Below, piece by piece: positions 1-64,000 of a stretch of DNA of 64,000 nt; position 1 is the stretch's first letter; each line of letters opens with the position of its first letter. The translations under genes were made by a program, and so were the position numbers. The notes under the pieces were generated by a model. The model did not search any database, was not told the DNA's origin, and was given only the letters and a program-made list of their open reading frames with translations. The DNA is taken from assembly GCF_000020725.1 (NCBI RefSeq), contig NC_011146.1, forward strand, positions 3,841,001 through 3,905,000, given 5' to 3'. This DNA comes from Citrifermentans bemidjiense Bem (GTDB lineage: Bacteria; Desulfobacterota; Desulfuromonadia; Geobacterales; Geobacteraceae).

Positions 1-507
1 GTTCGGGTCCCCGTAGAAAACGGCGATGATGGCAAGCCCCACCGCGTCGTCGGCGATGGCCAGAAGCAACAGAAAGGATATGGCGGGGTGCCCCTTGCCG
101 AAGATGAAGCGGGCGGCAAGCCAGGCAAGCGCGATGTCGGTGGCGGTGGGAATGCCCCACCCACGGGCAAGCTCGGGGGCGCCGAACCAGCCGTTCAGAA
201 GCAGGTAGACGGCGACCGGGCCGAGCACCCCTCCCGCCGTCGCCAGAAGCGGGTTCACCGCGCGTTTCAGCGGATGCAGGTCGCCGCCGGGAAGGCAGCT
301 CTGGGTAATCTCGACCGCGGCCATGCCGAAGAAGAAGGTCATGAACAGGTCGTTGGTGATGAAGTGGAGGGAAAGACCGGCGAGGACCGGGTCGTGCAGG
401 AGATGGTGGTACTGCTCCGGCGCCAGGTTGGCCCAGGCGAGGGCAAGGATGACGCCGGCCACCAAAGGAATCGAGAATTCCTGCAACAGGCTTAGTTGTT
501 TCTTCAT
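1..507 (-). CDS. nhaA: NhaA-type Na+/H+ antiporter, 3' end outside window
   Basis: Inner-membrane sodium/proton antiporter. Only the N-terminal 169 residues are in the window; the gene runs off the left edge. The visible part has alternating hydrophobic segments and the family core: GWGIPTATD with Asp124 and AIADD with Asp153/Asp154, corresponding to Asp133, Asp163 and Asp164 of E. coli NhaA, the ion-binding aspartates. The start ATG directly abuts the stop codon of the upstream cupin gene, so the two are probably co-transcribed. Family assignment is firm; the missing C-terminal half cannot be judged. Confidence 0.9.
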   Translation of the reverse strand, partial: MKKQLSLLQEFSIPLVAGVILALAWANLAPEQYHHLLHDPVLAGLSLHFITNDLFMTFFFGMAAVEITQSCLPGGDLHPLKRAVNPLLATAGGVLGPVAVYLLLNGWFGAPELARGWGIPTATDIALAWLAARFIFGKGHPAISFLLLLAIADDAVGLAIIAVFYGDPN

Positions 508-885
508 TTAAAGGGCCGGGTCCACGCTCGGATCGACGGTCGTTTCGACGCGCTGGTAGTCGTCCTGGAACCGGACGATATCGTCCTCGCCCAGGTACTC
601 GCCGCTTTGCACTTCGATGATGATCAGCGGAATCACCCCCGGGTTTTCCAGGCGGTGGCTGGCCCCGATGGGGATGAAGGTGGACTCGTTGATGTTGACT
701 ACACGGATCTTGTCGCCGCAGGTGACCTTGGCGGTGCCGGAAACGACGATCCAGTGCTCGCTTCTGTGGTGGTGCTTCTGCAGCGACAGGCGCTGGCCCG
801 GCAAGACCTCGATGCGCTTGATCTTGTAGCCGCTGTTCTCGTCCAGTACCGTGTATGTTCCCCAGGGACGCTCTCCGCGCTCCAT
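508..885 (-). CDS. Cupin, mannose-6-phosphate isomerase type II C-terminal domain
   Basis: A 125-residue single-domain cupin. It matches the C-terminal isomerase domain of bifunctional mannose-1-phosphate guanylyltransferase/mannose-6-phosphate isomerase: [11 protein letters not shown] near the start, the metal-binding pattern [15 protein letters not shown], and [12 protein letters not shown]. The guanylyltransferase half is absent, so this is a stand-alone cupin that may interconvert fructose-6-P and mannose-6-P for surface polysaccharide. It is preceded by GGAGG and sits between rfbD and nhaA in one orientation. The isomerase activity is inferred from the family. Confidence 0.85.
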
Positions 886-907
886 ATTTCCTCCAGTGTT
901 GTTTCTG

Positions 908-1744
908 CTATCGTGCCGGCCGCAGTTCCAGGTACCGCTCCAGGGCCTGCTGCCAGGGCTGCAGCGCGAACCCGGTATCCTGGGCGAGCTTGCTGCAATC
1001 GAGCGTCGAGTAGAGCGGGCGCGGCGCCGGGCGGTTCAGCTCCGCCGTGCTCATCGGATTGACCTTGATGTCGGCAATCCCCGCCAGGCGGAAGATCTCC
1101 TTAGCGAAACCGTTCCAAGAGACGAAACCGGCGTTCGCGGCATGGTAGGTGCCACCGCACCCCTTGTCCAAGAGCGCCTTGATGGCCAGGGCGAGATCGT
1201 AGGCCCAGGTGGGGGAGCCGGTCTGGTCGTCCACCACGGAGAGTTCGCTCCTCTCCCCCGCCAGCTTCAGCATCGTCTCGACGAAGTTCTTGCCGCCGTG
1301 GCCGTAAAGCCACTGGGTCCGGACGATCAGGTGGTCGGGGTTGAACCAGGCGTTCATCTCGCCGGCCAGCTTCGACTCGCCGTAGATGGAAAGCGGAGAC
1401 GCCAGGTCGTCCTCTACGTAGGGCGACCCCTTCTTGCCGTCGAAGATGTAGTCGGTGCTGACCTGCACCAGCTTGGCGCCGATCTCCTTGGTGGTCAGGG
1501 CCAGGTAGGCGACCCCTTCGCCGTTGACCTGCATCGCCTTTTCCACCTCTGCCTGGCAGCCGTCCACGTCGGTGTAGGCTGCGGCGTTGATGACGATGCG
1601 GGGTTTGAGGGTCAAAAGGACCCGCTGCACCGAAGCGAGGTCGGTGATGTCGATGTCGTCGAGGTCCACCCCGCGGGCGGCGTCGCCGAACACCTGCATC
1701 AGTTCCTGCCCCAGCATCCCTTTGCTCCCCACCACTAATATCAT
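908..1744 (-). CDS. rfbD: dTDP-4-dehydrorhamnose reductase
   Basis: Last step of dTDP-L-rhamnose synthesis, an NAD(P)H-dependent reduction of dTDP-4-dehydrorhamnose in the cytoplasm. 278 residues from the chosen ATG. Rossmann motif [10 protein letters not shown] at the N-terminus, STDYIFDG, and the YGESKLAGE short-chain dehydrogenase Tyr/Lys signature. The frame stays open further upstream, but that extension is encoded by the palindromic repeat at 1759-1798 and has no homology-like character, so the start at MILVVG was chosen. It is 58 bases downstream of rfbB; rfbA and rfbC are not in the window. Confidence 0.95.
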
Positions 1745-1758
1745 CGCTTCCCCCGCCC

Positions 1759-1798
1759 CTTTAAAGGGGACTGGCTCCGCCAGGTGCCTGTCCCCTTC
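1759..1798. repeat. Palindromic intergenic repeat between rfbB and rfbD
   Basis: Arms AAGGGGAC and GTCCCCTT surround a GC-rich middle, giving an imperfect hairpin with one T:T mismatch next to a GGC/GCC pair block. The arm sequence is the same as in the perfect palindrome at 15545-15586, so the two belong to one repeat family. It lies inside an rfb operon and is not followed by a good T-run, so it is unlikely to be a strong terminator. Confidence 0.6.
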
Positions 1799-1802
1799 GG
1801 TT

Positions 1803-2870
1803 TTAGTGCTGCCCGTACTGCTTCTCGTAGTATTCGCGGTAGGCGCCGGAAACAACTTCCTCGACCCACCCCTGGTTAGCCAGGTACCAGTCGATGGTCT
1901 CGGCGATGCCGCGCTCGAAGGTGTAGCTCGGTTCCCAGGAAAGCTCCCGCTTCAGCTTGGAGGCGTCTATGGCGTAGCGGCGGTCGTGACCCTTGCGGTC
2001 CTTGACGAAGGCGATCAGTCCCCTGCTCTCGCCGGGGCGCCGCCCGAGCCTTTCGTCCATCAGGTCGCAGACCAGGTTCACGATGTCTATGTTCTTCCAC
2101 TCGTTGTTGCCGCCGACGTTGAAGATCTCCCCCGGCTTTCCAAGCTTTAGCACCCGCTCGATGGCGACGGAGTGATCCTTCACGTGCAGCCAGTCCCGCA
2201 CGTTCAGTCCGTCTCCGTACACCGGCAGCGGCTTCTTCTTGAGGATGTTGTGGATCATGAGCGGAATCAGCTTCTCCGGGAAGTGGTACGGGCCGTAGTT
2301 GTTGGAGCAGCGGGTGTTCAGGGTGGCGAGGCCGAAGGTCTCGGAGTAGGCGCGCACCAGGAGGTCCGCCCCCGCCTTGCTGGCCGAGTAGGGGGAGTTG
2401 GGCGCCAGCGGCGTCTCTTCGGTGAAGTACCCTTGGGCGCCGAGGCTGCCGTACACCTCGTCTGTTGAGACCTGCAGGAACCGGAAACCGGCAACGCGCT
2501 CTGCGTGCAGCCGGCTTGCTTCGAGCAGCGTCTGGGTCCCGAGGACGTTGGTCCTCACGAAGATGTCGGGGCCGGTGATGGAACGGTCCACGTGGGATTC
2601 GGCGGCGAAATGCACCACGGCGTCCACCTCTCCCTCGGCGAGGAGTCCGGCCACGAGGCCGGCGTCGCAGATGTCCCCTTTCACGAAGCGGTAGTCGGGG
2701 TTTTCCTCCACGGCAGCCAGGTTCTTCAGGTTCCCGGCGTAGGTCAAAAGGTCCAGGTTGATGACCCGGCAGCCGGGGTTACCGGCCATGAAGTGGTTGA
2801 TGAAATTGGAACCGATGAACCCGGCACCTCCTGTCACCAGAAGCGAGGTCGGGGTGAATGCGTCCTGCAT
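1803..2870 (-). CDS. rfbB: dTDP-glucose 4,6-dehydratase
   Basis: Converts dTDP-glucose to dTDP-4-keto-6-deoxyglucose in the rhamnose branch of O-antigen or exopolysaccharide synthesis. 355 residues, the usual length. It has the extended-SDR NAD motif GGAGFIGSNF, the DEVYG motif, SPYSASKAG carrying the catalytic Tyr and Lys, and the NNYGPYHFPEKL segment typical of this enzyme. The start follows GGAGGC. It leads the minus-strand rfbB-rfbD-cupin-nhaA series. Confidence 0.97.
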   Translation of the reverse strand: MQDAFTPTSLLVTGGAGFIGSNFINHFMAGNPGCRVINLDLLTYAGNLKNLAAVEENPDYRFVKGDICDAGLVAGLLAEGEVDAVVHFAAESHVDRSITGPDIFVRTNVLGTQTLLEASRLHAERVAGFRFLQVSTDEVYGSLGAQGYFTEETPLAPNSPYSASKAGADLLVRAYSETFGLATLNTRCSNNYGPYHFPEKLIPLMIHNILKKKPLPVYGDGLNVRDWLHVKDHSVAIERVLKLGKPGEIFNVGGNNEWKNIDIVNLVCDLMDERLGRRPGESRGLIAFVKDRKGHDRRYAIDASKLKRELSWEPSYTFERGIAETIDWYLANQGWVEEVVSGAYREYYEKQYGQH

Positions 2871-3011
2871 GTAGCCTCCAGATCGTAACCGTTTGCCGCG
2901 TCAGCCTGTACTGCCGCAATATTCAAATCGCCTTCCTTGATACACCGGAAAACACAATCGTGTCAACTTCCTAGCATTTCCCAACCGGCACGGGCCAATT
3001 GGGGGAAAAAG

Positions 3012-5066
3012 CTAAAATGCCCGCAGCGGACCCAGCGAACCGAGCCCTGCCAGGGTGAAGTTGACGCTGAACTGCTGCTCGCCGGCGACGTTGCGGCTCC
3101 CTACCCGATCGGAGTAGGAGAAGACAACGCTCCAGCACTGGCGCCGGTACTCGACGGCGTAGCGGGATTCCAGAAACTCCCCGCTATCCGCGGAAAAACG
3201 CCCCAAGAGGTCGGCGGTGATGTCCTTGGTGACCGGGAAGGTGAAGCCCCCCTCGACGTAGTCGACTTCCCCACGGCTGTGGCGGTACCCTAGCTTCGCC
3301 TTGTCGCGCCCCTCTCCCTTCAACTCCACCCCGACGTTCGCGGTGGAAAACTGGCTGTCGCTCATGTTGTAGCGTGTATCGAACGCCACGGAGAGCCGTT
3401 GTACCGGGGTGAGCACCCCCTCCAGCATCAGGTCCGTGAGCCGGTGTCCCTCATCCACCAGGGTGAGGAGGTCGCGGCGCTGCCCCGAAAGCCAGTACCC
3501 CTGGGAGAGCTTCAGGTAGAGGAGGTCGCGGTACTCGGGAATTCCGTCCGCTTCGGCGAACTTCCGGGTCACCACGTTGCTGAGCGACCAGCGGACGGCA
3601 TTTTGCCCCAGCACGCGGTCGTCGTAATCGAAAAACGGGAGGTCGTCGTCGCGCCGTTGCTGTACGAAGCTGTACTCGACAGCCGGGATCATCAGATGCC
3701 GCAACCGGCCGTCGTACACGCGCTCCAGCGGCAAAGAGAGCGATCCGCCTGCGTCCGCCTGCCCCAGTTGCCGCCATCCGCTCTCGCTGCTCTTCCCTTG
3801 GGCGCTGTACATCCGCTGCTGGTACCCGCCGTAAAGGGAAAGGTCCAAAAGGCCAGCGGGTTTGCCGTACCAGGCGAGCCGGGGATGCAGTTGCAGGCGC
3901 TGCCCGGTGGCTCCCGCCTCGCGCTGGAAGTTGGTGAAGCGGCTATCCATGGAGAAAAATGCGGGCCCCACCTTCTCGCCTGCGGCGATGAAACCGATAG
4001 TGGGCAGCCGCTGCAAGGTGGCGTCGTTGTTGGGGGCCTCCAGGTCGTCGGTGTAGCGCAGCTCGCCGAACAGGCCGCTGCGCTCCCAGCGCTGGTCAAA
4101 GGAGACCGTCGACTCCAGGTACTGCCGGTTGTAGTCGCCAGAGAACTCGCCGTAATCAAGGAAGTAGCGGCGGTCGGTGATGAGATGGATATTGGAGGCA
4201 AGGGTGAGCCTGGGGGTGAGGAGTTCCAGGTGCTGCTGGTCCACCTCGCCGCGGAACTCCGACTTCTGGGTGTCGTAGATGCCGAAGGCCTGCAGCCTTC
4301 CAGAGCTGCCGTGTGGACGCAGGTAGCGGTAGTCCACCCCGCCCCCGGCTCCCCGGGAACTCTCTAGGTCGAGGTCGAAGGTCGCCTCCTGGCTGGGGTT
4401 GATGGCCCAGTAGTAAGGCTGGTCGTAGTAGAACCCTTTCTTGGAAGAGTAGCCGAGCTTTGGGAGCAGCAGCCCCGACTGTCTTTCGATGTTGGCGGGG
4501 AAAATTAGATAAGGGGTATAGAAGATGGGGACGTCGCCGGCGTAGAAGACGGCGTCCTTAGCCGTGGCGAAGTCCTCCAGGGTCACCTTCACCTGCCTCG
4601 CCTCGAACCTCCAGCTGGGCTTGTCGCCGTCGCAGGTGGTGAAGGTTCCCTTGGTCATCTTGTAATCGTCGGGGCCGGTCTTCTCCAGGCGCTCGGCGCG
4701 CAACCGGAAGTTCGACCTCTTGACGAAAAGCTCTCCGTTTAAGAGTTCCCCTTTTTGGGACAGCAGGTTCAAAGAAAGGCTGTCCCCCTTCATGGTGTCG
4801 CCGCTGCGCTCCATGAAAACGCCCCCCTGCGCCTGGGCCTCGCCGGTGAGCCGGCGGTAGACCACGCTGTCGGCCAAAAGGGAGAGGCCGTCCTGGGTGA
4901 TATGGACCTCGCCCTGGGCACGGTAGCTCTGCGTCGGGACGTCCACCGAGAGGTCGTTCGCTTTCAGGGTGACCTCTTTGTCGACGGGGACCGCGAGTTC
5001 TCCCTGGGCGGGTATCGCCAACAGCAGAAGGTATGTGAGAAGCCAGGCGGCTCTTGCAGCTTTCAT
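3012..5066 (-). CDS. lptD: LPS-assembly outer membrane protein LptD
   Basis: Outer-membrane barrel that with LptE inserts lipopolysaccharide into the outer leaflet. 684 residues, shorter than the 784 of E. coli. A signal peptide is followed by the OstA/LptA-like jellyroll (about residues 28-130, repeats such as AQGEVHITQDG and AQAQGGVFMERSG) and then a long barrel with many aromatic beta-strands. Only two cysteines are apparent in the mature protein, one in TTCDGD of the N-terminal half and one in RRQCWSV near the C-terminus; a single interdomain disulfide is possible. It starts with GGAGTGCA before ATG and lies downstream of folC. Confidence 0.95.
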   Translation of the reverse strand: MKAARAAWLLTYLLLLAIPAQGELAVPVDKEVTLKANDLSVDVPTQSYRAQGEVHITQDGLSLLADSVVYRRLTGEAQAQGGVFMERSGDTMKGDSLSLNLLSQKGELLNGELFVKRSNFRLRAERLEKTGPDDYKMTKGTFTTCDGDKPSWRFEARQVKVTLEDFATAKDAVFYAGDVPIFYTPYLIFPANIERQSGLLLPKLGYSSKKGFYYDQPYYWAINPSQEATFDLDLESSRGAGGGVDYRYLRPHGSSGRLQAFGIYDTQKSEFRGEVDQQHLELLTPRLTLASNIHLITDRRYFLDYGEFSGDYNRQYLESTVSFDQRWERSGLFGELRYTDDLEAPNNDATLQRLPTIGFIAAGEKVGPAFFSMDSRFTNFQREAGATGQRLQLHPRLAWYGKPAGLLDLSLYGGYQQRMYSAQGKSSESGWRQLGQADAGGSLSLPLERVYDGRLRHLMIPAVEYSFVQQRRDDDLPFFDYDDRVLGQNAVRWSLSNVVTRKFAEADGIPEYRDLLYLKLSQGYWLSGQRRDLLTLVDEGHRLTDLMLEGVLTPVQRLSVAFDTRYNMSDSQFSTANVGVELKGEGRDKAKLGYRHSRGEVDYVEGGFTFPVTKDITADLLGRFSADSGEFLESRYAVEYRRQCWSVVFSYSDRVGSRNVAGEQQFSVNFTLAGLGSLGPLRAF

Positions 5067-5103
5067 TGCACTCCAATAAAAAGAAAACTAGATGCCTCAC
5101 TCT

Positions 5104-5147
5104 TCGTCCCCCTCCCCTTGCGGGTGGGGGCTAGGGGTGGGGAAGGT
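5104..5147. repeat. C-rich/G-rich imperfect palindrome
   Basis: A CCCCCTCCCC tract is followed within a few bases by GTGGGGG and GGGGTGGGG, able to fold back on itself. It sits between folC and lptD. A similar C-rich/G-rich block lies at about 15249-15290. This is a low-complexity repeat without assigned function. Confidence 0.35.
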
Positions 5148-5152
5148 GCCAT

Positions 5153-6427
5153 TCAACCCCTGAACGGCTCGAAGCTGCGCGACAGCAGGTATCCCCGCGC
5201 CTCCCCGACGGTAAAGAGGGACCCGCAGACGAGTATGAGGTCTTCATCGGCGGCGGCAGATTGCGCCTGTTGCACCCCCTGCGTCACGCTCCCGGCCTCC
5301 TGCGCCGGCACCCCGGCGGCAAGGCAGAAGCGGGCGATCTCCTCCGCCGGCAGCGCCCGTTCCAGGGCTGGGGTCACGCAGAATACCTGATCGGCCATGG
5401 GGAGCAGCGGCCCGAGTATCCCCCCGAGTTCCTTGTCCCCCATGACGCCGACCACCATGAAAAGCCTCGCGCGCGGGACCTCCGCGAGCGCCTCGGCAAG
5501 GGCGTTGGCGCCGGCTGGGTTGTGGGCGCCGTCCAAAAGCACACGCGGCGGCCCGGGGAAGAGTTCCATCCTTCCCGGCCAAAAAGCGCGCGCCATGCCG
5601 GCCGCCATCGCCTGCGGCGGCAGGGGGAAGCCGAGCCCCCCCAGTAGTTCCGCAACCGCCAGTGCCAGTGCCGCGTTGCCGCGCTGGTAGCGCCCGAAAA
5701 GCCCGACCTTGAGGTCATCCAGGGTCACCCCGATGCCGCGGTAGCAAAGCCTCTCCCCCTGCCAGAAGGCGTCGAAAGATTCCTGCTGGCGGTACAAGGG
5801 GGAGCCGATCTCGTCGGCGCGGGTTGCTATGGCCGCTTCGACGTCAGCGTGCTGCGAGGCGGATACCAGGGGCGCCCCGGGCTTGCAGATGCCGGCCTTC
5901 TCCTGAGCTATCTCCGCGAGGGTTTCCCCCAGGTACTCGGTATGCTCCAGCGAGATCGGGGTGACCGCGCAGAGGATGCCGTCGAGAGCGTTGGTGGCGT
6001 CGAGGCGCCCCCCCATGCCGGCCTCGAAGACCGCTACTTCGACCCCTTTTTCGGCGAAGTACAAAACGGCCAGGGCCGTCACTATCTCGAAGAAGGTGCT
6101 CTCCGGCGGCGCGGCGGCCATAACGCGCGCGGCCACAAGCACCACGTCCTCTTGGGATATTTCGTTGCCGTCTATGCGGATGCGCTCGGTGAAGGAGATC
6201 AGGTGCGGAGAGGTGAAGAGCCCCGTCCGGTACCCTCCGGCGCTGAGTATGGAACTGAGAAAGGAGGCGGTCGATCCCTTGCCGTTGGTGCCGACCACGT
6301 GGACGCTCCGGAACCGCTCCTGAGGATTGCCCAGCGCGGCAAGCAGCGGGGAGATCCGGGATAGCCCCGGCTTCATCCCGAAACGCCCCAAGGCGTAGAT
6401 GTGGCTGAGGGTTTCGGCGTAGGTCAT
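5153..6427 (-). CDS. folC: Bifunctional folylpolyglutamate/dihydrofolate synthase
   Basis: ATP-dependent Mur-ligase-family enzyme that adds glutamate to dihydropteroate or folates. 424 residues, the normal length. The P-loop GTNGKGS is at residues 46-52, the Mur-ligase segment SLEHTEYLG follows mid-protein, and LLDGAHNPAG marks the C-terminal domain. No clear Shine-Dalgarno precedes the ATG, so the exact start is moderately sure. A terminator separates it from accD upstream, so it probably has its own promoter and may be read through to lptD. Confidence 0.95.
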   Translation of the reverse strand: MTYAETLSHIYALGRFGMKPGLSRISPLLAALGNPQERFRSVHVVGTNGKGSTASFLSSILSAGGYRTGLFTSPHLISFTERIRIDGNEISQEDVVLVAARVMAAAPPESTFFEIVTALAVLYFAEKGVEVAVFEAGMGGRLDATNALDGILCAVTPISLEHTEYLGETLAEIAQEKAGICKPGAPLVSASQHADVEAAIATRADEIGSPLYRQQESFDAFWQGERLCYRGIGVTLDDLKVGLFGRYQRGNAALALAVAELLGGLGFPLPPQAMAAGMARAFWPGRMELFPGPPRVLLDGAHNPAGANALAEALAEVPRARLFMVVGVMGDKELGGILGPLLPMADQVFCVTPALERALPAEEIARFCLAAGVPAQEAGSVTQGVQQAQSAAADEDLILVCGSLFTVGEARGYLLSRSFEPFRG

Positions 6428-6543
6428 GACAGGCCGGGATTATAGGGAAAGCGCATGAAAAAGTCCATAAAATAGGGGCGACTGGGGAGGATTGCTCCAG
6501 CCGTCGAGACTGCTAGCGGGAAAGGGTTTCACCCCACGCAACG

Positions 6544-6584
6544 AATAAAAAAAGCGCCGGCCAGCCAACAGCTGATCCGGCGCC
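6544..6584 (-). terminator. Rho-independent terminator after accD
   Basis: On the minus strand a perfect 7-bp stem GCGCCGG/CCGGCGC with a 16-base loop is followed immediately by seven T. It lies 22 bases past the accD stop codon and ends the trpA-accD unit. Confidence 0.85.
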
Positions 6585-6605
6585 CGTGGTTCGGATGACG
6601 CCTTT

Positions 6606-7454
6606 TTAGGGGCGATAGAGCATCGTCAGGATGCTGGAGAGCTGCGACTTCATCTTGCTCCTCTCCACGATGACGTCGACCATGCCGTGGTCCAAAAGGT
6701 ACTCGGAGCGCTGGAAACCCTGCGGGAGCTTCTGCCTGATGGTCTGCTCGATGACGCGCGGGCCGGCGAAGCCGATCAGGGCCTTGGGCTCAGCCATGTT
6801 GATGTCGCCCAGCATGGCGAAGCTGGCGGTGACCCCGCCGGTGGTGGGGTCGGTAAGGATGGAGACGAAGGGAAGCCCCGCTTCGCGCAGCTTGGCCAGC
6901 GCCGCGGAGGTCTTCGCCATCTGCATGAGCGAGAGGATGCTCTCCTGCATACGCGCGCCGCCGGAAGCGGAGACTATGATGCAGGGGGTGCGGTCGGAAA
7001 GCGCGCGCTCGATGCCGCGGGTGATCTTCTCGCCCACGACGCTCCCCATGGAGCCTCCCATGAAGGAGAAGTCGAAGACGCAGATCTGCACCGGGGTCCC
7101 CTCGATGCGGCCGGAGCCGCAGATGATGGCGTCCTTGCTGCCGCCCTTGGCGAGGGCTTGGTCGATGCGGTCCTGGTAGCTCTTGGAATCCTTGAACTCG
7201 AGGAAGTCGACCGAGACGACGCCTGCGTCGAATTCGGTGAAGCTCCCCTCGTCGAGGAGAAGCTCCAGCCTCTTCTTGGAGGAGACCCGGTAATGGTGGT
7301 TGCACTTGGGGCAGACGTTGAGATTGTTCTCGATGTCCTTCGTGTAGATCGTCTCGCCGCAGCTGACGCACTTCGTCCAGAGCCCCTCGGGAACCTTCAC
7401 CCTGTGAGCCGGTCCCTTAGCCTGCGGCGGATTGTCTCTTTTAAACCAAGCCAT
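6606..7454 (-). CDS. accD: Acetyl-CoA carboxylase carboxyltransferase subunit beta
   Basis: With AccA, transfers the carboxyl group from biotin to acetyl-CoA to make malonyl-CoA for fatty acid synthesis. 282 residues. The N-terminal four-cysteine zinc ribbon is visible (Cys29, Cys32, Cys48, Cys51), followed by the crotonase-fold carboxyltransferase domain with SASGGARMQE and TTGGVTASFAMLGD. It lies downstream of trpA in the same direction, and is closed by a terminator. Confidence 0.97.
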   Translation of the reverse strand: MAWFKRDNPPQAKGPAHRVKVPEGLWTKCVSCGETIYTKDIENNLNVCPKCNHHYRVSSKKRLELLLDEGSFTEFDAGVVSVDFLEFKDSKSYQDRIDQALAKGGSKDAIICGSGRIEGTPVQICVFDFSFMGGSMGSVVGEKITRGIERALSDRTPCIIVSASGGARMQESILSLMQMAKTSAALAKLREAGLPFVSILTDPTTGGVTASFAMLGDINMAEPKALIGFAGPRVIEQTIRQKLPQGFQRSEYLLDHGMVDVIVERSKMKSQLSSILTMLYRP

Positions 7455-7587
7455 ATGTGCCCTCTTCTGGGGAAATGCCCCTATTGTTTTAAAAATCGTA
7501 AATCCGGCGCTGATACTTATCAGATCGCACCGTCTATGTCAAACAAAACGGTTTACGCGCCAAGCTAACCAGCCGGAACAAAAGCGG

Positions 7588-8391
7588 TTACCGGGAGCCC
7601 TTCAGCACTCCTTGTTTTAGCGCCGAGACGAATCCCCCCAGCTGTTCCAGGAGTTCGGCCCCCTGGTACTTCTCGAAGTACTTCACCAGCGCGCTTCCCA
7701 CCACCACGCCGTCGGCCGCCCGGGCCACCTCCCCCGCCTGCTCCGGGGTGGAGATGCCGAAGCCGACCACAAGCGGCAGTTCCAGCGCGCCGCGCACCTC
7801 GGTGACCCGGGCCGCCAGGTCATCGGCGACCGCGCTACGCGCGCCGGTGACGCCGGTGACGGAGACGTAGTAGATGAAGCCGCTTCCCTGGCGCGCGACA
7901 GAAGCGATCCGGGAGCCGTCTGAGGTCGGGGTGAGGAGGAAGATGAGGTCGAGTCCGCAGCTGTCGGTAGCTCCTTTTAGCTCCGCAGCCTCCTCGGGGG
8001 GGAGATCCACCACCAGCAGGGCGTCGACGCCGGCTTGTGCCGCGTCGAAGGCAAAGCGCTCGGAACCGTAGGCGAAGATGGGGTTGAAGTAACCCATCAG
8101 CACGATGGGGACCTGGGTCTTTTCCCTGAGCCTCGATACCAGCTCCAGTATTGCCGGGAGAGTGGTGCCGGAGGCCAGGGCCCGGTCCGAGGAGAGCTGG
8201 ATGGTCGGGCCGTCAGCCATGGGATCGGAGAAGGGAACTCCCAGCTCGATCAGGTCGGCCCCTGCCCGTTCGAGTTCGAGCACCACCTTTTCCGTAGTCG
8301 CCAGATCCGGGTCGCCGGCGGTGACGAAGGTGACCAGCGCCTTTTCCCCACGTTCTTTCAGGCTGGCAAATCTATCTGAAATCCTGCTCAT
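7588..8391 (-). CDS. trpA: Tryptophan synthase alpha subunit
   Basis: Cleaves indole-3-glycerol phosphate to indole and glyceraldehyde-3-phosphate; indole is channelled to TrpB. 267 residues. Catalytic Glu49 and Asp60 are at the canonical positions in [16 protein letters not shown]. The start follows GGAGGGG. No other trp gene is in the window, so trpA appears separated from trpB here, or is the end of an operon whose beginning was rearranged; the next gene upstream is an unrelated chemoreceptor with its own terminator. Confidence 0.97.
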
Positions 8392-8491
8392 CAGGCCCCT
8401 CCTTATTTATTAAATGTCGCACGGCGGGAACCGCGCCTCCCGGCGCACCATCCGAACAGCAGATTATGTAACGAAAAAACGGAGAAACTGC

Positions 8492-8537
8492 AAAAACAAA
8501 AAAGTCCCCCAGGTAAAAAAGGGGGATGCGGGGGACT
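8492..8537 (-). terminator. Rho-independent terminator after chemoreceptor gene
   Basis: On the minus strand AGTCCCCC and GGGGGACT form a perfect 8-bp stem followed by TTTTTTGTTTTT. It lies about 75 bases past the stop of the chemoreceptor at 8612 and closes the cytochrome-porin/cytochrome/chemoreceptor unit. Confidence 0.85.
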
Positions 8538-8611
8538 GCTCTGGGCGGGAGAAATCCCCAGCCCCCCGGCAAGGGAGGCTGGGAAAGTTGCCGGTTTGCT
8601 TGGCAGGGTGA

Positions 8612-10816
8612 TCAGATCCTGAACGCGTCCACTTCCTTTTTCAAGAGCTCGGTCTGGCGGAACAGCTTGTAGACCGCCTCGTCCATGACCCGCGTCGCCT
8701 CAAGGTTAGCGTCGGTTGCCTGCTGGATGTCCTCCACCGAAACGACGATCTGCTCGCTGCCGCGGGTCTGCTCGTCGCAGGCGCGCTTTATGTGACGGAT
8801 CATCTCGGTGATGCTCTCGGTGGACTGGGCGATCAGGTTGCCGACCTTGTTCTGCTCGCGGGTGGAGGAGAGCACCTGAGAGGTGAGCCCCTTCATGTGC
8901 TCGACCGCGCCCATGATCAGCTCGCTCCCCTGCCCCTGCTCCTTGGTGGCCTTGGCGATCTGCGCCACCATCTCGGAGACCTGCTCCATCGCCTCCCGGA
9001 TCATCTGGCTTCCCTTGGCCTGCTCGACCGTAGTGCGGGCGATCTCGCCCACCTGGGCGGTAGCCTCGTTGACCCCGACCACGATCTTCGCCAGCGCCTC
9101 CCCCGATTTCTGGGAGAGAAGTTCGCCGTCGCCGATGGAGCGCTCCGCCTGGTCGATGGCCTCGACGGCGCGGCGGGTCTCGTCCTGGACCCCGCGGATC
9201 ACCTGCGAGATCTCGCGGGTGGAGCTGGAGGTACGCTCGGAGAGTTCCTTGATCTCGTCCGCGACGACGGCGAAACCCTTGCCGTGCTCACCGGCCTGGG
9301 CCGCGATGATGGCCGCGTTCAGCGCCAGGAGGTTCGTCTGCTCGGCCACCTCGTCGATGACGGAGAGGATGTCGCCGATGTCGGCGGCGCGCTCGGAGAG
9401 GGTGGCGATGACCTCGCTGGTGATCTTGGAAGCGCGCTTGATCTCCTGCATCCCGTTGATCACCGCCTCGACCGCCTCGCGGCCGGTCTCGGCATCCTCG
9501 CGCACCGACTTGGAGATGGCCGCCGTCTCGTTGGCGTTTCGCTCCACCTGCTTGATGGAGCTGTCCATCTCCATCACGGAGGAAGCGGTAGCGGTGGAGA
9601 CCTCCATGAGGCTCACCACGCCGTTACCCACCTGCTTGATGGAAGCCCCCATCTCGACGATGGACGAGCTCACCTCGTTCACCGACAGGGCCAGGTTCTC
9701 CATGTTCTGGACCACCTCCTCGACGCTTGAGGCCATCTCCAGGATGGAAGAGGAACTCTCCGACGCCGAGATGGACAGGGAATCGACGCCGTGGGCGACT
9801 CCCTTTACCGAGGTGTTGATCTGCACGATGGCTGCGGAGGTCTTGGAGACGCTTTCCGCCTGGGTCTTCGCCGAGGCCACCACCGAGTGCGAGGCCTGTG
9901 CCATGGTGTCCGAGATCCCGGCCAGCTCCGCCGCGGAGCGGAGCACCTTGCCGATCATGCCGGAGAGCTTGTCGACCATCTCGTTGAAGTCGCTTCCCAG
10001 CTTCCCGATCTCGTCGTGCGACTCGATGGTGGTGGTCGCGGTCAGATCCCCCTCGGCCCCGCGGTTGACCGCCTCACCGATGGCGCCAACCCTGGTGACG
10101 ATGTTGCGAGTGATCAGGATCCCCAGACCGACGGCGACGGCGACAGCCAGCAGGATGACCACGGCGAAGGTGATCCCGGCCGATTTCTGGATCTCGGTCA
10201 CCCGCGCGTTGGCCTGGTTCATCTGGTTGCCGACTTCCACCAGGATGTCGTCGAGGTCCGCCTTAGAGACGTCGTTGGCCTCAGTAATCTCCTCGTTGGC
10301 CAGATGGTTCAGCTTTTCGTCCGCCAGTGCGTCCTTGGCAGCCTGGTTCAGCACCCCCGCGGAAACCCCCTTGAAGAGCTCCTGCTTCTTGGCGATAAGC
10401 TCGTCCGCCACCTGCTCGAACGCGGCCCAGCTCACCAGGAACTGCCTGGTCCGTTTCTCGATCACGCTCCCCTTTGCTGCCGGAAGCACGCCGAGCTTCT
10501 TGTTACCCTCCAGGATGATCTGGGCCTGGCTCAAGAGGGTGTCCCGCTTCATGCGGTAATCCTCTATGTACTCCTCCAGTTTGTCCGGGTCGGTACGCAC
10601 CAGCGCAGCCTGCATCAGGCTCACGTGGCAGTACTTCTGGGTCACCCCCATGAGCAGCACCAGCTTCTGCTGCTTGGAGAGCTGCTCCAGGATGGTCTGG
10701 ATCTGTCCGCCGACCCTCTTCATCCCGAAAGCGCCGAAACCGCCGGTGAACGCGACCAGCAGAGCCATGATCAGGAAGGCTAATATCAGCCGGCTACGCA
10801 GCGTGAGGTCTTTCAT
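8612..10816 (-). CDS. Methyl-accepting chemotaxis protein
   Basis: Inner-membrane chemoreceptor, 734 residues. TM1 is at about residues 8-30, then a periplasmic helical region of about 170 residues of four-helix-bundle character, TM2 at about 203-227, a HAMP region ([21 protein letters not shown]), and a long cytoplasmic coiled coil. The signalling tip reads [20 protein letters not shown], with Ile and Gln where most receptors have Glu and Arg. No CxxCH heme motif is in the sensor region. The monoheme cytochrome stops 4 bases upstream and the cytochrome-porin precedes that, so transcription with them is likely. Ligand unknown; a redox-linked signal is an inference from context. Confidence 0.95.
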
Positions 10817-10820
10817 CGCG

Positions 10821-11180
10821 TTATTGCCCCGCTTCGCTCAACAGGTAGTTCATCAGGTCGACAGTGGCCTTCACTTCGGGCTTGGACATGTTGGAGTCGG
10901 GCTTTCTCAGCATCTTGATGCCGTAGGCCTTGGTGGCGGTACGGTCGAAAGGCTGGCCGGAGATCGGGGCCACGCCGGTCTGGATGGCAACGATGGTGCG
11001 CTCAAGGGTGTGGCACTTGATACATTTGACTTTCATGATGTCGTAGTTGGCTTTCATGGCCGGCGGGAAGGAAGAAGGGTCAAGGCGCATGGCGTCACCC
11101 CTGCCGACGACTCTAAACCCGGCATGGGCGCTGGTTGCGGTCGCTGCGAGAAGAAGCGAAGTAACGAGGAACTTTTTCAT
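10821..11180 (-). CDS. Periplasmic monoheme c-type cytochrome
   Basis: A 119-residue exported protein. The signal peptide ends at about residue 20 (ATSAHA), and one heme attachment motif CIKCH is at residues 53-57. Met residues in the C-terminal part ([12 protein letters not shown]) could give the second axial ligand, as in class I cytochromes c. It is placed between a cytochrome-porin and a chemoreceptor with short gaps on one strand. A role as periplasmic electron acceptor for the heme-porin is inferred from position. Confidence 0.9.
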
Positions 11181-11257
11181 TTTTAAACAATCCTCCAGGT
11201 GCTTGTTAAGGCGGCCAGGCGCCGCCTGCTGCTCTATTGCTGCTGCCTTTTCGGTGC

Positions 11258-12589
11258 CTACAGGCTGAAGGCGACCGAGGCGAACGCGATCCTGCTGATG
11301 CCGTCTGGGGCGTCGGTGAACAGGTACTCCAGGGTGAGCCTGGTGTTCTGCAGCGGCGCGTAGGCTATGGCGGGGATGTAACGCGAGGTCCCGCCCTCGG
11401 CGGTTCTTTGGTACTCATAGCGCAGAAGCGGAATCAGCTTTATCGGCGCGCCCAGATAGTACTCCCCTTCGAAGGTGTAGGCGCGGCTGTCCACGGCGGT
11501 CCTCGTCAGGTCCAGCATGGGATTCGTGTCACGGCCGAAGCTGCCGCTCCCTTTGAGGTGCAAACGCTTGTAAAGGATGTCCATCTCCGCGCCGGTGCGG
11601 CGAAAGTTGTTCAGGTTCTCAGCCACGCCCAGGTTATCGAACCTGCCGTTGCGCCCCCAGTAGCCGAAGACGCCGGTAGTGATGGTGAGGTAGTCCCAGA
11701 TGCTCTCCCCCTCCAGCTCCAGTTCGGGCTCGTGCCCTTTGAAATCAGTCCCGCCGAGCTTCACGGAGAGATGGGCGTAGCCGTCCTTCTGGTTCTGGCC
11801 GTTTCTGTCCACCAGGCCGCCGGCGGCAAAGATGCGGTTGCCCAAAAGCGCGTTCAGCTCCACCCCGTCCTCGGGGACGTCGATGCTGAAGGGGGAGTTC
11901 CCGACCAGGTAGGTGGTGGAGGCGTAAGAGGGGACGGTGACCACGCGGTTGCTCTTCTTCCAAAGAGAGAGTTTCGGCTCGAAGCGCCCGATCTTTAGGT
12001 TAATCGGCGTGTCGAGCGCATGGCGCCAGACCAGGAACAGCTCGTTTATATTCGGCGTGTTGTTGGGAGGGGTGTTGGCGCTGTTTGCCGGACTGCTGTT
12101 GTCGCCGGCGACGGGGGCCGGACTGTTGCGCTGCTGCCCTTGGGTGTACAGGTTGTAGGTCCCAAAGAAGCCGACCTGCTCCCGGAAGGAGCCGCCGGCA
12201 TGGAGCCGGAGCGACCTCGTGGAAAGATCCGTCTTGTTGCCGTCGAAGGCCTTGTCGTCGTAGGCGAAGTCAGCGGTGCCGGTCAAGGAGATGGGGATCT
12301 GTTCGGGAAGCCCCGAGATCCGTGACCACTCGTTGCCGGGCTTCGCCTCAGGCGCCGGTGCTGCAGCCGCCTGCGCGCCTTTTTTGGCGCCGGGCCAGAC
12401 GTAGCTGTTCTTCAGGAAGGCATCGCCGAACTCGTTCAATTCCGGGTAAATGGTGTGGCAGGTGGAGCACTCCGTCTTGTGCTGCCGGCTGAAGGCCGGT
12501 ATCGCCTCTGCGCGGTTGGGAGCAAGCAGAGGGGAAAGAACAAACCCCAGGGTGAGTACGGCTGCTGCTGTTTGTTTCTTTAAGAACAT
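11258..12589 (-). CDS. Cytochrome-porin fusion, Cyc2-like architecture
   Basis: A 443-residue outer-membrane protein. The signal peptide ends at about residue 29 (NRAEA). One heme motif CSTCH is at residues 41-45 in the context CHTIYPELNEFGDAFLKN, then a Pro/Ala-rich linker, then about 330 residues of alternating beta-strand pattern. A single N-terminal CxxCH with Pro-x-Leu-Asn-x-Phe-Gly just after it, fused to a barrel, is the layout of Cyc2 proteins known from Fe(II) oxidisers. True orthology to Cyc2 is not established by reading alone; an uncharacterised relative is possible. AGGAGA precedes the ATG. It heads the unit with the monoheme cytochrome and the chemoreceptor. Confidence 0.8.
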   Translation of the reverse strand: MFLKKQTAAAVLTLGFVLSPLLAPNRAEAIPAFSRQHKTECSTCHTIYPELNEFGDAFLKNSYVWPGAKKGAQAAAAPAPEAKPGNEWSRISGLPEQIPISLTGTADFAYDDKAFDGNKTDLSTRSLRLHAGGSFREQVGFFGTYNLYTQGQQRNSPAPVAGDNSSPANSANTPPNNTPNINELFLVWRHALDTPINLKIGRFEPKLSLWKKSNRVVTVPSYASTTYLVGNSPFSIDVPEDGVELNALLGNRIFAAGGLVDRNGQNQKDGYAHLSVKLGGTDFKGHEPELELEGESIWDYLTITTGVFGYWGRNGRFDNLGVAENLNNFRRTGAEMDILYKRLHLKGSGSFGRDTNPMLDLTRTAVDSRAYTFEGEYYLGAPIKLIPLLRYEYQRTAEGGTSRYIPAIAYAPLQNTRLTLEYLFTDAPDGISRIAFASVAFSL

Positions 12590-12850
12590 GGTGGTCTCCT
12601 GCAGTATTAAAAAGCATCATTACGATAAGAATAAACTAATAAATAACAATTCGCCCTATTCAAGAAAGTGCATAGAAAGAGCAGGAAGAAACGAGAGTAG
12701 ATTATTACAATATTGCTGATGTGAAGTCAACTTAACAAAAGGCTGTGAGAGTAATTGCTTTCCTCTGGTGAGCTGATCTTCATTTTTTAACTACATTTTT
12801 ACTTTGGGAAGTGCTATAAGGTAGCGTCGAAATCTCCCGGAGGTCATGCT
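12590..12850. other. Divergent intergenic region between two cytochrome genes
   Basis: About 260 bases, AT-rich compared with its surroundings, separating the minus-strand cytochrome-porin from the plus-strand multiheme lipoprotein. It must hold both promoters. A GGAGG site before the 12851 start is clear; I do not see a convincing -24/-12 site or riboswitch core. Confidence 0.5.
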
Positions 12851-14686
12851 ATGCGGCTAAAAAGTCTCCTTTTCCTCTTCCTTGTTCCGGTGCTGGTCGC
12901 CGGTTGCGGCGGCGGCACCAGCGACAACGGGGTCCCCATTTCCAAGCTGGCGGCCTCGCAGGGGTGCATGAACCTAAGCTGCCACGGCACCATGACCTCC
13001 CCGGGGACCGGGGCCGTCATCGCCGACGAATGGCGTGCTTCCGCCCACAACTTGAAAAACGGGGCCGGATGCGCCGACTGCCACGAACCGGACGCGGGAC
13101 ACCCCAACACCTGCAGCAAGTGCCACGGCGGCGGAGGCTTCGGCGTGACCAAGAACCCGGACCAGGCTGGCAAGTGCGGCAAGTGCCACGGGCTCTCCCA
13201 TCCGGGCGACGTCATGGTGGCGCGGGCGCCGCAACACTTCGGCAACATGACCGCGAGCCTTGCCAACAACAAGTACCGCGCTTCCTATGTAAGCTCCAAC
13301 TACGTGGGGAACTGCCGTGCCTGCCACAACCCCCACGATCCCAGCTCCGCAATGAACGTGAACCGCGACTGGGCCGCTTCCGGCCATGCCGACGTCCTCG
13401 CCGGGGCGAGGACCGGGTACGATTTCAAGACGCGCGGCAGCTACCAGCCCGCCAGCACCACCTTCCAGTACTACTGCGTCCGCTGCCACACCTCGACCGG
13501 CTACGTGAAGTTCGTGACCAGCGCCTTCCAGGACGTCCGTCCCTTCGCCGGGCCGGGGTACGAGGTGGTGCAGAATTATCCGCGCACCGTCGCTGCGGGT
13601 GCCGCGCAGCCGGCGGACACCCCCTCCCCGGACAAGACCAAAGAGGTCACCGCTTGCAACGTCTGCCACGACAACGGCGCAGGCCGTGCCTACAGCTGGG
13701 CCAGGCGCGCGGTGCCGCCGGTGACGATCTACTACAACTTCTCCTCTTCGAACAGCTCGCCCACGGTGAAGCTGAACAACAAAGCGACCTCCTACCCCAA
13801 CGTCGGCCCCTCGAACATCTGCCTTCCCTGCCACACCGGTCGCGGCATAGGGGCCATGATCTACGACGCCGTCGCCGCAGGGATCGATTTCAGCAACACC
13901 AATAGCCCCGGCGCGCATGACTTCGCCGCCGGCGCCGTCCTCTTCAGAAAAGGGGGGTACGAGTTCGCGGGACGAGACTACGTGCCGACCTACTTCCTTC
14001 ACGACAAAATCGGCGTCGCCAACGAACACGGCACCGGGAACGACGGCCCCTGCGTCGCCTGCCACATGAACTCCGGCAACAGCCACTTCTTCATGCCGGT
14101 GGCTTTCGACGGCACCGGTAAAATCGCCGAGATAACCAGCCGGACCTGCGCGCAGTGCCACGTCGGCCAATACGCGCTGAGCCCGGCCATCCTGCAGACC
14201 GAGAAAGAAGGTTTCGCCGCGGCGATCGCCATGCTCAACGTGCTGAAGACCGACGCGACGCTGCCGGTCGACCCGCTGAACCCGACGCGCTCGAAGGTGC
14301 GCCCCCTGGCGAACAAGAACTCGGATTACAACGCCGCCTTCCCCGGGGGAGGCGCCAACACAATGGGAGCCTTCTTCAACTCGGGGCTGCTCCAAAACGA
14401 TCCCGGCGCCTTCGCCCACAACCGGGTCTACACCAAGCGGCTCATTTATGATTCCATCGACTGGCTCAGCAACGGCGCCCTCGACGGCGACGTGGAAAGC
14501 GCCATCAACAACGCCACGCTCGCGGTAAACAGCAAGACCGGGAAGGTGTCGCTCAGCAACCCGATCCTGGGCGGGTTCTACATCCCCGAGCAGGTAGACG
14601 GCCCGGCCTACGCCGCCGCCTTCGCCAAGGTAAAGGCAGACGCAATTAAGTACCTCTTGGGCGCACCGGGCGGAGCGCGCCCCTAG
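12851..14686 (+). CDS. Multiheme c-type cytochrome lipoprotein, ten heme-type motifs
   Basis: A 611-residue lipoprotein with lipobox LVAGC (Cys19). Nine canonical CxxCH motifs (CADCH, CSKCH, CGKCH, CRACH, CVRCH, CNVCH, CLPCH, CVACH, CAQCH) plus one CX4CH (Cys39-His45, CMNLSCH) near the N-terminus, so up to ten hemes. The C-terminal third has no heme motif but holds VYTKRLIYDSIDWLSN, which recurs in the dodecaheme protein at 43168-45537 (TYARRLLYDSIDFLDN). GGAGG lies 8 bases before ATG. No barrel gene follows; the nearest outer-membrane partner is the divergent cytochrome-porin. It is likely an outer-membrane electron carrier. Confidence 0.92.
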   Translation: MRLKSLLFLFLVPVLVAGCGGGTSDNGVPISKLAASQGCMNLSCHGTMTSPGTGAVIADEWRASAHNLKNGAGCADCHEPDAGHPNTCSKCHGGGGFGVTKNPDQAGKCGKCHGLSHPGDVMVARAPQHFGNMTASLANNKYRASYVSSNYVGNCRACHNPHDPSSAMNVNRDWAASGHADVLAGARTGYDFKTRGSYQPASTTFQYYCVRCHTSTGYVKFVTSAFQDVRPFAGPGYEVVQNYPRTVAAGAAQPADTPSPDKTKEVTACNVCHDNGAGRAYSWARRAVPPVTIYYNFSSSNSSPTVKLNNKATSYPNVGPSNICLPCHTGRGIGAMIYDAVAAGIDFSNTNSPGAHDFAAGAVLFRKGGYEFAGRDYVPTYFLHDKIGVANEHGTGNDGPCVACHMNSGNSHFFMPVAFDGTGKIAEITSRTCAQCHVGQYALSPAILQTEKEGFAAAIAMLNVLKTDATLPVDPLNPTRSKVRPLANKNSDYNAAFPGGGANTMGAFFNSGLLQNDPGAFAHNRVYTKRLIYDSIDWLSNGALDGDVESAINNATLAVNSKTGKVSLSNPILGGFYIPEQVDGPAYAAAFAKVKADAIKYLLGAPGGARP

Positions 14687-14692
14687 GAAGCC

Positions 14693-15223
14693 ATGAAACT
14701 ATTACTGCACATATGCTGCGGGCCGTGCGCCATCTACCCCGTGAAGGAGCTTAGGTCCAGCGGGGTGGATGTCACCGGCTTTTTTTACAACCACAACATA
14801 CATCCCTACACCGAGTACAAGCTCCGGATGGCGGCGCTGAAAAAGTACGCCGAGATGGTCCAGTTGGAGGTGCACTACCGCGAGGAGTACCGGCTGGAAG
14901 AGTTCCTGTCGCAGGTGGCGGGCGAGCCGCAGGCCCGCTGCGCCTACTGTTACCGGTCGAGACTTGAGGAGACCGCCAAGACAGCGGCCCTCATGGGTTT
15001 CCCCAGCTTCTCGTCCACCTTGCTGTACAGCCGGTACCAAAACCAGGAACTGATCCGCGAGTTCGGTGATAAACTCGCGGAGCGCTACGGCGTGAAATTC
15101 CACTACCAGGATTTCAGGAGCGGCTGGCAGGAAGGGATCGACCTTTCCAAGGAGATGGGGCTGTACCGCCAGAAGTACTGCGGCTGCATCTACAGCGAGA
15201 AGGAAAGGTACGTCAGGAAATAA
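14693..15223 (+). CDS. queH: Epoxyqueuosine reductase QueH
   Basis: Reduces epoxyqueuosine to queuosine in tRNA wobble position 34, the non-cobalamin alternative to QueG. 176 residues. Conserved cysteines are in CCGPC at the N-terminus, CAYCYRSR in the middle and KYCGCIYSE near the end; these bind the iron-sulfur cluster and extra metal in the family. The start follows AGGAAG and is only 6 bases past the cytochrome stop, so it may be co-transcribed with it, with no obvious functional link. Confidence 0.93.
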   Translation: MKLLLHICCGPCAIYPVKELRSSGVDVTGFFYNHNIHPYTEYKLRMAALKKYAEMVQLEVHYREEYRLEEFLSQVAGEPQARCAYCYRSRLEETAKTAALMGFPSFSSTLLYSRYQNQELIREFGDKLAERYGVKFHYQDFRSGWQEGIDLSKEMGLYRQKYCGCIYSEKERYVRK

Positions 15224-15311
15224 GTTATAGTCCCCGAGTCGCTAGTGGCCCTCCCCCCCTCCCCTATCTCATGGGGCGAGGGGCGATCCTCCTTCAACAG
15301 TTGGGGACGAC

Positions 15312-15524
15312 ATGCCTTCACTGGGAAAATCGCTCATCATACTCGGGCTCGTCATCGCCGCGGTCGGCGCGCTCTTCACCTTCGCCGGCCGCTTCCCCTG
15401 GCTGGGGAGGCTCCCCGGCGACATCTACGTGAAGAAGGAGAACTTCACCTTCTATTTTCCGCTCGCCACCAGCATCATCATCTCGCTGCTACTCTCGCTC
15501 ATCCTCTGGCTTTTCCGCAGATAA
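15312..15524 (+). CDS. DUF2905 small membrane protein
   Basis: A 70-residue protein with two transmembrane segments (about residues 6-28 and 48-67) joined by the family loop WLGRLPGDIYVKKENFTFYF. This pattern identifies DUF2905, a short bacterial inner-membrane family of unknown function. The Shine-Dalgarno is weak. The convergent palindrome at 15545 follows it. Confidence 0.88.
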   Translation: MPSLGKSLIILGLVIAAVGALFTFAGRFPWLGRLPGDIYVKKENFTFYFPLATSIIISLLLSLILWLFRR

Positions 15525-15544
15525 AGCGAACTAAAAACTAAAAG

Positions 15545-15586
15545 GGGGACAGGCTACTTTTTGATTTCAAAAAGTAGCCTGTCCCC
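15545..15586. terminator. Perfect 19-bp palindrome, likely bidirectional terminator
   Basis: Arms GGGGACAGGCTACTTTTTG and its exact complement are separated by a 4-base loop, flanked by A-run and T-run so that a terminator forms in both directions. It lies between convergent DUF2905 and hpnI genes. Its arm is shared with the repeat at 1759-1798, and its right arm encodes the last codons and stop of hpnI, so it looks like a mobile or dispersed palindrome now serving as a terminator. Confidence 0.85.
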
Positions 15587-16727
15587 TTTTCCGTAGAGGC
15601 CGTATCTTCCCCCCCTTGTCCAACTGGAACAGCTCCCCGCGCCAGCGCACCCGATTTCCCAGTAGCGAAAGCGCCCATACCGCAAAGGCGAGCGCGTCAC
15701 GCAGCGGCAGGAGCCAAAGCCAGCGCGGCAACAGCCGGTCCCGCACCAAGGCTCGGCTATAACTGACGGACACGGCTGATCGCACCAGGTAGAGCAGCGC
15801 CGCGGCCAGCCAACCCGACGCGGTGAAGCCGGAGAGCAGCAGCGCCAAGAGGGCCGCCGGGAAGGGGAGCGTTATCCCCGAGGCAAGATAACCGCCGGGG
15901 CGGGAAACGCGCATGGTCCTCCCCCAGCGCAACTGCCGCGCCATCACCTCGGATACCGTCTCGTCGCCGCGCATGACGCTCTCAACGAAGTGCGGGGAGA
16001 GTTCCAGGCGGAACCCGTTTTTGTGGATCATGTTCCCCAGTTGGTAGTCGTCGGCCAGGTAGTCGACCAGGGCCTCGAAGCCTCCGATCCGCTCCAGCGC
16101 CTCCCGGCGCAGCGCCATGGATGCGCCGAGAGCGAAGCTCAACCCTTCCAGTTTCACGGCAGCCATGACGTTCGGGACCATCTCGCTGCAAAAGCCGAGG
16201 GCCTCTATGGCGCAGCCGACCCCTTTCACGCTGGAGCTGCGGTAAAGGGATGTCACCAGCCCCACCTGGGAATCGGCGAAGGGCGCGCACACCCGGCGCA
16301 GATAGTGGCTGTCGACCCGGATGTCGCTGTCGCAGACGATAAGCAGGGGATACTTGGCCTTCGCGTAGACATGCATCAGGTTGCACACCTTGTAGTTCGC
16401 GCCGTGGATGGCGCCGTCCACGACCAGCGAGATATCGACCTGCGGGAAAGCGGCGATGAGCCGCTCGATGACGGGGATGACGGGATCGGAAGGAGAGGCA
16501 GCGGCGAAGACGATCTGAAACTTTGGGTACTCCTGCCGGCAGAACGAGGCGAAGTTTTCGAAGCTGTCGCCGTCCACCCCTTTGACCGGCTTCAGGATGG
16601 AGACGGGAGGGGTGTGGTCGGGAAGGGGCCTTTGCCCTGCGAAGAAGCTGCGACCGCAGTAGAGCGTGAAAGCGGCGTAGCCTAGAGCCGGCGCGGTAAC
16701 CAGGAATGGAAGCAGCTCTTTTAGCAT
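15567..16727 (-). CDS. hpnI: Hopanoid-associated glycosyltransferase HpnI
   Basis: Family 2 glycosyltransferase resembling ceramide glucosyltransferase; in characterised bacteria HpnI adds N-acetylglucosamine to bacteriohopanetetrol. About 386 residues. An N-terminal membrane segment, then PPVSILKPVKGVD, the CDSDIRVD DxD-type motif, ADDYQLG and the QLRWGRTMR (QxxRW) acceptor motif, then C-terminal membrane helices. GAGG lies 6 bases before the chosen ATG; an alternative ATG at 16733 overlaps the mnmM stop. The final residues (GQATF) and the stop codon are encoded inside the palindrome at 15545-15586. Confidence 0.9.
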   Translation of the reverse strand: MLKELLPFLVTAPALGYAAFTLYCGRSFFAGQRPLPDHTPPVSILKPVKGVDGDSFENFASFCRQEYPKFQIVFAAASPSDPVIPVIERLIAAFPQVDISLVVDGAIHGANYKVCNLMHVYAKAKYPLLIVCDSDIRVDSHYLRRVCAPFADSQVGLVTSLYRSSSVKGVGCAIEALGFCSEMVPNVMAAVKLEGLSFALGASMALRREALERIGGFEALVDYLADDYQLGNMIHKNGFRLELSPHFVESVMRGDETVSEVMARQLRWGRTMRVSRPGGYLASGITLPFPAALLALLLSGFTASGWLAAALLYLVRSAVSVSYSRALVRDRLLPRWLWLLPLRDALAFAVWALSLLGNRVRWRGELFQLDKGGKIRPLRKRGQATF

Positions 16728-16729
16728 GA

Positions 16730-17308
16730 TCATCCTCGTATTTTCTCGACCAGGACCAGGTATGGCGCCACCGGCGAGCGGTTCAACTGGCGGCTGCACC
16801 AGACGTTGTACTCCCTGGGGGGGAGCGAAGCGCCCCACTCGTGCACGGCTTGCGCCTCCTCGGGGCCCCCTTCGTGGCCGGTGTACAAAGCTATGGTGAC
16901 GACCCCTCCGGGCTTCAGTAGCTTGGCCGCCTGCGTAAGCGCCGTCACGGTCCGCGCCGGGTCCGTGACGAGAGAGGTCTCGCCGCCGGGAAGGTACCCG
17001 AGGTTGAAGACAGCCGCCGCGAGCCCGACAGGGACGAACTCCGATACGCGTTCGTGTCCCGCCTCCAACAGGTGAACGGTCGCCAGGCGCCCTTCCCGCT
17101 CCAGGAGCGCGCGCGTGGCGGCGATGGCGCGGGGCTGGACATCGAAAGCCCAGACCTCTCCCCCCTCCCCGGCAAGCTCCGCCAGGAGCAGCGTATCGAA
17201 CCCGTTGCCGCAGGTAGCGTCCAGCGCCCGGTCACCCGGGCGCACCCTCTGTCTCAGGTAAAAATGAGATAAAGGCACCGCGCCGCGTAATGATTCATTC
17301 TTTGCCAT
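16730..17308 (-). CDS. mnmM: tRNA (mnm5s2U34) methyltransferase, MnmM/YtqB type
   Basis: SAM-dependent class I methyltransferase, 192 residues. The SAM motif ALDATCGNGFDT, VFNLGYLPGGE and LYTGHEGG match the rRNA_methylase/YtqB family, shown in Bacillus subtilis to methylate nm5s2U34 of tRNA. It stops within a few bases of the hpnI start, so the two are translationally linked in one transcript. Its place among hopanoid genes has no obvious functional reason. A distant possibility is an undescribed lipid substrate. Confidence 0.85.
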   Translation of the reverse strand: MAKNESLRGAVPLSHFYLRQRVRPGDRALDATCGNGFDTLLLAELAGEGGEVWAFDVQPRAIAATRALLEREGRLATVHLLEAGHERVSEFVPVGLAAAVFNLGYLPGGETSLVTDPARTVTALTQAAKLLKPGGVVTIALYTGHEGGPEEAQAVHEWGASLPPREYNVWCSRQLNRSPVAPYLVLVEKIRG

Positions 17309-17320
17309 TCAAACCTCAAA

Positions 17321-17590
17321 AGCATTAGCCACGGAGAAAATCTGAGAACGTCAAAAACCTTTAAACCATTAGCAAGGAGGACATCTGAGAAAATCTGAGT
17401 AAAAGCCAAACACTGAGAAAACTTTTTTTTGGGAAAAGCAAAACCCAAAACATCTGATGTTGTTCTCACAATCCCATGCTTAAGCTTGGCTTCTCTCAGG
17501 TTTTCTCCGTGACTAATGGTTTTAGGTTTTAGCTTCTCTCCCGCTTTTGCTCAGATTTCCTCAGATTGTCTCCTTGTGAGGGGTTTTGAC
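17321..17590. repeat. Large imperfect inverted repeat
   Basis: The left half (about 17321-17412) carries CCATTAGCCACGGAGAAAA and AAGGAGGACATCTGAG; the right half (about 17486-17590) carries their imperfect complements, with TTTTCTCCGTGACTAATGG and TCAGATTGTCTCCTT. Together they could form a hairpin of over 200 bases. It fills the gap between mnmM and hpnN. It is AT-richer than its neighbours and has no credible gene; the open frame across it is a by-product. A second element of the same style lies at 39501-39716. Confidence 0.75.
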
Positions 17591-17599
17591 TGATGTTGA

Positions 17600-20251
17600 T
17601 CATCTTTTACCGGCTAGGGTCAGCACCGCCGGTAAGGTGACCATAAAGGCCAGCTGGCAGGCGACCATCCCCAGCGACATGACGGCGCCGATGCTGAAAA
17701 CCCCCTGATGATGCGCCACCATGAGCGCGCCGAAGCTGGCCATGATGGTGAGGGTGTTGAGCAGAACCCCGACCCCGGTGCTGCTCAGAACGACCGCCGC
17801 GGCACTCCCGTCTTCGCGCCGGAAGCGGTTGATGATGTAGATCCCCGAGTCGACGGCGATCCCCAGCACCAAGGGCATGACTATGATGTTGGCGGAGTTG
17901 AAGTCGATCCCGAAAAGCCACATGCCGCTCACCATGAACAAGACGCCGACGATCAGCGGGATGAGACCTATGGCGGCGAACTTGACGCTCCTGAAGGCGA
18001 CCAGCAGGATCACTACGATGGCGGCAAAGGCGTAAATGAAGGCGAGCCGGTAGGCGTCGCGCATGATGGTCATGGACTCGTACACCATCACCGGCTGCCC
18101 GGTCGCATGCGGATCGACGCTCTTCACCTGGTTCAGGAAGGCTTCGAGCGGCTCGCGGTTGAAGATTTCCCACTTGGGCGCTACCTGCAGCAAGAGCCTG
18201 CCGCTCTTCCCCACGAACCGCGAACGGAGCTCCGCCGGGATGTCGGCCTCGGTGACCGGCGAGGCGTCCAGACTCTGCTTCAATGCCTCTATCTTCTGCG
18301 GCAGCTCGCGGAACATCCCCCCCTGGAACTCCTGCAGCATGCCGACGGCGTTTTTGTCCCGCTCCTTTTCCAGCCCCGCGAAGAACTTGTCCAGTATGGC
18401 CACGAAGGAGGAGACCTGCTTCGCCTCGGGACGGCGCTCCTTTTCCAGCTTCCCCTTGAGCGCTACCGCCGCGTTCCTGAAATTCTCGAAAACGGTCGGC
18501 AGTTCCATGAGCGAGAGCTCTTCCTCGTATGGGGCCGGTTTGACGTCGGCAAGCTCGCTCCTTATGGCCGCCAGCTCGGCGAGCTTTTCCCGCTGGCGGT
18601 CCGGCACCAGGGTATGCAGGCTCACCACGTGATCCACCGTCGGCAGCGCTTCCAGCCGCGCGCTCTTCTCCCGCGCCTCCGCCTCGTTCTTCGCGGTGAC
18701 CACGGCAAAATAGCCGCTGTTTTCCTTGCTCTTCATCAGCTTGTAGGCGTAAGTCACCGACTCAAGCCCCTCGGCCTGCAGGTTCATCAGGTTGTAATCG
18801 AAGGCGATCCGGGAAAGGGGGTAGAGGGATGCCAGGCAGCAAAAAGCGGTGACCGCGATGACGAGCTTGGGGCGGCCATAGACGATCCTCGCAACGACGC
18901 CGTGCTCCGAGAAGTGCGTCACCCCTTGCCGCGCGTGCGGCTTTCTGTGCCGGGAGAGGAGCACCAGCATGGCGGGAAGGACGGTGAAGGTGACCAGAAC
19001 GCAGATGGCGACCCCGCCCGCGGCGATGATGCCGAGTTCCGCTATCCCCTTGAAGTCGGTGAGGACGAAGGTGAGGAAGGCGGCCGCCACCGTCGCCGCG
19101 GCCATGATGATGGCCCAGACGTTTCTTTCCAGTCCGGTCTTAATCGCCGGCAGTTCCCCCGCCCCCAGGTTCAACTCCTCCTGGTAACGGAGCACGACCT
19201 GAATCCCGTACTCGATGCCGATGCCGATAAGCATCACGGCGAAGACCATGGAAAGTATGTTGAGATGGCCGACGGCAAGCGTGGCGAAGCCGAAGGAAAG
19301 CGAGATGGCCACCAGCAGGGATGCCATTGCGGCCAGCACGTTGAGCACGCCGCGAAAGGCCAAAAGCAACAGGATCACGGTCAGCACCAGGGAGACCGCG
19401 GTGGCGAGCGCGATGTCGTTTTGGCTCGTCGCCATCTCCTCGTTTTCCAGCACCGGCGTTCCGGTGAGCCCGACGGTCACCCCCTTGAATTCGGGAAGCG
19501 CCTTCAGCCTGGCCACCTCGGCGCGCACTTTTTGTATCGCCCCCGCCGCCGGGACGAATCCCTGCATATCCCTCACCGGGAGCACCGTAAGGATCTGCTG
19601 CCTCCCCGCCTTGGCGAAGGAGGAGTCCGGATTCATGAAGACGGTTTCCATGGAGGGGGGCGCGCCTTTGCCGCCGCCGAAGCTTTGGAAGCCTGCGCCG
19701 AGCTTGTCCAGCATGAACAGTACGCTCGGAAGCTGCGACTCGTCCCCTGCGGCACAGCGCTCCATGCTCCGGGTCAGGTGGGTGAAGAGCGTCTGCACCG
19801 ACGGGGATGCGGCGAGTGCCTTCAAGGCCGGCGCAGCAAGAGAGAGGTTTTTGCGCAGCTCCTTTATGTCCTCAAGCGGCATGAAGAGCAGGCCGTTTTT
19901 CTGGAAGAAGGGGAGTGCGTACGGGTAGAAGACGTCGGAGAAGTACCTGGGCTCCTTGGAGAGCGTGTCGTAGAGCCGGTTGCCGAAGGCGCCCACCCGC
20001 TCGGGGTCGTTCCCCTCAATGACGACCGCTATTTCCTCCATGTCGCCGAAGTCGGCGCGGAATTCCCGGAAGTCGCGATTGAAGGCGGTGTTCTGCGGCA
20101 TCAGGTCGTCCCTGCCGGTCAGGAATTCCATGCGCTGGTAGGTGAGCCACAAGGAAAGCACCGACAGCAGCAACGCTATAACCAGTACCAGCCAGGGACG
20201 GCGGGAGGAAAGGGAGAAGAGGAGGCTGCCTCTTTTTGCCGTTTCTTTCAT
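17600..20251 (-). CDS. hpnN: Hopanoid-associated RND transporter HpnN
   Basis: An 883-residue RND/MMPL-family transporter; in Rhodopseudomonas HpnN moves hopanoids to the outer membrane. TM1 is at about residues 20-38, then a large periplasmic domain with FLTGRDDLMPQN, a block of membrane helices around residues 280-440, a second periplasmic domain with EGLESVTYAYKLM, and a final helix block with VILLVAFRSVK and GIAVDSGIYIINRFR. The duplicated 6+6 helix plan and length fit. It is divergent from shc, sharing a 230-base intergenic region, consistent with common control of the locus. Confidence 0.92.
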   Translation of the reverse strand: MKETAKRGSLLFSLSSRRPWLVLVIALLLSVLSLWLTYQRMEFLTGRDDLMPQNTAFNRDFREFRADFGDMEEIAVVIEGNDPERVGAFGNRLYDTLSKEPRYFSDVFYPYALPFFQKNGLLFMPLEDIKELRKNLSLAAPALKALAASPSVQTLFTHLTRSMERCAAGDESQLPSVLFMLDKLGAGFQSFGGGKGAPPSMETVFMNPDSSFAKAGRQQILTVLPVRDMQGFVPAAGAIQKVRAEVARLKALPEFKGVTVGLTGTPVLENEEMATSQNDIALATAVSLVLTVILLLLAFRGVLNVLAAMASLLVAISLSFGFATLAVGHLNILSMVFAVMLIGIGIEYGIQVVLRYQEELNLGAGELPAIKTGLERNVWAIIMAAATVAAAFLTFVLTDFKGIAELGIIAAGGVAICVLVTFTVLPAMLVLLSRHRKPHARQGVTHFSEHGVVARIVYGRPKLVIAVTAFCCLASLYPLSRIAFDYNLMNLQAEGLESVTYAYKLMKSKENSGYFAVVTAKNEAEAREKSARLEALPTVDHVVSLHTLVPDRQREKLAELAAIRSELADVKPAPYEEELSLMELPTVFENFRNAAVALKGKLEKERRPEAKQVSSFVAILDKFFAGLEKERDKNAVGMLQEFQGGMFRELPQKIEALKQSLDASPVTEADIPAELRSRFVGKSGRLLLQVAPKWEIFNREPLEAFLNQVKSVDPHATGQPVMVYESMTIMRDAYRLAFIYAFAAIVVILLVAFRSVKFAAIGLIPLIVGVLFMVSGMWLFGIDFNSANIIVMPLVLGIAVDSGIYIINRFRREDGSAAAVVLSSTGVGVLLNTLTIMASFGALMVAHHQGVFSIGAVMSLGMVACQLAFMVTLPAVLTLAGKR

Positions 20252-20484
20252 AGAACCTCATCAGTTTCGTGTACAAAAGCTCAGGACCAGGCAACCTAGC
20301 ACACACAGCCACCACAATCAACACCAGGGAACAAACTATTGTTTTCATTAAGAAATAAATTCTCCCCCATCAAAAAAATAGTGTACCTTTTAGGAAAACC
20401 GTGTTAAGTTCCGGCACTTGTAACAATTAGAGAAAGAGGCTACACTCTGTTAGCTTTAGCCAATCTGACAGAAAGGAGTACGTT

Positions 20485-22527
20485 GTGACCTCCCCTTTCA
20501 AGCACCCCATATCAAACGCACTCACCTCATTCAACGGTAACGTTGCAGAGCCAGAGCAAAGCGTCGAGCAACAGAGTGGAGCAAAGGTGCACCACCTTCC
20601 TGCTTCAATCTGGAAGCGGAAGATGGGCAGGGCTAAGAGCCCCCTGGATGTGGCCATTGAAGGAAGCCGCGATTTTTTCTTTCAGGAACAGCTACCCAAA
20701 GGTTATTGGTGGGCAGAACTCGAATCCAATGTCACCATCACCGCCGAATACATCATGCTGTTCCATTTCCTTGGGCTGGTTGATCCTGAGCGCCAGCGCA
20801 AGATGTCAACCTACCTGCTCTCTAAACAGACCGAAGAAGGTTTCTGGACCATCTATTACGGCGGACCTGGCGATCTCTCTACCACCATAGAGGCCTATTT
20901 CGCCCTGAAACTCTCCGGTTACCCGGAGGACCACCCGGCCCTGGCGAAGGCGCGCGCCTTCATCCTGGAGCAGGGGGGGGTCGTCAAGAGCCGCGTCTTC
21001 ACCAAGATCTTCCTGGCGCTCTTCGGCGAGTTCGACTGGCAGGGGATCCCGAGCATGCCGGTTGAGCTGAACCTCCTGCCGGACTGGGCCTACATCAACA
21101 TCTACGAATTCTCCAGTTGGGCCAGGGCGACCATTGTCCCGCTTTCCGTGGTGATGCACAGCCGCCCGGTGCGCCGCGTCCCCCCTTCCGCGCGGGTACA
21201 GGAACTCTTCGTGCGGCAGCCCACGGCGGCGGACTACAGCTTCGCCAAAAACGACGGCCTCTTCACCTGGGAGAAATTTTTCCTAGGTCTCGACCGCGTG
21301 CTCAAGGTGTACGAGAAGAGCCCGCTGCGCCCGTTCAAGAAGACGGCGCTGGCCAAGGCGGAGGAGTGGGTGCTGGAGCACCAGGAACCGACCGGCGACT
21401 GGGGAGGCATCCAGCCTGCCATGCTGAACGCCATCCTTGCGCTCAACGTGCTGGGGTACCGGAACGACCACCCCGCGGTGGAACAGGGGTTGAGGGCGCT
21501 GGCGAACTTCTGCATCGAGACCGAGGACCAGCTGGTGCTGCAGTCCTGCGTCTCCCCGGTGTGGGACACGGCGCTGGCGTTAAAGGCGCTATTGGATGCG
21601 GGCGTTCCTCCCGACCACCCCTCCCTGGTGAAGGGGGCCCAGTGGCTTCTGGACAAGGAGGTGACCCGGGCAGGCGACTGGCGCGTCAAGTCCCCCAACC
21701 TGGAAGCCGGCGGTTGGGCCTTCGAATTCCTGAACGACTGGTACCCGGACGTGGACGACTCCGGCTTCGTCATGATCGCCCTGAAGGGGATCCAGGTGAA
21801 GGACCACAAGGCCATGGACGCCGCCATCAAGCGCGGCATCAACTGGTGCCTGGGGATGCAGAGCAAGAACGGCGGCTGGGGGGCGTTCGACAAGGACAAC
21901 ACCAAGCACGTACTGAACAAGATCCCCTTTGCCGATCTGGAGGCGCTCATCGATCCCCCAACCGCGGACCTGACCGGCCGCATGCTGGAGCTGATGGGAA
22001 CCTTCGACTACCCTGTCACCTTCCCTGCGGCGCAGCGCGCCATCGAATTCCTGAAGAAGAACCAGGAGCCGGAGGGGCCCTGGTGGGGGCGCTGGGGGGT
22101 CAACTACCTTTACGGCACCTGGTCCGTCCTTTGCGGGCTGGCCGCCATAGGCGAAGACATGGATCAGCCTTACATCCGCAAGGCGGTGAACTGGATCAAG
22201 TCGCGCCAGAACATCGACGGCGGGTGGGGCGAGACCTGCCAGTCGTACCACGACCGGACCCTGGCAGGGGTCGGCGAGAGCACCCCTTCCCAGACGGGAT
22301 GGGCGCTCCTAAGCCTTCTGGCGGCCGGCGAGATGCACTCGGCGACCGTGGTGCGTGGGGTGCAGTACCTGATCTCGACCCAGAACAGCGACGGGACCTG
22401 GGACGAGCAGCAGTACACCGGGACCGGGTTCCCCAAGTACTTCATGATCAAGTACCACATCTACCGCAACTGCTTCCCGCTCATGGCCCTGGGGACCTAC
22501 CGCACCCTGACCAGGACGCAGCCGTGA
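20485..22527 (+). CDS. shc: Squalene-hopene cyclase
   Basis: Cyclises squalene to hopene/diplopterol at the membrane, the committed step to hopanoids. 680 residues, somewhat longer than the usual 630 because of an N-terminal extension of about 45 residues. The catalytic DxDD motif is DVDD at residues 422-425. QW repeats are present, for example GDWGGIQPAM, NGGWGAFDKDN, DGGWGETCQS and DGTWDEQQ. It begins with GTG after AAAGGAG. It heads the plus-strand series shc-hpnA-dxs-hpnH. Confidence 0.97.
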   Translation: MTSPFKHPISNALTSFNGNVAEPEQSVEQQSGAKVHHLPASIWKRKMGRAKSPLDVAIEGSRDFFFQEQLPKGYWWAELESNVTITAEYIMLFHFLGLVDPERQRKMSTYLLSKQTEEGFWTIYYGGPGDLSTTIEAYFALKLSGYPEDHPALAKARAFILEQGGVVKSRVFTKIFLALFGEFDWQGIPSMPVELNLLPDWAYINIYEFSSWARATIVPLSVVMHSRPVRRVPPSARVQELFVRQPTAADYSFAKNDGLFTWEKFFLGLDRVLKVYEKSPLRPFKKTALAKAEEWVLEHQEPTGDWGGIQPAMLNAILALNVLGYRNDHPAVEQGLRALANFCIETEDQLVLQSCVSPVWDTALALKALLDAGVPPDHPSLVKGAQWLLDKEVTRAGDWRVKSPNLEAGGWAFEFLNDWYPDVDDSGFVMIALKGIQVKDHKAMDAAIKRGINWCLGMQSKNGGWGAFDKDNTKHVLNKIPFADLEALIDPPTADLTGRMLELMGTFDYPVTFPAAQRAIEFLKKNQEPEGPWWGRWGVNYLYGTWSVLCGLAAIGEDMDQPYIRKAVNWIKSRQNIDGGWGETCQSYHDRTLAGVGESTPSQTGWALLSLLAAGEMHSATVVRGVQYLISTQNSDGTWDEQQYTGTGFPKYFMIKYHIYRNCFPLMALGTYRTLTRTQP

Positions 22528-22540
22528 CCGGAGCGCGCGG

Positions 22541-23530
22541 ATGAAAGCATTCGTCACAGGCGCCACCGGGTTCATCGGCGCGAGCATCGTGCGCGAATTG
22601 TTGAAGGACGGCTGGGAGGTACGGGTGCTGGCCCGGCCCGGCTCGGACCGCCGCAACCTCTTCGGGCTCGACGTGGAGATCCGGGAAGGGGATCTGAGCG
22701 ATCGCGAAGCGCTGGTGCAGGCGCTCAGCGGCTGTCAGGCGCTGTTCCACGCCGCCGCCGACTACCGGCTCTGGACACGCACGCCGCAGGCCATGTACGA
22801 TGTCAACGTCAAAGGGACCCGGGCCATACTGTCGGCGGCTCTCGCGGCGGGGATCGAGAAGGTGGTCTACACCAGCAGCGTCGGGACCCTGGGCACCCCC
22901 GGCGACGGCACCCCCGGCGACGAGGGCACCCCGGTGGATTTTTGCCACATGGTGGGGGACTACAAAAAGAGCAAGTTCCTCGCCGAGCGGGCCGCGGAAT
23001 CGTTTCTGGAGAAGGGGTTGCCGCTCGTGATCGTGAACCCATCGACCCCGGTGGGGCCGATGGATGTGAAGCCTACGCCTACGGGAAAGATCATAGTCGA
23101 CTTCCTGAACGGCCGGATGCCCGCCTACCTGGACACCGGGCTGAACCTGATAGACGTAGAGGCGTGCGCCCGGGGTCATATCCTGGCGGCGCAGAAGGGG
23201 CGAGTCGGGGAAAAGTACATCCTTGGCAACCGCAACCTGACCCTGGCCGAGATATTCGAGATTCTCTCCGGCATCACCGGTCTCAAGGCGCCGCGGGTGA
23301 AGCTCCCCTACTATCCGATACTCATGGCCGCCTATGCGAACCATGCACTGTCGGCCGTGACCGGGAAAGAGCCGCTGATACCGCTTGCCGGAGTGCAGAT
23401 GGCAGCGAAGTTCATGTATTTCGATTCGGGGAAGGCGGTGAGCGAGTTGGGGTTGCCGCTTTGTCCCGTGGAAGGCGCGCTGGAGCGAGCCGTAGAATGG
23501 TTCCGCAGCAACGGCTACGTAAACCGGTGA
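22541..23530 (+). CDS. hpnA: Hopanoid-associated sugar epimerase HpnA
   Basis: Extended SDR family, 329 residues. NAD(P)-binding TGATGFIGASIV at the N-terminus, NVKGTR, YTSSVGTLG and the YKKSKFLAE Tyr/Lys pair. It is 13 bases downstream of shc, so the two are one transcript. HpnA is found in hopanoid clusters across many phyla; its exact substrate is not settled, an NDP-sugar or a hopanoid side-chain sugar being proposed. Confidence 0.93.
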   Translation: MKAFVTGATGFIGASIVRELLKDGWEVRVLARPGSDRRNLFGLDVEIREGDLSDREALVQALSGCQALFHAAADYRLWTRTPQAMYDVNVKGTRAILSAALAAGIEKVVYTSSVGTLGTPGDGTPGDEGTPVDFCHMVGDYKKSKFLAERAAESFLEKGLPLVIVNPSTPVGPMDVKPTPTGKIIVDFLNGRMPAYLDTGLNLIDVEACARGHILAAQKGRVGEKYILGNRNLTLAEIFEILSGITGLKAPRVKLPYYPILMAAYANHALSAVTGKEPLIPLAGVQMAAKFMYFDSGKAVSELGLPLCPVEGALERAVEWFRSNGYVNR

Positions 23531-23604
23531 AGCAAAAGCCGTAGACGTTGGACATTGAGTTTCTTTTTTTGCATTGATATCGCTACGGGTTCTCAAGGAG
23601 ATCC

Positions 23605-25512
23605 ATGTACAAACTGCTAAGCAAGATCAACGGTCCCGACGACCTGAAGAAGCTTGATGCCGAGGAACTGACTCCCCTTGCCGAAGAAGTGCGCGCCTTT
23701 CTCCTGGAGACGGTGACAAGGACCGGCGGACACCTCGCCTCCAACCTCGGAGCGGTCGAGCTGACCATCGCGCTGCACTACTGCTTCGATTCCCCCAAGG
23801 ACAAGATCATCTGGGACGTCGGGCACCAGGCCTACACCCACAAGATCCTCACCGGTCGCCGCGACAGCTTCCACACCCAGCGCTGCTACAAGGGGATCAG
23901 CGGCTTTCCCAAGCGCGCGGAATCCCCCCACGACGCCTTCGGCGTAGGTCACTCCTCCACCTCCATCTCCGCCGGGCTCGGCATGGCGGTAGCGCAGGGG
24001 CTCAAGGAGGATGCGGCCCGCGTCATCTCCGTCATCGGCGACGGCTCCCTTACCGGCGGCATGGCCTTCGAGGCGTTGAACCAGGCGGGTCATCTCAAGA
24101 AAAACCTGATAGTGGTCTTGAACGACAACGAGATGTCCATCTCCAAAAACGTCGGCGCCCTCTCCTCCTTCATCTCGCGCAAGATGACCGGCGGCTATTA
24201 CCGCAGCCTCAAGAAGGAGATGGAGGCGCTCATGGCCAACATCCCTGCCATCGGCGGCAACATCCTGCACTTCGCGAAGAAGGCGGAGAACTCGCTCAAG
24301 GGTTTCCTCACCCCCGGCACCCTCTTCGAGGGTCTCGGCTTCGAGTACGTCGGCCCCATCGCCGGGCACGACCTCCCCACCCTCCTGGGTGTGCTGGAAA
24401 ACGTAAAACGGCTCGAAGGGCCGATCCTTTTGCACGTGATGACCAAGAAGGGAAAGGGCTACCCGCCCGCCGAGACCATGCCGGACAAGTTCCACGGTGT
24501 GGCGCCCACCAAGCCGGCGAGCGCCTCCCCGGCCAAGCTCCCCCCTCCTTCCTACACCAGCGTCTTCGGCAACACCATGGTGAAGCTGGGCGAGATAGAC
24601 CCGAAGATACTGGCGATCACCGCCGCCATGCCCGACGGCACCGGCTTGACGCCGTTCGCCGAGCGCTTCCCGGACCGTTTCTTCGACGTGGGAATAGCCG
24701 AGCAGCACGCGCTCACCTTCGCGGCGGGGCTCGCCGTAGAAGGGTTCCGCCCGGTCGCCGCCATCTACTCCACCTTTACCCAGCGTGCTTACGACCAGAT
24801 CTTCCACGACGTCTGCCTGCAGAAGCTGCCGGTCACCCTCGCGCTCGACCGCGCAGGCCTCGTCGGCGACGACGGCCCGACGCACCACGGCAGCTTCGAC
24901 ATCTCGTATCTCCGGCACCTCCCCGAGCTGACCGTAATGGCGCCCAAAGACGAGAACGAACTGCAGCACATGCTGAAGACCGCCCTTTACTCGGGGCGTC
25001 CCATCTCGCTGCGCTACCCGCGCGGCGCCGGTTTCGGCGTCCCCCTGGACCATGAGCTGCAGGAGCTTCCCATCGGCAAGGGCGAACTCCTTATCGATGG
25101 CGGCGATCTCACCATAGTCGCCATAGGGTCCACCGTCCATCCGGCACTGGAGGCCGCGGCCCAGCTAAGGCAGAAGGGAATCTTCGCCGCCGTGGTCAAC
25201 GCGCGCTTCATAAAGCCGATCGACTCCGAGCTGATCTTGGCCCAGGCCAAAAAGACCGGCTGCCTCGTCACCGTCGAAGAGAACGCGCTTTTGGGCGGCT
25301 TCGGCAGCGCCGTGCTCGAACTCCTTTCCGACGCGGGATTGAACGCGGTCCGGATCAAGAGGATCGGCATACCCGACCGCTTCATTGAGCAGGGGACCCA
25401 GGCACAGTTGAGGGCGGACCTTGGTCTCGATGCCGCCGGCATCGCCGCCACCTGCGAAACATTCCTCAAAGGGGAGAGCGGAACGTCTCCGCAGCTTGCC
25501 GTGGTCAAATAG
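23605..25512 (+). CDS. dxs: 1-deoxy-D-xylulose-5-phosphate synthase
   Basis: Thiamine-diphosphate enzyme that condenses pyruvate and glyceraldehyde-3-phosphate, the first step of the MEP isoprenoid pathway. 635 residues. [15 protein letters not shown], thiamine-binding [17 protein letters not shown], the transketolase segment [19 protein letters not shown], and [10 protein letters not shown] are all present. AAGGAG lies before ATG. Its place between hpnA and hpnH suggests supply of isoprenoid precursor is matched to hopanoid output; whether it is the only dxs of the genome cannot be told here. Confidence 0.97.
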
Positions 25513-25629
25513 CTTAAAATCCCCGGGAGTCACCAGATGCGGGACAGGCTGAGCGGAAGATTTTCTCCGGCTTGTCCCGCAACCTTGTTCGTCCGTAAAA
25601 TCCAGAGCCATAAAGGAAGCCTACTTACC

Positions 25630-26628
25630 ATGCGTTTTCCAATGCGATTGAACTATGATCTGACCAGGTACATCGTTTCCAACAAGCTGAACAAGATAGA
25701 GAAGTACCCGCTGGTACTGATGCTTGAGCCTACGCACCTATGCAACCTCGCCTGCTCCGGGTGCGGCAGGATCAGGGAGTACGCCGACACCATTCAGGAG
25801 ATGATGTCACTGAAGCAGTGCCTCGACTCGGTTGACGAATGCCCGGCGCCGGTAGTCACCATAACCGGCGGCGAACCCTTTCTCTATCCGCACATCTTCC
25901 AGCTCATCGAAAAGGTACTGGAGCGCGGCAAGCACATCTACCTCTGCACCAATGCGCTGCTGCTAGAAAAGGCGCTGGACAGCATGAAGCCGCACCCGAA
26001 CCTGGTCATCAACGTGCACATGGACGGCATGGAGGAGACCCACGACCGGATACTGGAACGCCCCGGCACCTTCAAGATCGCCATGTCCGCCATCCGCAAA
26101 GCCAAGCAATTGGGCTTCAGGCTCTGCACCAACACCACCATCTTCAAAGAGACCGACCTGATCGAGATAGAGATGCTCTTCTCGCACCTGAAGGATATCG
26201 GGGTCGACGGCTTCTTGGTCGCGCCCGGATTCGGCTACGAGGCGGTGGGAGAAAAGCTTTTCCTGGAGCGTCGGGAAATCCAGAAGAAGTTCGAGGAAGT
26301 CTTCGAGATGAGCAAGCGTTTCCGGTTCTTCTCCACGCCCATGTACCTTCGTTTCCTGAAAGGGGCGAAAGAACTCGACTGCACCCCATGGGGGAACCCG
26401 ACCAGGAACCCGCGCGGCTGGAAGGCCCCCTGCTACCTGATCACCGACGAGCACTACGGGAGTTTTGCCGAGATGATGGAGAAGACGCAGTGGGAGAAGT
26501 ACGGCGTCGGCAAGGATCCGCGCTGCGCCCAGTGCATGATGCACTGCGGCTTCGAGCCGACCGTGGTGGGAGAGATCGGGAAGAGCTGGAAGGATATCTG
26601 GGAGATGTTCTGCTGGAACTTGACCTAA
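25630..26628 (+). CDS. hpnH: Hopanoid biosynthesis radical SAM protein HpnH
   Basis: Radical SAM enzyme that joins the 5'-deoxyadenosyl group to diploptene, giving adenosylhopane, the first C35 hopanoid. 332 residues. The cluster motif CNLACSGC (CX3CX2C) is near residue 40, with TITGGEPFLYPH and a C-terminal Cys-rich end (CAQCMMHCGFEP). The start at MRFPMRLNYD was chosen because homologs begin so; the frame is open further upstream but overlaps a region without coding character. It ends the hopanoid series and is followed by a terminator. Confidence 0.95.
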   Translation: MRFPMRLNYDLTRYIVSNKLNKIEKYPLVLMLEPTHLCNLACSGCGRIREYADTIQEMMSLKQCLDSVDECPAPVVTITGGEPFLYPHIFQLIEKVLERGKHIYLCTNALLLEKALDSMKPHPNLVINVHMDGMEETHDRILERPGTFKIAMSAIRKAKQLGFRLCTNTTIFKETDLIEIEMLFSHLKDIGVDGFLVAPGFGYEAVGEKLFLERREIQKKFEEVFEMSKRFRFFSTPMYLRFLKGAKELDCTPWGNPTRNPRGWKAPCYLITDEHYGSFAEMMEKTQWEKYGVGKDPRCAQCMMHCGFEPTVVGEIGKSWKDIWEMFCWNLT

Positions 26629-26718
26629 ACCTGAGCCCAGCTCAGGGTGGGGTTGCGCCAGAACGAGGCACAGAGCCTCAGGCGGGAGGATGTGACATTC
26701 CGCTCTGCCTTTAGAAAA

Positions 26719-26742
26719 AGAAAAGGGGCCTGTAGGCCCCTT
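26719..26742. terminator. Bidirectional terminator between hpnH and antitoxin gene
   Basis: AAGGGGCC/GGCCCCTT, a perfect 8-bp stem with a 4-base loop TGTA. On the minus strand it is followed by TTTCTTTTTC, on the plus strand by TTCTTC. It separates convergent hpnH and the MqsA-like gene. Confidence 0.8.
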
Positions 26743-26765
26743 CTTCAGCTTCTACATCTGCTTGA

Positions 26766-27245
26766 TCACGCCGCCAGTTTCCACTCTCTGTCTTGACCCA
26801 TTTCCACAAACAGTCGTAGAACGGTTGCAGCTTTCCTAGCAGCGCCTTCTCGGTGGTAATCCATGATCTTTTTGCCACGCGCTATGATTTCACGGAAAAG
26901 TAACTCATTCGATTTACTCATCTCGACCCGTCCATGTTCCCACTTGCTAACCTGGGTCTTGTCGATTTGCAAATTTTTGGCGAGGTCGGAACTGGACCAG
27001 CCCAGAGACTTACGGAGGAACACGATCTCGGGCGCCAAAAGCCGCTCTTCCTTCTTCACAAGGAACTTGGCGATACAGTCATGCAGGCCCTCGATGTTGC
27101 GAATCTTGGGCATGACAACGCCACACTCGGGGCATTTCCGAACGGTAATCCCGCTCAGGGTGATGTTCTCAAGACCACATTCGCGATAATGATAGTTCTC
27201 AACAGACTCAATGAGTTCACTTCGATCACAAGTAGGGCATCTCAT
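26766..27245 (-). CDS. MqsA/HigA-type antitoxin with zinc ribbon and HTH
   Basis: About 159 residues. The N-terminal YgiT-type zinc ribbon has CPTC and CPEC pairs (residues 3-6 and about 38-41); the C-terminal half is an XRE-like helix-turn-helix (LRKSLGWSSSDLAKNLQIDK, VSKWEHGRVE). This is the MqsA antitoxin plan, binding the toxin through the zinc domain and its own promoter through the HTH. The chosen ATG overlaps the stop of the upstream toxin remnant (ATGA); an ATG 15 bases earlier is possible. The partner toxin appears frameshifted. Confidence 0.85.
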   Translation of the reverse strand: MRCPTCDRSELIESVENYHYRECGLENITLSGITVRKCPECGVVMPKIRNIEGLHDCIAKFLVKKEERLLAPEIVFLRKSLGWSSSDLAKNLQIDKTQVSKWEHGRVEMSKSNELLFREIIARGKKIMDYHREGAARKAATVLRLFVEMGQDREWKLAA

Positions 27246-27420
27246 CTCTTCTCTCTCCATGCAGTCACAATCATCAGTTCGTCTTCGCCAATGAAAGTGA
27301 CGACAACCGCCATCTTCTGAGTTTCAACCCGGTACCGCCAACTCCCGTTTACGTACTCGCTTTACTCGGTTTCAACGGCTCAACCATAATATACGCCCTC
27401 GCCACTAGGACACCAACACA
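27242..27420 (-). pseudogene. Frameshifted toxin-like gene (possibly DUF4258) upstream of antitoxin
   Basis: On the minus strand the last 38 codons read EYVNGSWRYRVETQKM then AVVVTFIGEDELMIVTAW and end in a TGA overlapping the antitoxin ATG. There is no usable start: an in-frame TAA lies two codons before EYV. In a neighbouring frame the sequence just upstream reads ARAYIMVEPLKPSKAS and joins smoothly if one base is added near 27355-27362. The C-terminal pattern resembles DUF4258-type small toxins; that family call is tentative. The 5' boundary is approximate. Confidence 0.6.
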
Positions 27421-27509
27421 AATGTTGTGTTCAATACAACCTGTGACAAAAGCTGTCAGTTGCTGGGCTGCAATTAGATTCTGCGAGCATCCCGCGAGGA
27501 TACTAATTT

Positions 27510-27654
27510 CTATCGAAGCTTGTCCGGGTCTAGACGCTCCGGCAGGTCAGGCTTGAACGGCACGACCTTGCGATTGAACGTTACGGTGACGGTCTTCGCC
27601 TTCAACAGTCAGAATCCGACGAAGGCAACGATCTTCTGCAGGACCTTCCCCAAT
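27510..27654 (-). pseudogene. Degraded coding remnant, family not recognised
   Basis: One minus-strand frame reads ETLGKVLQKIVAFVGF, a TGA stop, then LLKAKTVTVTFNRKVV and PFKPDLPERLDPDKLR and a TAG at 27510-27512. The residue composition looks protein-like on both sides of the stop, which suggests an old gene broken by a nonsense mutation. There is no good start. I cannot name the family. It lies beside the broken toxin, so the stretch from about 27240 to 27660 may be decaying accessory DNA. Confidence 0.35.
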
Positions 27655-27657
27655 GTC

Positions 27658-27846
27658 TCAAGACATGTACGGCTTCTGGATTAAACCTGCTACATCCTTA
27701 CCGATAAAGTTCCGGGTCACCTCCTGCCTGTTGTAGCCGCTGGAGATCACCCCCCTGACATCGGTACCGATCCGGCGCGGTTCGACGCCAGTAGATGACA
27801 GGATCAAAGAGAAGAGCAGGATGACGAGAAGAAAAAGCTTCGGCAT
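27658..27846 (-). CDS. Small exported hypothetical protein
   Basis: About 62 residues. The N-terminus MPKLFLLVILLFSLILSSTG is a strong signal peptide or membrane anchor; the remainder (RRIGTDVRGVISSGYNRQEV) is short and soluble. AGAGG lies 8 bases before this ATG; another ATG lies 6 bases upstream but too near the Shine-Dalgarno. No homolog recognised. Its 3' end runs up to the degraded remnant at 27510-27654, so its present C-terminus may be non-native. Confidence 0.5.
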   Translation of the reverse strand: MPKLFLLVILLFSLILSSTGVEPRRIGTDVRGVISSGYNRQEVTRNFIGKDVAGLIQKPYMS

Positions 27847-28023
27847 TGACATGACCTCTGCAAAGCGAAAGTCGAAGCCTGCAGCGATATTATTGACAAT
27901 GGTTATGAAGGAGAATAAATTGAAACGGATTTATGACAACAACTCTTTTTTGTCTTCTCACATAGCTTTTTCGAACCCCCTTCTGATTGGGATCTGCAGC
28001 AGTTCTATGACACGGAGGAACCG

Positions 28024-29148
28024 GTGGATACTTATTTCGCTCCGGCAAAGCGGGCAGACACTGACACCTTGAAGAAAGAAATAGCAACTGTCGCCTGTAA
28101 CCCGATCATTCATGAATTGTTGAACAGCATAGGCGGGCTGATTGCAGTGCTCGACGAACACCGACAGGTGGTTGCGCTCAACGACTCCCTGCTTCGGGTG
28201 ATCGGGATCGAAGATCCGGGAGCAGTGCTGGGACTGCGCCCGGGCGAAGCGTTGGCTTGCGTCCATTGCAACGAAGAGCCGTCCGGATGCGGCACCACTA
28301 GGTACTGCTCTACCTGCGGCGCCGCCATCGCCATCACCGCGACCCTGGCTCACAACAAGCCTGAGGAGAGGGTATGCGCAGTCACGGCGAACAGGGGGGG
28401 TGGATTAGCTGAGTTTTCACTATTGGTGAAGGCAAGCCCGCTAACGATCGAAGGAAGACAGTTCGTTCTGCTCTTCCTACAGGATATAACACTTGAGGAA
28501 CTGAGAGCCGCGCTGGAGAGAACCTTCTTCCACGACATGGGGAACATGTTGACCGGGCTTTTGGGAGTAAGCCGTTTGCTTGACGCCAAAGGCAACGACT
28601 CCATGCTGGTGAACGTGCTGCAACAGTCGGCCCAGAGGCTGTACAAGGAAATGGAAGTCCAGCGATGCCTCTTCAAGAACGACATCAGCGAACTGCGGGT
28701 GGCGCGGGAGGAAACAACACCGCAGCAACTGCGGGATGAACTGAAGAACATGTTCGACAGCCATTCGGCAGCAATCGGAAAAACGCTCGATTTGACTGGG
28801 GAACTGCCTCAACTGTCCATCAGGACCGACGTCTCTCTGGCGCTGCGGGTGATGTGCAACATGGTGACCAACGGCTTGGAGGCAACGGATGCGTTCGGCA
28901 AGGTCAAGGCGTGGTTCGTGGAAAGCGCCGATGCTCTCACTTTCTGCGTCTGGAACGACACCTGTATTCCGGAGGAAGTCCGGTACAGGATCTTTCAGAG
29001 AAGCTTCACCACCAAGGAAGGAAACGGCAGGGGCATCGGCACCTATTCGATGAAGCTCATCGGCGAGAAACTTCTCGGCGGCAGTGTGACTTTTAACTCC
29101 TGCCAAGAGCAAGGAACTGTCTTCAGGTTCGCACTTCCGAAGGGATAG
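28024..29148 (+). CDS. PAS sensor histidine kinase with cysteine cluster
   Basis: A 374-residue cytoplasmic kinase with no membrane segment. The N-terminal PAS-like domain (about residues 30-155) contains five cysteines, Cys79, 82, 89, 95 and 98, in the order CVHC, GCG, CSTC, which could bind a metal or FeS cluster. The dimerisation segment has FFHDMGN with His170 as probable phosphoacceptor; the ATPase domain has N-box NMVTNGLEA and G-box GRGIGTYSMKLI. It starts at GTG after GGAGGAACCG. No response regulator is adjacent. A redox or metal sensing role is inferred from the Cys set. Confidence 0.9.
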   Translation: MDTYFAPAKRADTDTLKKEIATVACNPIIHELLNSIGGLIAVLDEHRQVVALNDSLLRVIGIEDPGAVLGLRPGEALACVHCNEEPSGCGTTRYCSTCGAAIAITATLAHNKPEERVCAVTANRGGGLAEFSLLVKASPLTIEGRQFVLLFLQDITLEELRAALERTFFHDMGNMLTGLLGVSRLLDAKGNDSMLVNVLQQSAQRLYKEMEVQRCLFKNDISELRVAREETTPQQLRDELKNMFDSHSAAIGKTLDLTGELPQLSIRTDVSLALRVMCNMVTNGLEATDAFGKVKAWFVESADALTFCVWNDTCIPEEVRYRIFQRSFTTKEGNGRGIGTYSMKLIGEKLLGGSVTFNSCQEQGTVFRFALPKG

Positions 29149-29272
29149 TTCTGTTTGGCTTCATCCAGGATGCTTTGTAGGGAAGGCGGTTGGGTAGCAT
29201 TTCGATCTGGAACTGGTATAGTCGTATCTTCTGCAACAAACGCATAGACTATAACGATAAGAGGAGACAGAC

Positions 29273-29827
29273 ATGAGCCAGTACCAGATAGCAATTATTG
29301 TAGGAAGCCTTCGCAAGGACTCGATCAACAGAAAGCTTGCCCAGGCGCTCATAAAGTTGGGGCCGAGCGAGTTCTCTTTCAAGCAACTGGAGATAGGCGA
29401 CCTGCCGCTGTACAACCAGGACCAAGACGCAAACCAGGCTGCATCCGTCGTCCGGCTCAAAAACGAGGTCAGGGCCGCCTCGGGCGTCATCTTCGTCACC
29501 CCTGAATACAACCGCTCGATCCCTGGGGTTCTGAAGAACGCCATCGACAACGCCTCGCGCCCGTATGGGGACAGCGCCTGGACCGGCAAACCCGCCGGGG
29601 TGTTGGGAGCGTCCATCGGGACCATCGGTACCGCGTTGGCGCAACAGCACCTGCGCAACTGCCTGGCCTACCTCGACGCCCCCACGATGGGACAGCCGGA
29701 GGTGTTCATCCAGGTAAAGGAAGGCTTCTTCGACGAGGCAGGCAACATCACCAGCGCGGACACCGTTCGTTTCCTGCAGGGGTGGATGGATCGATACGTG
29801 CTTTGGGTGAAGCGCCACGCCGAATAG
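29273..29827 (+). CDS. NADPH-dependent FMN reductase family protein
   Basis: A 184-residue flavodoxin-fold protein of the FMN_red family (relatives include azoreductase and chromate reductase ChrR). GSLRKDSINRKLAQAL binds the FMN phosphate, and TPEYNRSIPGVLKNAID is the family signature. GAGGAG precedes ATG. A quinone or metal reductase role is plausible; the physiological substrate is unknown. It is followed by a terminator. Confidence 0.92.
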   Translation: MSQYQIAIIVGSLRKDSINRKLAQALIKLGPSEFSFKQLEIGDLPLYNQDQDANQAASVVRLKNEVRAASGVIFVTPEYNRSIPGVLKNAIDNASRPYGDSAWTGKPAGVLGASIGTIGTALAQQHLRNCLAYLDAPTMGQPEVFIQVKEGFFDEAGNITSADTVRFLQGWMDRYVLWVKRHAE

Positions 29828-29856
29828 GCATGACGATCCTGGAGCACAAAGAAATG

Positions 29857-29890
29857 AAGGGGCGGCACCTTGCGGTGTGCGCCCCTTTTT
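29857..29890 (+). terminator. Rho-independent terminator after FMN reductase
   Basis: AAGGGGCG and CGCCCCTT arms with an inner GCACC/GGTGT pairing and a TTGC loop, ending in five T. It lies 30 bases past the stop codon. Confidence 0.85.
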
Positions 29891-30053
29891 GCGTGCTAGG
29901 GATGGATCGGTTGGAAACCGAGCCGGATACAGCCTGGACTGCTTGGACCGTTACCTGCTGAATGCCCGTGGAATCAGCAGAGCATAAAGGGGAGTTTGCT
30001 GGAAACGGGGAGAGCTGGAACTGGCACCGGCCGCAGGCGCCGGCACGGGCCCA

Positions 30054-30794
30054 TCAGACGACACGCCTGGCGCCTAGATAACGAGGACGATAGTAGCCGC
30101 TGTTCATGTCCGAAATGGTAACCTCCCCCTTCCCCGACGAGGCATGGATCATCTTGCCGTCCCCGAGATAGATCCCGACATGTGAGGGATAGGAGGCGTA
30201 GGTCTGGAAAAAGACTAGGTCACCCTTGCGCAGGTCACCCTTGGCGACGTCGACGCCGACGTTGATCTGCTCCCGGGCGGTCCGGGGAAGATCGACCTGG
30301 TGCTCGCGGTAGACATGCTGCACGAAGCTGGAACAGTCGATACCCGCAGTTCCTTCCCCGCCGAAGCGATAGGGGGTGCCGAGGTACTGCGCCGCGGTCG
30401 CGCCGATGGAGTCAAGTTCGTCCCCCGCTACGGACATGGAGGCCTTGGGCTGCGTCTCAACGGGTGCGGCAAAAGGGGCCGCAGCGGCACATGCCTGTCC
30501 ACGGGAGAATTCCTTGGCGCCGCGCAGATTCGCCAAAAAGTTTTCCACTGCCCGGGTTTCGGCCCCGGGGGACTCGGCAGCATCCCCCGATAACGAGAGG
30601 GAGCTTTGCATCATCTCGATGCGGAGCAGTTCGGCCGCGGCCTGTGGTGCCGCCACCGTTTCCCCCTCCCGAGGCCCGTCTATCGCATCGAGCAGGGCGT
30701 CGAAGGAGGATCTCCCGCCGCCCCGCTTGTTGGCACTGCGTATCGCTGAAGCTGTAGCGGGCGTCATTGCCCCCTGTAAAGGCTGAATGCTCAT
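30054..30794 (-). CDS. NlpC/P60 family cell-wall peptidase
   Basis: 246 residues. The C-terminal half (about 125-245) is an NlpC/P60 domain: GTPYRFGGEGTAGIDCSSF with catalytic Cys154, SHVGIYLGDG with His205, and a further His217 in MIHAS. Family members cleave peptide stems of peptidoglycan. The N-terminal 110 residues are low-complexity and carry no recognisable signal peptide, which is unusual for an enzyme that must reach the periplasm; export by another route or as a structural partner is possible. It is a single gene with a leader of about 150 bases or more. Confidence 0.88.
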   Translation of the reverse strand: MSIQPLQGAMTPATASAIRSANKRGGGRSSFDALLDAIDGPREGETVAAPQAAAELLRIEMMQSSLSLSGDAAESPGAETRAVENFLANLRGAKEFSRGQACAAAAPFAAPVETQPKASMSVAGDELDSIGATAAQYLGTPYRFGGEGTAGIDCSSFVQHVYREHQVDLPRTAREQINVGVDVAKGDLRKGDLVFFQTYASYPSHVGIYLGDGKMIHASSGKGEVTISDMNSGYYRPRYLGARRVV

Positions 30795-30858
30795 CGTGTC
30801 TTTCCTATGGCACCTGTGGTGCTACCTAGCTCACTTCCACCCTTTGGTGGTGGTGATT

Positions 30859-30873
30859 TTGACAAAATGTCAA
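30859..30873. promoter_or_regulatory. Perfect dyad TTGACA-AAA-TGTCAA upstream of NlpC/P60 gene
   Basis: TTGACA and TGTCAA arms flank three bases, 65 bases upstream of the peptidase start. It could be an operator for a dimeric regulator; the TTGACA arm could also serve as a -35 element. The whole leader 30795-31016 has no gene. Confidence 0.4.
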
Positions 30874-31016
30874 CGGACCGTCACCGTGCCGTTAGCTAAG
30901 TAGCTGAAACGGCATCTGCCGGCCTGACTGGTGCTGGCTAAATCACTCCGCAACAGCAATCTGCAAAAGGGTAGCCAAACAACAGGAGCACGAAGCAAAA
31001 AAAGAGAAATTCAGAG

Positions 31017-31064
31017 AGAAAAGAAGGGCCGGTGCCGTTGCGGAAGACGATGGCACCGGCCCTT
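31017..31064 (-). terminator. Rho-independent terminator after small Cys protein gene
   Basis: A perfect 13-bp stem AAGGGCCGGTGCC/GGCACCGGCCCTT with a 15-base loop; on the minus strand it is followed by a T-rich CTTTTCTCTC tract. It lies downstream of the minus-strand gene at 31154-31363. Confidence 0.8.
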
Positions 31065-31153
31065 TTCTACTTGAAGGGGAGACAACGCCGCAGAAGGCGC
31101 CGTTAGGTGATCAAAGGACGAATTATGATGCAGGGAGCAAGTTGCAGCCGGTT

Positions 31154-31363
31154 CTAATCGCCGAAAGCTTCGCTGTCGTATACCTCGGGGGTTTCCCGCG
31201 AGGTCTTCACAACGGTCCCTTTGTAAAGAATATACTGTCTGTGGCAGGCACAGGTATAAGCCAGCTTCACGCTCCAGTGGGCCTGTACATAGTTAGGATA
31301 ATCATTACGCAGACCGCATTCACAGGTGAATCCGCTTTCGTCATGCTCTATGTTTGTCCCCAT
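31154..31363 (-). CDS. Small cysteine-rich (zinc-ribbon-like) protein
   Basis: 69 residues. Two Cys pairs, CEC at residues 14-16 and CACH near residue 38, separated by about 20 residues, suggest a small zinc ribbon; CACH has one residue fewer between heme-type cysteines and its His than is needed for cytochrome c and there is no signal peptide, so it is not a cytochrome. A perfect AGGAGG lies 5 bases before the ATG, and a strong terminator follows, so it is a real single gene. Function unknown. Confidence 0.75.
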   Translation of the reverse strand: MGTNIEHDESGFTCECGLRNDYPNYVQAHWSVKLAYTCACHRQYILYKGTVVKTSRETPEVYDSEAFGD

Positions 31364-31641
31364 GACATCCTCCTGCCGCCCTAACGCACCAAAGAGTCAA
31401 AGAGACTTCGCGTATGGGCGGGTTGCCGACAGAGCCCCTGCGCGTTCAATTACTACAGCGCCCAGTCCTCTGACTTGTCTGTCATCTCTATCTTACAATG
31501 AAAACCCTTTACGATTCTATGCAGCATCCCCTGAATGTCAAACTCGCCTGAAACTTCCCAGCGCGGCGCCGATAGTAACGTGACCATTGGCCTGATGCCC
31601 TATGTGTAAAGGATTTTAAATCAGATAGGAAATTACTTTTG

Positions 31642-31854
31642 CTAGGCCTGGTTCCTCTTGAAAAGGAAATCACTCCATCTCTCGCCGGACCTGGTCAGCG
31701 GTTGCTGCGCCTTGCGTATAGGATCGCGCCCGATCTGAACCCACCCCGAAGATCTCAGAAAAGCGACAATCTTCTTTTCCCGGATCAGGTAGTCAAGCAT
31801 ATATGACGGCACGTTCTTTTCTTCGCCGTTATTGAAAATAACCGGAATTCCCAT
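31642..31854 (-). CDS. Small conserved hypothetical protein (GSU3473-like)
   Basis: 70 residues, no signal peptide. MGIPVIFNNGEEKNVPSYML then LIREKKIVAFLRSSGWVQIG, DPIRK. This resembles a small Geobacter family named after GSU3473, in which a short basic segment and GWV-x-x-G-x-DPIR are kept; I recall the family but cannot verify membership. GAGGTG lies 8 bases before ATG. Function unknown. Confidence 0.7.
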   Translation of the reverse strand: MGIPVIFNNGEEKNVPSYMLDYLIREKKIVAFLRSSGWVQIGRDPIRKAQQPLTRSGERWSDFLFKRNQA

Positions 31855-32183
31855 CTAAACTCACCTCTTGTCTGCTGCTTTCCAGTTTGGACTCACCTCC
31901 GTTTCAAAACTCATGCCTAGCCATCAAGCCGATTCTAGCCTAGCTCCGCTCTTAGCTCAAGACAATATTGGTCAAAACCATACGAGTTATCGGCAGCAGC
32001 GATCTAACCAGTCAAACCATCCTGCGTCCCCCCTCCACCGTCGCTTCGCACAGCCAAAAAGTACCTTAACCTTACACATTAAGAATGGCCAAAAAACTAA
32101 GTTATCACCCTTGCCATTTCATGAATAACTGTTAAGTTACTGTACCATGTTTGAAATGTCTAATAAAAACAGGAGGTGGTCAC
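31855..32183. other. Gene-free leader region of the decaheme conduit locus
   Basis: About 330 bases, AT-richer than the flanking genes, between a divergent small gene and the plus-strand cytochrome locus. It must hold the promoter of the conduit genes. No riboswitch core or -24/-12 site is convincing. An AGGAGGTGG at 32171-32179 precedes a nine-codon frame. Confidence 0.5.
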
Positions 32184-32213
32184 ATGATTGACGTAAAGTA
32201 CGATAGCTCATAA
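32184..32213 (+). CDS. Possible nine-residue leader peptide
   Basis: ATG-to-TAA frame encoding MIDVKYDSS, preceded by AGGAGGTGG with 4-5 bases spacing, a better ribosome site than many real genes nearby. It lies 115 bases upstream of the decaheme cytochrome start. It could be a regulatory leader peptide, or the broken start of a lost gene. Nothing else supports expression. Confidence 0.35.
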   Translation: MIDVKYDSS

Positions 32214-32328
32214 AGCGTCCCCTCCCCAAGGTCCCCCCCTGAAGCAGCGCTCGCTACGGCTCTCTCTTCCCAGTTCAGCAGCAGCCTTAATGGCAACACA
32301 GGCATCTGACCAGAGACAAGGAGGATTT

Positions 32329-35016
32329 ATGCAAGGCACGCTATGGAAAAAGTTTTCAACTTTCTTGATTGCCTCAACTGCTGCAGCCGCACTGTTTCTG
32401 GGCGGCTGCGAAGGGGACAAGGGTGATCGGGGTGAACCTGGCAAGAACGCCACCTCATTCACCAATATAAGCTCCCTTACCCCGCAACAGCAGGCAAATC
32501 TCACCTTCGACCAGACCAACAGCACGGTTACCAGCGTCTCCATCAGCAGTCCGCCGGTCGTCAAGTTCAAGATCCTCGACAGCAACGGCAACCCCGTGAT
32601 CGGCATCGGCGCCAGGAACTCGACTGGGCAGCTGCAAAACCTCGGCTTCACCCTCGCGAAACTCGTTCCCGGCACCAACGGCAGCCCGTCTCACTGGGTG
32701 AACTACTTAGTGACCACCGTTCCTGCCCCGGGCTCCAGCACACCGGCTGCAGCCAGGCCACCCGAGCGCGACCGTGAGGGGACCTTGATAGACAACGGCG
32801 ATGGCACCTACCAGTACACCTTCGCCCGCGACATCACCCAGATCCAGACCCAGGTGAACGCCATGACCTTCACCGGCAACAACCGCAGAAGCGACCTGGG
32901 CGATTTGACCTATCAGCCGAGCCTTACCCACCGCCTGGTGATCCAGTACGGCGGGACCATCCTGAACACCTCCCCGTCGATTCCCTTCAAAAATGCACTC
33001 AACATCGTCTACGATTTCATCCCGGCTACCGGCCAAGTGGTGACCTCCTCGACCTCTAACGCACAGGAGCGCAACATCGTGTTCACCAAGTATTGCAACG
33101 AGTGTCACGGAAGCCCAGGCGATCCCAATAACCTCAACGACCTGGGCTTCGGCTTGGGCATCACCACGCCTCATTCCGGCCGCGTCGACACCCGCTACTG
33201 CGCGATCTGCCATACGAGCCAGCGTGCCTACGGACACGCCATCTCCGTGGCCACCAACGGCGCCTTCACCGACGGCACTTTCGTCACGGCCGAAACCACC
33301 ACCGCGGACGTGAATACCGACGACGTGCAGGTGTTGGGCGAGTTCGTGACCATGGTGCACAAGATCCACATGGGGAACAGACTGACCGAAACCGGCTACA
33401 ACTACGCCGGTGTCACGTTCAACACCATTGCCTACAGCCAGGATCCCGCCCTTTGCCGCAAGTGCCACAGGGGCGACACGCCGCAGCAACTGGCGGTCAC
33501 GCCGCAGGGTAACAACTGGAACACCATGCCCAGCCGCAAGGCCTGCGGCTCCTGCCACGACAACGTCCACTTCTCGACCGGCCTAAACCACGACGGCAAT
33601 CTGCCACAGGCGAACGACACGGCCTGCACCGGCTGCCATACCCCGACGGCTATCCAGACTTCGCACGCAAGGGCGCTCGCCAGCCCACTCAACCCGCAGC
33701 CGATCGCAGGGCTGACCAACTTCGAATACCAGCTGCAGAGCGCGACCATCAACGGGACCAGCAACGACTTGACCATCGTCTTCCGCATCCTTGGCAATGG
33801 CACCCCCATCACGCTGGCCACAGCCGCGCCCGGCCTCACCGCGCCGCTTGCCGGCTTCACCGGCAGCCCGTCCTTCCTGCTGGCCTACGCAAGCCCTCAG
33901 TTGGAGACCGGCACAGCAGTTCCGGCCGATTACAACAACCTCGGCAAAGCGGAGGCGCAACCTGCCTTGGTATCCATCGCCGCGCTGCTCAATACGACGA
34001 CTAACGCAGCTGTTGGCAGCATCGCTGGCCCGGACAGCAACGGCTTCTACACGGCGACCATCAAATCAGCGGCAGCCTTCCCGGTAGGGGCGAGTATGCG
34101 CGCAGTCGGGATGCAGAGCTACTTCACCCAGACCGGTTTTGACGCCTCGATCGCCGGCCGCCACACCAAGGCGGTCATCATACCTGTCACGGGCGACACA
34201 GCGCGCCGCACGGTAGTCGATCCCGACAAGTGCGCCAGGTGCCACGAGTTCTTCGAAGCCCACGGCGGGCAGCGGGTGTACCAGACCCAGCTCTGCGTAA
34301 CCTGCCATAACCCCAACCTGAGCACCAGCGGCCGTGCCATCTCCGACGCCAAGCTCGCCGGCTTTGCCTTCACGCCGATCCAGCTCGGCATCCTTACCAC
34401 CTGGGACCCGGCCTTCAACAAGGCCACCCCTGGATACGCCCTCAGCTTCGCTGAGTTCTCCAACAACTTCAAGGACTTGATCCACGGCATCCATGCCGGG
34501 AGCGCGGCAGAGGGCGGTATCCGCACCAACCCCATCCGCGACGTACGTAACGGCCCGGGCACCAACATCACCCTCATCGCCGGCGAAGAGATCACCTTCC
34601 CGAATCTGCTCTCCAACTGCGACGCCTGCCACCTGAGCGCCCCCGCCGGCACCAACCGCCAGACCTACAAGGCGAACCTGCCGCCCAACGTGCTGCCGTC
34701 GACCCAGGTGACTAGGAACGCCGCCGTCGTGGCCGGCGCGACCACCGCCAACATCACCGCGGCACGCACCACGGTCCCCAACCCCGAGGACCTGGTGGTG
34801 GCCCCCATCACCGCCTCCTGCGTCAGCTGCCACGACAGCGCACTGGCCAAGGCGCACATGCAGGCCAACGGCGCGCAGCTTGGCGCCGCCCTGGCAGGGC
34901 CGTCCTACACCAACATGGGCGTCCCGCGCTCGACCCTGCCGTCCGCAACCGAGCAATGCGCGCTCTGCCACGGCGAAGGGCGGGTAGCCGACGTCGTAGT
35001 GGTTCACCAGAGGTAA
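32329..35016 (+). CDS. OmcA/MtrC-type decaheme c-type cytochrome lipoprotein
   Basis: About 895 residues from an ATG preceded by AAGGAGG. The lipobox LGGC gives Cys27 as lipid-anchored residue, followed by a short collagen-like patch GDKGDRGEPGKN. Ten CxxCH motifs fall in two pentads: CNECH, CAICH, CRKCH, CGSCH, CTGCH, then after a beta-rich stretch CARCH, CVTCH, CDACH, CVSCH, CALCH. This pentaheme-beta-pentaheme plan is that of MtrC/OmcA cell-surface cytochromes which pass electrons to metals outside the cell. The barrel and two heme lipoproteins follow on the same strand. The precise terminal acceptor is not known. Confidence 0.95.
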   Translation: MQGTLWKKFSTFLIASTAAAALFLGGCEGDKGDRGEPGKNATSFTNISSLTPQQQANLTFDQTNSTVTSVSISSPPVVKFKILDSNGNPVIGIGARNSTGQLQNLGFTLAKLVPGTNGSPSHWVNYLVTTVPAPGSSTPAAARPPERDREGTLIDNGDGTYQYTFARDITQIQTQVNAMTFTGNNRRSDLGDLTYQPSLTHRLVIQYGGTILNTSPSIPFKNALNIVYDFIPATGQVVTSSTSNAQERNIVFTKYCNECHGSPGDPNNLNDLGFGLGITTPHSGRVDTRYCAICHTSQRAYGHAISVATNGAFTDGTFVTAETTTADVNTDDVQVLGEFVTMVHKIHMGNRLTETGYNYAGVTFNTIAYSQDPALCRKCHRGDTPQQLAVTPQGNNWNTMPSRKACGSCHDNVHFSTGLNHDGNLPQANDTACTGCHTPTAIQTSHARALASPLNPQPIAGLTNFEYQLQSATINGTSNDLTIVFRILGNGTPITLATAAPGLTAPLAGFTGSPSFLLAYASPQLETGTAVPADYNNLGKAEAQPALVSIAALLNTTTNAAVGSIAGPDSNGFYTATIKSAAAFPVGASMRAVGMQSYFTQTGFDASIAGRHTKAVIIPVTGDTARRTVVDPDKCARCHEFFEAHGGQRVYQTQLCVTCHNPNLSTSGRAISDAKLAGFAFTPIQLGILTTWDPAFNKATPGYALSFAEFSNNFKDLIHGIHAGSAAEGGIRTNPIRDVRNGPGTNITLIAGEEITFPNLLSNCDACHLSAPAGTNRQTYKANLPPNVLPSTQVTRNAAVVAGATTANITAARTTVPNPEDLVVAPITASCVSCHDSALAKAHMQANGAQLGAALAGPSYTNMGVPRSTLPSATEQCALCHGEGRVADVVVVHQR

Positions 35017-35175
35017 CAATAAGCGCCACAACCAGCCGGGGCACGATAACCGTGCCCCGGCCCATCGCTCCTCGAAAACACCTGCAGAACCGGGGGCCCA
35101 TCTGCCCCCGGTTTTATTTGCAACTGCATTTCCCCACCAGCAAACAGAGACGGAACCAAGAAAGGAGGAAATGTC

Positions 35176-36477
35176 TTGAAAATCCAAAAGAAAATAACGG
35201 GAGCCGTCCGTCCCTGTGTTTTGAAGCTAGCGGGAACCGCATTGATTACCTGTTCCCTGCTTGCCTTCGACCACCCGGCGGCTTACGCAACCTCGATTTC
35301 CGGAGATTCCCTGACCATCCTGCGCCTGAGGGAGAACAAGCGGGATGACCAACTGTTCCCGCTATACGAGTACCTGAACCTCTCAGCGAGCGACACCGGC
35401 AGCCAAGGGACCATATCGGTTCAGTTGGGCGGCTGGGGACGCATCGACCTGGGGGACAGAAGCAGCCAAAGAAGGAGCGACGGAGACATCCAGTATGGCT
35501 TCCTGAGCTACCGGGCCAACAAGAACAACCTCCAGTTCAACGCCGGACGCCAGTGGGTAGTCGAGGGGGTCGCCACCGAGAGGCTGGACGGCCTGTACCT
35601 GAGAACCGATCTCGTCGCCGGCTTTACCGCGGCGACCTTCGTCGGCACCCCCGTCACTACCAACCCCAACTTCGAAGGGGGAGAGCTGATCTACGGCGGC
35701 AGGATCGCCCACACAATGCCCAAGTACTATTCCATCGGCCTCTCGGCTCTAAGAAACGAGACCGACGCTGAAGGCCTGCGCGAAGAGGAAGGGGTGGACC
35801 TCTGGCTGCACCCGATACCGCAGCTGGATATAAGCGGCCGCTCCAGCTACAACTCGCTCAGTAAAGGCTGGGCCGAACACGCCTACACCCTCAGTGTGAC
35901 CCCGATGGACGCGTTGAGGCTGAGCGCATCGATGCAGCGCATCGACTATAAGGACTACTTCTACCATGTCACGACCAGCGCCCTCAGCCTCACCAACGGT
36001 ATCCTCGATCCCAACGAGGAACTCTGGAACGTCGGGGGGAGCATCGGTTTTCTCCCCACGAAGAACGTGAACGTCGCGCTGGAGTACAACCGCTACGAGT
36101 ACGAGATCGCCGGCGACGCCGACTACTACGGCGTCACCGCCAGCTTTACGACCCCTACCGCCCTGACCGCCGGTGCCTCCTTCCACCGCATGGACGGCGA
36201 CACTGGACCTTTGCGCTACAACCAATACCGGGCCTGGGCTACTCAGAAATTCGGACCGGCCGACCTGACCCTCGATTTCTTCGATGTTGATTTCGACAGC
36301 AGCATCACCGGGAGAACCAACACCTACTCCCTGGCCGCGGCCGCGGGATACAACTTCAACCGAAGCCTGAGAGTCACAGCGGACATCGACTACCAGAGGA
36401 GCACCGACTTCGACAACGAGCTGCGCGGATTGGTGAAGCTGAGTTATGCATTTGGCTTCGGAAAGGAGGGGAAATAG
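35176..36477 (+). CDS. Outer-membrane beta-barrel of electron conduit
   Basis: 433 residues. A signal peptide ends near AAYA (residue 38); the rest is alternating aromatic strands (for example YEYEIAGDADYYGVTASF, LTLDFFDVDFDSS) with no heme motif. Located between a surface decaheme cytochrome and a pentaheme lipoprotein, it is the likely barrel of a porin-cytochrome conduit, in the place of MtrB or ExtB. The start is a TTG 7 bases after GGAGG; an ATG between them (ATGTCTTGA) gives only two codons. A one-base overlap (TAGTG) links it to the next gene. Confidence 0.85.
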   Translation: MKIQKKITGAVRPCVLKLAGTALITCSLLAFDHPAAYATSISGDSLTILRLRENKRDDQLFPLYEYLNLSASDTGSQGTISVQLGGWGRIDLGDRSSQRRSDGDIQYGFLSYRANKNNLQFNAGRQWVVEGVATERLDGLYLRTDLVAGFTAATFVGTPVTTNPNFEGGELIYGGRIAHTMPKYYSIGLSALRNETDAEGLREEEGVDLWLHPIPQLDISGRSSYNSLSKGWAEHAYTLSVTPMDALRLSASMQRIDYKDYFYHVTTSALSLTNGILDPNEELWNVGGSIGFLPTKNVNVALEYNRYEYEIAGDADYYGVTASFTTPTALTAGASFHRMDGDTGPLRYNQYRAWATQKFGPADLTLDFFDVDFDSSITGRTNTYSLAAAAGYNFNRSLRVTADIDYQRSTDFDNELRGLVKLSYAFGFGKEGK

Positions 36478-36911
36478 TGAAAAAGATATCGTTGATGGTC
36501 CTGATGGGAGTGACACTGTCGTTTCTTTACGCCTGTGCCAACACCAGCAGCATAGCCCGGGTGCACCCCGAGGAGGTAAAGGGACTTCCCAGATGCGCGG
36601 AATGCCATACCGACACCTGGACCGCGCTGAACCACCAGGCACAGGACTTCTACCTGAAGCACAAATTCTACGCCGCCCAGCAGCGGGCCGCCTGCTCAAC
36701 CTGCCACAAGGAATCCTTCTGTGTCGACTGCCATGCACATAAAGAGGAAATCAAGCCCAACGACAAGTACAAGGAGAGGCCCGAGCTGAATCTGCCTCAC
36801 CGCGGCGATTACCTCAGCCGGCACAGGATCGACGGCAGGATCAATCCCGCCTCCTGCGTTAAGTGCCACGGGAGAGAAAACAACGAGAGGTGCAAGACAT
36901 GCCATCGATAA
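36477..36911 (+). CDS. Pentaheme c-type cytochrome lipoprotein
   Basis: 144 residues, lipobox LYAC (Cys20). Five CxxCH motifs: CAECH, CSTCH, CVDCH, CVKCH, CKTCH. The GTG start overlaps the barrel gene's TAG by one base and follows GGAGG. A small, heme-dense lipoprotein in this position probably carries electrons at the periplasmic side of the barrel. It overlaps the next gene by 13 bases. Confidence 0.92.
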   Translation: MKKISLMVLMGVTLSFLYACANTSSIARVHPEEVKGLPRCAECHTDTWTALNHQAQDFYLKHKFYAAQQRAACSTCHKESFCVDCHAHKEEIKPNDKYKERPELNLPHRGDYLSRHRIDGRINPASCVKCHGRENNERCKTCHR

Positions 36912-37753
36912 CCAGACCAGCTCAAGCTGTCATGCTTTGGTGCCTTTTGGTCCTGCTAGTCGCCGGTTGCGGGGACAACAACTCGCACTCAAGTTACGAC
37001 CCCGACCTGGGTGCCCATCCCGACGACTGGCTTCCAGCCCGGCATGCGACAGCCGCCTTCGGGCACCTGCAGGACTGTACCCCGTGCCACGGCACGGATC
37101 TGACCGGCGGCATCTCCAAGGTCGCCTGCACGGGTTGCCATCTGGGCAGCCCAACGGACGTGCACCCGCTTGAGTGGGGGGCGCACGATTACGCACGGCA
37201 CGGCGAGTGGATCCGGCAGCAAGTGCTGCAAACAGGGCGCACACTGGGGGATATCGGCACCCTGGGGTCCGGCACCCTCGGCACCACGCTCATCGGTCCG
37301 GCCACCCAGGTGACTGCTAGTTGCGCCACCGCCTTCTGCCACGGCAGCAACTACCGGGGTGTGGCAAATTCCGGCCCGTCCTGCTTCGATGACCAACCGG
37401 GGGTAGTCGATTCCAGCTGCCACATCGGCAACGCCTTCTCGGTCCACCCGATAAGCTGGCTGCCGCCCAGACTCACCACCAGGGTAGGATTCCCCGTCCC
37501 GACCATCCTTCCTGCCCACGGCGTGTACGTCGAGACCTACGGCCCCGCCGAGTGCTCGATACCTATCTGCCACGGTACCGGCACACCCGAGACCATACAC
37601 GTAGGCGCCGGTAGCACCAGGATAACGGGGACCACGCTCACCACGCCGAACTTCGGCCAGACCGGATTCACCGGCTTTGCCATGTTCACCACAGGGACCG
37701 CAAGGGTCCAGGTCGCCAACACGGGACGCTCCTGCGCGGCGTGCCATTTCTGA
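36899..37753 (+). CDS. Cytochrome lipoprotein with CX4CH and CX11CH heme-type motifs
   Basis: 284 residues, lipobox LVAGC (Cys24). Canonical motifs: CTPCH, CTGCH and CAACH, the last two residues before the C-terminus. Non-canonical: CATAFCH and CSIPICH (both CX4CH) and a CX11CH ending in DSSCH. Up to six hemes if all are used. GAGAGG precedes the ATG at 36899, which lies inside the end of the pentaheme gene. It closes the conduit locus. CX4CH hemes need no special lyase in some species but CX11 or longer usually do; that use is inferred. Confidence 0.85.
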   Translation: MPSITRPAQAVMLWCLLVLLVAGCGDNNSHSSYDPDLGAHPDDWLPARHATAAFGHLQDCTPCHGTDLTGGISKVACTGCHLGSPTDVHPLEWGAHDYARHGEWIRQQVLQTGRTLGDIGTLGSGTLGTTLIGPATQVTASCATAFCHGSNYRGVANSGPSCFDDQPGVVDSSCHIGNAFSVHPISWLPPRLTTRVGFPVPTILPAHGVYVETYGPAECSIPICHGTGTPETIHVGAGSTRITGTTLTTPNFGQTGFTGFAMFTTGTARVQVANTGRSCAACHF

Positions 37754-37780
37754 CGCCACGGCACTCCTGAAGCAAGCAAA

Positions 37781-37820
37781 AAGGGGGCCCCGGATCCGAT
37801 CCGGGAGCCCCCCTCTTTTT
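37781..37820. terminator. Bidirectional terminator between conduit locus and glpD
   Basis: A GC-rich hairpin with GGGGGC/GCCCCC and CCGGAT/ATCCGG arms, flanked by A-run and T-run, between the convergent cytochrome and glpD genes. Confidence 0.85.
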
Positions 37821-37858
37821 GCAGCCAAGGCCTTTTTCCCTCAGCCCCTTTGCTGTGA

Positions 37859-39472
37859 TCACCCCTGTTCCAGCAGGTTTGACAGTTCCGATCGCTCGTG
37901 CGCCACCCGCACCTGACTCCATCCCAACTCCTGCGCCATCATCTCCAGCACCACCGGAGCCGCAATCTGCGCCCCCCTCTGGTCCAAAAGCGCCAAAGGA
38001 ATGCGCCGCTCCAGGAAATCCGAGGGAGAGAGCGCCATCTCGTTCCGTACCGCGTAAAGCACCTCGCCCTTAAGGTAGGGGTGCGGCGGCACCAGCCTCT
38101 CCCCCAGCTCTCCCTGGCAAAGCTGCGCCACATCTGTTGCCAATGTCCCGTAGGAGCCGTGCAGATGCAGGGCGACGTCGGGTGGAAGCGCAAAGCGCTT
38201 CGCCAACACGGTAGCCCCCTGCGCCTCGAACCCCTTGCCGCCATGCAGCATGATACGGTCGGTGCGGCATGCCCCGCTGGGGGCGAGTCCCATATTGGCG
38301 ACAGCAAAATCGACCGTGTCGAGCGCCATCTTGCGGTAGGTGGTCCACTTCCCGCCGACGATGGTGATGAGCCCGGTGGGGGAGCAGCTGATGACGTGGT
38401 CGCGCGCAAGCTCCGCCGTATCCGCCGTGTAAGGATCATGCACCAGCGGCCTCAACCCGGCCCAGCGCGCCATGATGTCCCCCTCATCCACGGTGAGGTT
38501 GAAATAGCGCCGCAGGTGGCGCAGCAGGTAATCAACGTCCTTGTCGTCGGCAACCGGCGTAGTGCCGGCCGTTGCAGGTTCCTCCGTGGTGCCGACCAGG
38601 CACATCCCCTGCCAGGGGAGGATGAAGACGACGCGCCCGTCCTCGGTCTTGGGGATCATGATCCCGGTGTCTGCCGGGGCGAACTTCCCTGGGAGCACGA
38701 TATGGCTGCCGCGGCTCAACCGCAAAAGCGGCGCGGCCGTAGGGTCGTCCATCCGGCGCAGGAGGTCAGCGGAAGGGCCGCAGGCGTTCACCACGCATCG
38801 GGCCCGGATCTGCCAGGAAGCCCCCCCCAAGGGGTCCCGCACCAGTGCGCCGGCTACCCTCCCCTTTTCCCGGACCAGCCCGACCACCTCCAGATAATTG
38901 CTGAGGGCGGCTCCCTCCCTAAGTGCGGTCAGCGCCAGCGCGACGTTCATGCGGGCGTCGTTGAACTGCCCGTCGTAGTAGAGGACTCCCCCTTTGAGCC
39001 CCTTCCCTTTGATCTGGGGAAAACGCCGCAGCATCTCGGAAGGGGAAAGGTAACGGCTGTGCCCGAGGCCCGCCCCGCGCGCCAAAAGGTCGTAAAACTT
39101 GAGCCCGGCCCACATGTACGGGACTTGTGCCAGCCGGTACAGCGGCGTGACCAGGGTCAATCGCTGGCACAGGTGGGGCGCGATCTTCAACAGCACGCCG
39201 CGTTCGTGCAGCGCGTCGCGCACCAGGTTGAACTGAACCCTGTCCCGGTGCAGGACCGCAGCCTCCAGGTAGCGCACACCTCCGTGCAAAAGCTTCGTGC
39301 TCCTGCCGCTGGTGCCGCCGGCGAAATCCCGCCGCTCGGCCAGCGCCACCTTGAGGCCCCGACTTGCCGCGTCGAGCGCGATACCGCAGCCGGTAGCGCC
39401 TCCGCCTACCACGAGAAGATCAAAGATCTCCCCCGATTTCAGCCTGTCCAGACGCTCTTTTCTGTCAGTCAC
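37859..39472 (-). CDS. glpD: Glycerol-3-phosphate dehydrogenase, FAD-dependent
   Basis: Oxidises glycerol-3-phosphate to dihydroxyacetone phosphate at the inner membrane and reduces quinone. 537 residues. FAD-binding VVGGGATGCGIALDAASRG at the N-terminus, GRSTKLLHGGVRYLE, and a C-terminal DAO_C domain. It starts at GTG with GGAGG 5 bases before. glpK is upstream on the same strand, but a large inverted repeat separates them. Confidence 0.96.
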   Translation of the reverse strand: MTDRKERLDRLKSGEIFDLLVVGGGATGCGIALDAASRGLKVALAERRDFAGGTSGRSTKLLHGGVRYLEAAVLHRDRVQFNLVRDALHERGVLLKIAPHLCQRLTLVTPLYRLAQVPYMWAGLKFYDLLARGAGLGHSRYLSPSEMLRRFPQIKGKGLKGGVLYYDGQFNDARMNVALALTALREGAALSNYLEVVGLVREKGRVAGALVRDPLGGASWQIRARCVVNACGPSADLLRRMDDPTAAPLLRLSRGSHIVLPGKFAPADTGIMIPKTEDGRVVFILPWQGMCLVGTTEEPATAGTTPVADDKDVDYLLRHLRRYFNLTVDEGDIMARWAGLRPLVHDPYTADTAELARDHVISCSPTGLITIVGGKWTTYRKMALDTVDFAVANMGLAPSGACRTDRIMLHGGKGFEAQGATVLAKRFALPPDVALHLHGSYGTLATDVAQLCQGELGERLVPPHPYLKGEVLYAVRNEMALSPSDFLERRIPLALLDQRGAQIAAPVVLEMMAQELGWSQVRVAHERSELSNLLEQG

Positions 39473-39500
39473 CTAAACCTCCAAAACATTAAAGTCATGC

Positions 39501-39716
39501 ACCACAGAGGACACAGAGGCTCACAGAGGAAAACCATAACTGCAAAGGCGTTTAACAGGGATAAAAACGGATGAAAGGGATAAAACCATGCAAAAGCTTC
39601 TGGTTTAACCAATATGTTCTTTGTTTTTGCAGTTATCCCCTGTATCCCCTTCATCCCTGTGCAACGTTTAAAAGGGTTTTGTTTTCCTCTGTGTCCCTCA
39701 GTGTTCCTCTGTGGTG
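39501..39716. repeat. Large imperfect inverted repeat between glpK and glpD
   Basis: Outer arms at 39501-39534 and 39681-39716 carry tandem CACAGAGG units (ACCACAGAGGACACAGAGG and its complement). Inner arms carry CAGGGAT and GGGATAA units (about 39538-39588 and 39628-39670). The whole could fold into one hairpin of about 215 bases. It is the same kind of element as at 17321-17590, with related CACAGAGG/CACGGAG motifs. Confidence 0.8.
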
Positions 39717-39723
39717 AGCGCCT

Positions 39724-41211
39724 TTAGTTCTTTTCCCATCCAAGCGAAAGCCGCACGCACTTCTGCCATCCCCGGTGCAATTCCTCGCGCCGCTCTCGCT
39801 CCATCTGCGGCTCGAAGCGGCGGTCCAGCGCCCACTGCGCCGCTATGGCGGAGGTATCCAGCACTCCGGCCCCGATACCGGCCAAAAACGCCGCCCCGAG
39901 CGAGGTGCTCTCGGTACAACGCGGACGAAGCACCGGGACACCCAAAAGGTCCGCCTGAATCTGCAACAGCAGGTTGTTGGCAGCAGCCCCCCCGTCCACG
40001 CGCAGCTCTTTGAGCGCGATACCGCTCGCCTGCTCCATGGCGCGGATGGCGTCGAGCGTCTGGAAGGCGATCGCCTCCAGCGCGGCACGCGCCAGGTGCG
40101 CCTTGGTGCTCCCCCTGGTTAGCCCGGCGACCACACCCCTGGCGTAGGGGTCCCAGTAGGGGGTCCCAAGGCCGGAGAGCGCCGGAACGAAATAAACCCC
40201 GCCCGAGTCCGGTACGCTCGCGGCGAGCACCTCCACCTCCCGCGCATTCCCGATCAGCCCCAGCCCTTCCTGCAGCCACTGCACCGCCGCACCGGCGATG
40301 AAGATGGAGCCCTCCAGGGCGTACTGCACGGCCTCGCCGGGGAGCTGCCAGGCGATGGTGGAGAGAGCTCCGTCGCCAACGCCGGGGCGCGCCCCGCTGT
40401 TCATGACCACGAACGCCCCGGTACCGAAGGTGGCCTTGGCCATGCCGGGGGCGAAGCACCCCTGCCCGAAGAGCGCCGCCTGCTGGTCGCCGGCTACCCC
40501 GGCAATGTGGATCTCGGCGCCGGCGACCTCGCCCGAGGTGTGGCCAAACCCCGCAGCACTCCCCCTGACCTCGGGAAGCATCCCGCGCGGGATGCGGAAA
40601 AGCCGCAGCAGTTCTTCGTCCCACTCAAGGGTGTTGATGTTGAAGAGCATGGTGCGGCTTGCGTTGGAGATGTCGGTCAGGTGGCTTTTGCCGCCGCTCA
40701 GCTTGAACATGAGCCAACTGTCGACCGTGCCGAAGCAGACCTCCCCCCGCTCGGCACGCTGGCGCAGCCCGTCCACCCGGTCCAGAAGCCAGCAAAGCTT
40801 GCTCGCCGAGAAGTAAGGGTCGAGCAAGAGCCCGGTCCGCTCGCGCACCATCGCCTCCAGCCCCTGCTCTTTTAGGGACTCGGTCAGCTCAGCCGTGCGG
40901 CGGTCCTGCCAGACGATGGCGCGGTGCAACGGCAGGCCCGTTTCCCGCTCCCAGACCACGGTGGTCTCGCGCTGGTTGGTGATGCCGACACCGGCTATTT
41001 GGGAGGGCGCGATGCCAGCCTTGGCGACGGCCTCGGTGATGCAGGCCAGTTGCCCTTCCCAGATCTCCTGCGGGTCGTGTTCCACCCATCCCGGGTTCGG
41101 GTAGTGCTGCGCCAGCGGCCGGGACGCCGTCGCCAGCGATTCCCCCGAGGCGGCGTAGAGGGTCGCCCTGCTGCTGGTGGTCCCCTGATCTATGGACAAG
41201 AGGTATTCCAC
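39724..41211 (-). CDS. glpK: Glycerol kinase
   Basis: Phosphorylates glycerol to sn-glycerol-3-phosphate. 495 residues, the usual length. FGGY-family signatures are visible: SIDQGTTSSRATLY at the N-terminus, YFSASKLCWLLD, and the C-terminal DGGAAANNLLLQIQADLLG. It begins at GTG with GAAGGAGGAGAT upstream; the ATG seen next to it is out of frame. It follows the outer-membrane protein gene by 15 bases, suggesting one transcript. Confidence 0.96.
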   Translation of the reverse strand: MEYLLSIDQGTTSSRATLYAASGESLATASRPLAQHYPNPGWVEHDPQEIWEGQLACITEAVAKAGIAPSQIAGVGITNQRETTVVWERETGLPLHRAIVWQDRRTAELTESLKEQGLEAMVRERTGLLLDPYFSASKLCWLLDRVDGLRQRAERGEVCFGTVDSWLMFKLSGGKSHLTDISNASRTMLFNINTLEWDEELLRLFRIPRGMLPEVRGSAAGFGHTSGEVAGAEIHIAGVAGDQQAALFGQGCFAPGMAKATFGTGAFVVMNSGARPGVGDGALSTIAWQLPGEAVQYALEGSIFIAGAAVQWLQEGLGLIGNAREVEVLAASVPDSGGVYFVPALSGLGTPYWDPYARGVVAGLTRGSTKAHLARAALEAIAFQTLDAIRAMEQASGIALKELRVDGGAAANNLLLQIQADLLGVPVLRPRCTESTSLGAAFLAGIGAGVLDTSAIAAQWALDRRFEPQMERERREELHRGWQKCVRLSLGWEKN

Positions 41212-41226
41212 ATCTCCTCCTTCAGG

Positions 41227-41835
41227 CTATTGGAACCTGATGATAAACCTGGTCCCGATCCGCTCCTCCTCGTGCTGACGCATGAAGGGAGAGCCGTCAA
41301 GCGGGTTCTGGTCGTAATACAGCATGAGGTCTGCCCGCGGCAACAGGCGGATGCCGACTTCCCCGGTCCAACGTACCGAGGTGCGCCCGGGGCGGATGAA
41401 ATCGTAGCCGGTGTGCGAGCCGACCTCGGGGCGTACGCCCAGTTCCTCGCCGGCAACAACTCCCTTCTGCTCTACGGTCACCATGGGAAGCTTGGCCCCA
41501 GCCGAGAGATAAAAGCTTTCGGCAAGCGACAGCCGCCACCCGGCCTGGGCGTGCAGACGGTGGGTCGACTGTTCGAAGCCGCCATGCAGTTCCTCGCCGG
41601 TGCCCCGGTAGTCCACCCCGAGTTCGGGTTCCAGCGACAGGGCCGAAGAGGCCGAATAGCTCAAACCCGCATTGGTCAGAAAACGTGTGGTATCGAAGAA
41701 ATTGGCGGTCGCCAACGGTTCGGAAAGGGTCGGTGAGTCGAGCGGACTGGAGAGTTTCGGCGTGCCGTGGCCTGCTCCATGTAACGGAGTTGCGAAAAGG
41801 ATGACTGTCAGAAGGGCAGCTAGAGGGGCTCTCAT
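41227..41835 (-). CDS. Predicted outer-membrane beta-barrel protein, function unknown
   Basis: 202 residues. A signal peptide (ALLTVILFATPLHGAG) then amphipathic beta-strands such as AGLSYSASSALSLEPELGVD, SFYLSAGAKLP and TGEVGIRLLP, ending RFIIRFQ. A small barrel of about eight strands is likely. It lies directly upstream of glpK on the same strand, so a link to glycerol uptake is conceivable but unsupported. Confidence 0.65.
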   Translation of the reverse strand: MRAPLAALLTVILFATPLHGAGHGTPKLSSPLDSPTLSEPLATANFFDTTRFLTNAGLSYSASSALSLEPELGVDYRGTGEELHGGFEQSTHRLHAQAGWRLSLAESFYLSAGAKLPMVTVEQKGVVAGEELGVRPEVGSHTGYDFIRPGRTSVRWTGEVGIRLLPRADLMLYYDQNPLDGSPFMRQHEEERIGTRFIIRFQ

Positions 41836-41883
41836 GCCGACAGTGTAGCAAAAAGGCGTGGGAGGTTCACGGATAATATCTAA

Positions 41884-43047
41884 TTATTCTGTCTCAGCCT
41901 TGGCCGAGACACTCTCTCTGGGAGCGCTGTCCGTATCCGTGTCAGCCGCTATGAGTTCGACCGTTACCTTCCCCAGGGAGATTTGAGTTTCCACCTTCAC
42001 CGGCACCTTATGAGCGTCGTCGGTGAGCCAGATGGTCACCTCTCCCGTCCTCTTGAAAATACCATCGGTCTTCAGCACCGGCTTGATCACGATGGTGTCC
42101 GCCTTCCTGAAGCCGGGCAGTGTGATCCGCTCGCGCCGCAGGACCTCGATCGGGAGGTCGGCGTAGGTGTCGCTGTCGTAGACGTGGAGCGTCTCCGTCC
42201 TGCCCAGCTCCAGCGGGCGGTTGCGCAGGTAATAAAGCCCGGAGATGATGTCGGTGACGTCGCTATTGGGGACGGTTTCATTCAGGCTGCGGTTGGTGAG
42301 TCGGTCGATCCAAAACACCTTCTTGTCGCGAAGCATCAGGGTGAAGGCCCTGTCGCTTCTGAAGTTTCCTTCCTGCTGCCGTATCCGGGTCAGGATGAAG
42401 TTGCCCCCGATGTGGCGTGTCTCCACCAGGTCGTCGACCGGATAGATCCCGGAAACAGCCGGAGCCGACTTCACCTTCAGGGAGATGCGCACCTCCCCTT
42501 GCTCGTTTTTCGCCTCAAGTTCGGCGCTCCCCACTGGCAGGTTGAACATGCTGATCTGGTAGGTGAGGTGCTCCTTTGCCGTCGCCAGGAACTCGCCTGC
42601 CTGCCGTAGCGGCGGGTGGACCAAGGGAATCGTGCCCTTTTTCGGGAGGGGTGAGGCGGAGGCCTTGGGCGCCTCCTTTTCCTTCTTTGTGACGGTTTCA
42701 GGAACAAGAGGCGTCGCAGGCTCGGCGGGACGCGCCGGTTCGATGGCATTGTTCCCGATCTGTGGCGGGAGGGGGGGCGTGGTCGGCTCAGCTGCGACCA
42801 CATTCCTCCGTGCCTTCAACCGTACCGGCATGGGCTTCGCTACCTCCGGCAGTTTTGGTTTCGTAACCGGCACGGCGGGGGGAGTTGCCTGGGCCAAGTC
42901 GACCATAACTGCCTGCAGCGGGAGAACCGCGTTCCCGAAGTCATACCTGCCGTACTTCCAGACAGGGAACAGAAAGGCCAGGTGCACCAGCACCGAAAAG
43001 GCGATGCAGGACGATCCGATGCGATTTTTGTGGAGAGGGAGCACCAT
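41884..43047 (-). CDS. DUF3108 protein with TonB-like N-terminus
   Basis: About 387 residues. A single membrane segment at about residues 9-30, then a Pro/Lys/Ala-rich periplasmic linker (about 40-150) like that of TonB, then a DUF3108 domain (YQISMFNLPVGSAEL, YPVDDLVETRH, LPGFRKADTIVIKP). The start at MVLPLHK follows AGGAAG. DUF3108 proteins are periplasmic, function unknown. It may head a unit with the outer-membrane protein and glpK. Confidence 0.85.
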   Translation of the reverse strand: MVLPLHKNRIGSSCIAFSVLVHLAFLFPVWKYGRYDFGNAVLPLQAVMVDLAQATPPAVPVTKPKLPEVAKPMPVRLKARRNVVAAEPTTPPLPPQIGNNAIEPARPAEPATPLVPETVTKKEKEAPKASASPLPKKGTIPLVHPPLRQAGEFLATAKEHLTYQISMFNLPVGSAELEAKNEQGEVRISLKVKSAPAVSGIYPVDDLVETRHIGGNFILTRIRQQEGNFRSDRAFTLMLRDKKVFWIDRLTNRSLNETVPNSDVTDIISGLYYLRNRPLELGRTETLHVYDSDTYADLPIEVLRRERITLPGFRKADTIVIKPVLKTDGIFKRTGEVTIWLTDDAHKVPVKVETQISLGKVTVELIAADTDTDSAPRESVSAKAETE

Positions 43048-43105
43048 AATTTGCTTCCTTAGCCTCGTGTTGGGCAATGCCGAGCGCGGCGCCGCCATCC
43101 AAGTG

Positions 43106-43133
43106 AAAAGCCCCGCCTCTTACGAGGCGGGGC
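43106..43133 (-). terminator. Terminator after dodecaheme cytochrome
   Basis: A perfect 10-bp stem GCCCCGCCTC/GAGGCGGGGC with a 4-base loop; on the minus strand it is followed by TTTT. It lies 35 bases past the dodecaheme cytochrome stop. Confidence 0.85.
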
Positions 43134-43167
43134 AGGTCCTGCTTAGGTTGCTGCATGAAAGCCCGGT

Positions 43168-45537
43168 TTACGGACGTTCAGATGCGTTCCATACGAAGGT
43201 GGTGCGGTTGTAGCCGGCAAGGTACTTGAAGCTCTCCGTAGTCCCGGTGTTGGAGTTGGCGCCCTTGGTGTAGATGTCTGCGCCGGCGGCGTCCTTCATG
43301 CCGGAGGCAAGCGCGGTGGCTCCGGTGGAGAGGTCCATGGTTTTGTTGTCGAGGAAGTCGATGCTGTCGTAGAGCAGCCTGCGGGCGTAGGTGCGAGCGT
43401 GGGCATGCGCCGCCGGATCGCGCTTCAGCACGTTGATGTTGAAGCAGGCCCCCATCAGCTTCTCAGCCTCGGCAGCGGTAAGAGCACCACCGCGGGTCCA
43501 GTCTTTCACCGCGGTTCCCGCGGCAAGGTTGTCGTCGTAGAAGTACGGGTAGGCTGCCTGGTTGTAGCTGATGTTGTAGTTGGTCTTCAGCGACTTCAGT
43601 GCAAGAGCGATTGCGTTCTCGAACGGAAGAGCACCTTCATCGTCGATGAATGCCTCAAGGTCGGCCGGGGTTTTGACATCGTGACACTTGGAGCAAACGT
43701 TGTCGATAGTCTTCTGCCCCAACACAAGCGTGTGATCGCCGGCAGCATAGTGGCAGGTCACGCAGGGGCCGTCGGAGTCGAGGTTGCCGGCGACGAAGAA
43801 GGCAGTGTTGTGGCTGTCGCCGTTGATGGCGCTGGTGCCGAGTTTGCGGTGGGTAGAGGTCAGCTTGCCCTTGACGGCGGCGCTGTTGACATCGACAGTG
43901 TTGTCGGCGTCAGAAGTAAGGGTCTGGCCGTAGGAAACGATGGCGGTGCCGGTGGTGCCAGGAACCTGGGTGTTGGCAGGTACGAAGTTGGTGTACCCGA
44001 TCTTCACGTACATGAGGCCTGCGGCTGCCATGTAGTGGGAGTTCACGAAGCTAACGTTGTTGAAGGGGTTGGCTGCGGCGGTGAGGTCTGTGATGGAATT
44101 ACCGCTGGCCTGGCCGACGTGGCAGACGATGCAGACGTTTGAAGCCTTCACGTCAGGATAGGTAGCAACTGCGCCCTGGAAGTTGTAGTCGGCCTTGATG
44201 GCGCCCGGTGCGCGCAGCTCGCCGGTGCCCGCATTCTTGTGGCAGCCCCAGCAGTAGAGGACCTCGTTTTGTACGGACCCCGTGGTTGCAGTCCAACCGC
44301 TCAGGTGCGAGAAGTCGTTGTTTGCCGGGTTGTAGGTGGTCGGGGCTGTCATGTAGTTGGCAGTACCGGTGGAAGTATGGCATTTCTGGCAGGCCGCGCG
44401 GCCGGTCCTGTCGCCGGCGACGGTGTCGTTGGTCTTATCCCAGTTGTAGTGGGTCCAGGCCTGTGCCTCGGTATCGGTGATGCCGGCGGCCATGACTGCA
44501 TCGGTCATCCCCTGCGAACGGTCGTAGGTGCCGTCTGCTTTTTTCGGGTATGCGTCGACAGCAGCGTACTTCACGGCGAGCAGTCCGCCCGCATGGCCGG
44601 ACTTAGCCCAGTCGGTGTAGATAGTGGCTTCAGGCGTGGTGCGGACATAGGTGCCGGTTGCGGTACGCGACAGGATGCTGGTGTTGGTCTTGGACTCGTG
44701 GCCATGGCAGTCAAAGCACGGATCGGCGCTGTTGGTGCGGATGTTGTAGCCTTCCACCTTCGCGGTAAGCGGGTCGTCGAAGTGGGTGGAGGCAATAACC
44801 CTGTTCCACGCGGTGTTGTGGAAGAACTTGGCGGTGCCGTTGCTGCCGCTGGCAACCAGGGTGCCGTTCGGGTTCAGATAAGTGTGGCACTGGGTGCAGA
44901 GCTTGTACTGATCGCTGCCGGTCTGGACCTGTGCGCCTAAGGTGACGCTCGGGTTCCAGTTCGCGTCGAAGCGCAGGTCTTGCGGTTTATGGGTAACGTG
45001 GCAGGTGTTGCACATGATAGCCCTGGCGTTGGCTACCGTGCCCGGGGCGTTGACGAGAGCATCCATGACCGTCTTGTCGCCGGTGAAGCCGAACTGCGCG
45101 GCAAGAACTGCGCCTTCGTGGGTGTGGCAGCGGTTGCACTTCTCTTCGCCGTTTTCGGTGACGGCGTTGAAGTGAATAGATGCCTTGTAATTGGTCACCA
45201 GCTTGTTGCTGTCGTGGCAGGTCTTGCACTGGTCCGGACCCGGTTTCGGGTAGGGCATGGGGCCTACGCCGTTGTGCTGTGCGCCGCCGCCGTGGCAGTC
45301 CTGACAGCCGACGTTCTGCAGGGCGTGAACGGATTGCGCGTAGTCGTCATAGATGACACGGCCAGTCAGCTTTTCGCGGGCGCTGCCGTGGCACTGGGCG
45401 CAGAGGGTCTCGTCTACTTTGGCAACGTTGCCGGCCGTGAGATTCCCCTCTTTGTGACTGGTACCGCAGCCGGCAAAGACGGCGGTCATCAGTAGTGAAG
45501 CGATTACGGCCGAATACTTAAATACCTTTTTACTCAT
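43168..45537 (-). CDS. OmcB-like dodecaheme outer-membrane cytochrome lipoprotein
   Basis: 789 residues from the ATG 7 bases after AGGAGG. Lipobox FAGC (Cys24). Twelve CxxCH motifs: CAQCH, CQDCH, CKTCH, CNRCH, CNTCH, CTQCH, CFDCH, CQKCH, CWGCH, CIVCH, CVTCH, CSKCH. Twelve hemes and a lipoprotein anchor match OmcB/OmcC of G. sulfurreducens, and the octaheme and barrel genes lie upstream in the same order. The C-terminal TYARRLLYDSIDFLDN segment is shared with the lipoprotein at 12851-14686. It should receive electrons through the barrel and deliver them to extracellular metals; sequence-level orthology to OmcB was not tested. Confidence 0.93.
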   Translation of the reverse strand: MSKKVFKYSAVIASLLMTAVFAGCGTSHKEGNLTAGNVAKVDETLCAQCHGSAREKLTGRVIYDDYAQSVHALQNVGCQDCHGGGAQHNGVGPMPYPKPGPDQCKTCHDSNKLVTNYKASIHFNAVTENGEEKCNRCHTHEGAVLAAQFGFTGDKTVMDALVNAPGTVANARAIMCNTCHVTHKPQDLRFDANWNPSVTLGAQVQTGSDQYKLCTQCHTYLNPNGTLVASGSNGTAKFFHNTAWNRVIASTHFDDPLTAKVEGYNIRTNSADPCFDCHGHESKTNTSILSRTATGTYVRTTPEATIYTDWAKSGHAGGLLAVKYAAVDAYPKKADGTYDRSQGMTDAVMAAGITDTEAQAWTHYNWDKTNDTVAGDRTGRAACQKCHTSTGTANYMTAPTTYNPANNDFSHLSGWTATTGSVQNEVLYCWGCHKNAGTGELRAPGAIKADYNFQGAVATYPDVKASNVCIVCHVGQASGNSITDLTAAANPFNNVSFVNSHYMAAAGLMYVKIGYTNFVPANTQVPGTTGTAIVSYGQTLTSDADNTVDVNSAAVKGKLTSTHRKLGTSAINGDSHNTAFFVAGNLDSDGPCVTCHYAAGDHTLVLGQKTIDNVCSKCHDVKTPADLEAFIDDEGALPFENAIALALKSLKTNYNISYNQAAYPYFYDDNLAAGTAVKDWTRGGALTAAEAEKLMGACFNINVLKRDPAAHAHARTYARRLLYDSIDFLDNKTMDLSTGATALASGMKDAAGADIYTKGANSNTGTTESFKYLAGYNRTTFVWNASERP

Positions 45538-45571
45538 TTTCAATCCTCCTTAGTTGATGGCCAACTAGCAG

Positions 45572-46267
45572 TTAAAAAGTTCCCGGCACGTGGCACTTGA
45601 GGCACACCTTGCTGCCGGCCTTGTCCTTGTAGTTCGAGCTGATCCCCTTCCAGTTGCGCGGGTGCGGATTGGTCTTGCCGCTGGAATGGCACTGGATGCA
45701 GACGTCCCCTTCCGGGTGGCAGGTCTGGCAAGACTGCAGGTTGCGCCTTGCCTCGATGGCATGCTCACCAAGCGCCGGTGCGTACTGCTGGTTGTTGGGG
45801 CCGAGCATCAGGTGGGACTTGATCCTCAGGCTCCCTTTAGGGAAGCGCGCATGGCAGGAGTTGCAGTACTTCTGGTCGTGGCAGCGGTAGCAGGTCTGCG
45901 GGTTGTCCTGCGCCTTGAGCGGGTGGAGATTGACAAAGTCGCTACGGTGGCTCTTGGGCACATAGTCGCGGCCGAAGTTAGACCGGGAAAGGTCGGCATT
46001 GATGCCGCCGCCCTGGTGGCAGTCAAGGCAGAAAGACTGGGTGTGGCACTGGCCGCAGTTATTGTTGGCCTTGCTGGCCACTGTGCGGTGATTGCGCGTC
46101 CAGTCACCGTCATGGTTAAGTGCAACGCCCTCGCCTTTGTGGCAGTCGTTGCACTCGGAGATCTTCATCTCCGCGTATTCCTTGTGCTGCTGTTTCTCGG
46201 CCAACGCCTGTTGGGCATACAAGGCTGACATCAAGCACAGCATGCAGATAAACAACATATTCCTCAC
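45572..46267 (-). CDS. OmaB-like periplasmic octaheme cytochrome
   Basis: 231 residues, signal peptide ending near QQALA (residue 23), no lipobox. Eight CxxCH motifs: CNDCH, CGQCH, CLDCH, CYRCH, CNSCH, CQTCH, CIQCH, CLKCH. The same heme number, size and operon position as OmaB/OmaC, the periplasmic partners of OmcB/OmcC. The start is GTG at 46267 or ATG three codons on; both have a purine-rich site upstream. Confidence 0.92.
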   Translation of the reverse strand: MRNMLFICMLCLMSALYAQQALAEKQQHKEYAEMKISECNDCHKGEGVALNHDGDWTRNHRTVASKANNNCGQCHTQSFCLDCHQGGGINADLSRSNFGRDYVPKSHRSDFVNLHPLKAQDNPQTCYRCHDQKYCNSCHARFPKGSLRIKSHLMLGPNNQQYAPALGEHAIEARRNLQSCQTCHPEGDVCIQCHSSGKTNPHPRNWKGISSNYKDKAGSKVCLKCHVPGTF

Positions 46268-46282
46268 AGTAGCACCCCCTTT

Positions 46283-47497
46283 CTAGAAGTCGTAATCGAA
46301 CGCAAGCCGGCCCGAGACATTGTTATCGTATCGTGCGTTAACATCGTCCTGGATGCGGCCGGAGACAGCGATGTTTTTGGCAACTTTGTACTTGCCCCCC
46401 AACCAGTACCTGCGTGCGGTTTCTTCGCCCGTAAGCGAGTCGCGTTGATAGACGTCGTAGGTGAAACCAGCGCCTATCTGGGAAACCTTATTGAGGTCGT
46501 AGTTGGCATCGATGATAAACCCGTTGGTGTTGCCGTAGTACCCGTTGCGGTTGTCGTACTCGACATTCACCTTGAGCGGTTCGATCGGGCGGAACGAGGC
46601 GCCTGCCTCGTAGACGTTGGCATGGCCATCGTCGCCGTACCACTGCCGGTTATAGCCCAGCTTCAGCGAAACCATGTTGTTCAGGTTGTAGTCGACCCTG
46701 AACACCCCTTCGGTGTAGTCGTTGACGGCAAAGACCGAGTAGATCGAGGTGGTGTCGAAGGTCGCATAGCTCTTGTAGTACTCGCCCGTGAAGACAAGAT
46801 CCGATCTAGGGAAGTATTTCACCCCGCCCAGCAACTCGTTGAAAGCTTCGGCGGTCGTGTCGTACTTGGCATTGCCGTACACCTTGAGGCTGTTGAGCAG
46901 GTACTGCTTGAACGACCCGCCGACGATGTCACGCGTGATATTGCCGCCGTCGTACTTGCGGAACCAGCTCAGCTCAAGATCAGTTGCCTTCTGGCCTACC
47001 AGGTATGCGCTCATGCCGATTACGGCATTGCCGGCGTCCCCCGTCTCCCCGTTGAGGCCAAAGATGACGTCGTGCCCCCCCATGACAGTGAAGGCAACCG
47101 GCCCAACGTTTTTCAAGTCTGCCTGGATGCCGTCTACGATGGCACTGCCTGCTGCGAGGTTCACGAACTGCCGACCGAACTTGAAATCGATCTTGTCGAA
47201 CAGGTCGCGGTAGTCGCCGTAGAGGTAGTAGAGCCTGCCGTTCAGCCCTTCACCGTTGGTGAAATCCTGCGATCCCCTGCCGTAGCCATGAATCGAGAAC
47301 TTTCCAGCCTTGTCGATGTTGGTGACCGATAACCGCAGATATTCGGACAGCTCGATCTGACGTTCGTCACCCAACAACTCATTGTTGAACGATTGGAACT
47401 GGGTGGAACTTCTACCATGGATCTCGGCGCCCCAGCCAGCGGTGGCCGGGAGCATGGAGAGACACAGAAGCAATAGTGGAACCTGTTTGATCCCCAT
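46283..47497 (-). CDS. OmbB-like barrel of porin-cytochrome conduit
   Basis: 404 residues. A signal peptide ends near GWGA (residue 24), then continuous beta-strand pattern (IDFKFGRQFVNL, GRLYYLYGDYRDL, EPLKVNVEYDNRNGYY) ending in NVSGRLAFDYDF with terminal Phe, typical of outer-membrane barrels. No heme motif. It is first in the barrel-octaheme-dodecaheme unit. AAAGGAGG precedes the ATG. It probably houses the octaheme partner across the outer membrane. Confidence 0.88.
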   Translation of the reverse strand: MGIKQVPLLLLCLSMLPATAGWGAEIHGRSSTQFQSFNNELLGDERQIELSEYLRLSVTNIDKAGKFSIHGYGRGSQDFTNGEGLNGRLYYLYGDYRDLFDKIDFKFGRQFVNLAAGSAIVDGIQADLKNVGPVAFTVMGGHDVIFGLNGETGDAGNAVIGMSAYLVGQKATDLELSWFRKYDGGNITRDIVGGSFKQYLLNSLKVYGNAKYDTTAEAFNELLGGVKYFPRSDLVFTGEYYKSYATFDTTSIYSVFAVNDYTEGVFRVDYNLNNMVSLKLGYNRQWYGDDGHANVYEAGASFRPIEPLKVNVEYDNRNGYYGNTNGFIIDANYDLNKVSQIGAGFTYDVYQRDSLTGEETARRYWLGGKYKVAKNIAVSGRIQDDVNARYDNNVSGRLAFDYDF

Positions 47498-48442
47498 TAA
47501 TTCAACCTCCTTTCTATTCGATATCGCATCTACTACCGTTCGACTTCTTTTCTTTCATAAAAGCGGTTGGACCTCCTCGTAGATATTGTGAACATCTGGA
47601 TTGTGGGCACGAAACTGCCGGCCTGTTCTATTAATATTTTTCTACACTGTCAAAATGCTATGCTTGAATTATTCTTACGGCAGCTCGTTAGAAGAAGAGT
47701 GTCCCACCCCTAACTAAGCTGCGTTTATTTTTGAAAATTCACGGTGAGAGTCGCTTTAACTAGGGAAAGATTAGTGCCAACACATGGTAACGATATGGCA
47801 CTGAATTGGTTACGACATGGTAAAGGTACAACAGAGATCTGGTAGTGCAAGTGCGTCCCCCATTTTGATACATTTTTTGTACAAATAAATTTTGCCTATT
47901 AGAGCAATTTCATTTTTTAAAGCAGAAGGGTTTAAAATTAATACTATTTAATTGGAGTTCGAAATGCTTAACTTCTGTATATGCGGTCATCTAACGGTGG
48001 TAACCACCTATCACTACAGCAAGTTCCTGACCAAACTCACAATGTGTTGAATGTAGGCAATATATAGATCTCAATACATAGTAAAAAAACCATATTAGTC
48101 TTGATATTTTGACCGATCCGAGCCGTTTTATTGACATATTTAGTTTGGTTCTAAGTCATAGTCTGTTTCTTCGGCAAGCACAGTGACAGCTTTAGGAAAA
48201 ATTTGACTAAGATCATTTTTTTATCCCAAGTATCTGCTAGACACGGAACGATTTTCAAAGACAGAGGACTCCATCATGACTGGCATAGGGACCATTTTAT
48301 GTCATTTTCTTCGGGACTTATGACTGTAAAGCTCATACTGGTGTCTTGAGATGCGAAAGCTGAGAGCGGAGCAGGAAGAAAGATGAGGAAGGATGGCTGG
48401 AGCGGGGGGAATGAACTGTGGGGCAAACTTTGTCACGATGGG
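47498..48442. other. AT-rich gene-free region upstream of OmbB-like gene
   Basis: About 945 bases between the barrel gene and the end of the MFS gene. Strikingly AT-rich against the surrounding GC-rich chromosome. No open frame of credible composition, no tRNA and no riboswitch core is seen. It should contain the promoter of the conduit on its left side and holds direct repeats at 47786-47820. The compositional break suggests transfer or heavy regulation. Confidence 0.6.
47786..47820. repeat. Two direct repeats GGTWACGAYATGG 22 bp apart
   Basis: GGTAACGATATGG at 47786-47798 and GGTTACGACATGG at 47808-47820, about two helical turns apart, some 290 bases upstream of the barrel gene start. ACATGGTAA also occurs at both ends of the block. 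Candidate binding sites for a regulator of the conduit. Confidence 0.45.
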
Positions 48443-49624
48443 TCAGTGTTGCAGTTTCGGTGCGTGTTCCATAGGGGGGCGCACCAGCACCAGCAGCAAC
48501 AGCATGGCCAGCGCCGACAGCGCGGCTCCGAAGATGAAGGGGGCGACGGGACCTGCGTGCTGCCAGATGAGGCCGAACAAGAGGCTGGCAGGGAGCGCAC
48601 CGGCGCCGATGGCGAAGTTGTACCAACCAAAGGCGGCGCCGCGCATCGTGGCATCGGACATGTCAACCAGGTACGCCTTCTCCGCCCCCTCGGTGAGGCC
48701 GAAAAACAGGCCGTAGAAGGCGAAGAGCAGCCAGACCTGCATCTCGTTCGCGGCCAGGCCGAAGCCGATGTAGGCCAGCGAGTAAACGCACCACCCCGCC
48801 ACGATCACCGATTTCCTGCCGATGCGATCCGACAGCGCTCCGAAGGGCATGCTGGACATCATCTTCACCAGGTGAAAAAACGCCCACAAGAGCGGGATCC
48901 TATGGGGCGGAACGCCGAGGGTACCGGCCTTCAGCAACAAAAAGGCGTCGGAAGAGTTGCCAAGGGTGAACAGGAAGAGGATCAGCAGGTATCTGCGGAG
49001 CGGACCGGCGGGAATCAGGGCGAGCTGCAACCGTTCCTTGTCAAGCGGGACCCTTTCGGTATCCCTCACTTTCCAAACGATCAGGAGCACAGCCAAAAGG
49101 CCTGGGATGGCGGCAAGCCAAAAGACGACCCTAAGATCGGTGACGAAGTAACTCAAGAGGAGCGTCGCGACCAGGGGGCCGACCAGGGCACCGGCATGGT
49201 CCATGGAGCGGTGGAAACCGTAGGCCTTGCCGCGCAAGGAGGGGTCGACGGAATCGGCAATGAGCGCATCCCTGGGGGAGGTGCGGATTCCCTTGCCCAC
49301 CCGATCGCCGGTACGGATCAGCAGCACAGTTAAGGCTGAGCCGGCGCTGCCGATCAGCGGGCGCATGAAGGAAGAGACAGTGTACCCGATAAGCACCAGC
49401 CGTTTGCGCCTTCTGACACGGTCGGAGACAATACCGGAGAGGAGCTTCAAAAGCGAGGAGGTCGACTCCGCGACCCCTTCGATGGCGCCCAGAAAAGCAG
49501 GCCCCGCGCCCAGCACCCCGGTCAGAAACAGGGGTAGCAGCGGGTAAATCATCTCGCTGGAGACATCGGTGAAGAAACTGACCAGCCCTAGTATCAGAAC
49601 GTTGCCGGTAATGCCTTTGAACAT
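48443..49624 (-). CDS. MFS transporter
   Basis: 393 residues with about twelve membrane segments. The loop between helices 4 and 5 carries DRVGKGIRTSPRDALIADSV, and GALSDRIGRKSVIV is the loop 8-9 version of the MFS motif. This sub-family is often annotated as drug or metabolite exporters; the substrate is unknown. It is a single gene; no partner is adjacent. Confidence 0.88.
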   Translation of the reverse strand: MFKGITGNVLILGLVSFFTDVSSEMIYPLLPLFLTGVLGAGPAFLGAIEGVAESTSSLLKLLSGIVSDRVRRRKRLVLIGYTVSSFMRPLIGSAGSALTVLLIRTGDRVGKGIRTSPRDALIADSVDPSLRGKAYGFHRSMDHAGALVGPLVATLLLSYFVTDLRVVFWLAAIPGLLAVLLIVWKVRDTERVPLDKERLQLALIPAGPLRRYLLILFLFTLGNSSDAFLLLKAGTLGVPPHRIPLLWAFFHLVKMMSSMPFGALSDRIGRKSVIVAGWCVYSLAYIGFGLAANEMQVWLLFAFYGLFFGLTEGAEKAYLVDMSDATMRGAAFGWYNFAIGAGALPASLLFGLIWQHAGPVAPFIFGAALSALAMLLLLVLVRPPMEHAPKLQH

Positions 49625-49772
49625 GGTGCCCCCCAGGCTTTGAGTCTAGCCGATGGAATCACACTGACAACTTCAAACGTCAGGACAGATATAATTAGAA
49701 CAGATCAATTTTATTGACATTTGGTACCGGATTTATTACCTATCTTTTGAGCTAAATCTTCCCTCACCCTAA

Positions 49773-49793
49773 CCCTCTCCCAGAGGGAGAGGG
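49773..49793. repeat. CCCTCTCCC-AGA-GGGAGAGGG dispersed palindrome
   Basis: A perfect 9-bp stem with a 3-base loop, preceded by CCCTCACCCTAA. This sequence is a well-known dispersed element of many proteobacterial genomes. No T-run follows. Confidence 0.65.
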
Positions 49794-49805
49794 GATTGAG
49801 GACCT

Positions 49806-49930
49806 CTGCGGCAGAGAGATAGTCCTTTATCGTTTCCCAGTGAGGGGATAAAAGAATTCCGCAGCAGGAGATAGTCCGGCAATGGTCTCCCCCGAGAGGA
49901 GTTAGAGATCCTCTGCCGCAGGAGACAGTC
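49806..49930. repeat. Three imperfect tandem repeats of about 53 bp
   Basis: The core CYGCRGCAGRAGAYAGTC occurs ending at 49824, 49876 and 49930, with similar flanks (GAGGGGAT or GAGGAGTT before, and TCTCCC or TTTCCC after). The third copy ends 37 bases before the proC start, so the array is in its promoter or leader. Confidence 0.6.
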
Positions 49931-49967
49931 GCTGATCTGAAATTATTGAGTAACTGGAGGCACTGGC

Positions 49968-50771
49968 ATGGACAAGAGAACAGGTTTCATCGGGGGCGGC
50001 AATATGGCCGAGGCGATCATCAAGGGCCTAGTCGCCGGAGGAGTCCCGGCAGGAGAATTGACCGTGTCCGAACCTTCGGAGCCGCGCAGGAAGCTGCTGG
50101 CCGAGAGGTACGGGGTCAAGGCCATCAACGACAACAAGGCACTGATCCAGATGAGCGACACCATCGTCCTCGCCGTCAAGCCGCAGGTAGCAGGCCAGGT
50201 GCTGGGAGCGATAGGGACCGGGTTCGTCGACAAGCTGTTCATCTCCATCATGGCCGGCGTTAAGAGCGCCGCCATAGAGGGCATTCTCGGTTCCGGCGCC
50301 CGGGTGGTCCGGGTGATGCCGAACACCCCCGCCTTGGTCCTAAGCGGTGCATCCGCCCTATCCCGCGGCGACAATGCCACCGAAGACGACCTCACCCTTG
50401 CACGCAGGATCTTCGACCTGATCGGTACCACCTGTGTGGTGGACGAGAAGCTGCTCGATGCCGTAACCGGCGTCTCCGGCAGCGGCCCCGCCTACGTCCT
50501 CACCTTCATCGAGGCGCTAAGCGACGCAGGGGTGAAGCACGGGCTGACGCGGGAAGTGGCGACCCAGTTGGCGACCCAGACCGTGTACGGTACGGCGAAG
50601 CTTCTTCTTGAGACGCACGAGCATCCAGCGGTGCTGAAGAGCAACGTAGCCTCCCCGGGCGGGACCACCATTGCCGCCATGCACTCCCTCGACCAGGACG
50701 GTTTCCGCGCCGCCACCATCAACGCCGTCGACGTCTGCGTGGCCAAATCGAAGGAACTGGGGCAAAAGTGA
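49968..50771 (+). CDS. proC: Pyrroline-5-carboxylate reductase
   Basis: Last step of proline synthesis, NAD(P)H-dependent. 267 residues. Rossmann GFIGGGNMAEAI at the N-terminus, VRVMPNTPALV, and the C-terminal signature GVSGSGPAYVLTFIEAL. It overlaps acyP by four bases (GTGA), so the two are translationally coupled. Confidence 0.97.
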   Translation: MDKRTGFIGGGNMAEAIIKGLVAGGVPAGELTVSEPSEPRRKLLAERYGVKAINDNKALIQMSDTIVLAVKPQVAGQVLGAIGTGFVDKLFISIMAGVKSAAIEGILGSGARVVRVMPNTPALVLSGASALSRGDNATEDDLTLARRIFDLIGTTCVVDEKLLDAVTGVSGSGPAYVLTFIEALSDAGVKHGLTREVATQLATQTVYGTAKLLLETHEHPAVLKSNVASPGGTTIAAMHSLDQDGFRAATINAVDVCVAKSKELGQK

Positions 50772-51052
50772 GAACCAGGTCGACCGTCATAGTGCGGGGG
50801 AGGGTTCAGGGTGTCTCCTTTCGTTACCACACAACGCGCGCAGCAGCCCGCAACCAGGTTTCAGGGTGGGTTGCCAATCTCTCCGACGGCTCCGTCAAGG
50901 CATGTTTCGAGGGCGAGGCGGACGACGTCGAGGCGATGGTTGAGTGGTGCCGCAGGGGGCCCGAGTCGGCCCGGGTCGACGAACTGAGCGAGCAGAAAGG
51001 GGAGTACGCCGGGGAGTTCACCGGTTTCGAAATAAGGGGCGACGATGAATAA
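50768..51052 (+). CDS. acyP: Acylphosphatase
   Basis: 94 residues. RGRVQGVSFRYHTTR holds the catalytic Arg and phosphate loop, and GWVANLSDGSV the catalytic Asn. It hydrolyses carboxyl-phosphates in the cytoplasm. It starts with GTG in the proC stop and overlaps the next gene by 8 bases. Confidence 0.95.
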   Translation: MRTRSTVIVRGRVQGVSFRYHTTRAAARNQVSGWVANLSDGSVKACFEGEADDVEAMVEWCRRGPESARVDELSEQKGEYAGEFTGFEIRGDDE

Positions 51053-51548
51053 GGGAATTTTGCAAAGTCTTAAGCAATTGGCCGGAGTGGCAGTACTGGC
51101 AGTGGCGACGTTTTTTTCGACCGCGGCTTTAGCTCAAAGCGACCTGGATCTGGACAAGGCAGTGAAGGTGGGGACCGGAAAGACCATGGTGATAGAGTTC
51201 ACCGATCCCGACTGTCCCTTCTGCAGGAAAGCCGAAGCGTACTTCCAGAAGAGAAACGACGTCACCCGTTACATCTTCTTCATACCCCTGGCAAAGCACC
51301 CCGCGTCCAAGGGCAAGGTGCAGTACATACTTTCCGCAAGCGACAAGGTCAAAGCGATGTGTGAAGTAACGTCCGACGATTTCGACACCAAGAAGCTGTC
51401 GCAGATCACGGCCAAAGGGAAGAAACTGCAAAAAGAGCACGAAGAGATCGCCCGTGCCAACAAGATGACCTCAACCCCCACCTTTGTCATCTACGGCAGG
51501 ATCATAGAAGGCTTCGACCTGAAAAAACTGGAGCCGCTGCTGAAATAG
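51045..51548 (+). CDS. DsbC/DsbG-like periplasmic thioredoxin-fold protein
   Basis: 167 residues. A signal peptide to about residue 30 (FFSTAALA), then a thioredoxin fold with CPFC at residues 57-60 in EFTDPDCPFCRKA, and the cis-Pro loop TSTPTFVIYGR. It lacks the N-terminal dimerisation domain of DsbC. A role in disulfide exchange, perhaps for cytochrome cysteines, is inferred. A 10-bp inverted repeat spans its stop codon (51528-51537 with 51551-51560) but lacks a T-run. Confidence 0.9.
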   Translation: MNKGILQSLKQLAGVAVLAVATFFSTAALAQSDLDLDKAVKVGTGKTMVIEFTDPDCPFCRKAEAYFQKRNDVTRYIFFIPLAKHPASKGKVQYILSASDKVKAMCEVTSDDFDTKKLSQITAKGKKLQKEHEEIARANKMTSTPTFVIYGRIIEGFDLKKLEPLLK

Positions 51549-51584
51549 CCGCGGCTCCAGTGAACAGATTCAGGCAGGTTTTAG

Positions 51585-51615
51585 TTGTCAATTATCCATT
51601 GTCAATTGTCAATTG
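51585..51615. repeat. TTGTCAATT short tandem repeat
   Basis: TTGTCAATT occurs three times in 31 bases, between the DsbC-like gene and the stop of the convergent radical SAM gene, which it overlaps. This is a common low-complexity intergenic motif in bacteria. Confidence 0.6.
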
Positions 51616-52940
51616 CCTTTAATAGGCCACCCCTTCTCATACCCCTCCGGGAAGAAGTTCTCGCGGGTCCTGTTGAAATAGCCGTACTGGATCTTCGGGA
51701 ACGCCTTTTTCACCTGCTGCAGCATGCGGTACATGCCGATCCCCCGCTCTTCCACTCCCATGCGCTCGTTGTAAAAGGCGGGGTCGATGGAGAGGTTCCT
51801 CATCTGCAGCATGTCTACGCCGGTCGCTTCGATGAATTTCAGCAACGCCTCCACCTCTGAAGGACTGTCGGTCACGCCAGGGGAGACCAGGTAGTTGATC
51901 ATAGTGAAAAGCCCCTTCTGCTTGGCGGCCTTCACCGACTCGACCACGTCTGCGAACCGGTACCCCTTGGGGCGGTAGTAGCCGTTATAAAAATTCTCCT
52001 GAACCGAGTTCATGGAAAACCGCATGGAGTCCATCCCGGCGTCGCAGAGCATCCGGACCCGCTCCGGCATGGAACCGTTGGAGTTGAAGTTCACCGTCCC
52101 CCGCGACGTCCCCGCCTTGAGCCTCCTGGTCGCCTCGGCAACCGTATCCGCCTGCATGATGGGATCCCCCTCGCACCCCTGCCCGTAAGAAACGATAGGG
52201 TCGGGCGCCTCCATAAGGTGCGGCAGCATCAACTGCACGATCTCCTCGGGCGTCGGGACGAAAGGAATCCGCTCGTGGTTCGACGGGCAGCAGTCGGAGG
52301 GCTGGAGGCTGATGCAGCCAAGGCAGTTGGAATTGCAGACCGGCGAGGTCGGAATCGGCGCTTCCCATCTCCGGAAGAAGAGGTTTTTGGCTGCAAAGCA
52401 GTGGTAGTCCACGGCACAGCGGGAGAGCTGCTCGATGAGCCTGTTCTCGGGGAACTCCGCCAGCATGCGGCGGACCAGGGGATCGAGCTTCCGGTCGTCG
52501 TAGTTTTTGGGAAGCCAGTTCTCGTTGTCGTCCACCCGCGTCGCTGCCACCACGAAGCGCTCGGTCTCCTCATCCCAGCCGACCGCGGTGTAGGACCAAA
52601 GCGGCAGGTGTACCTTCTTCTGGCTGTAGTCGCAGGCGGGCAAGAGCGTCCGCATGTAACCCGGCGCCATGAAGGCGGATACGGCCTGAACGGGAATACT
52701 GCGCCTTCCCTCCTTGACTCGGCTCACGGTGACGAAGCTACCCTGGCGCTCGTCCCAGGCGATAGGGGGGGTCTCCGGGATAGTGAAGAGGCGGCTGTCT
52801 TCCGGCAGGGGAATCAGCTCCACCGATTCCGGGAGCACCGCCTCGTTGGCGCTCATCCCGGCCATGGTCAGGTACGGGTGGTCGTAAATGTTCCCCTGGC
52901 TGTCTGCGTAGAGGAGTTTAGGAAGTCGTTTTGTTTTCAT
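51609..52940 (-). CDS. Radical SAM protein, function unknown
   Basis: 443 residues from MKTKRLPK. The cluster motif CNSNCLGC (CX3CX2C) is near residue 205, followed by a second Cys group (SLQPSDCCPSNHER), and YGQGCEGDP, which often marks the SAM-binding GGE-like loop in this family. The N-terminal 190 residues are a separate domain with no clear assignment. No partner gene. The substrate is unknown; the extra cysteines leave room for a second iron-sulfur cluster. Confidence 0.85.
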   Translation of the reverse strand: MKTKRLPKLLYADSQGNIYDHPYLTMAGMSANEAVLPESVELIPLPEDSRLFTIPETPPIAWDERQGSFVTVSRVKEGRRSIPVQAVSAFMAPGYMRTLLPACDYSQKKVHLPLWSYTAVGWDEETERFVVAATRVDDNENWLPKNYDDRKLDPLVRRMLAEFPENRLIEQLSRCAVDYHCFAAKNLFFRRWEAPIPTSPVCNSNCLGCISLQPSDCCPSNHERIPFVPTPEEIVQLMLPHLMEAPDPIVSYGQGCEGDPIMQADTVAEATRRLKAGTSRGTVNFNSNGSMPERVRMLCDAGMDSMRFSMNSVQENFYNGYYRPKGYRFADVVESVKAAKQKGLFTMINYLVSPGVTDSPSEVEALLKFIEATGVDMLQMRNLSIDPAFYNERMGVEERGIGMYRMLQQVKKAFPKIQYGYFNRTRENFFPEGYEKGWPIKGN

Positions 52941-53103
52941 ATCTCTATCCCGATGGAAGTGCGCTGACACCGCCGTTGTCTTTTATCTGGTGCAAGCAGG
53001 CACAGTAGCAAAAAACGCCTATCCCGGCAAGAAGAAGGGGGCGCCGCTTTTCTCTTCGTACTTTCCGTGGCAAATATCTCCAGTATCGGCTACAATCCCG
53101 CCC

Positions 53104-54777
53104 ATGAAGATCCTGCTTTCCACGCTGCACGCAAAGTACGTCCATGCCTCACTGGCCCTTCCCTATCTCGCCTCAGCCTGCGCCGACTTGCCCGGGTTGG
53201 AGTTCCGCATCCTGGAACTGACGGTGAACGAGCAGCAGGACCAACTCCTCGGCAAACTGTTCGCCGAGGCGCCGGACGTCCTGCTCTTCTCCTGCTACAT
53301 CTGGAATACCGATCTCACCCTGAAGATTGCCTCCGACCTGAAGCAGCTCCTTCCCGGCACCTTCATCGTCCTTGGCGGCCCGGAGGTCTCATACGGATCT
53401 TTCGAAATGATGGGGCGAAACGCCGCCATCGACTGCATCGTGCGGGGAGAGGGAGAGGAGACCTGCCGGGAGTTGCTGCAGGCCCTGGCAGGCGGAGTCC
53501 CCCTCGACGATATACCTGGCATCACCTACCGGGACCACGACGAGGTCGTCGCCAATCCGGAGCGCGGAGCGATAACAAAGCTGGACAGCATTCCCTCCCC
53601 CTTTGCCGCAGGCCTGGTGGACCTCGACAAGCCGCTTGTCTACTACGAGACTTCCCGCGGCTGCCCCTTCTCCTGCGCCTTCTGCATGTCCTCTCTGGAA
53701 AACGGCGTCCGCTCCTTTTCCATGGAACGGATCGAAGCCGACCTGCGCCTGCTCATGGATAGGGGAGTAAAGACCGTGAAGCTGGCGGACCGGACCTTCA
53801 ACTTCGACACACAAAGGGCCAACGCCATCTGGCGCTTGATCCTGACGGAGAACAAGTCGAGCAAGTTCCACTTCGAGATTGCCGCCGAGCTTCTTACCGA
53901 GGAGAACCTGGCGCTGCTTGCGGAGGTCCCGGCCGGGATGTTCCGCTTCGAGATCGGCGTCCAGTCAGGCGGCGAAAAGACGCTCGCCAAGGTGCAGCGG
54001 AAGTCGAGCCTGGACAAGCTGTATCAAAATGTGAGGGCAGTCATTGAGAGGACCAAGGTGACGGTCCACCTGGATCTTGTCGCGGGTCTTCCCGGGGAAT
54101 CGCTGGAGGGTTTCCTGGCTTCACTGCAGGGGCTTTTCGAGCTGGGGGGAAATCACATCCAAGTCGAACCGCTCAAGGTTCTAAAGGGGACCGCCATGCG
54201 CGGCATCGCCCGCAAGGAAGGTTACGCCTATGCCGAAGCGGCGCCCTACAAGGTGCTGCAGACCCCTTGGCTCAGCTTCCCGGACCTCCGCCGCATAGAG
54301 ACCATCAGCCGTCTCCTGGACCTCATTTACAACAGCGGCAGGTTTGCCGCCTCGCTGCGGCAGCTCGGCAACGGCAAGGAACTGGCGCAGGTCTTCGCCG
54401 ATGCCGCCGACTTCTTCGAAAGCGAAGGTCTCATGGCCAATGTCTCGCTGCAACTTTTGTTCGAATCCGTATGGCGTTTTGCCTGCAGCCGGCTTGCGGG
54501 AGAAGAGTTGGAGCTGTTCCGTGACGCCCTTTGCTTCGACCACTGCATGACCGGCTATCCCGGTGGCCAGTGTCCCAGTTTCTTCACAGCCAACGTCGAA
54601 AAGAGCGAGCAAGGAGCGCCAGCCGGGCTCGCCGCCAAGCCCGCCGAACGAGTCAGGTACTACCGGCGCAGGTTCGCCAGGGATTATCGCAGCATCCCTT
54701 GGGGCAAAGCCGCGGTAGAGCTCACCTTCATCTATCGCTCAGCCCCCGGAGAAGGATTGAAGGTCGAGATTCTGTAG
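53104..54777 (+). CDS. B12-binding radical SAM protein with DUF4080 domain
   Basis: 557 residues from MKILLSTLHAKY. The N-terminal cobalamin-binding region (about residues 1-135, with LLFSCYIWN and LGGPEVSYG) leads to a radical SAM core with CPFSCAFC (about residue 186) and a C-terminal DUF4080-type extension. The length and order match a widespread uncharacterised family. It is divergent from the other radical SAM gene, with about 160 bases between. Confidence 0.88.
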   Translation: MKILLSTLHAKYVHASLALPYLASACADLPGLEFRILELTVNEQQDQLLGKLFAEAPDVLLFSCYIWNTDLTLKIASDLKQLLPGTFIVLGGPEVSYGSFEMMGRNAAIDCIVRGEGEETCRELLQALAGGVPLDDIPGITYRDHDEVVANPERGAITKLDSIPSPFAAGLVDLDKPLVYYETSRGCPFSCAFCMSSLENGVRSFSMERIEADLRLLMDRGVKTVKLADRTFNFDTQRANAIWRLILTENKSSKFHFEIAAELLTEENLALLAEVPAGMFRFEIGVQSGGEKTLAKVQRKSSLDKLYQNVRAVIERTKVTVHLDLVAGLPGESLEGFLASLQGLFELGGNHIQVEPLKVLKGTAMRGIARKEGYAYAEAAPYKVLQTPWLSFPDLRRIETISRLLDLIYNSGRFAASLRQLGNGKELAQVFADAADFFESEGLMANVSLQLLFESVWRFACSRLAGEELELFRDALCFDHCMTGYPGGQCPSFFTANVEKSEQGAPAGLAAKPAERVRYYRRRFARDYRSIPWGKAAVELTFIYRSAPGEGLKVEIL

Positions 54778-54886
54778 TTGCAGCAGCCAGCCCAGCCCAG
54801 CCCCCGGTTTCTCCCCTTGCACTCTTGCCCCACAAGGCAATACTGGAAGCTTAATTTTTTCCAACACACTGCTCAAGGGAGTGACC

Positions 54887-55150
54887 ATGGAGTTCTTCAC
54901 CGTCTCCTGTCTGCGCAAGGGAAGAGTCTCAGTCGACGGACTGTACCAGGGGGAAAACAAAACCGGCGGGACACTGAAGGTTTTCCAGTGCCGCGCCGGT
55001 CTGCATGACGTTTCTTTAGAATGTAAGATCGGGCAGAAATGCCGGGAGATGACACAACGTGTGCTTATATCCGGGACCAACGCCATCGTCCCACTGGTAA
55101 TCGGGTTCGTCTGCGAGGTCCGGGACGGATCGGACCAGAAACGTCATTAA
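54887..55150 (+). CDS. Small cysteine-containing hypothetical protein
   Basis: 87 residues, no signal peptide. Cysteines occur in FTVSCLRKG, VFQCRAG, SLECKIGQKC and GFVCEV, five in all, spread over a beta-rich sequence. AAGGGAG lies 5 bases before the ATG. It does not match a family I recognise. It may be transcribed with the B12-radical SAM gene, whose stop is 109 bases upstream. Confidence 0.65.
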   Translation: MEFFTVSCLRKGRVSVDGLYQGENKTGGTLKVFQCRAGLHDVSLECKIGQKCREMTQRVLISGTNAIVPLVIGFVCEVRDGSDQKRH

Positions 55151-55154
55151 AGTT

Positions 55155-56609
55155 TCACTGTGCAGTCTTTAAAATCTCCAGCAGGAAGTTCCAGAAATTT
55201 GCGACGCTGTCTATGTACACCTTCTCTTCCGGGGAGTGCACCTTTTCCATGTTGGGCCCCAGCGAAATCATGTCCATACCGGGAATGCGCTCCCCGATGA
55301 TGCCGCATTCGAGTCCGGCGTGAATTGCCTTCACTTCCGCATCGCGGTCATAAAGCGCACGGTAGCACTGCAGCGCCAGCTTCAGGATGGCCGAATCGAC
55401 GTTGGGCTGCCACCCTGGATACCCCTCGCTCACTTCCACCACCGCACCACCCAGTTGGAATATCGACTCGACGCCCTCGACCACTTCCCCGAGGCGCGAA
55501 GCGGAGGAACTGCGCTGGCTGGTGACCAGGGTGACGCCACTCTCGCTGGTGCTGATGACAGAAACGTTGGTGGAGGTCTCGACCAGTCCGGTAATGTCGT
55601 GGCTCATGCGCTGGACGCCGCTGGGAAGCGCGGAGATGGCCTTAAGAAGCTTCTCCTGAACCGTCGCATCCATCACCTTGCCACTCCCCGCATCATCCCG
55701 GCTCATAGCCAGCACGACGCCGGAGTCGACATTCCCCAATTCCGCCCTGAATACCAGGTCCAGTTCCGGCACCAGCGCCTCGGCCTCAGTCAGCTTCGCT
55801 GCCGGCAGATAGAACTGCGCAGTCGCCTCACGGGGGATAGCGTTCCGCATGTTTCCCCCGTCGATACCTGCAACCCTAGCCCCGATTCCGGACAGCCTGC
55901 AGAGCGCGCGGTTCAACAGCTTGATGGCGTTTCCCAAACCCTTGTCTATCTCCAGGCCAGAATGCCCGCCCTTGAGCCCCTTGACCGCTACAACGAGCGC
56001 AACGGCGTCCGCCGGTGCCGCTTCAGTTGCGTAGTTCCAGCATCCCACCGTATCCTTGCCGCCCGCACACCCGATGTAGAGCGCCCCTTCTTCCTCCGAG
56101 TCCAGGTTGAGGAGGGTTCTGCTTTGCACCAGGCTTGGGCTCAGGTTCTTGGCGCCGGTCAGCCCAGTCTCCTCCTCTACCGTGAACAGGAATTCCAGCG
56201 GCCCGTGTGAAAGGGACCGGTATTCCATCAACGCGAGGGAAGCGGCGACACCGACTCCGTTATCCGCCCCCAAGGTGGTGCCGTTTGCGGTCACCACCTG
56301 ATCCCTGCGCACCAATTCGATGGGGTCGTTGAGGAAATCGTGCACCTTGTCCGCATTCTTCTCGCACACCATATCGAGGTGGGACTGCAGGCAGATGCCG
56401 GCTACGCGCTCTTTACCCGGTGACGCTGGTTTCCTGACCACGATGTTCCCGCAGGCGTCCTGCGCCCCTTGCAGGCCCAGTTGCTTCGCCCGGTCCAGGA
56501 TGAAAGCGCCTATTCTTGCCTCATGACCCGACGGTCTCGGAATGCCGGCAATTTCTGCAAAACAGCGCCAAAACGATTCAGGTTCCAACCCACTTATTGC
56601 ATCAGACAT
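55155..56609 (-). CDS. pepD: Aminoacyl-histidine dipeptidase (PepD, M20 family)
   Basis: 484 residues, the usual length of beta-alanyl-histidine dipeptidase PepD. Metal-binding motifs are HLDMV, ADNGVGVA and TVEEETGLTGA, and the C-terminal GLECG segment. It cleaves Xaa-His dipeptides in the cytoplasm. The start follows GGGAG. Confidence 0.95.
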   Translation of the reverse strand: MSDAISGLEPESFWRCFAEIAGIPRPSGHEARIGAFILDRAKQLGLQGAQDACGNIVVRKPASPGKERVAGICLQSHLDMVCEKNADKVHDFLNDPIELVRRDQVVTANGTTLGADNGVGVAASLALMEYRSLSHGPLEFLFTVEEETGLTGAKNLSPSLVQSRTLLNLDSEEEGALYIGCAGGKDTVGCWNYATEAAPADAVALVVAVKGLKGGHSGLEIDKGLGNAIKLLNRALCRLSGIGARVAGIDGGNMRNAIPREATAQFYLPAAKLTEAEALVPELDLVFRAELGNVDSGVVLAMSRDDAGSGKVMDATVQEKLLKAISALPSGVQRMSHDITGLVETSTNVSVISTSESGVTLVTSQRSSSASRLGEVVEGVESIFQLGGAVVEVSEGYPGWQPNVDSAILKLALQCYRALYDRDAEVKAIHAGLECGIIGERIPGMDMISLGPNMEKVHSPEEKVYIDSVANFWNFLLEILKTAQ

Positions 56610-56713
56610 TTGGTCTCCCGTTCACGGTGAAAGTCCGCCTACGCGGCTAAAACAAATCCCCCGCAAGCTTCTACAGGGGATCTTTGGAGCTTAAGTGAGC
56701 GAGCAGCGGCAGG

Positions 56714-57520
56714 CTAGTACTTCTGCGCTTTCGCCTTTGCCTGGCTGAACGCCGCGGCCGAATCAGGCAGGTACGTTTTAGGCGGCAGCTTCGAGATTTC
56801 CTCCTCGATCGCCTTTATCCTATCCACCGTCTCCGGGTGGGAGGAGAAGAAGCGCGCTATGCTGCCTGGATTTTTCTCCCCTGCGGCAGCCAGTTTCTGG
56901 AAGAAGGTCACCATCCCGTTCGGGTTGTACCCGGCCTTGTACATGGTCTCTACGCCCAGGTAGTCTGCCTGGCTCTCCATCTCACGGCTGTAGTACATGG
57001 TGCCGGCTTTACCGAACATGTCTGCGGCCAGTTTGGAGAGCTCGCCCTGATTTCCGCCCAGCAGCAGGGTGGCGATGAGCTGATAACCGTACTGCTGCGT
57101 CATCTGCTTCGTGGAATGCCTTGCCACCACGTGGTTTATCTCGTGCGCGATGACTGCGGCCAATTCGGTCTCACTGCCGGCAGCCTTGATGAGGCCGGTA
57201 TTCACGTAGGTGTGCCCCCCGGGGATGGCAAAGGCGTTGATAGTCTCATCCTGCACCACCTGAAAGGTGTAAGGGAATTCAACCTTCCGCACCCCAGTCA
57301 GCAGCTTTTGCCCAACGCCTTCGATGTAGCTCTGCAGTTGCGGGTCGTTTACCACCTTGTGCTGTTTTTCTATCTCGACTGCAAACTTGTCACCCAGCTG
57401 TTTCTCTTCTTCCACCGAAACAAGGTTGAATCCGCCCACTGAAGACTTGTTGATGGCGCAGCCTGAAACCAGCGGCACTGTGATAAGGATAGCGATGAGG
57501 AATGACTTTAGGAATTTCAT
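56714..57520 (-). CDS. M48-family metalloprotease lipoprotein
   Basis: 268 residues, lipobox VSGC (Cys21). Zinc motif HEINH at residues 126-130, with a further Glu in MESQADYLGVE as third ligand. It resembles the YcaL/LoiP/BepA type of periplasmic proteases that act on outer-membrane proteins. It lacks TPR repeats, so it is closer to LoiP than BepA. It is 105 bases downstream of pepD's start region, on the same strand. Confidence 0.92.
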   Translation of the reverse strand: MKFLKSFLIAILITVPLVSGCAINKSSVGGFNLVSVEEEKQLGDKFAVEIEKQHKVVNDPQLQSYIEGVGQKLLTGVRKVEFPYTFQVVQDETINAFAIPGGHTYVNTGLIKAAGSETELAAVIAHEINHVVARHSTKQMTQQYGYQLIATLLLGGNQGELSKLAADMFGKAGTMYYSREMESQADYLGVETMYKAGYNPNGMVTFFQKLAAAGEKNPGSIARFFSSHPETVDRIKAIEEEISKLPPKTYLPDSAAAFSQAKAKAQKY

Positions 57521-57562
57521 CTGGGTTACCTCACTTCTTGGATTGATGTGGAAGACTCTATG

Positions 57563-59167
57563 TCAGCGCTGAGAGGCATCCCGCCACTCAACCGCGCCAA
57601 GATTAATGTCACTAAGGAAGGTGTAGACAAGACTGACTGTACCTTCGGACCGATACTTCTCGGGAATATTAACATAGTTTGTATCACGGATCGACTCCGA
57701 ATAGTGCAAGCCTATGGCATGGTGACCATATATTCTTACCGTTAATGCCGCGTCCCCACTGAATACGAACTCGGACCCCTTTGATCTGTCAGGCCCAAGC
57801 GCGCTCACATAATACCCTCGACTGGTGACATCGAGGATCGTTTTGTCTCCAAACAGTACGCTCAACGCGAGCAGCACCTGCGGAGTGGCGCCAAAGTGAT
57901 ATCCCCTTTCCTCGGCGACGTCCGTCTCAACGCCGGTTGCTCCGAAGCCTACTCCGCCCATCACCGTCCCTTGGACGGCAATACCTGGAGCGGCCCAATA
58001 TTGCCCTGTCGTGCCCAGAGACAACGCAGTGGTGGAGACGCGGAACAGGTACGGCGAAATATAGTCGTAGCTTCCATAGAGGCCCCAGATTCCGCGGTAG
58101 TCATCACCTACGTGGTAATCGGTCCCCTTGAGCAGCCCCCTGATAGTAAGCGACTCGACCAGGTTGTGAGTTCTTGCCCGAGTGGAGATTTGGAAGTCGA
58201 AGTAATCAAGCGGACGGTTGTAGGTGTACCCGGGTTTACCCGGCAGACCATAGGACATGGCGAACTCGGCAATGGCGTTGCCGTCCCGGCTCGATGGACG
58301 AACCAGGGGGCTGAGGTTGTGTGAGTGCACGTTGGCGCTCGCCCCAACCATGCAGCGCCAGAGCGTCGCCGGCTGGTGATTGGGATAGACCTCCTTGAAC
58401 CTGTCTCCAAAAGCGATGCGGTTGAAAGCCGTCGAAGGCGATATGACTGCCGCGGCAAGCTTATGTCCCAGCGGCGGGTTGGGACCGGCATCCTCCAGCA
58501 CCAGCCCGGCCATGCGGAATAGCGCCTCCCCCAGAAGGCTCCCTGCGTTGCCGGTAGTGATCTGGTCGTTGATCGACGGGCGCGATGTTTCCCCGGCCAT
58601 CTCCCACAGAAAGCTTCCAACGTTGCTGTACACAAGCGATTGCCAGAAGTTAAGGCCGGATGAGCGCGCCAGCCCGTACATTGTGGCTCCCTCGTAAGGG
58701 TGGCCGAACTGGTTCACCTTGAAAGAGTCCTGGTCGAAGTTCCAGTTCTGTCGGTGCAGGTGATCCCAGATAGTGGAGAAGTTGGTGGAATAAACTTTTT
58801 TGCCATCCTTCTCGCTGTCATTGAGGATCAGACGATCGAATCCATTCAGCAGCACGATGAACCCAGGAACCTCCAGCGCGGGAATAAGATAGCTTTTGCC
58901 CTCCCCCGTTTCCCAGGACAGCACCGGCTTCAATTGTCCTTTTGGTTCCGACGCATCCGCTCCTAACAACTGTGCCAGCTGAATTTCAGACTTGAACTGA
59001 GGTTCGCGCCAAAGAAACAAGGAGTTCCCCTCCATGCCGCCAATTTTTGTTACAGCATCAGCCACATCGCCAGTAGCTGCGCTTACCGTTACAGGCATAT
59101 GCGACAACAGGATCAACACTGTCCCAGCAAGCCAGCTTGCTGCGCTATTTCGGCGCCTGGCATTCAT
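57563..59167 (-). CDS. DUF3943 outer-membrane-type protein
   Basis: 534 residues from MNARRRN, with GGAGG five bases before. Signal peptide to about residue 31 (VTVSA). The middle carries the family pattern NQFGHPYEGATMYGLARSSG and WEMAGETSRPSINDQI; the C-terminal part is beta-rich. DUF3943 proteins are predicted envelope proteins of unknown function. It is 43 bases from the M48 protease gene on the same strand, so possibly co-transcribed. Confidence 0.85.
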   Translation of the reverse strand: MNARRRNSAASWLAGTVLILLSHMPVTVSAATGDVADAVTKIGGMEGNSLFLWREPQFKSEIQLAQLLGADASEPKGQLKPVLSWETGEGKSYLIPALEVPGFIVLLNGFDRLILNDSEKDGKKVYSTNFSTIWDHLHRQNWNFDQDSFKVNQFGHPYEGATMYGLARSSGLNFWQSLVYSNVGSFLWEMAGETSRPSINDQITTGNAGSLLGEALFRMAGLVLEDAGPNPPLGHKLAAAVISPSTAFNRIAFGDRFKEVYPNHQPATLWRCMVGASANVHSHNLSPLVRPSSRDGNAIAEFAMSYGLPGKPGYTYNRPLDYFDFQISTRARTHNLVESLTIRGLLKGTDYHVGDDYRGIWGLYGSYDYISPYLFRVSTTALSLGTTGQYWAAPGIAVQGTVMGGVGFGATGVETDVAEERGYHFGATPQVLLALSVLFGDKTILDVTSRGYYVSALGPDRSKGSEFVFSGDAALTVRIYGHHAIGLHYSESIRDTNYVNIPEKYRSEGTVSLVYTFLSDINLGAVEWRDASQR

Positions 59168-59380
59168 AACGCCTCCACTCACGACAATGACTACTGTGCC
59201 TTGTTGCAAGATAGCTGATTTTGGCTGGAATCTAAAAAGAGTGGGAATTGAGACTGGCTGGTTAGATTATTAACACTCAATAATCTACAAGAACCGGCTT
59301 CTTTGTCAAGGCACACGGGGAAGTAGTCGAGCCGTATTGCAAGACACAGTACGCCCCATTGTCCCTGCCAGAAGCAGACG

Positions 59381-59411
59381 AAAAAGCCCCGCCAGAGATG
59401 TCTGACGGGGC
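59381..59411 (-). terminator. Terminator after second chemoreceptor gene
   Basis: A GCCCCG-CCAGA/TCTGA-CGGGGC stem with one mismatch and a 4-base loop; on the minus strand it is followed by five T. It lies 31 bases past the chemoreceptor stop. Confidence 0.85.
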
Positions 59412-59441
59412 GTCCAAATCGATTGGGAACAGGTGCGAGGA

Positions 59442-61133
59442 TTACAACTTCCTGAAGCTCTCCATTTCACGATGCATGTCGTTTATCAGGTTGTTGATCG
59501 TCTCGATTTCTCCAAGCATTTGCTTGGCTTCTTCAGCGGTGCCCTCTATGAGTTGGTCGACCTCTGCTACTTCATTGCGCAGCATCTCGCCTATGGCAAT
59601 CTGTTCCATGCAAGTCTCTTTCAACCTTTTGACCTTGTCATTGTCGTCCTGCACGCTCATCAGATAGAGCCGGTTGCCGCGTGCCTGCTCGTCGGTAGAG
59701 AGGGTAATCTTCTCAGACAAGCCACGCATCCGGTCCAGGCTGCGAACGATGAGCTGGGCGCCGGCCTCCTCCTCTTGAATGGCGCGACTGAACTGCTTCA
59801 CGCGCGAAAGGTTCTTCTCGGCCTCCTCGGTAATCAACCTGCTTCCGGACGCCTGCTCATCGGTGGCCGCGGCAATCTGCTGCACCATTCTCGAAGCCTC
59901 CGCCGCACTTTCTTCTATCCTGTGCAAAGCTGCATCGGCCTTTTCCGATACCTTGACACCTTCGGCTACTTTTTCCTTGCCCAATCGCGCCGCTGATTCC
60001 GCCGCCACTGTCTCTTTCTGAATGTTGAGGACCAGTTCTTCGATTTCCTCAGTCGAAGCAGAGGTTCTCTGTGCAAGACCGCGCACTTCCTCGGCTACCA
60101 CCGCGAACGCCTTGCCACGGTCGCCAGCCTGAGCTGCGATGATAGATGCATTTAAGGACAGAAGGTTCGTCTGTGAGACGACTTCCTTAATCACATCAAG
60201 GAACTCGCCCACCCGCAATGAATGAGAGGAGAGCCGTTTGATCGCATTCACGGATCGGTCGCTATGGTCCTCAATCTCACCCATTGCCGCAATGGTAGCA
60301 GCCATGGCAGCCATGCCTTCAACGGCCTGGACACGAACCTTGTCCGAGCAGTCAGAAGTGCGACGGGCGCTGTCACGAATACCCACAATGGAGTCGCCAA
60401 TCCCATTGATTGAGTTAAAGGTCTGCTCTGTCGATGTAGTGAGAGCCTCTATGTTTGCGGAAGTACCTTTGATGCTTGCCGCCATTTCTTCGATCGAACC
60501 TGAAGTTTCCATGACCGATGCGGAATACTCCTGGATGCTGAGGGCAATGGCGTCCGTGGCTGCACTCATTTGAGTTGAAATGGAAGCGCGTTCATCGGTC
60601 CGGGAGGCGATGTCTCTGATTTCCCGAAGCAGGTCCTTAAAGAAGGCGTTCATGTCATCGATGGCTCTGATCGTCTCTTTCTCTTTGGCGGCTTGCTGGA
60701 CGTTGTTGTCCACGGTCCTGCTGAAGTCGGAAGTAAGGCGCCCCTGTCTGTCCGATATGTCGGCAGCGAGGCATGACACGTTTTCCACCATTACCAGCAC
60801 CCTGTTCATCAGTGCCTCGTTACACTCCATCAGTCGCTTTAGCTCGTCTCCCTTGCCGAGATCGACCTTTGCGGACGCATCGTTGGTAATTTTATAAAGT
60901 GTTTGCAGCTGATGCTCGACGTATACCCTCAGCGCTTCCTTTATGATCTGGTAGCAAAAACTGCCAACGATGAAACCCGCGGCGATGCAGCCAAAGACGT
61001 ACAGCGGCGCGAATGCGTTACCGCCAAAGAACAGCCAGGAATAGAAAGGGAAAACGACTCCCATCAGAAGCCCGAAGCAGACCATGAAGATATACGTACT
61101 GCGCAGTGAAGAAAGATACTTTCGGAAAAACAT
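59442..61133 (-). CDS. Methyl-accepting chemotaxis protein, short sensor region
   Basis: 563 residues. Two closely spaced membrane segments (about 14-35 and 42-65) leave almost no periplasmic part, so sensing is probably inside the membrane or cytoplasm. The coiled-coil tail has the tip QTNLLSLNASIIAAQAGDRG, with the same Ile and Gln replacements as the receptor at 8612. There is no clear HAMP; a PAS domain is not seen. No chemotaxis partner gene is adjacent. Confidence 0.93.
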   Translation of the reverse strand: MFFRKYLSSLRSTYIFMVCFGLLMGVVFPFYSWLFFGGNAFAPLYVFGCIAAGFIVGSFCYQIIKEALRVYVEHQLQTLYKITNDASAKVDLGKGDELKRLMECNEALMNRVLVMVENVSCLAADISDRQGRLTSDFSRTVDNNVQQAAKEKETIRAIDDMNAFFKDLLREIRDIASRTDERASISTQMSAATDAIALSIQEYSASVMETSGSIEEMAASIKGTSANIEALTTSTEQTFNSINGIGDSIVGIRDSARRTSDCSDKVRVQAVEGMAAMAATIAAMGEIEDHSDRSVNAIKRLSSHSLRVGEFLDVIKEVVSQTNLLSLNASIIAAQAGDRGKAFAVVAEEVRGLAQRTSASTEEIEELVLNIQKETVAAESAARLGKEKVAEGVKVSEKADAALHRIEESAAEASRMVQQIAAATDEQASGSRLITEEAEKNLSRVKQFSRAIQEEEAGAQLIVRSLDRMRGLSEKITLSTDEQARGNRLYLMSVQDDNDKVKRLKETCMEQIAIGEMLRNEVAEVDQLIEGTAEEAKQMLGEIETINNLINDMHREMESFRKL

Positions 61134-61301
61134 AGATTGATTGCCTCAATACATATAAATATGCCTATGAGTACATTAAATATGAAATTGTGTCAATCCA
61201 ATATGTAGTGCTAGTCGGTCGTTACTGGTATGGTTCGAAAAACGCAGACAGAAGTAACGGGAGGAAGAGGACTGTTAGCGGCTGGGGAGCAGCAGACGCG
61301 A

Positions 61302-61335
61302 AAAAGCCCCGTCAGGAAATTCTGACGGGGCTTTT
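61302..61335 (-). terminator. Terminator of the rRNA operon
   Basis: A perfect 14-bp stem AAAAGCCCCGTCAG/CTGACGGGGCTTTT with a 6-base loop; on the minus strand it continues as TTTTT. It is 10 bases past the 5S 3' end. Confidence 0.9.
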
Positions 61336-61344
61336 CTATTAAAT

Positions 61345-61461
<117 letters not shown>

Positions 61462-61557
61462 AAACTCTTAGCTCGAACCTTTACGGCTCTAGCAATATAT
61501 TTCTCCACAATTGCATCTTCGTGATTTGTAGGTTTTGGTTGCTAGCAGTTTATGATC

Positions 61558-61580
61558 GGGGGGTGGGAGACCCACCCCCC
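61558..61580. other. Perfect hairpin in the 23S-5S spacer
   Basis: GGGGGGTGGG/CCCACCCCCC, 10 bp, with a 3-base loop, 16 bases past the 23S end. It is possibly a processing stem. The spacer (about 61462-61596) holds no tRNA. Confidence 0.6.
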
Positions 61581-61596
61581 TCTCTAAGAATTTTTC

Positions 61597-64000
<2,404 letters not shown>

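Follow-up and report, generated by a model that had tools for sequence, protein, structure and literature searches.

A heme-bearing barrel, a monoheme cytochrome and a chemoreceptor in one conserved gene unit of Citrifermentans bemidjiense: a possible coupling of surface electron exchange to swimming

Results and Discussion

Organization of the locus

The DNA analyzed here (hereafter the window) is the 64,000-nucleotide stretch of Citrifermentans bemidjiense Bem from position 3,841,001 to 3,905,000 of contig NC_011146.1; all coordinates below are those of the window. Three genes lie head to tail on the minus strand. The first, B (11258..12589), encodes an outer-membrane barrel of 443 residues with a single heme motif, CSTCH, at residues 41-45. 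The second, C (10821..11180), encodes a periplasmic-type monoheme cytochrome of 119 residues with CIKCH at residues 53-57. The third, M (8612..10816), encodes a methyl-accepting chemotaxis receptor of 734 residues. The spacing is 77 bases between B and C and 4 bases between C and M, which confirms the three-gene order described in an earlier note on this DNA. A fourth gene, X (12851..14686, plus strand), is divergent from B and was absent from the unit of the earlier note. It encodes a lipoprotein-type cytochrome with ten heme motifs, nine CxxCH and one CX4CH. The window also holds two further conduit-like clusters.

The single terminator that had been proposed to close the unit (8492..8537, minus strand, 3' of M) is real. 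Read by eye, its 8-bp stem is formed by AGTCCCCC (8537-8530) pairing with GGGGGACT (8510-8503), and the 19-nucleotide loop and the stem are followed by a T run. The automated scan gave a 5-pair version of this hairpin, with 9 terminator-like sites in the region in total against 6.2 expected, and it found no terminator-like site on the minus strand from B to M. The sole sigma-70-like site on the minus strand of the unit is located upstream of B (12730-12701), a count at the chance level (0.9 ± 1.0 expected). This site belongs to a conserved promoter-like block (12700..12740, minus strand) that reads TTGACT-18-AATAAT with the palindrome CAATATTG; the 41 bases of the block are nearly invariant in the 10 genomes aligned, out of 18 genomes of the genus with B. 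Throughout the genus, the start of M either overlaps C by one base or follows its end by 4-5 bases, which speaks against a promoter of its own for the receptor, a possibility raised in the earlier note. The three genes form a conserved unit and are very likely read as one transcript in the genus.

The barrel, its heme domain and the ten-heme neighbor

No Pfam or NCBIfam family matched B at E <= 1. The predicted structure of B is a 16-strand porin (mean pLDDT 73.8, with most of the heme stretch, residues 24-52, below 50), and its Foldseek matches include OmpU, OmpF, PorB and OprP. The heme site is followed by P49-E-L-N-E-F-G55. A set of 128 B proteins was assembled from the best 120 of 733 matches and 8 locus or window rows. 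Exactly one CXXCH was present in all 128, and PXL followed the heme site in 126.

These features resemble Cyc2 as described in the cited part of PMC8406198, namely a single CXXCH ahead of a predicted 16-strand barrel (at least 365 residues), a related heme domain and the PXL motif. The strict Cyc2 motif AXPXFAR[Q/K][T/Y] before the heme site, however, was found in only 1 of the 128 B proteins (a looser form in 121), and B of the window reads AIPAFSRQH at this position. The same motif was present in 108 of 120 proteins of the strict-motif set that served as control. As no Cyc2 reference was found among the solved structures, one plasmid-encoded Methylocystis protein carrying the strict motif served as the stand-in for the strict-motif comparison. 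The heme domain of B aligned with this family by hhalign at 98.4% over 62 columns. The profile match ended at the heme domain, and the barrel could not be aligned with the strict-motif set tried. Judged from the profiles, B and the Cyc2-motif family share a homologous heme domain. For the Cyc2 relationship suggested in the earlier note the outcome is mixed: the heme domain and the 16 predicted strands agree with it, the strict motif does not. Since this motif is absent, B was not filed as Cyc2, and that assignment was rejected.

The neighbor X matched the MtrC/MtrF domain II/IV model (PF22113) with 44.2 bits (cut-off 30) and has a lipobox, LVAGC, read by eye; it is a putative surface lipoprotein. 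A comparison of X with solved structures gave nothing convincing, with one match at E 0.37. Neighborhoods were examined in 50 of the 75 genomes in which the B match extends beyond the heme stretch. In 46 of these 50 loci, X and B are no more than 2.2 kb apart, and in 43 the distance is at most 600 bases. G297, G470, G492, G132, G133 and G249 showed no X close to B; in G036, B lies at a contig end.

One reading of these data is that B and C form a Cyc2-type Fe(II) oxidase, in which electrons of Fe(II) would enter the barrel and reduce the heme of B and then C, and M would guide the cell toward Fe(II). The homologous heme domain with its single heme, the predicted strands and the PXL motif agree with this reading. 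The near absence of the strict motif and the end of the profile match at the heme domain argue against it, as does the frequent presence of X, which is not part of Cyc2 in the cited sections of PMC8406198. In addition, the cited part of PMC6773877 describes members of Geomonas, which are close relatives, as ferric-reducing. We consider an Fe(II) oxidase of this type improbable.

The locus may also be compared with the porin-cytochrome conduits OmcB/Pcc, MtrCAB and ExtABCD. As far as the cited portions of PMC4245776 and PMC5585712 describe them, these share with our locus a surface-type multiheme lipoprotein with the MtrC/MtrF domain, a barrel and a periplasmic cytochrome. X, with its ten heme motifs and PF22113 match, corresponds to the lipoprotein if its putative surface location is correct. 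In those conduits a periplasmic multiheme cytochrome is held in a heme-free barrel, whereas here the barrel has a heme of its own, the periplasmic partner has one heme, and a chemoreceptor is part of the operon.

The cytochrome C and the receptor M

C, like B, gave no match in Pfam or NCBIfam at E <= 1, and its match to solved structures was weak and limited to the heme-attachment stretch. Met90 was invariant in a 23-row alignment and is probably, on this pattern, the second heme ligand.

M carries the two domains of a methyl-accepting chemotaxis protein, MCPsignal (154.7 bits, cut-off 34.6) and HAMP (41 bits, cut-off 25). Its sensor was predicted to be a four-helix bundle, and the four-helix sensor models of Pfam matched below their cut-offs. 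Tyr87, Lys144 and Asp189 are invariant positions within this sensor. Among the sequences of solved structures, PilJ matched the sensor at E 0.0026. Foldseek with the sensor model gave no match at E <= 0.001. The best matches, all above this value, include receptors that directly bind amino acids and nitrate; the model aligns to LytSN (whose partner is the binding protein XylFII), TorS (partner TorT), PilJ and MCP2201.

M has no CxxCH heme motif and no match to PF21563, and thus lacks the CXXCH that marks the sensor of c-type-heme chemoreceptors (Mcp40H-20 sensor). The Geobacter heme chemoreceptors GSU0582 and GSU0935, in the part of PMC8396549 that is cited here, also bring a periplasmic redox input to chemotaxis by means of a c-type heme. 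Their heme, however, lies inside a PAS-like sensor, while the heme protein beside M is a separate neighbor.

Conservation of the gene order

The earlier note had left it to a wider search whether the gene order is unique to one genome. The order B>C>M, counted for genes within 2.5 kb, recurs in 34 of the 277 genomes of the class Desulfuromonadia, and the adjacency is therefore not due to chance. C followed by M, with no adjacent B, was found in 8 further genomes of the class, and M is divergent from B>C in 2. These counts left out 12 barrel rows that match the N-terminal heme stretch only (one of them a piece of the G255 barrel, the main piece of which was retained), together with one fragment of a split cytochrome (G276). 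C was present in 93 of the 277 genomes. At E <= 1e-15, 55 genomes have the sensor domain of M, and in 44 of them it lies close to C. With about 35 receptor genes in the 4.6 Mb of the host, receptors are rare as chance neighbors.

C adjoins receptors outside the host order as well. In G120, a CCP/MauG peroxidase gene is followed by C and then by a receptor with the Pfam domain 4HB_MCP_1. In a second class, a receptor gene immediately follows C in 5 of the 6 genomes with C, and the sixth has a receptor gene in the cluster. In G512, G551 and G570, C and the receptor are separated by 4-5 bases. In G470, C is followed by a gene that does not encode a receptor, and a receptor gene is located upstream of B. 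The second class also includes C of a CX6CH type, a putative heme site of unusual spacing.

We considered whether the arrangement reflects inheritance only, M being part of a trpA-accD-folC-like block alongside which B, C and X were inserted once. M does adjoin trpA-like genes in 34 fetched loci, in one of which (L111) C is absent, and a single arrangement is common to the genus. On the other hand, C and M pair at varied chromosomal sites, next to genes that are trpA-like, holA-like (G027, G033) or agmatine-deiminase-like (G195), with two divergent cases. Moreover, C lies beside other receptors outside the host order, and the gaps of 4-5 bases occur in two classes. This explanation was already weak, and we regard it as highly improbable.

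The pair of C and M was kept in six genomes, mostly drafts, that gave no match to B at E <= 1e-6 (G016, G025, G027, G033, G177 and G205). This fact indicates that it is C, and not the conduit, that the receptor follows, and the gene pair seems to persist after the conduit has been lost. When genomes of equal barrel divergence were compared, C was more conserved with M nearby in 6 of 6 identity bins (for example, 0.74 vs 0.56, 0.77 vs 0.67 and 0.85 vs 0.76). Where C differs in sequence according to the presence or absence of M, most substitutions are conservative and track the clades.

There is another interpretation of the pairing. M may sense a soluble small molecule, such as a donor, acceptor or shuttle of the conduit or an anion carried by a PstS-like protein, and merely be co-expressed with the conduit, in which case C would not be its ligand. 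The sensors of the receptors that adjoin C differ between lineages: four-helix in the host order (predicted) and in G120 and G121 (Pfam), and, among 4 receptors of the second class, weak Cache matches below the cut-off in 2 and no named sensor in the remaining 2. A gene for a PstS-like binding protein (PF12849) lies between C and M in 6 of the 42 co-directional cases, in six genomes, and the amino-acid- and nitrate-binding receptors among the Foldseek matches point in the same direction. Against this stand the six genomes that keep C and M with no B match, and the loci in which C and the binding protein pair without M (L068, L072, the second copy of L082, and L116). A soluble ligand is a possibility to be taken seriously, though we doubt it.

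A possible route from the cell surface to the receptor

Our tentative preference, which we hold at slightly under an even chance, is that X, B and C form an electron conduit whose periplasmic member C is read by its own receptor M, making swimming dependent on electron exchange at the surface. The predicted path of electrons through the outer membrane would consist of X, B and C. Electrons may pass in either direction, so that C is filled from the outside or emptied to it. The earlier note had electrons entering through the barrel. This is not supported as written, with a ten-heme surface-type cytochrome beside the barrel and the pair of C and M persisting in six genomes that gave no match to B. 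M, encoded 4 bases downstream of C, would likely read the state of the periplasmic C, and binding of C to the sensor may shift with its redox or heme state. The output of M would tie swimming to electron exchange at the cell surface; cells would be likely to steer by the electron state of C.

That M senses C is plausible by analogy with the TorT-TorS-TorC system. In the cited part of PMC11727998, the periplasmic sensor of TorS makes contact with both a binding protein and a c-type cytochrome; TorC binds the periplasmic domain of TorS with a KD of about 1 uM. By our alignment, the fold of this sensor is similar to that predicted for M. TorS, however, is a histidine kinase that controls genes, while M would be a chemoreceptor and its contact with C is putative. 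A fixed contact between C and M is weakened because receptors with other sensor domains adjoin C in other families. Alternatively, C may signal through a third periplasmic protein, for which the PstS-like binding protein of the six genomes is a candidate.

Implications

How metal-respiring bacteria locate electron partners that are insoluble or outside the cell is a long-standing question. The known inputs are heme-bearing receptors (in the cited part of PMC8396549) and the congregation of Shewanella at minerals. According to the cited sections of PMC5789149, this taxis toward insoluble acceptors depends on genes for an outer-membrane conduit and on the chemoreceptor SO_2240; that receptor, however, has a Cache domain, and those sections describe no shared operon or other gene link. 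Conduit, periplasmic cytochrome and receptor are kept together across many genera and in two classes, and the coupling is directly testable, because the four-gene unit is defined and deletable in cultured genera.

A bolder version, which we think unlikely as it stands, is that the locus is an electrochemical antenna. X would touch the donor or acceptor, B would relay, C would report, and a dedicated receptor would steer the flagella by the redox state of C; in other lineages, receptors with other sensors would be plugged into the same port at C. If this is true, the cell would taste the extracellular redox potential through its own wire.

Organization of the B-C-M unit

The genes for the single-heme outer-membrane barrel (B; 11258-12589, 443 aa), the monoheme periplasmic-type cytochrome (C; 10821-11180, 119 aa) and the chemoreceptor (M; 8612-10816, 734 aa) are consecutive on the minus strand. 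The earlier note had placed them head to tail, with gaps of 77 bases (B-C) and 4 bases (C-M), and closed by one terminator. The coordinates, read directly, bear this out, and the terminator, which has an 8-bp stem and a T run, lies 3' of M. B carries CSTCH at residues 41-45 and PELNEFG at 49-55, and C carries CIKCH at 53-57. M showed HAMP and MCPsignal domains above the Pfam cut-off, and has no CXXCH. Neither B nor C matched Pfam or NCBIfam; 4 of 14 B relatives gave a weak Porin_O_P match (best E 8e-6). The only sigma-70-like site lies upstream of B and is by itself no better than chance; when ten of the 18 genus genomes having B are aligned, however, TTTTGTTAAGTTGACTTCAC-TC--CAATATTGTA-TAATC is near-invariant at this site. 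Of the 17 fetched genus loci with B>C>M other than the window's own, 16 have 4-5 bases between the stop of C and the start of M, and one (L035) has a one-base overlap of the two frames. Outside the genus the gap is larger in many loci, up to 302 bases with no intervening gene. B, C and M are probably carried on a single transcript.

The three-gene order stands, but the unit as first described was incomplete and is larger than reported, a fourth gene, X, having been missed. X (12851-14686, plus strand), divergent from B, encodes a cytochrome with a lipobox recognized by eye, nine CXXCH and one CX4CH, and matches MtrC/MtrF domain II/IV (PF22113; 44.2 bits, cut-off 30). Among 50 B loci examined, out of 75 genomes with B beyond the heme stretch, X was found within 2.2 kb of B in 46 and within 600 bases in 43; it was absent near B in L088, L089 and L117, and L060 stops at a contig end. 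One family has X, B and C all in the same direction (e.g. L057, L097, L107 and L114). The core of the predicted conduit is thus X-B-C.

Including B-C-X, the 64-kb window holds three conduit-like clusters. The cluster at 32290-37753 (plus strand) has four genes, for a 908-aa lipoprotein-like protein with 10 CXXCH, a 433-aa porin-like protein with Porin_4 just under the cut-off, and 5-heme and 3-heme proteins. The cluster at 43168-47497 (minus strand), with 12-heme, 8-heme and 404-aa barrel-like proteins in a row, resembles an OmcB-type conduit. The genome consists of a single contig (4,615,150 bases). Excerpts of the G. bemidjiensis genome paper count 84 c-type cytochrome genes and, as far as they extend, do not discuss the B-C-M unit (PMC2996986).

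Comparison of B with Cyc2

Cyc2, as described in excerpts of Keffer et al. (2021, PMC8406198), is a fused cytochrome-porin with one heme, 16 strands, AXPXFAR[QK][TY] before the heme site and PXL after it. The layout of B had been called Cyc2-like, and this description holds in part. In a set of 128 B proteins (the best 120 of 733 matches and 8 added rows), all have exactly one heme site and 126 have PXL after it; the barrel of B is predicted to have 16 strands. The strict motif, however, occurs in only 1 of the 128, a looser AxPx[FY]xRxx being found in 121, and the identification of B as Cyc2 was therefore rejected. In a family reached through a Methylocystis plasmid protein, 108 of 120 members have the strict motif, and the match of this family to the B profile is limited to the 62-column heme domain (98.4%, E 9e-15). 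By sequence, B is related to Cyc2 in the heme domain. At L128 4827-8597 the Methylocystis gene, which itself carries the strict motif, is followed by three annotated c-type cytochrome genes; its protein has 4991 homologues at E <= 0.001, and most of the 120 listed are unnamed.

Distribution of the unit

Profiles of C, B and the sensor of M were run against 277 genomes of the class, and genes within 2.5 kb of one another were joined. The order B>C>M is not unique to one genome in Desulfuromonadia. Matches to C turned up in 93 genomes, those to B in 83 (8 by the heme stretch alone, leaving 75) and those to the sensor of M in 55. Thirty-four genomes have B>C>M, and B>C with no M likewise numbers 34; C>M with no B adjacent is present in 8, and M divergent from B>C in 2 of another family; 16 M-type receptors stand alone. 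B is near C in 73 of the 75 genomes and at a contig end in the other two (G186 and G236). Of the eight C>M genomes, six (G016, G025, G027, G033, G177 and G205), mostly drafts and G177 81% complete, gave no B match; B lies beside another copy of C in G019 and on a different contig in G186. Since conduits without receptor and receptors without conduit both retain C, C is the shared link.

Outside this order, C is flanked in G120 by a CCP/MauG diheme peroxidase gene and by the gene of a receptor with a 4HB_MCP_1 sensor (Pfam, E 1e-27), and in G121 it lies beside the same receptor type before the contig ends. Of 395 genomes drawn from the phylum, 15 have C; six of the 15 belong to a second class, and when 12 genomes of that class were searched the same six came up. 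Their gene orders are receptor, B, C, receptor (G297, G492); receptor, B, C (G470); X>B divergent from C>receptor (G512, and G570 across two contigs, with C before the receptor cut by the contig start); and B>X>C>receptor, with a second C without receptor (G551). G512, G551 and G570 have 4-5 bases between C and the receptor, and X of G551 matches PF22113 (59.7 bits). A second receptor-like frame upstream of B, so that receptors flank B-C on both sides, lies at 2758-5124 (plus) in L122 and 2697-5063 (plus) in L120.

C is also found in other surroundings. A C homologue adjoins a flavoprotein, by eye like CoA-disulfide reductases, in L066 (5885-8416, with a rhodanese-like gene also near) and L109 (7603-9663). 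In L067, L097, L100-L103, L107 and L114, C accompanies conserved genes of about 321 aa (DUF4388/DUF2226) and 249 aa (membrane-type), a pair that occurs with or without X and B.

Pairing of C and M

In 33 of 41 fetched loci with both C and M, M lies beside genes we take to be trpA-like, mostly with presumed accD- and folC-like genes. M adjoins presumably holA-like genes in G027 and G033, a presumed agmatine-deiminase-like gene in G195 and other sites in G196, G132 and G133; the G016 and G020 loci are too short to tell. Mapping the absence of C onto a tree of 40 sensor domains takes 4 label changes for the receptors that lack it, 3 of them forced by well-supported branches; the pairing has therefore arisen or disappeared more than once. 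With about 35 receptor genes in the 4.6 Mb of the host (41 rows before merging), a receptor adjoining any given gene is rare. Chance does not account for the repeated pairing of C with receptors, which is seen at several kinds of site and in both classes, although genomes of one genus do not count as independent. For barrels of equal divergence, C is more conserved with M near in all six identity bins (32 loci with M and 11 without, the pairs not independent and the clades different).

In six genomes (G019, G186-G189 and G205) the gene between C and M codes for a PstS-like binding protein (PBP; PF12849), which also pairs with C without M in L068, L072, L116 and the second copy of L082. In L069 the gene of a heme chemoreceptor (Mcp40H-20 sensor; 5565-7217, minus strand) is immediately upstream of the C-PBP-M genes and points away from them. 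An M-type paralogue adjoins an octaheme cytochrome in L112 (906-11135, with a DUF3373 protein, a decaheme cytochrome and an MtrB/PioB barrel) and L110 (5135-11288), which ties this receptor family to a conduit-like cluster a second time.

Proposed working of the unit

X would contact a partner outside the cell, the heme of B at the periplasmic mouth of the pore would pass charge on, and C would carry it through the periplasm to be read by M, probably made from the same transcript. According to excerpts of PMC11727998, TorC, in the holo as in the apo form, binds the periplasmic domain of TorS at about 1 uM, and TorT conveys the TMAO signal to TorS; TorC/TorT/TorS is a precedent, close in kind, for the proposed working of C, the binding protein and M.

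There is another possible interpretation, in which M detects a soluble substrate of the conduit. The sensors of the receptors vary by lineage: those of the second class have only the signalling domain in common with M, and of four receptors tested two gave a Cache match below the cut-off and two no named sensor. In the second-class C (L120-L126), CX4CH or CX6CH replaces CXXCH, so heme attachment there is only putative. These two observations and the many B>C units without M speak against the reading of C by M, and a soluble substrate explains all three equally well. The six genomes that retain C>M without B weigh mildly against it, and we regard this main rival as only mildly disfavoured. The redox-coupled chemotaxis suggested earlier is partly supported: the genes, their order and their conservation are observed and the folds predicted, and from these we infer the electron path, C-M contact, redox sensing and taxis.

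In the literature on Cyc2, Geobacter chemotaxis and receptor-cytochrome clusters, subscription papers being largely outside its scope, no title or abstract beginning among the matches listed describes the B-C-M unit. As far as their excerpts go, EsnABCD (PMC5585712), the heme receptors GSU0582/0935 (PMC8396549) and Shewanella congregation (PMC5789149) are related to it but different. A conduit and a chemoreceptor, each of a known kind, are here joined in one unit.
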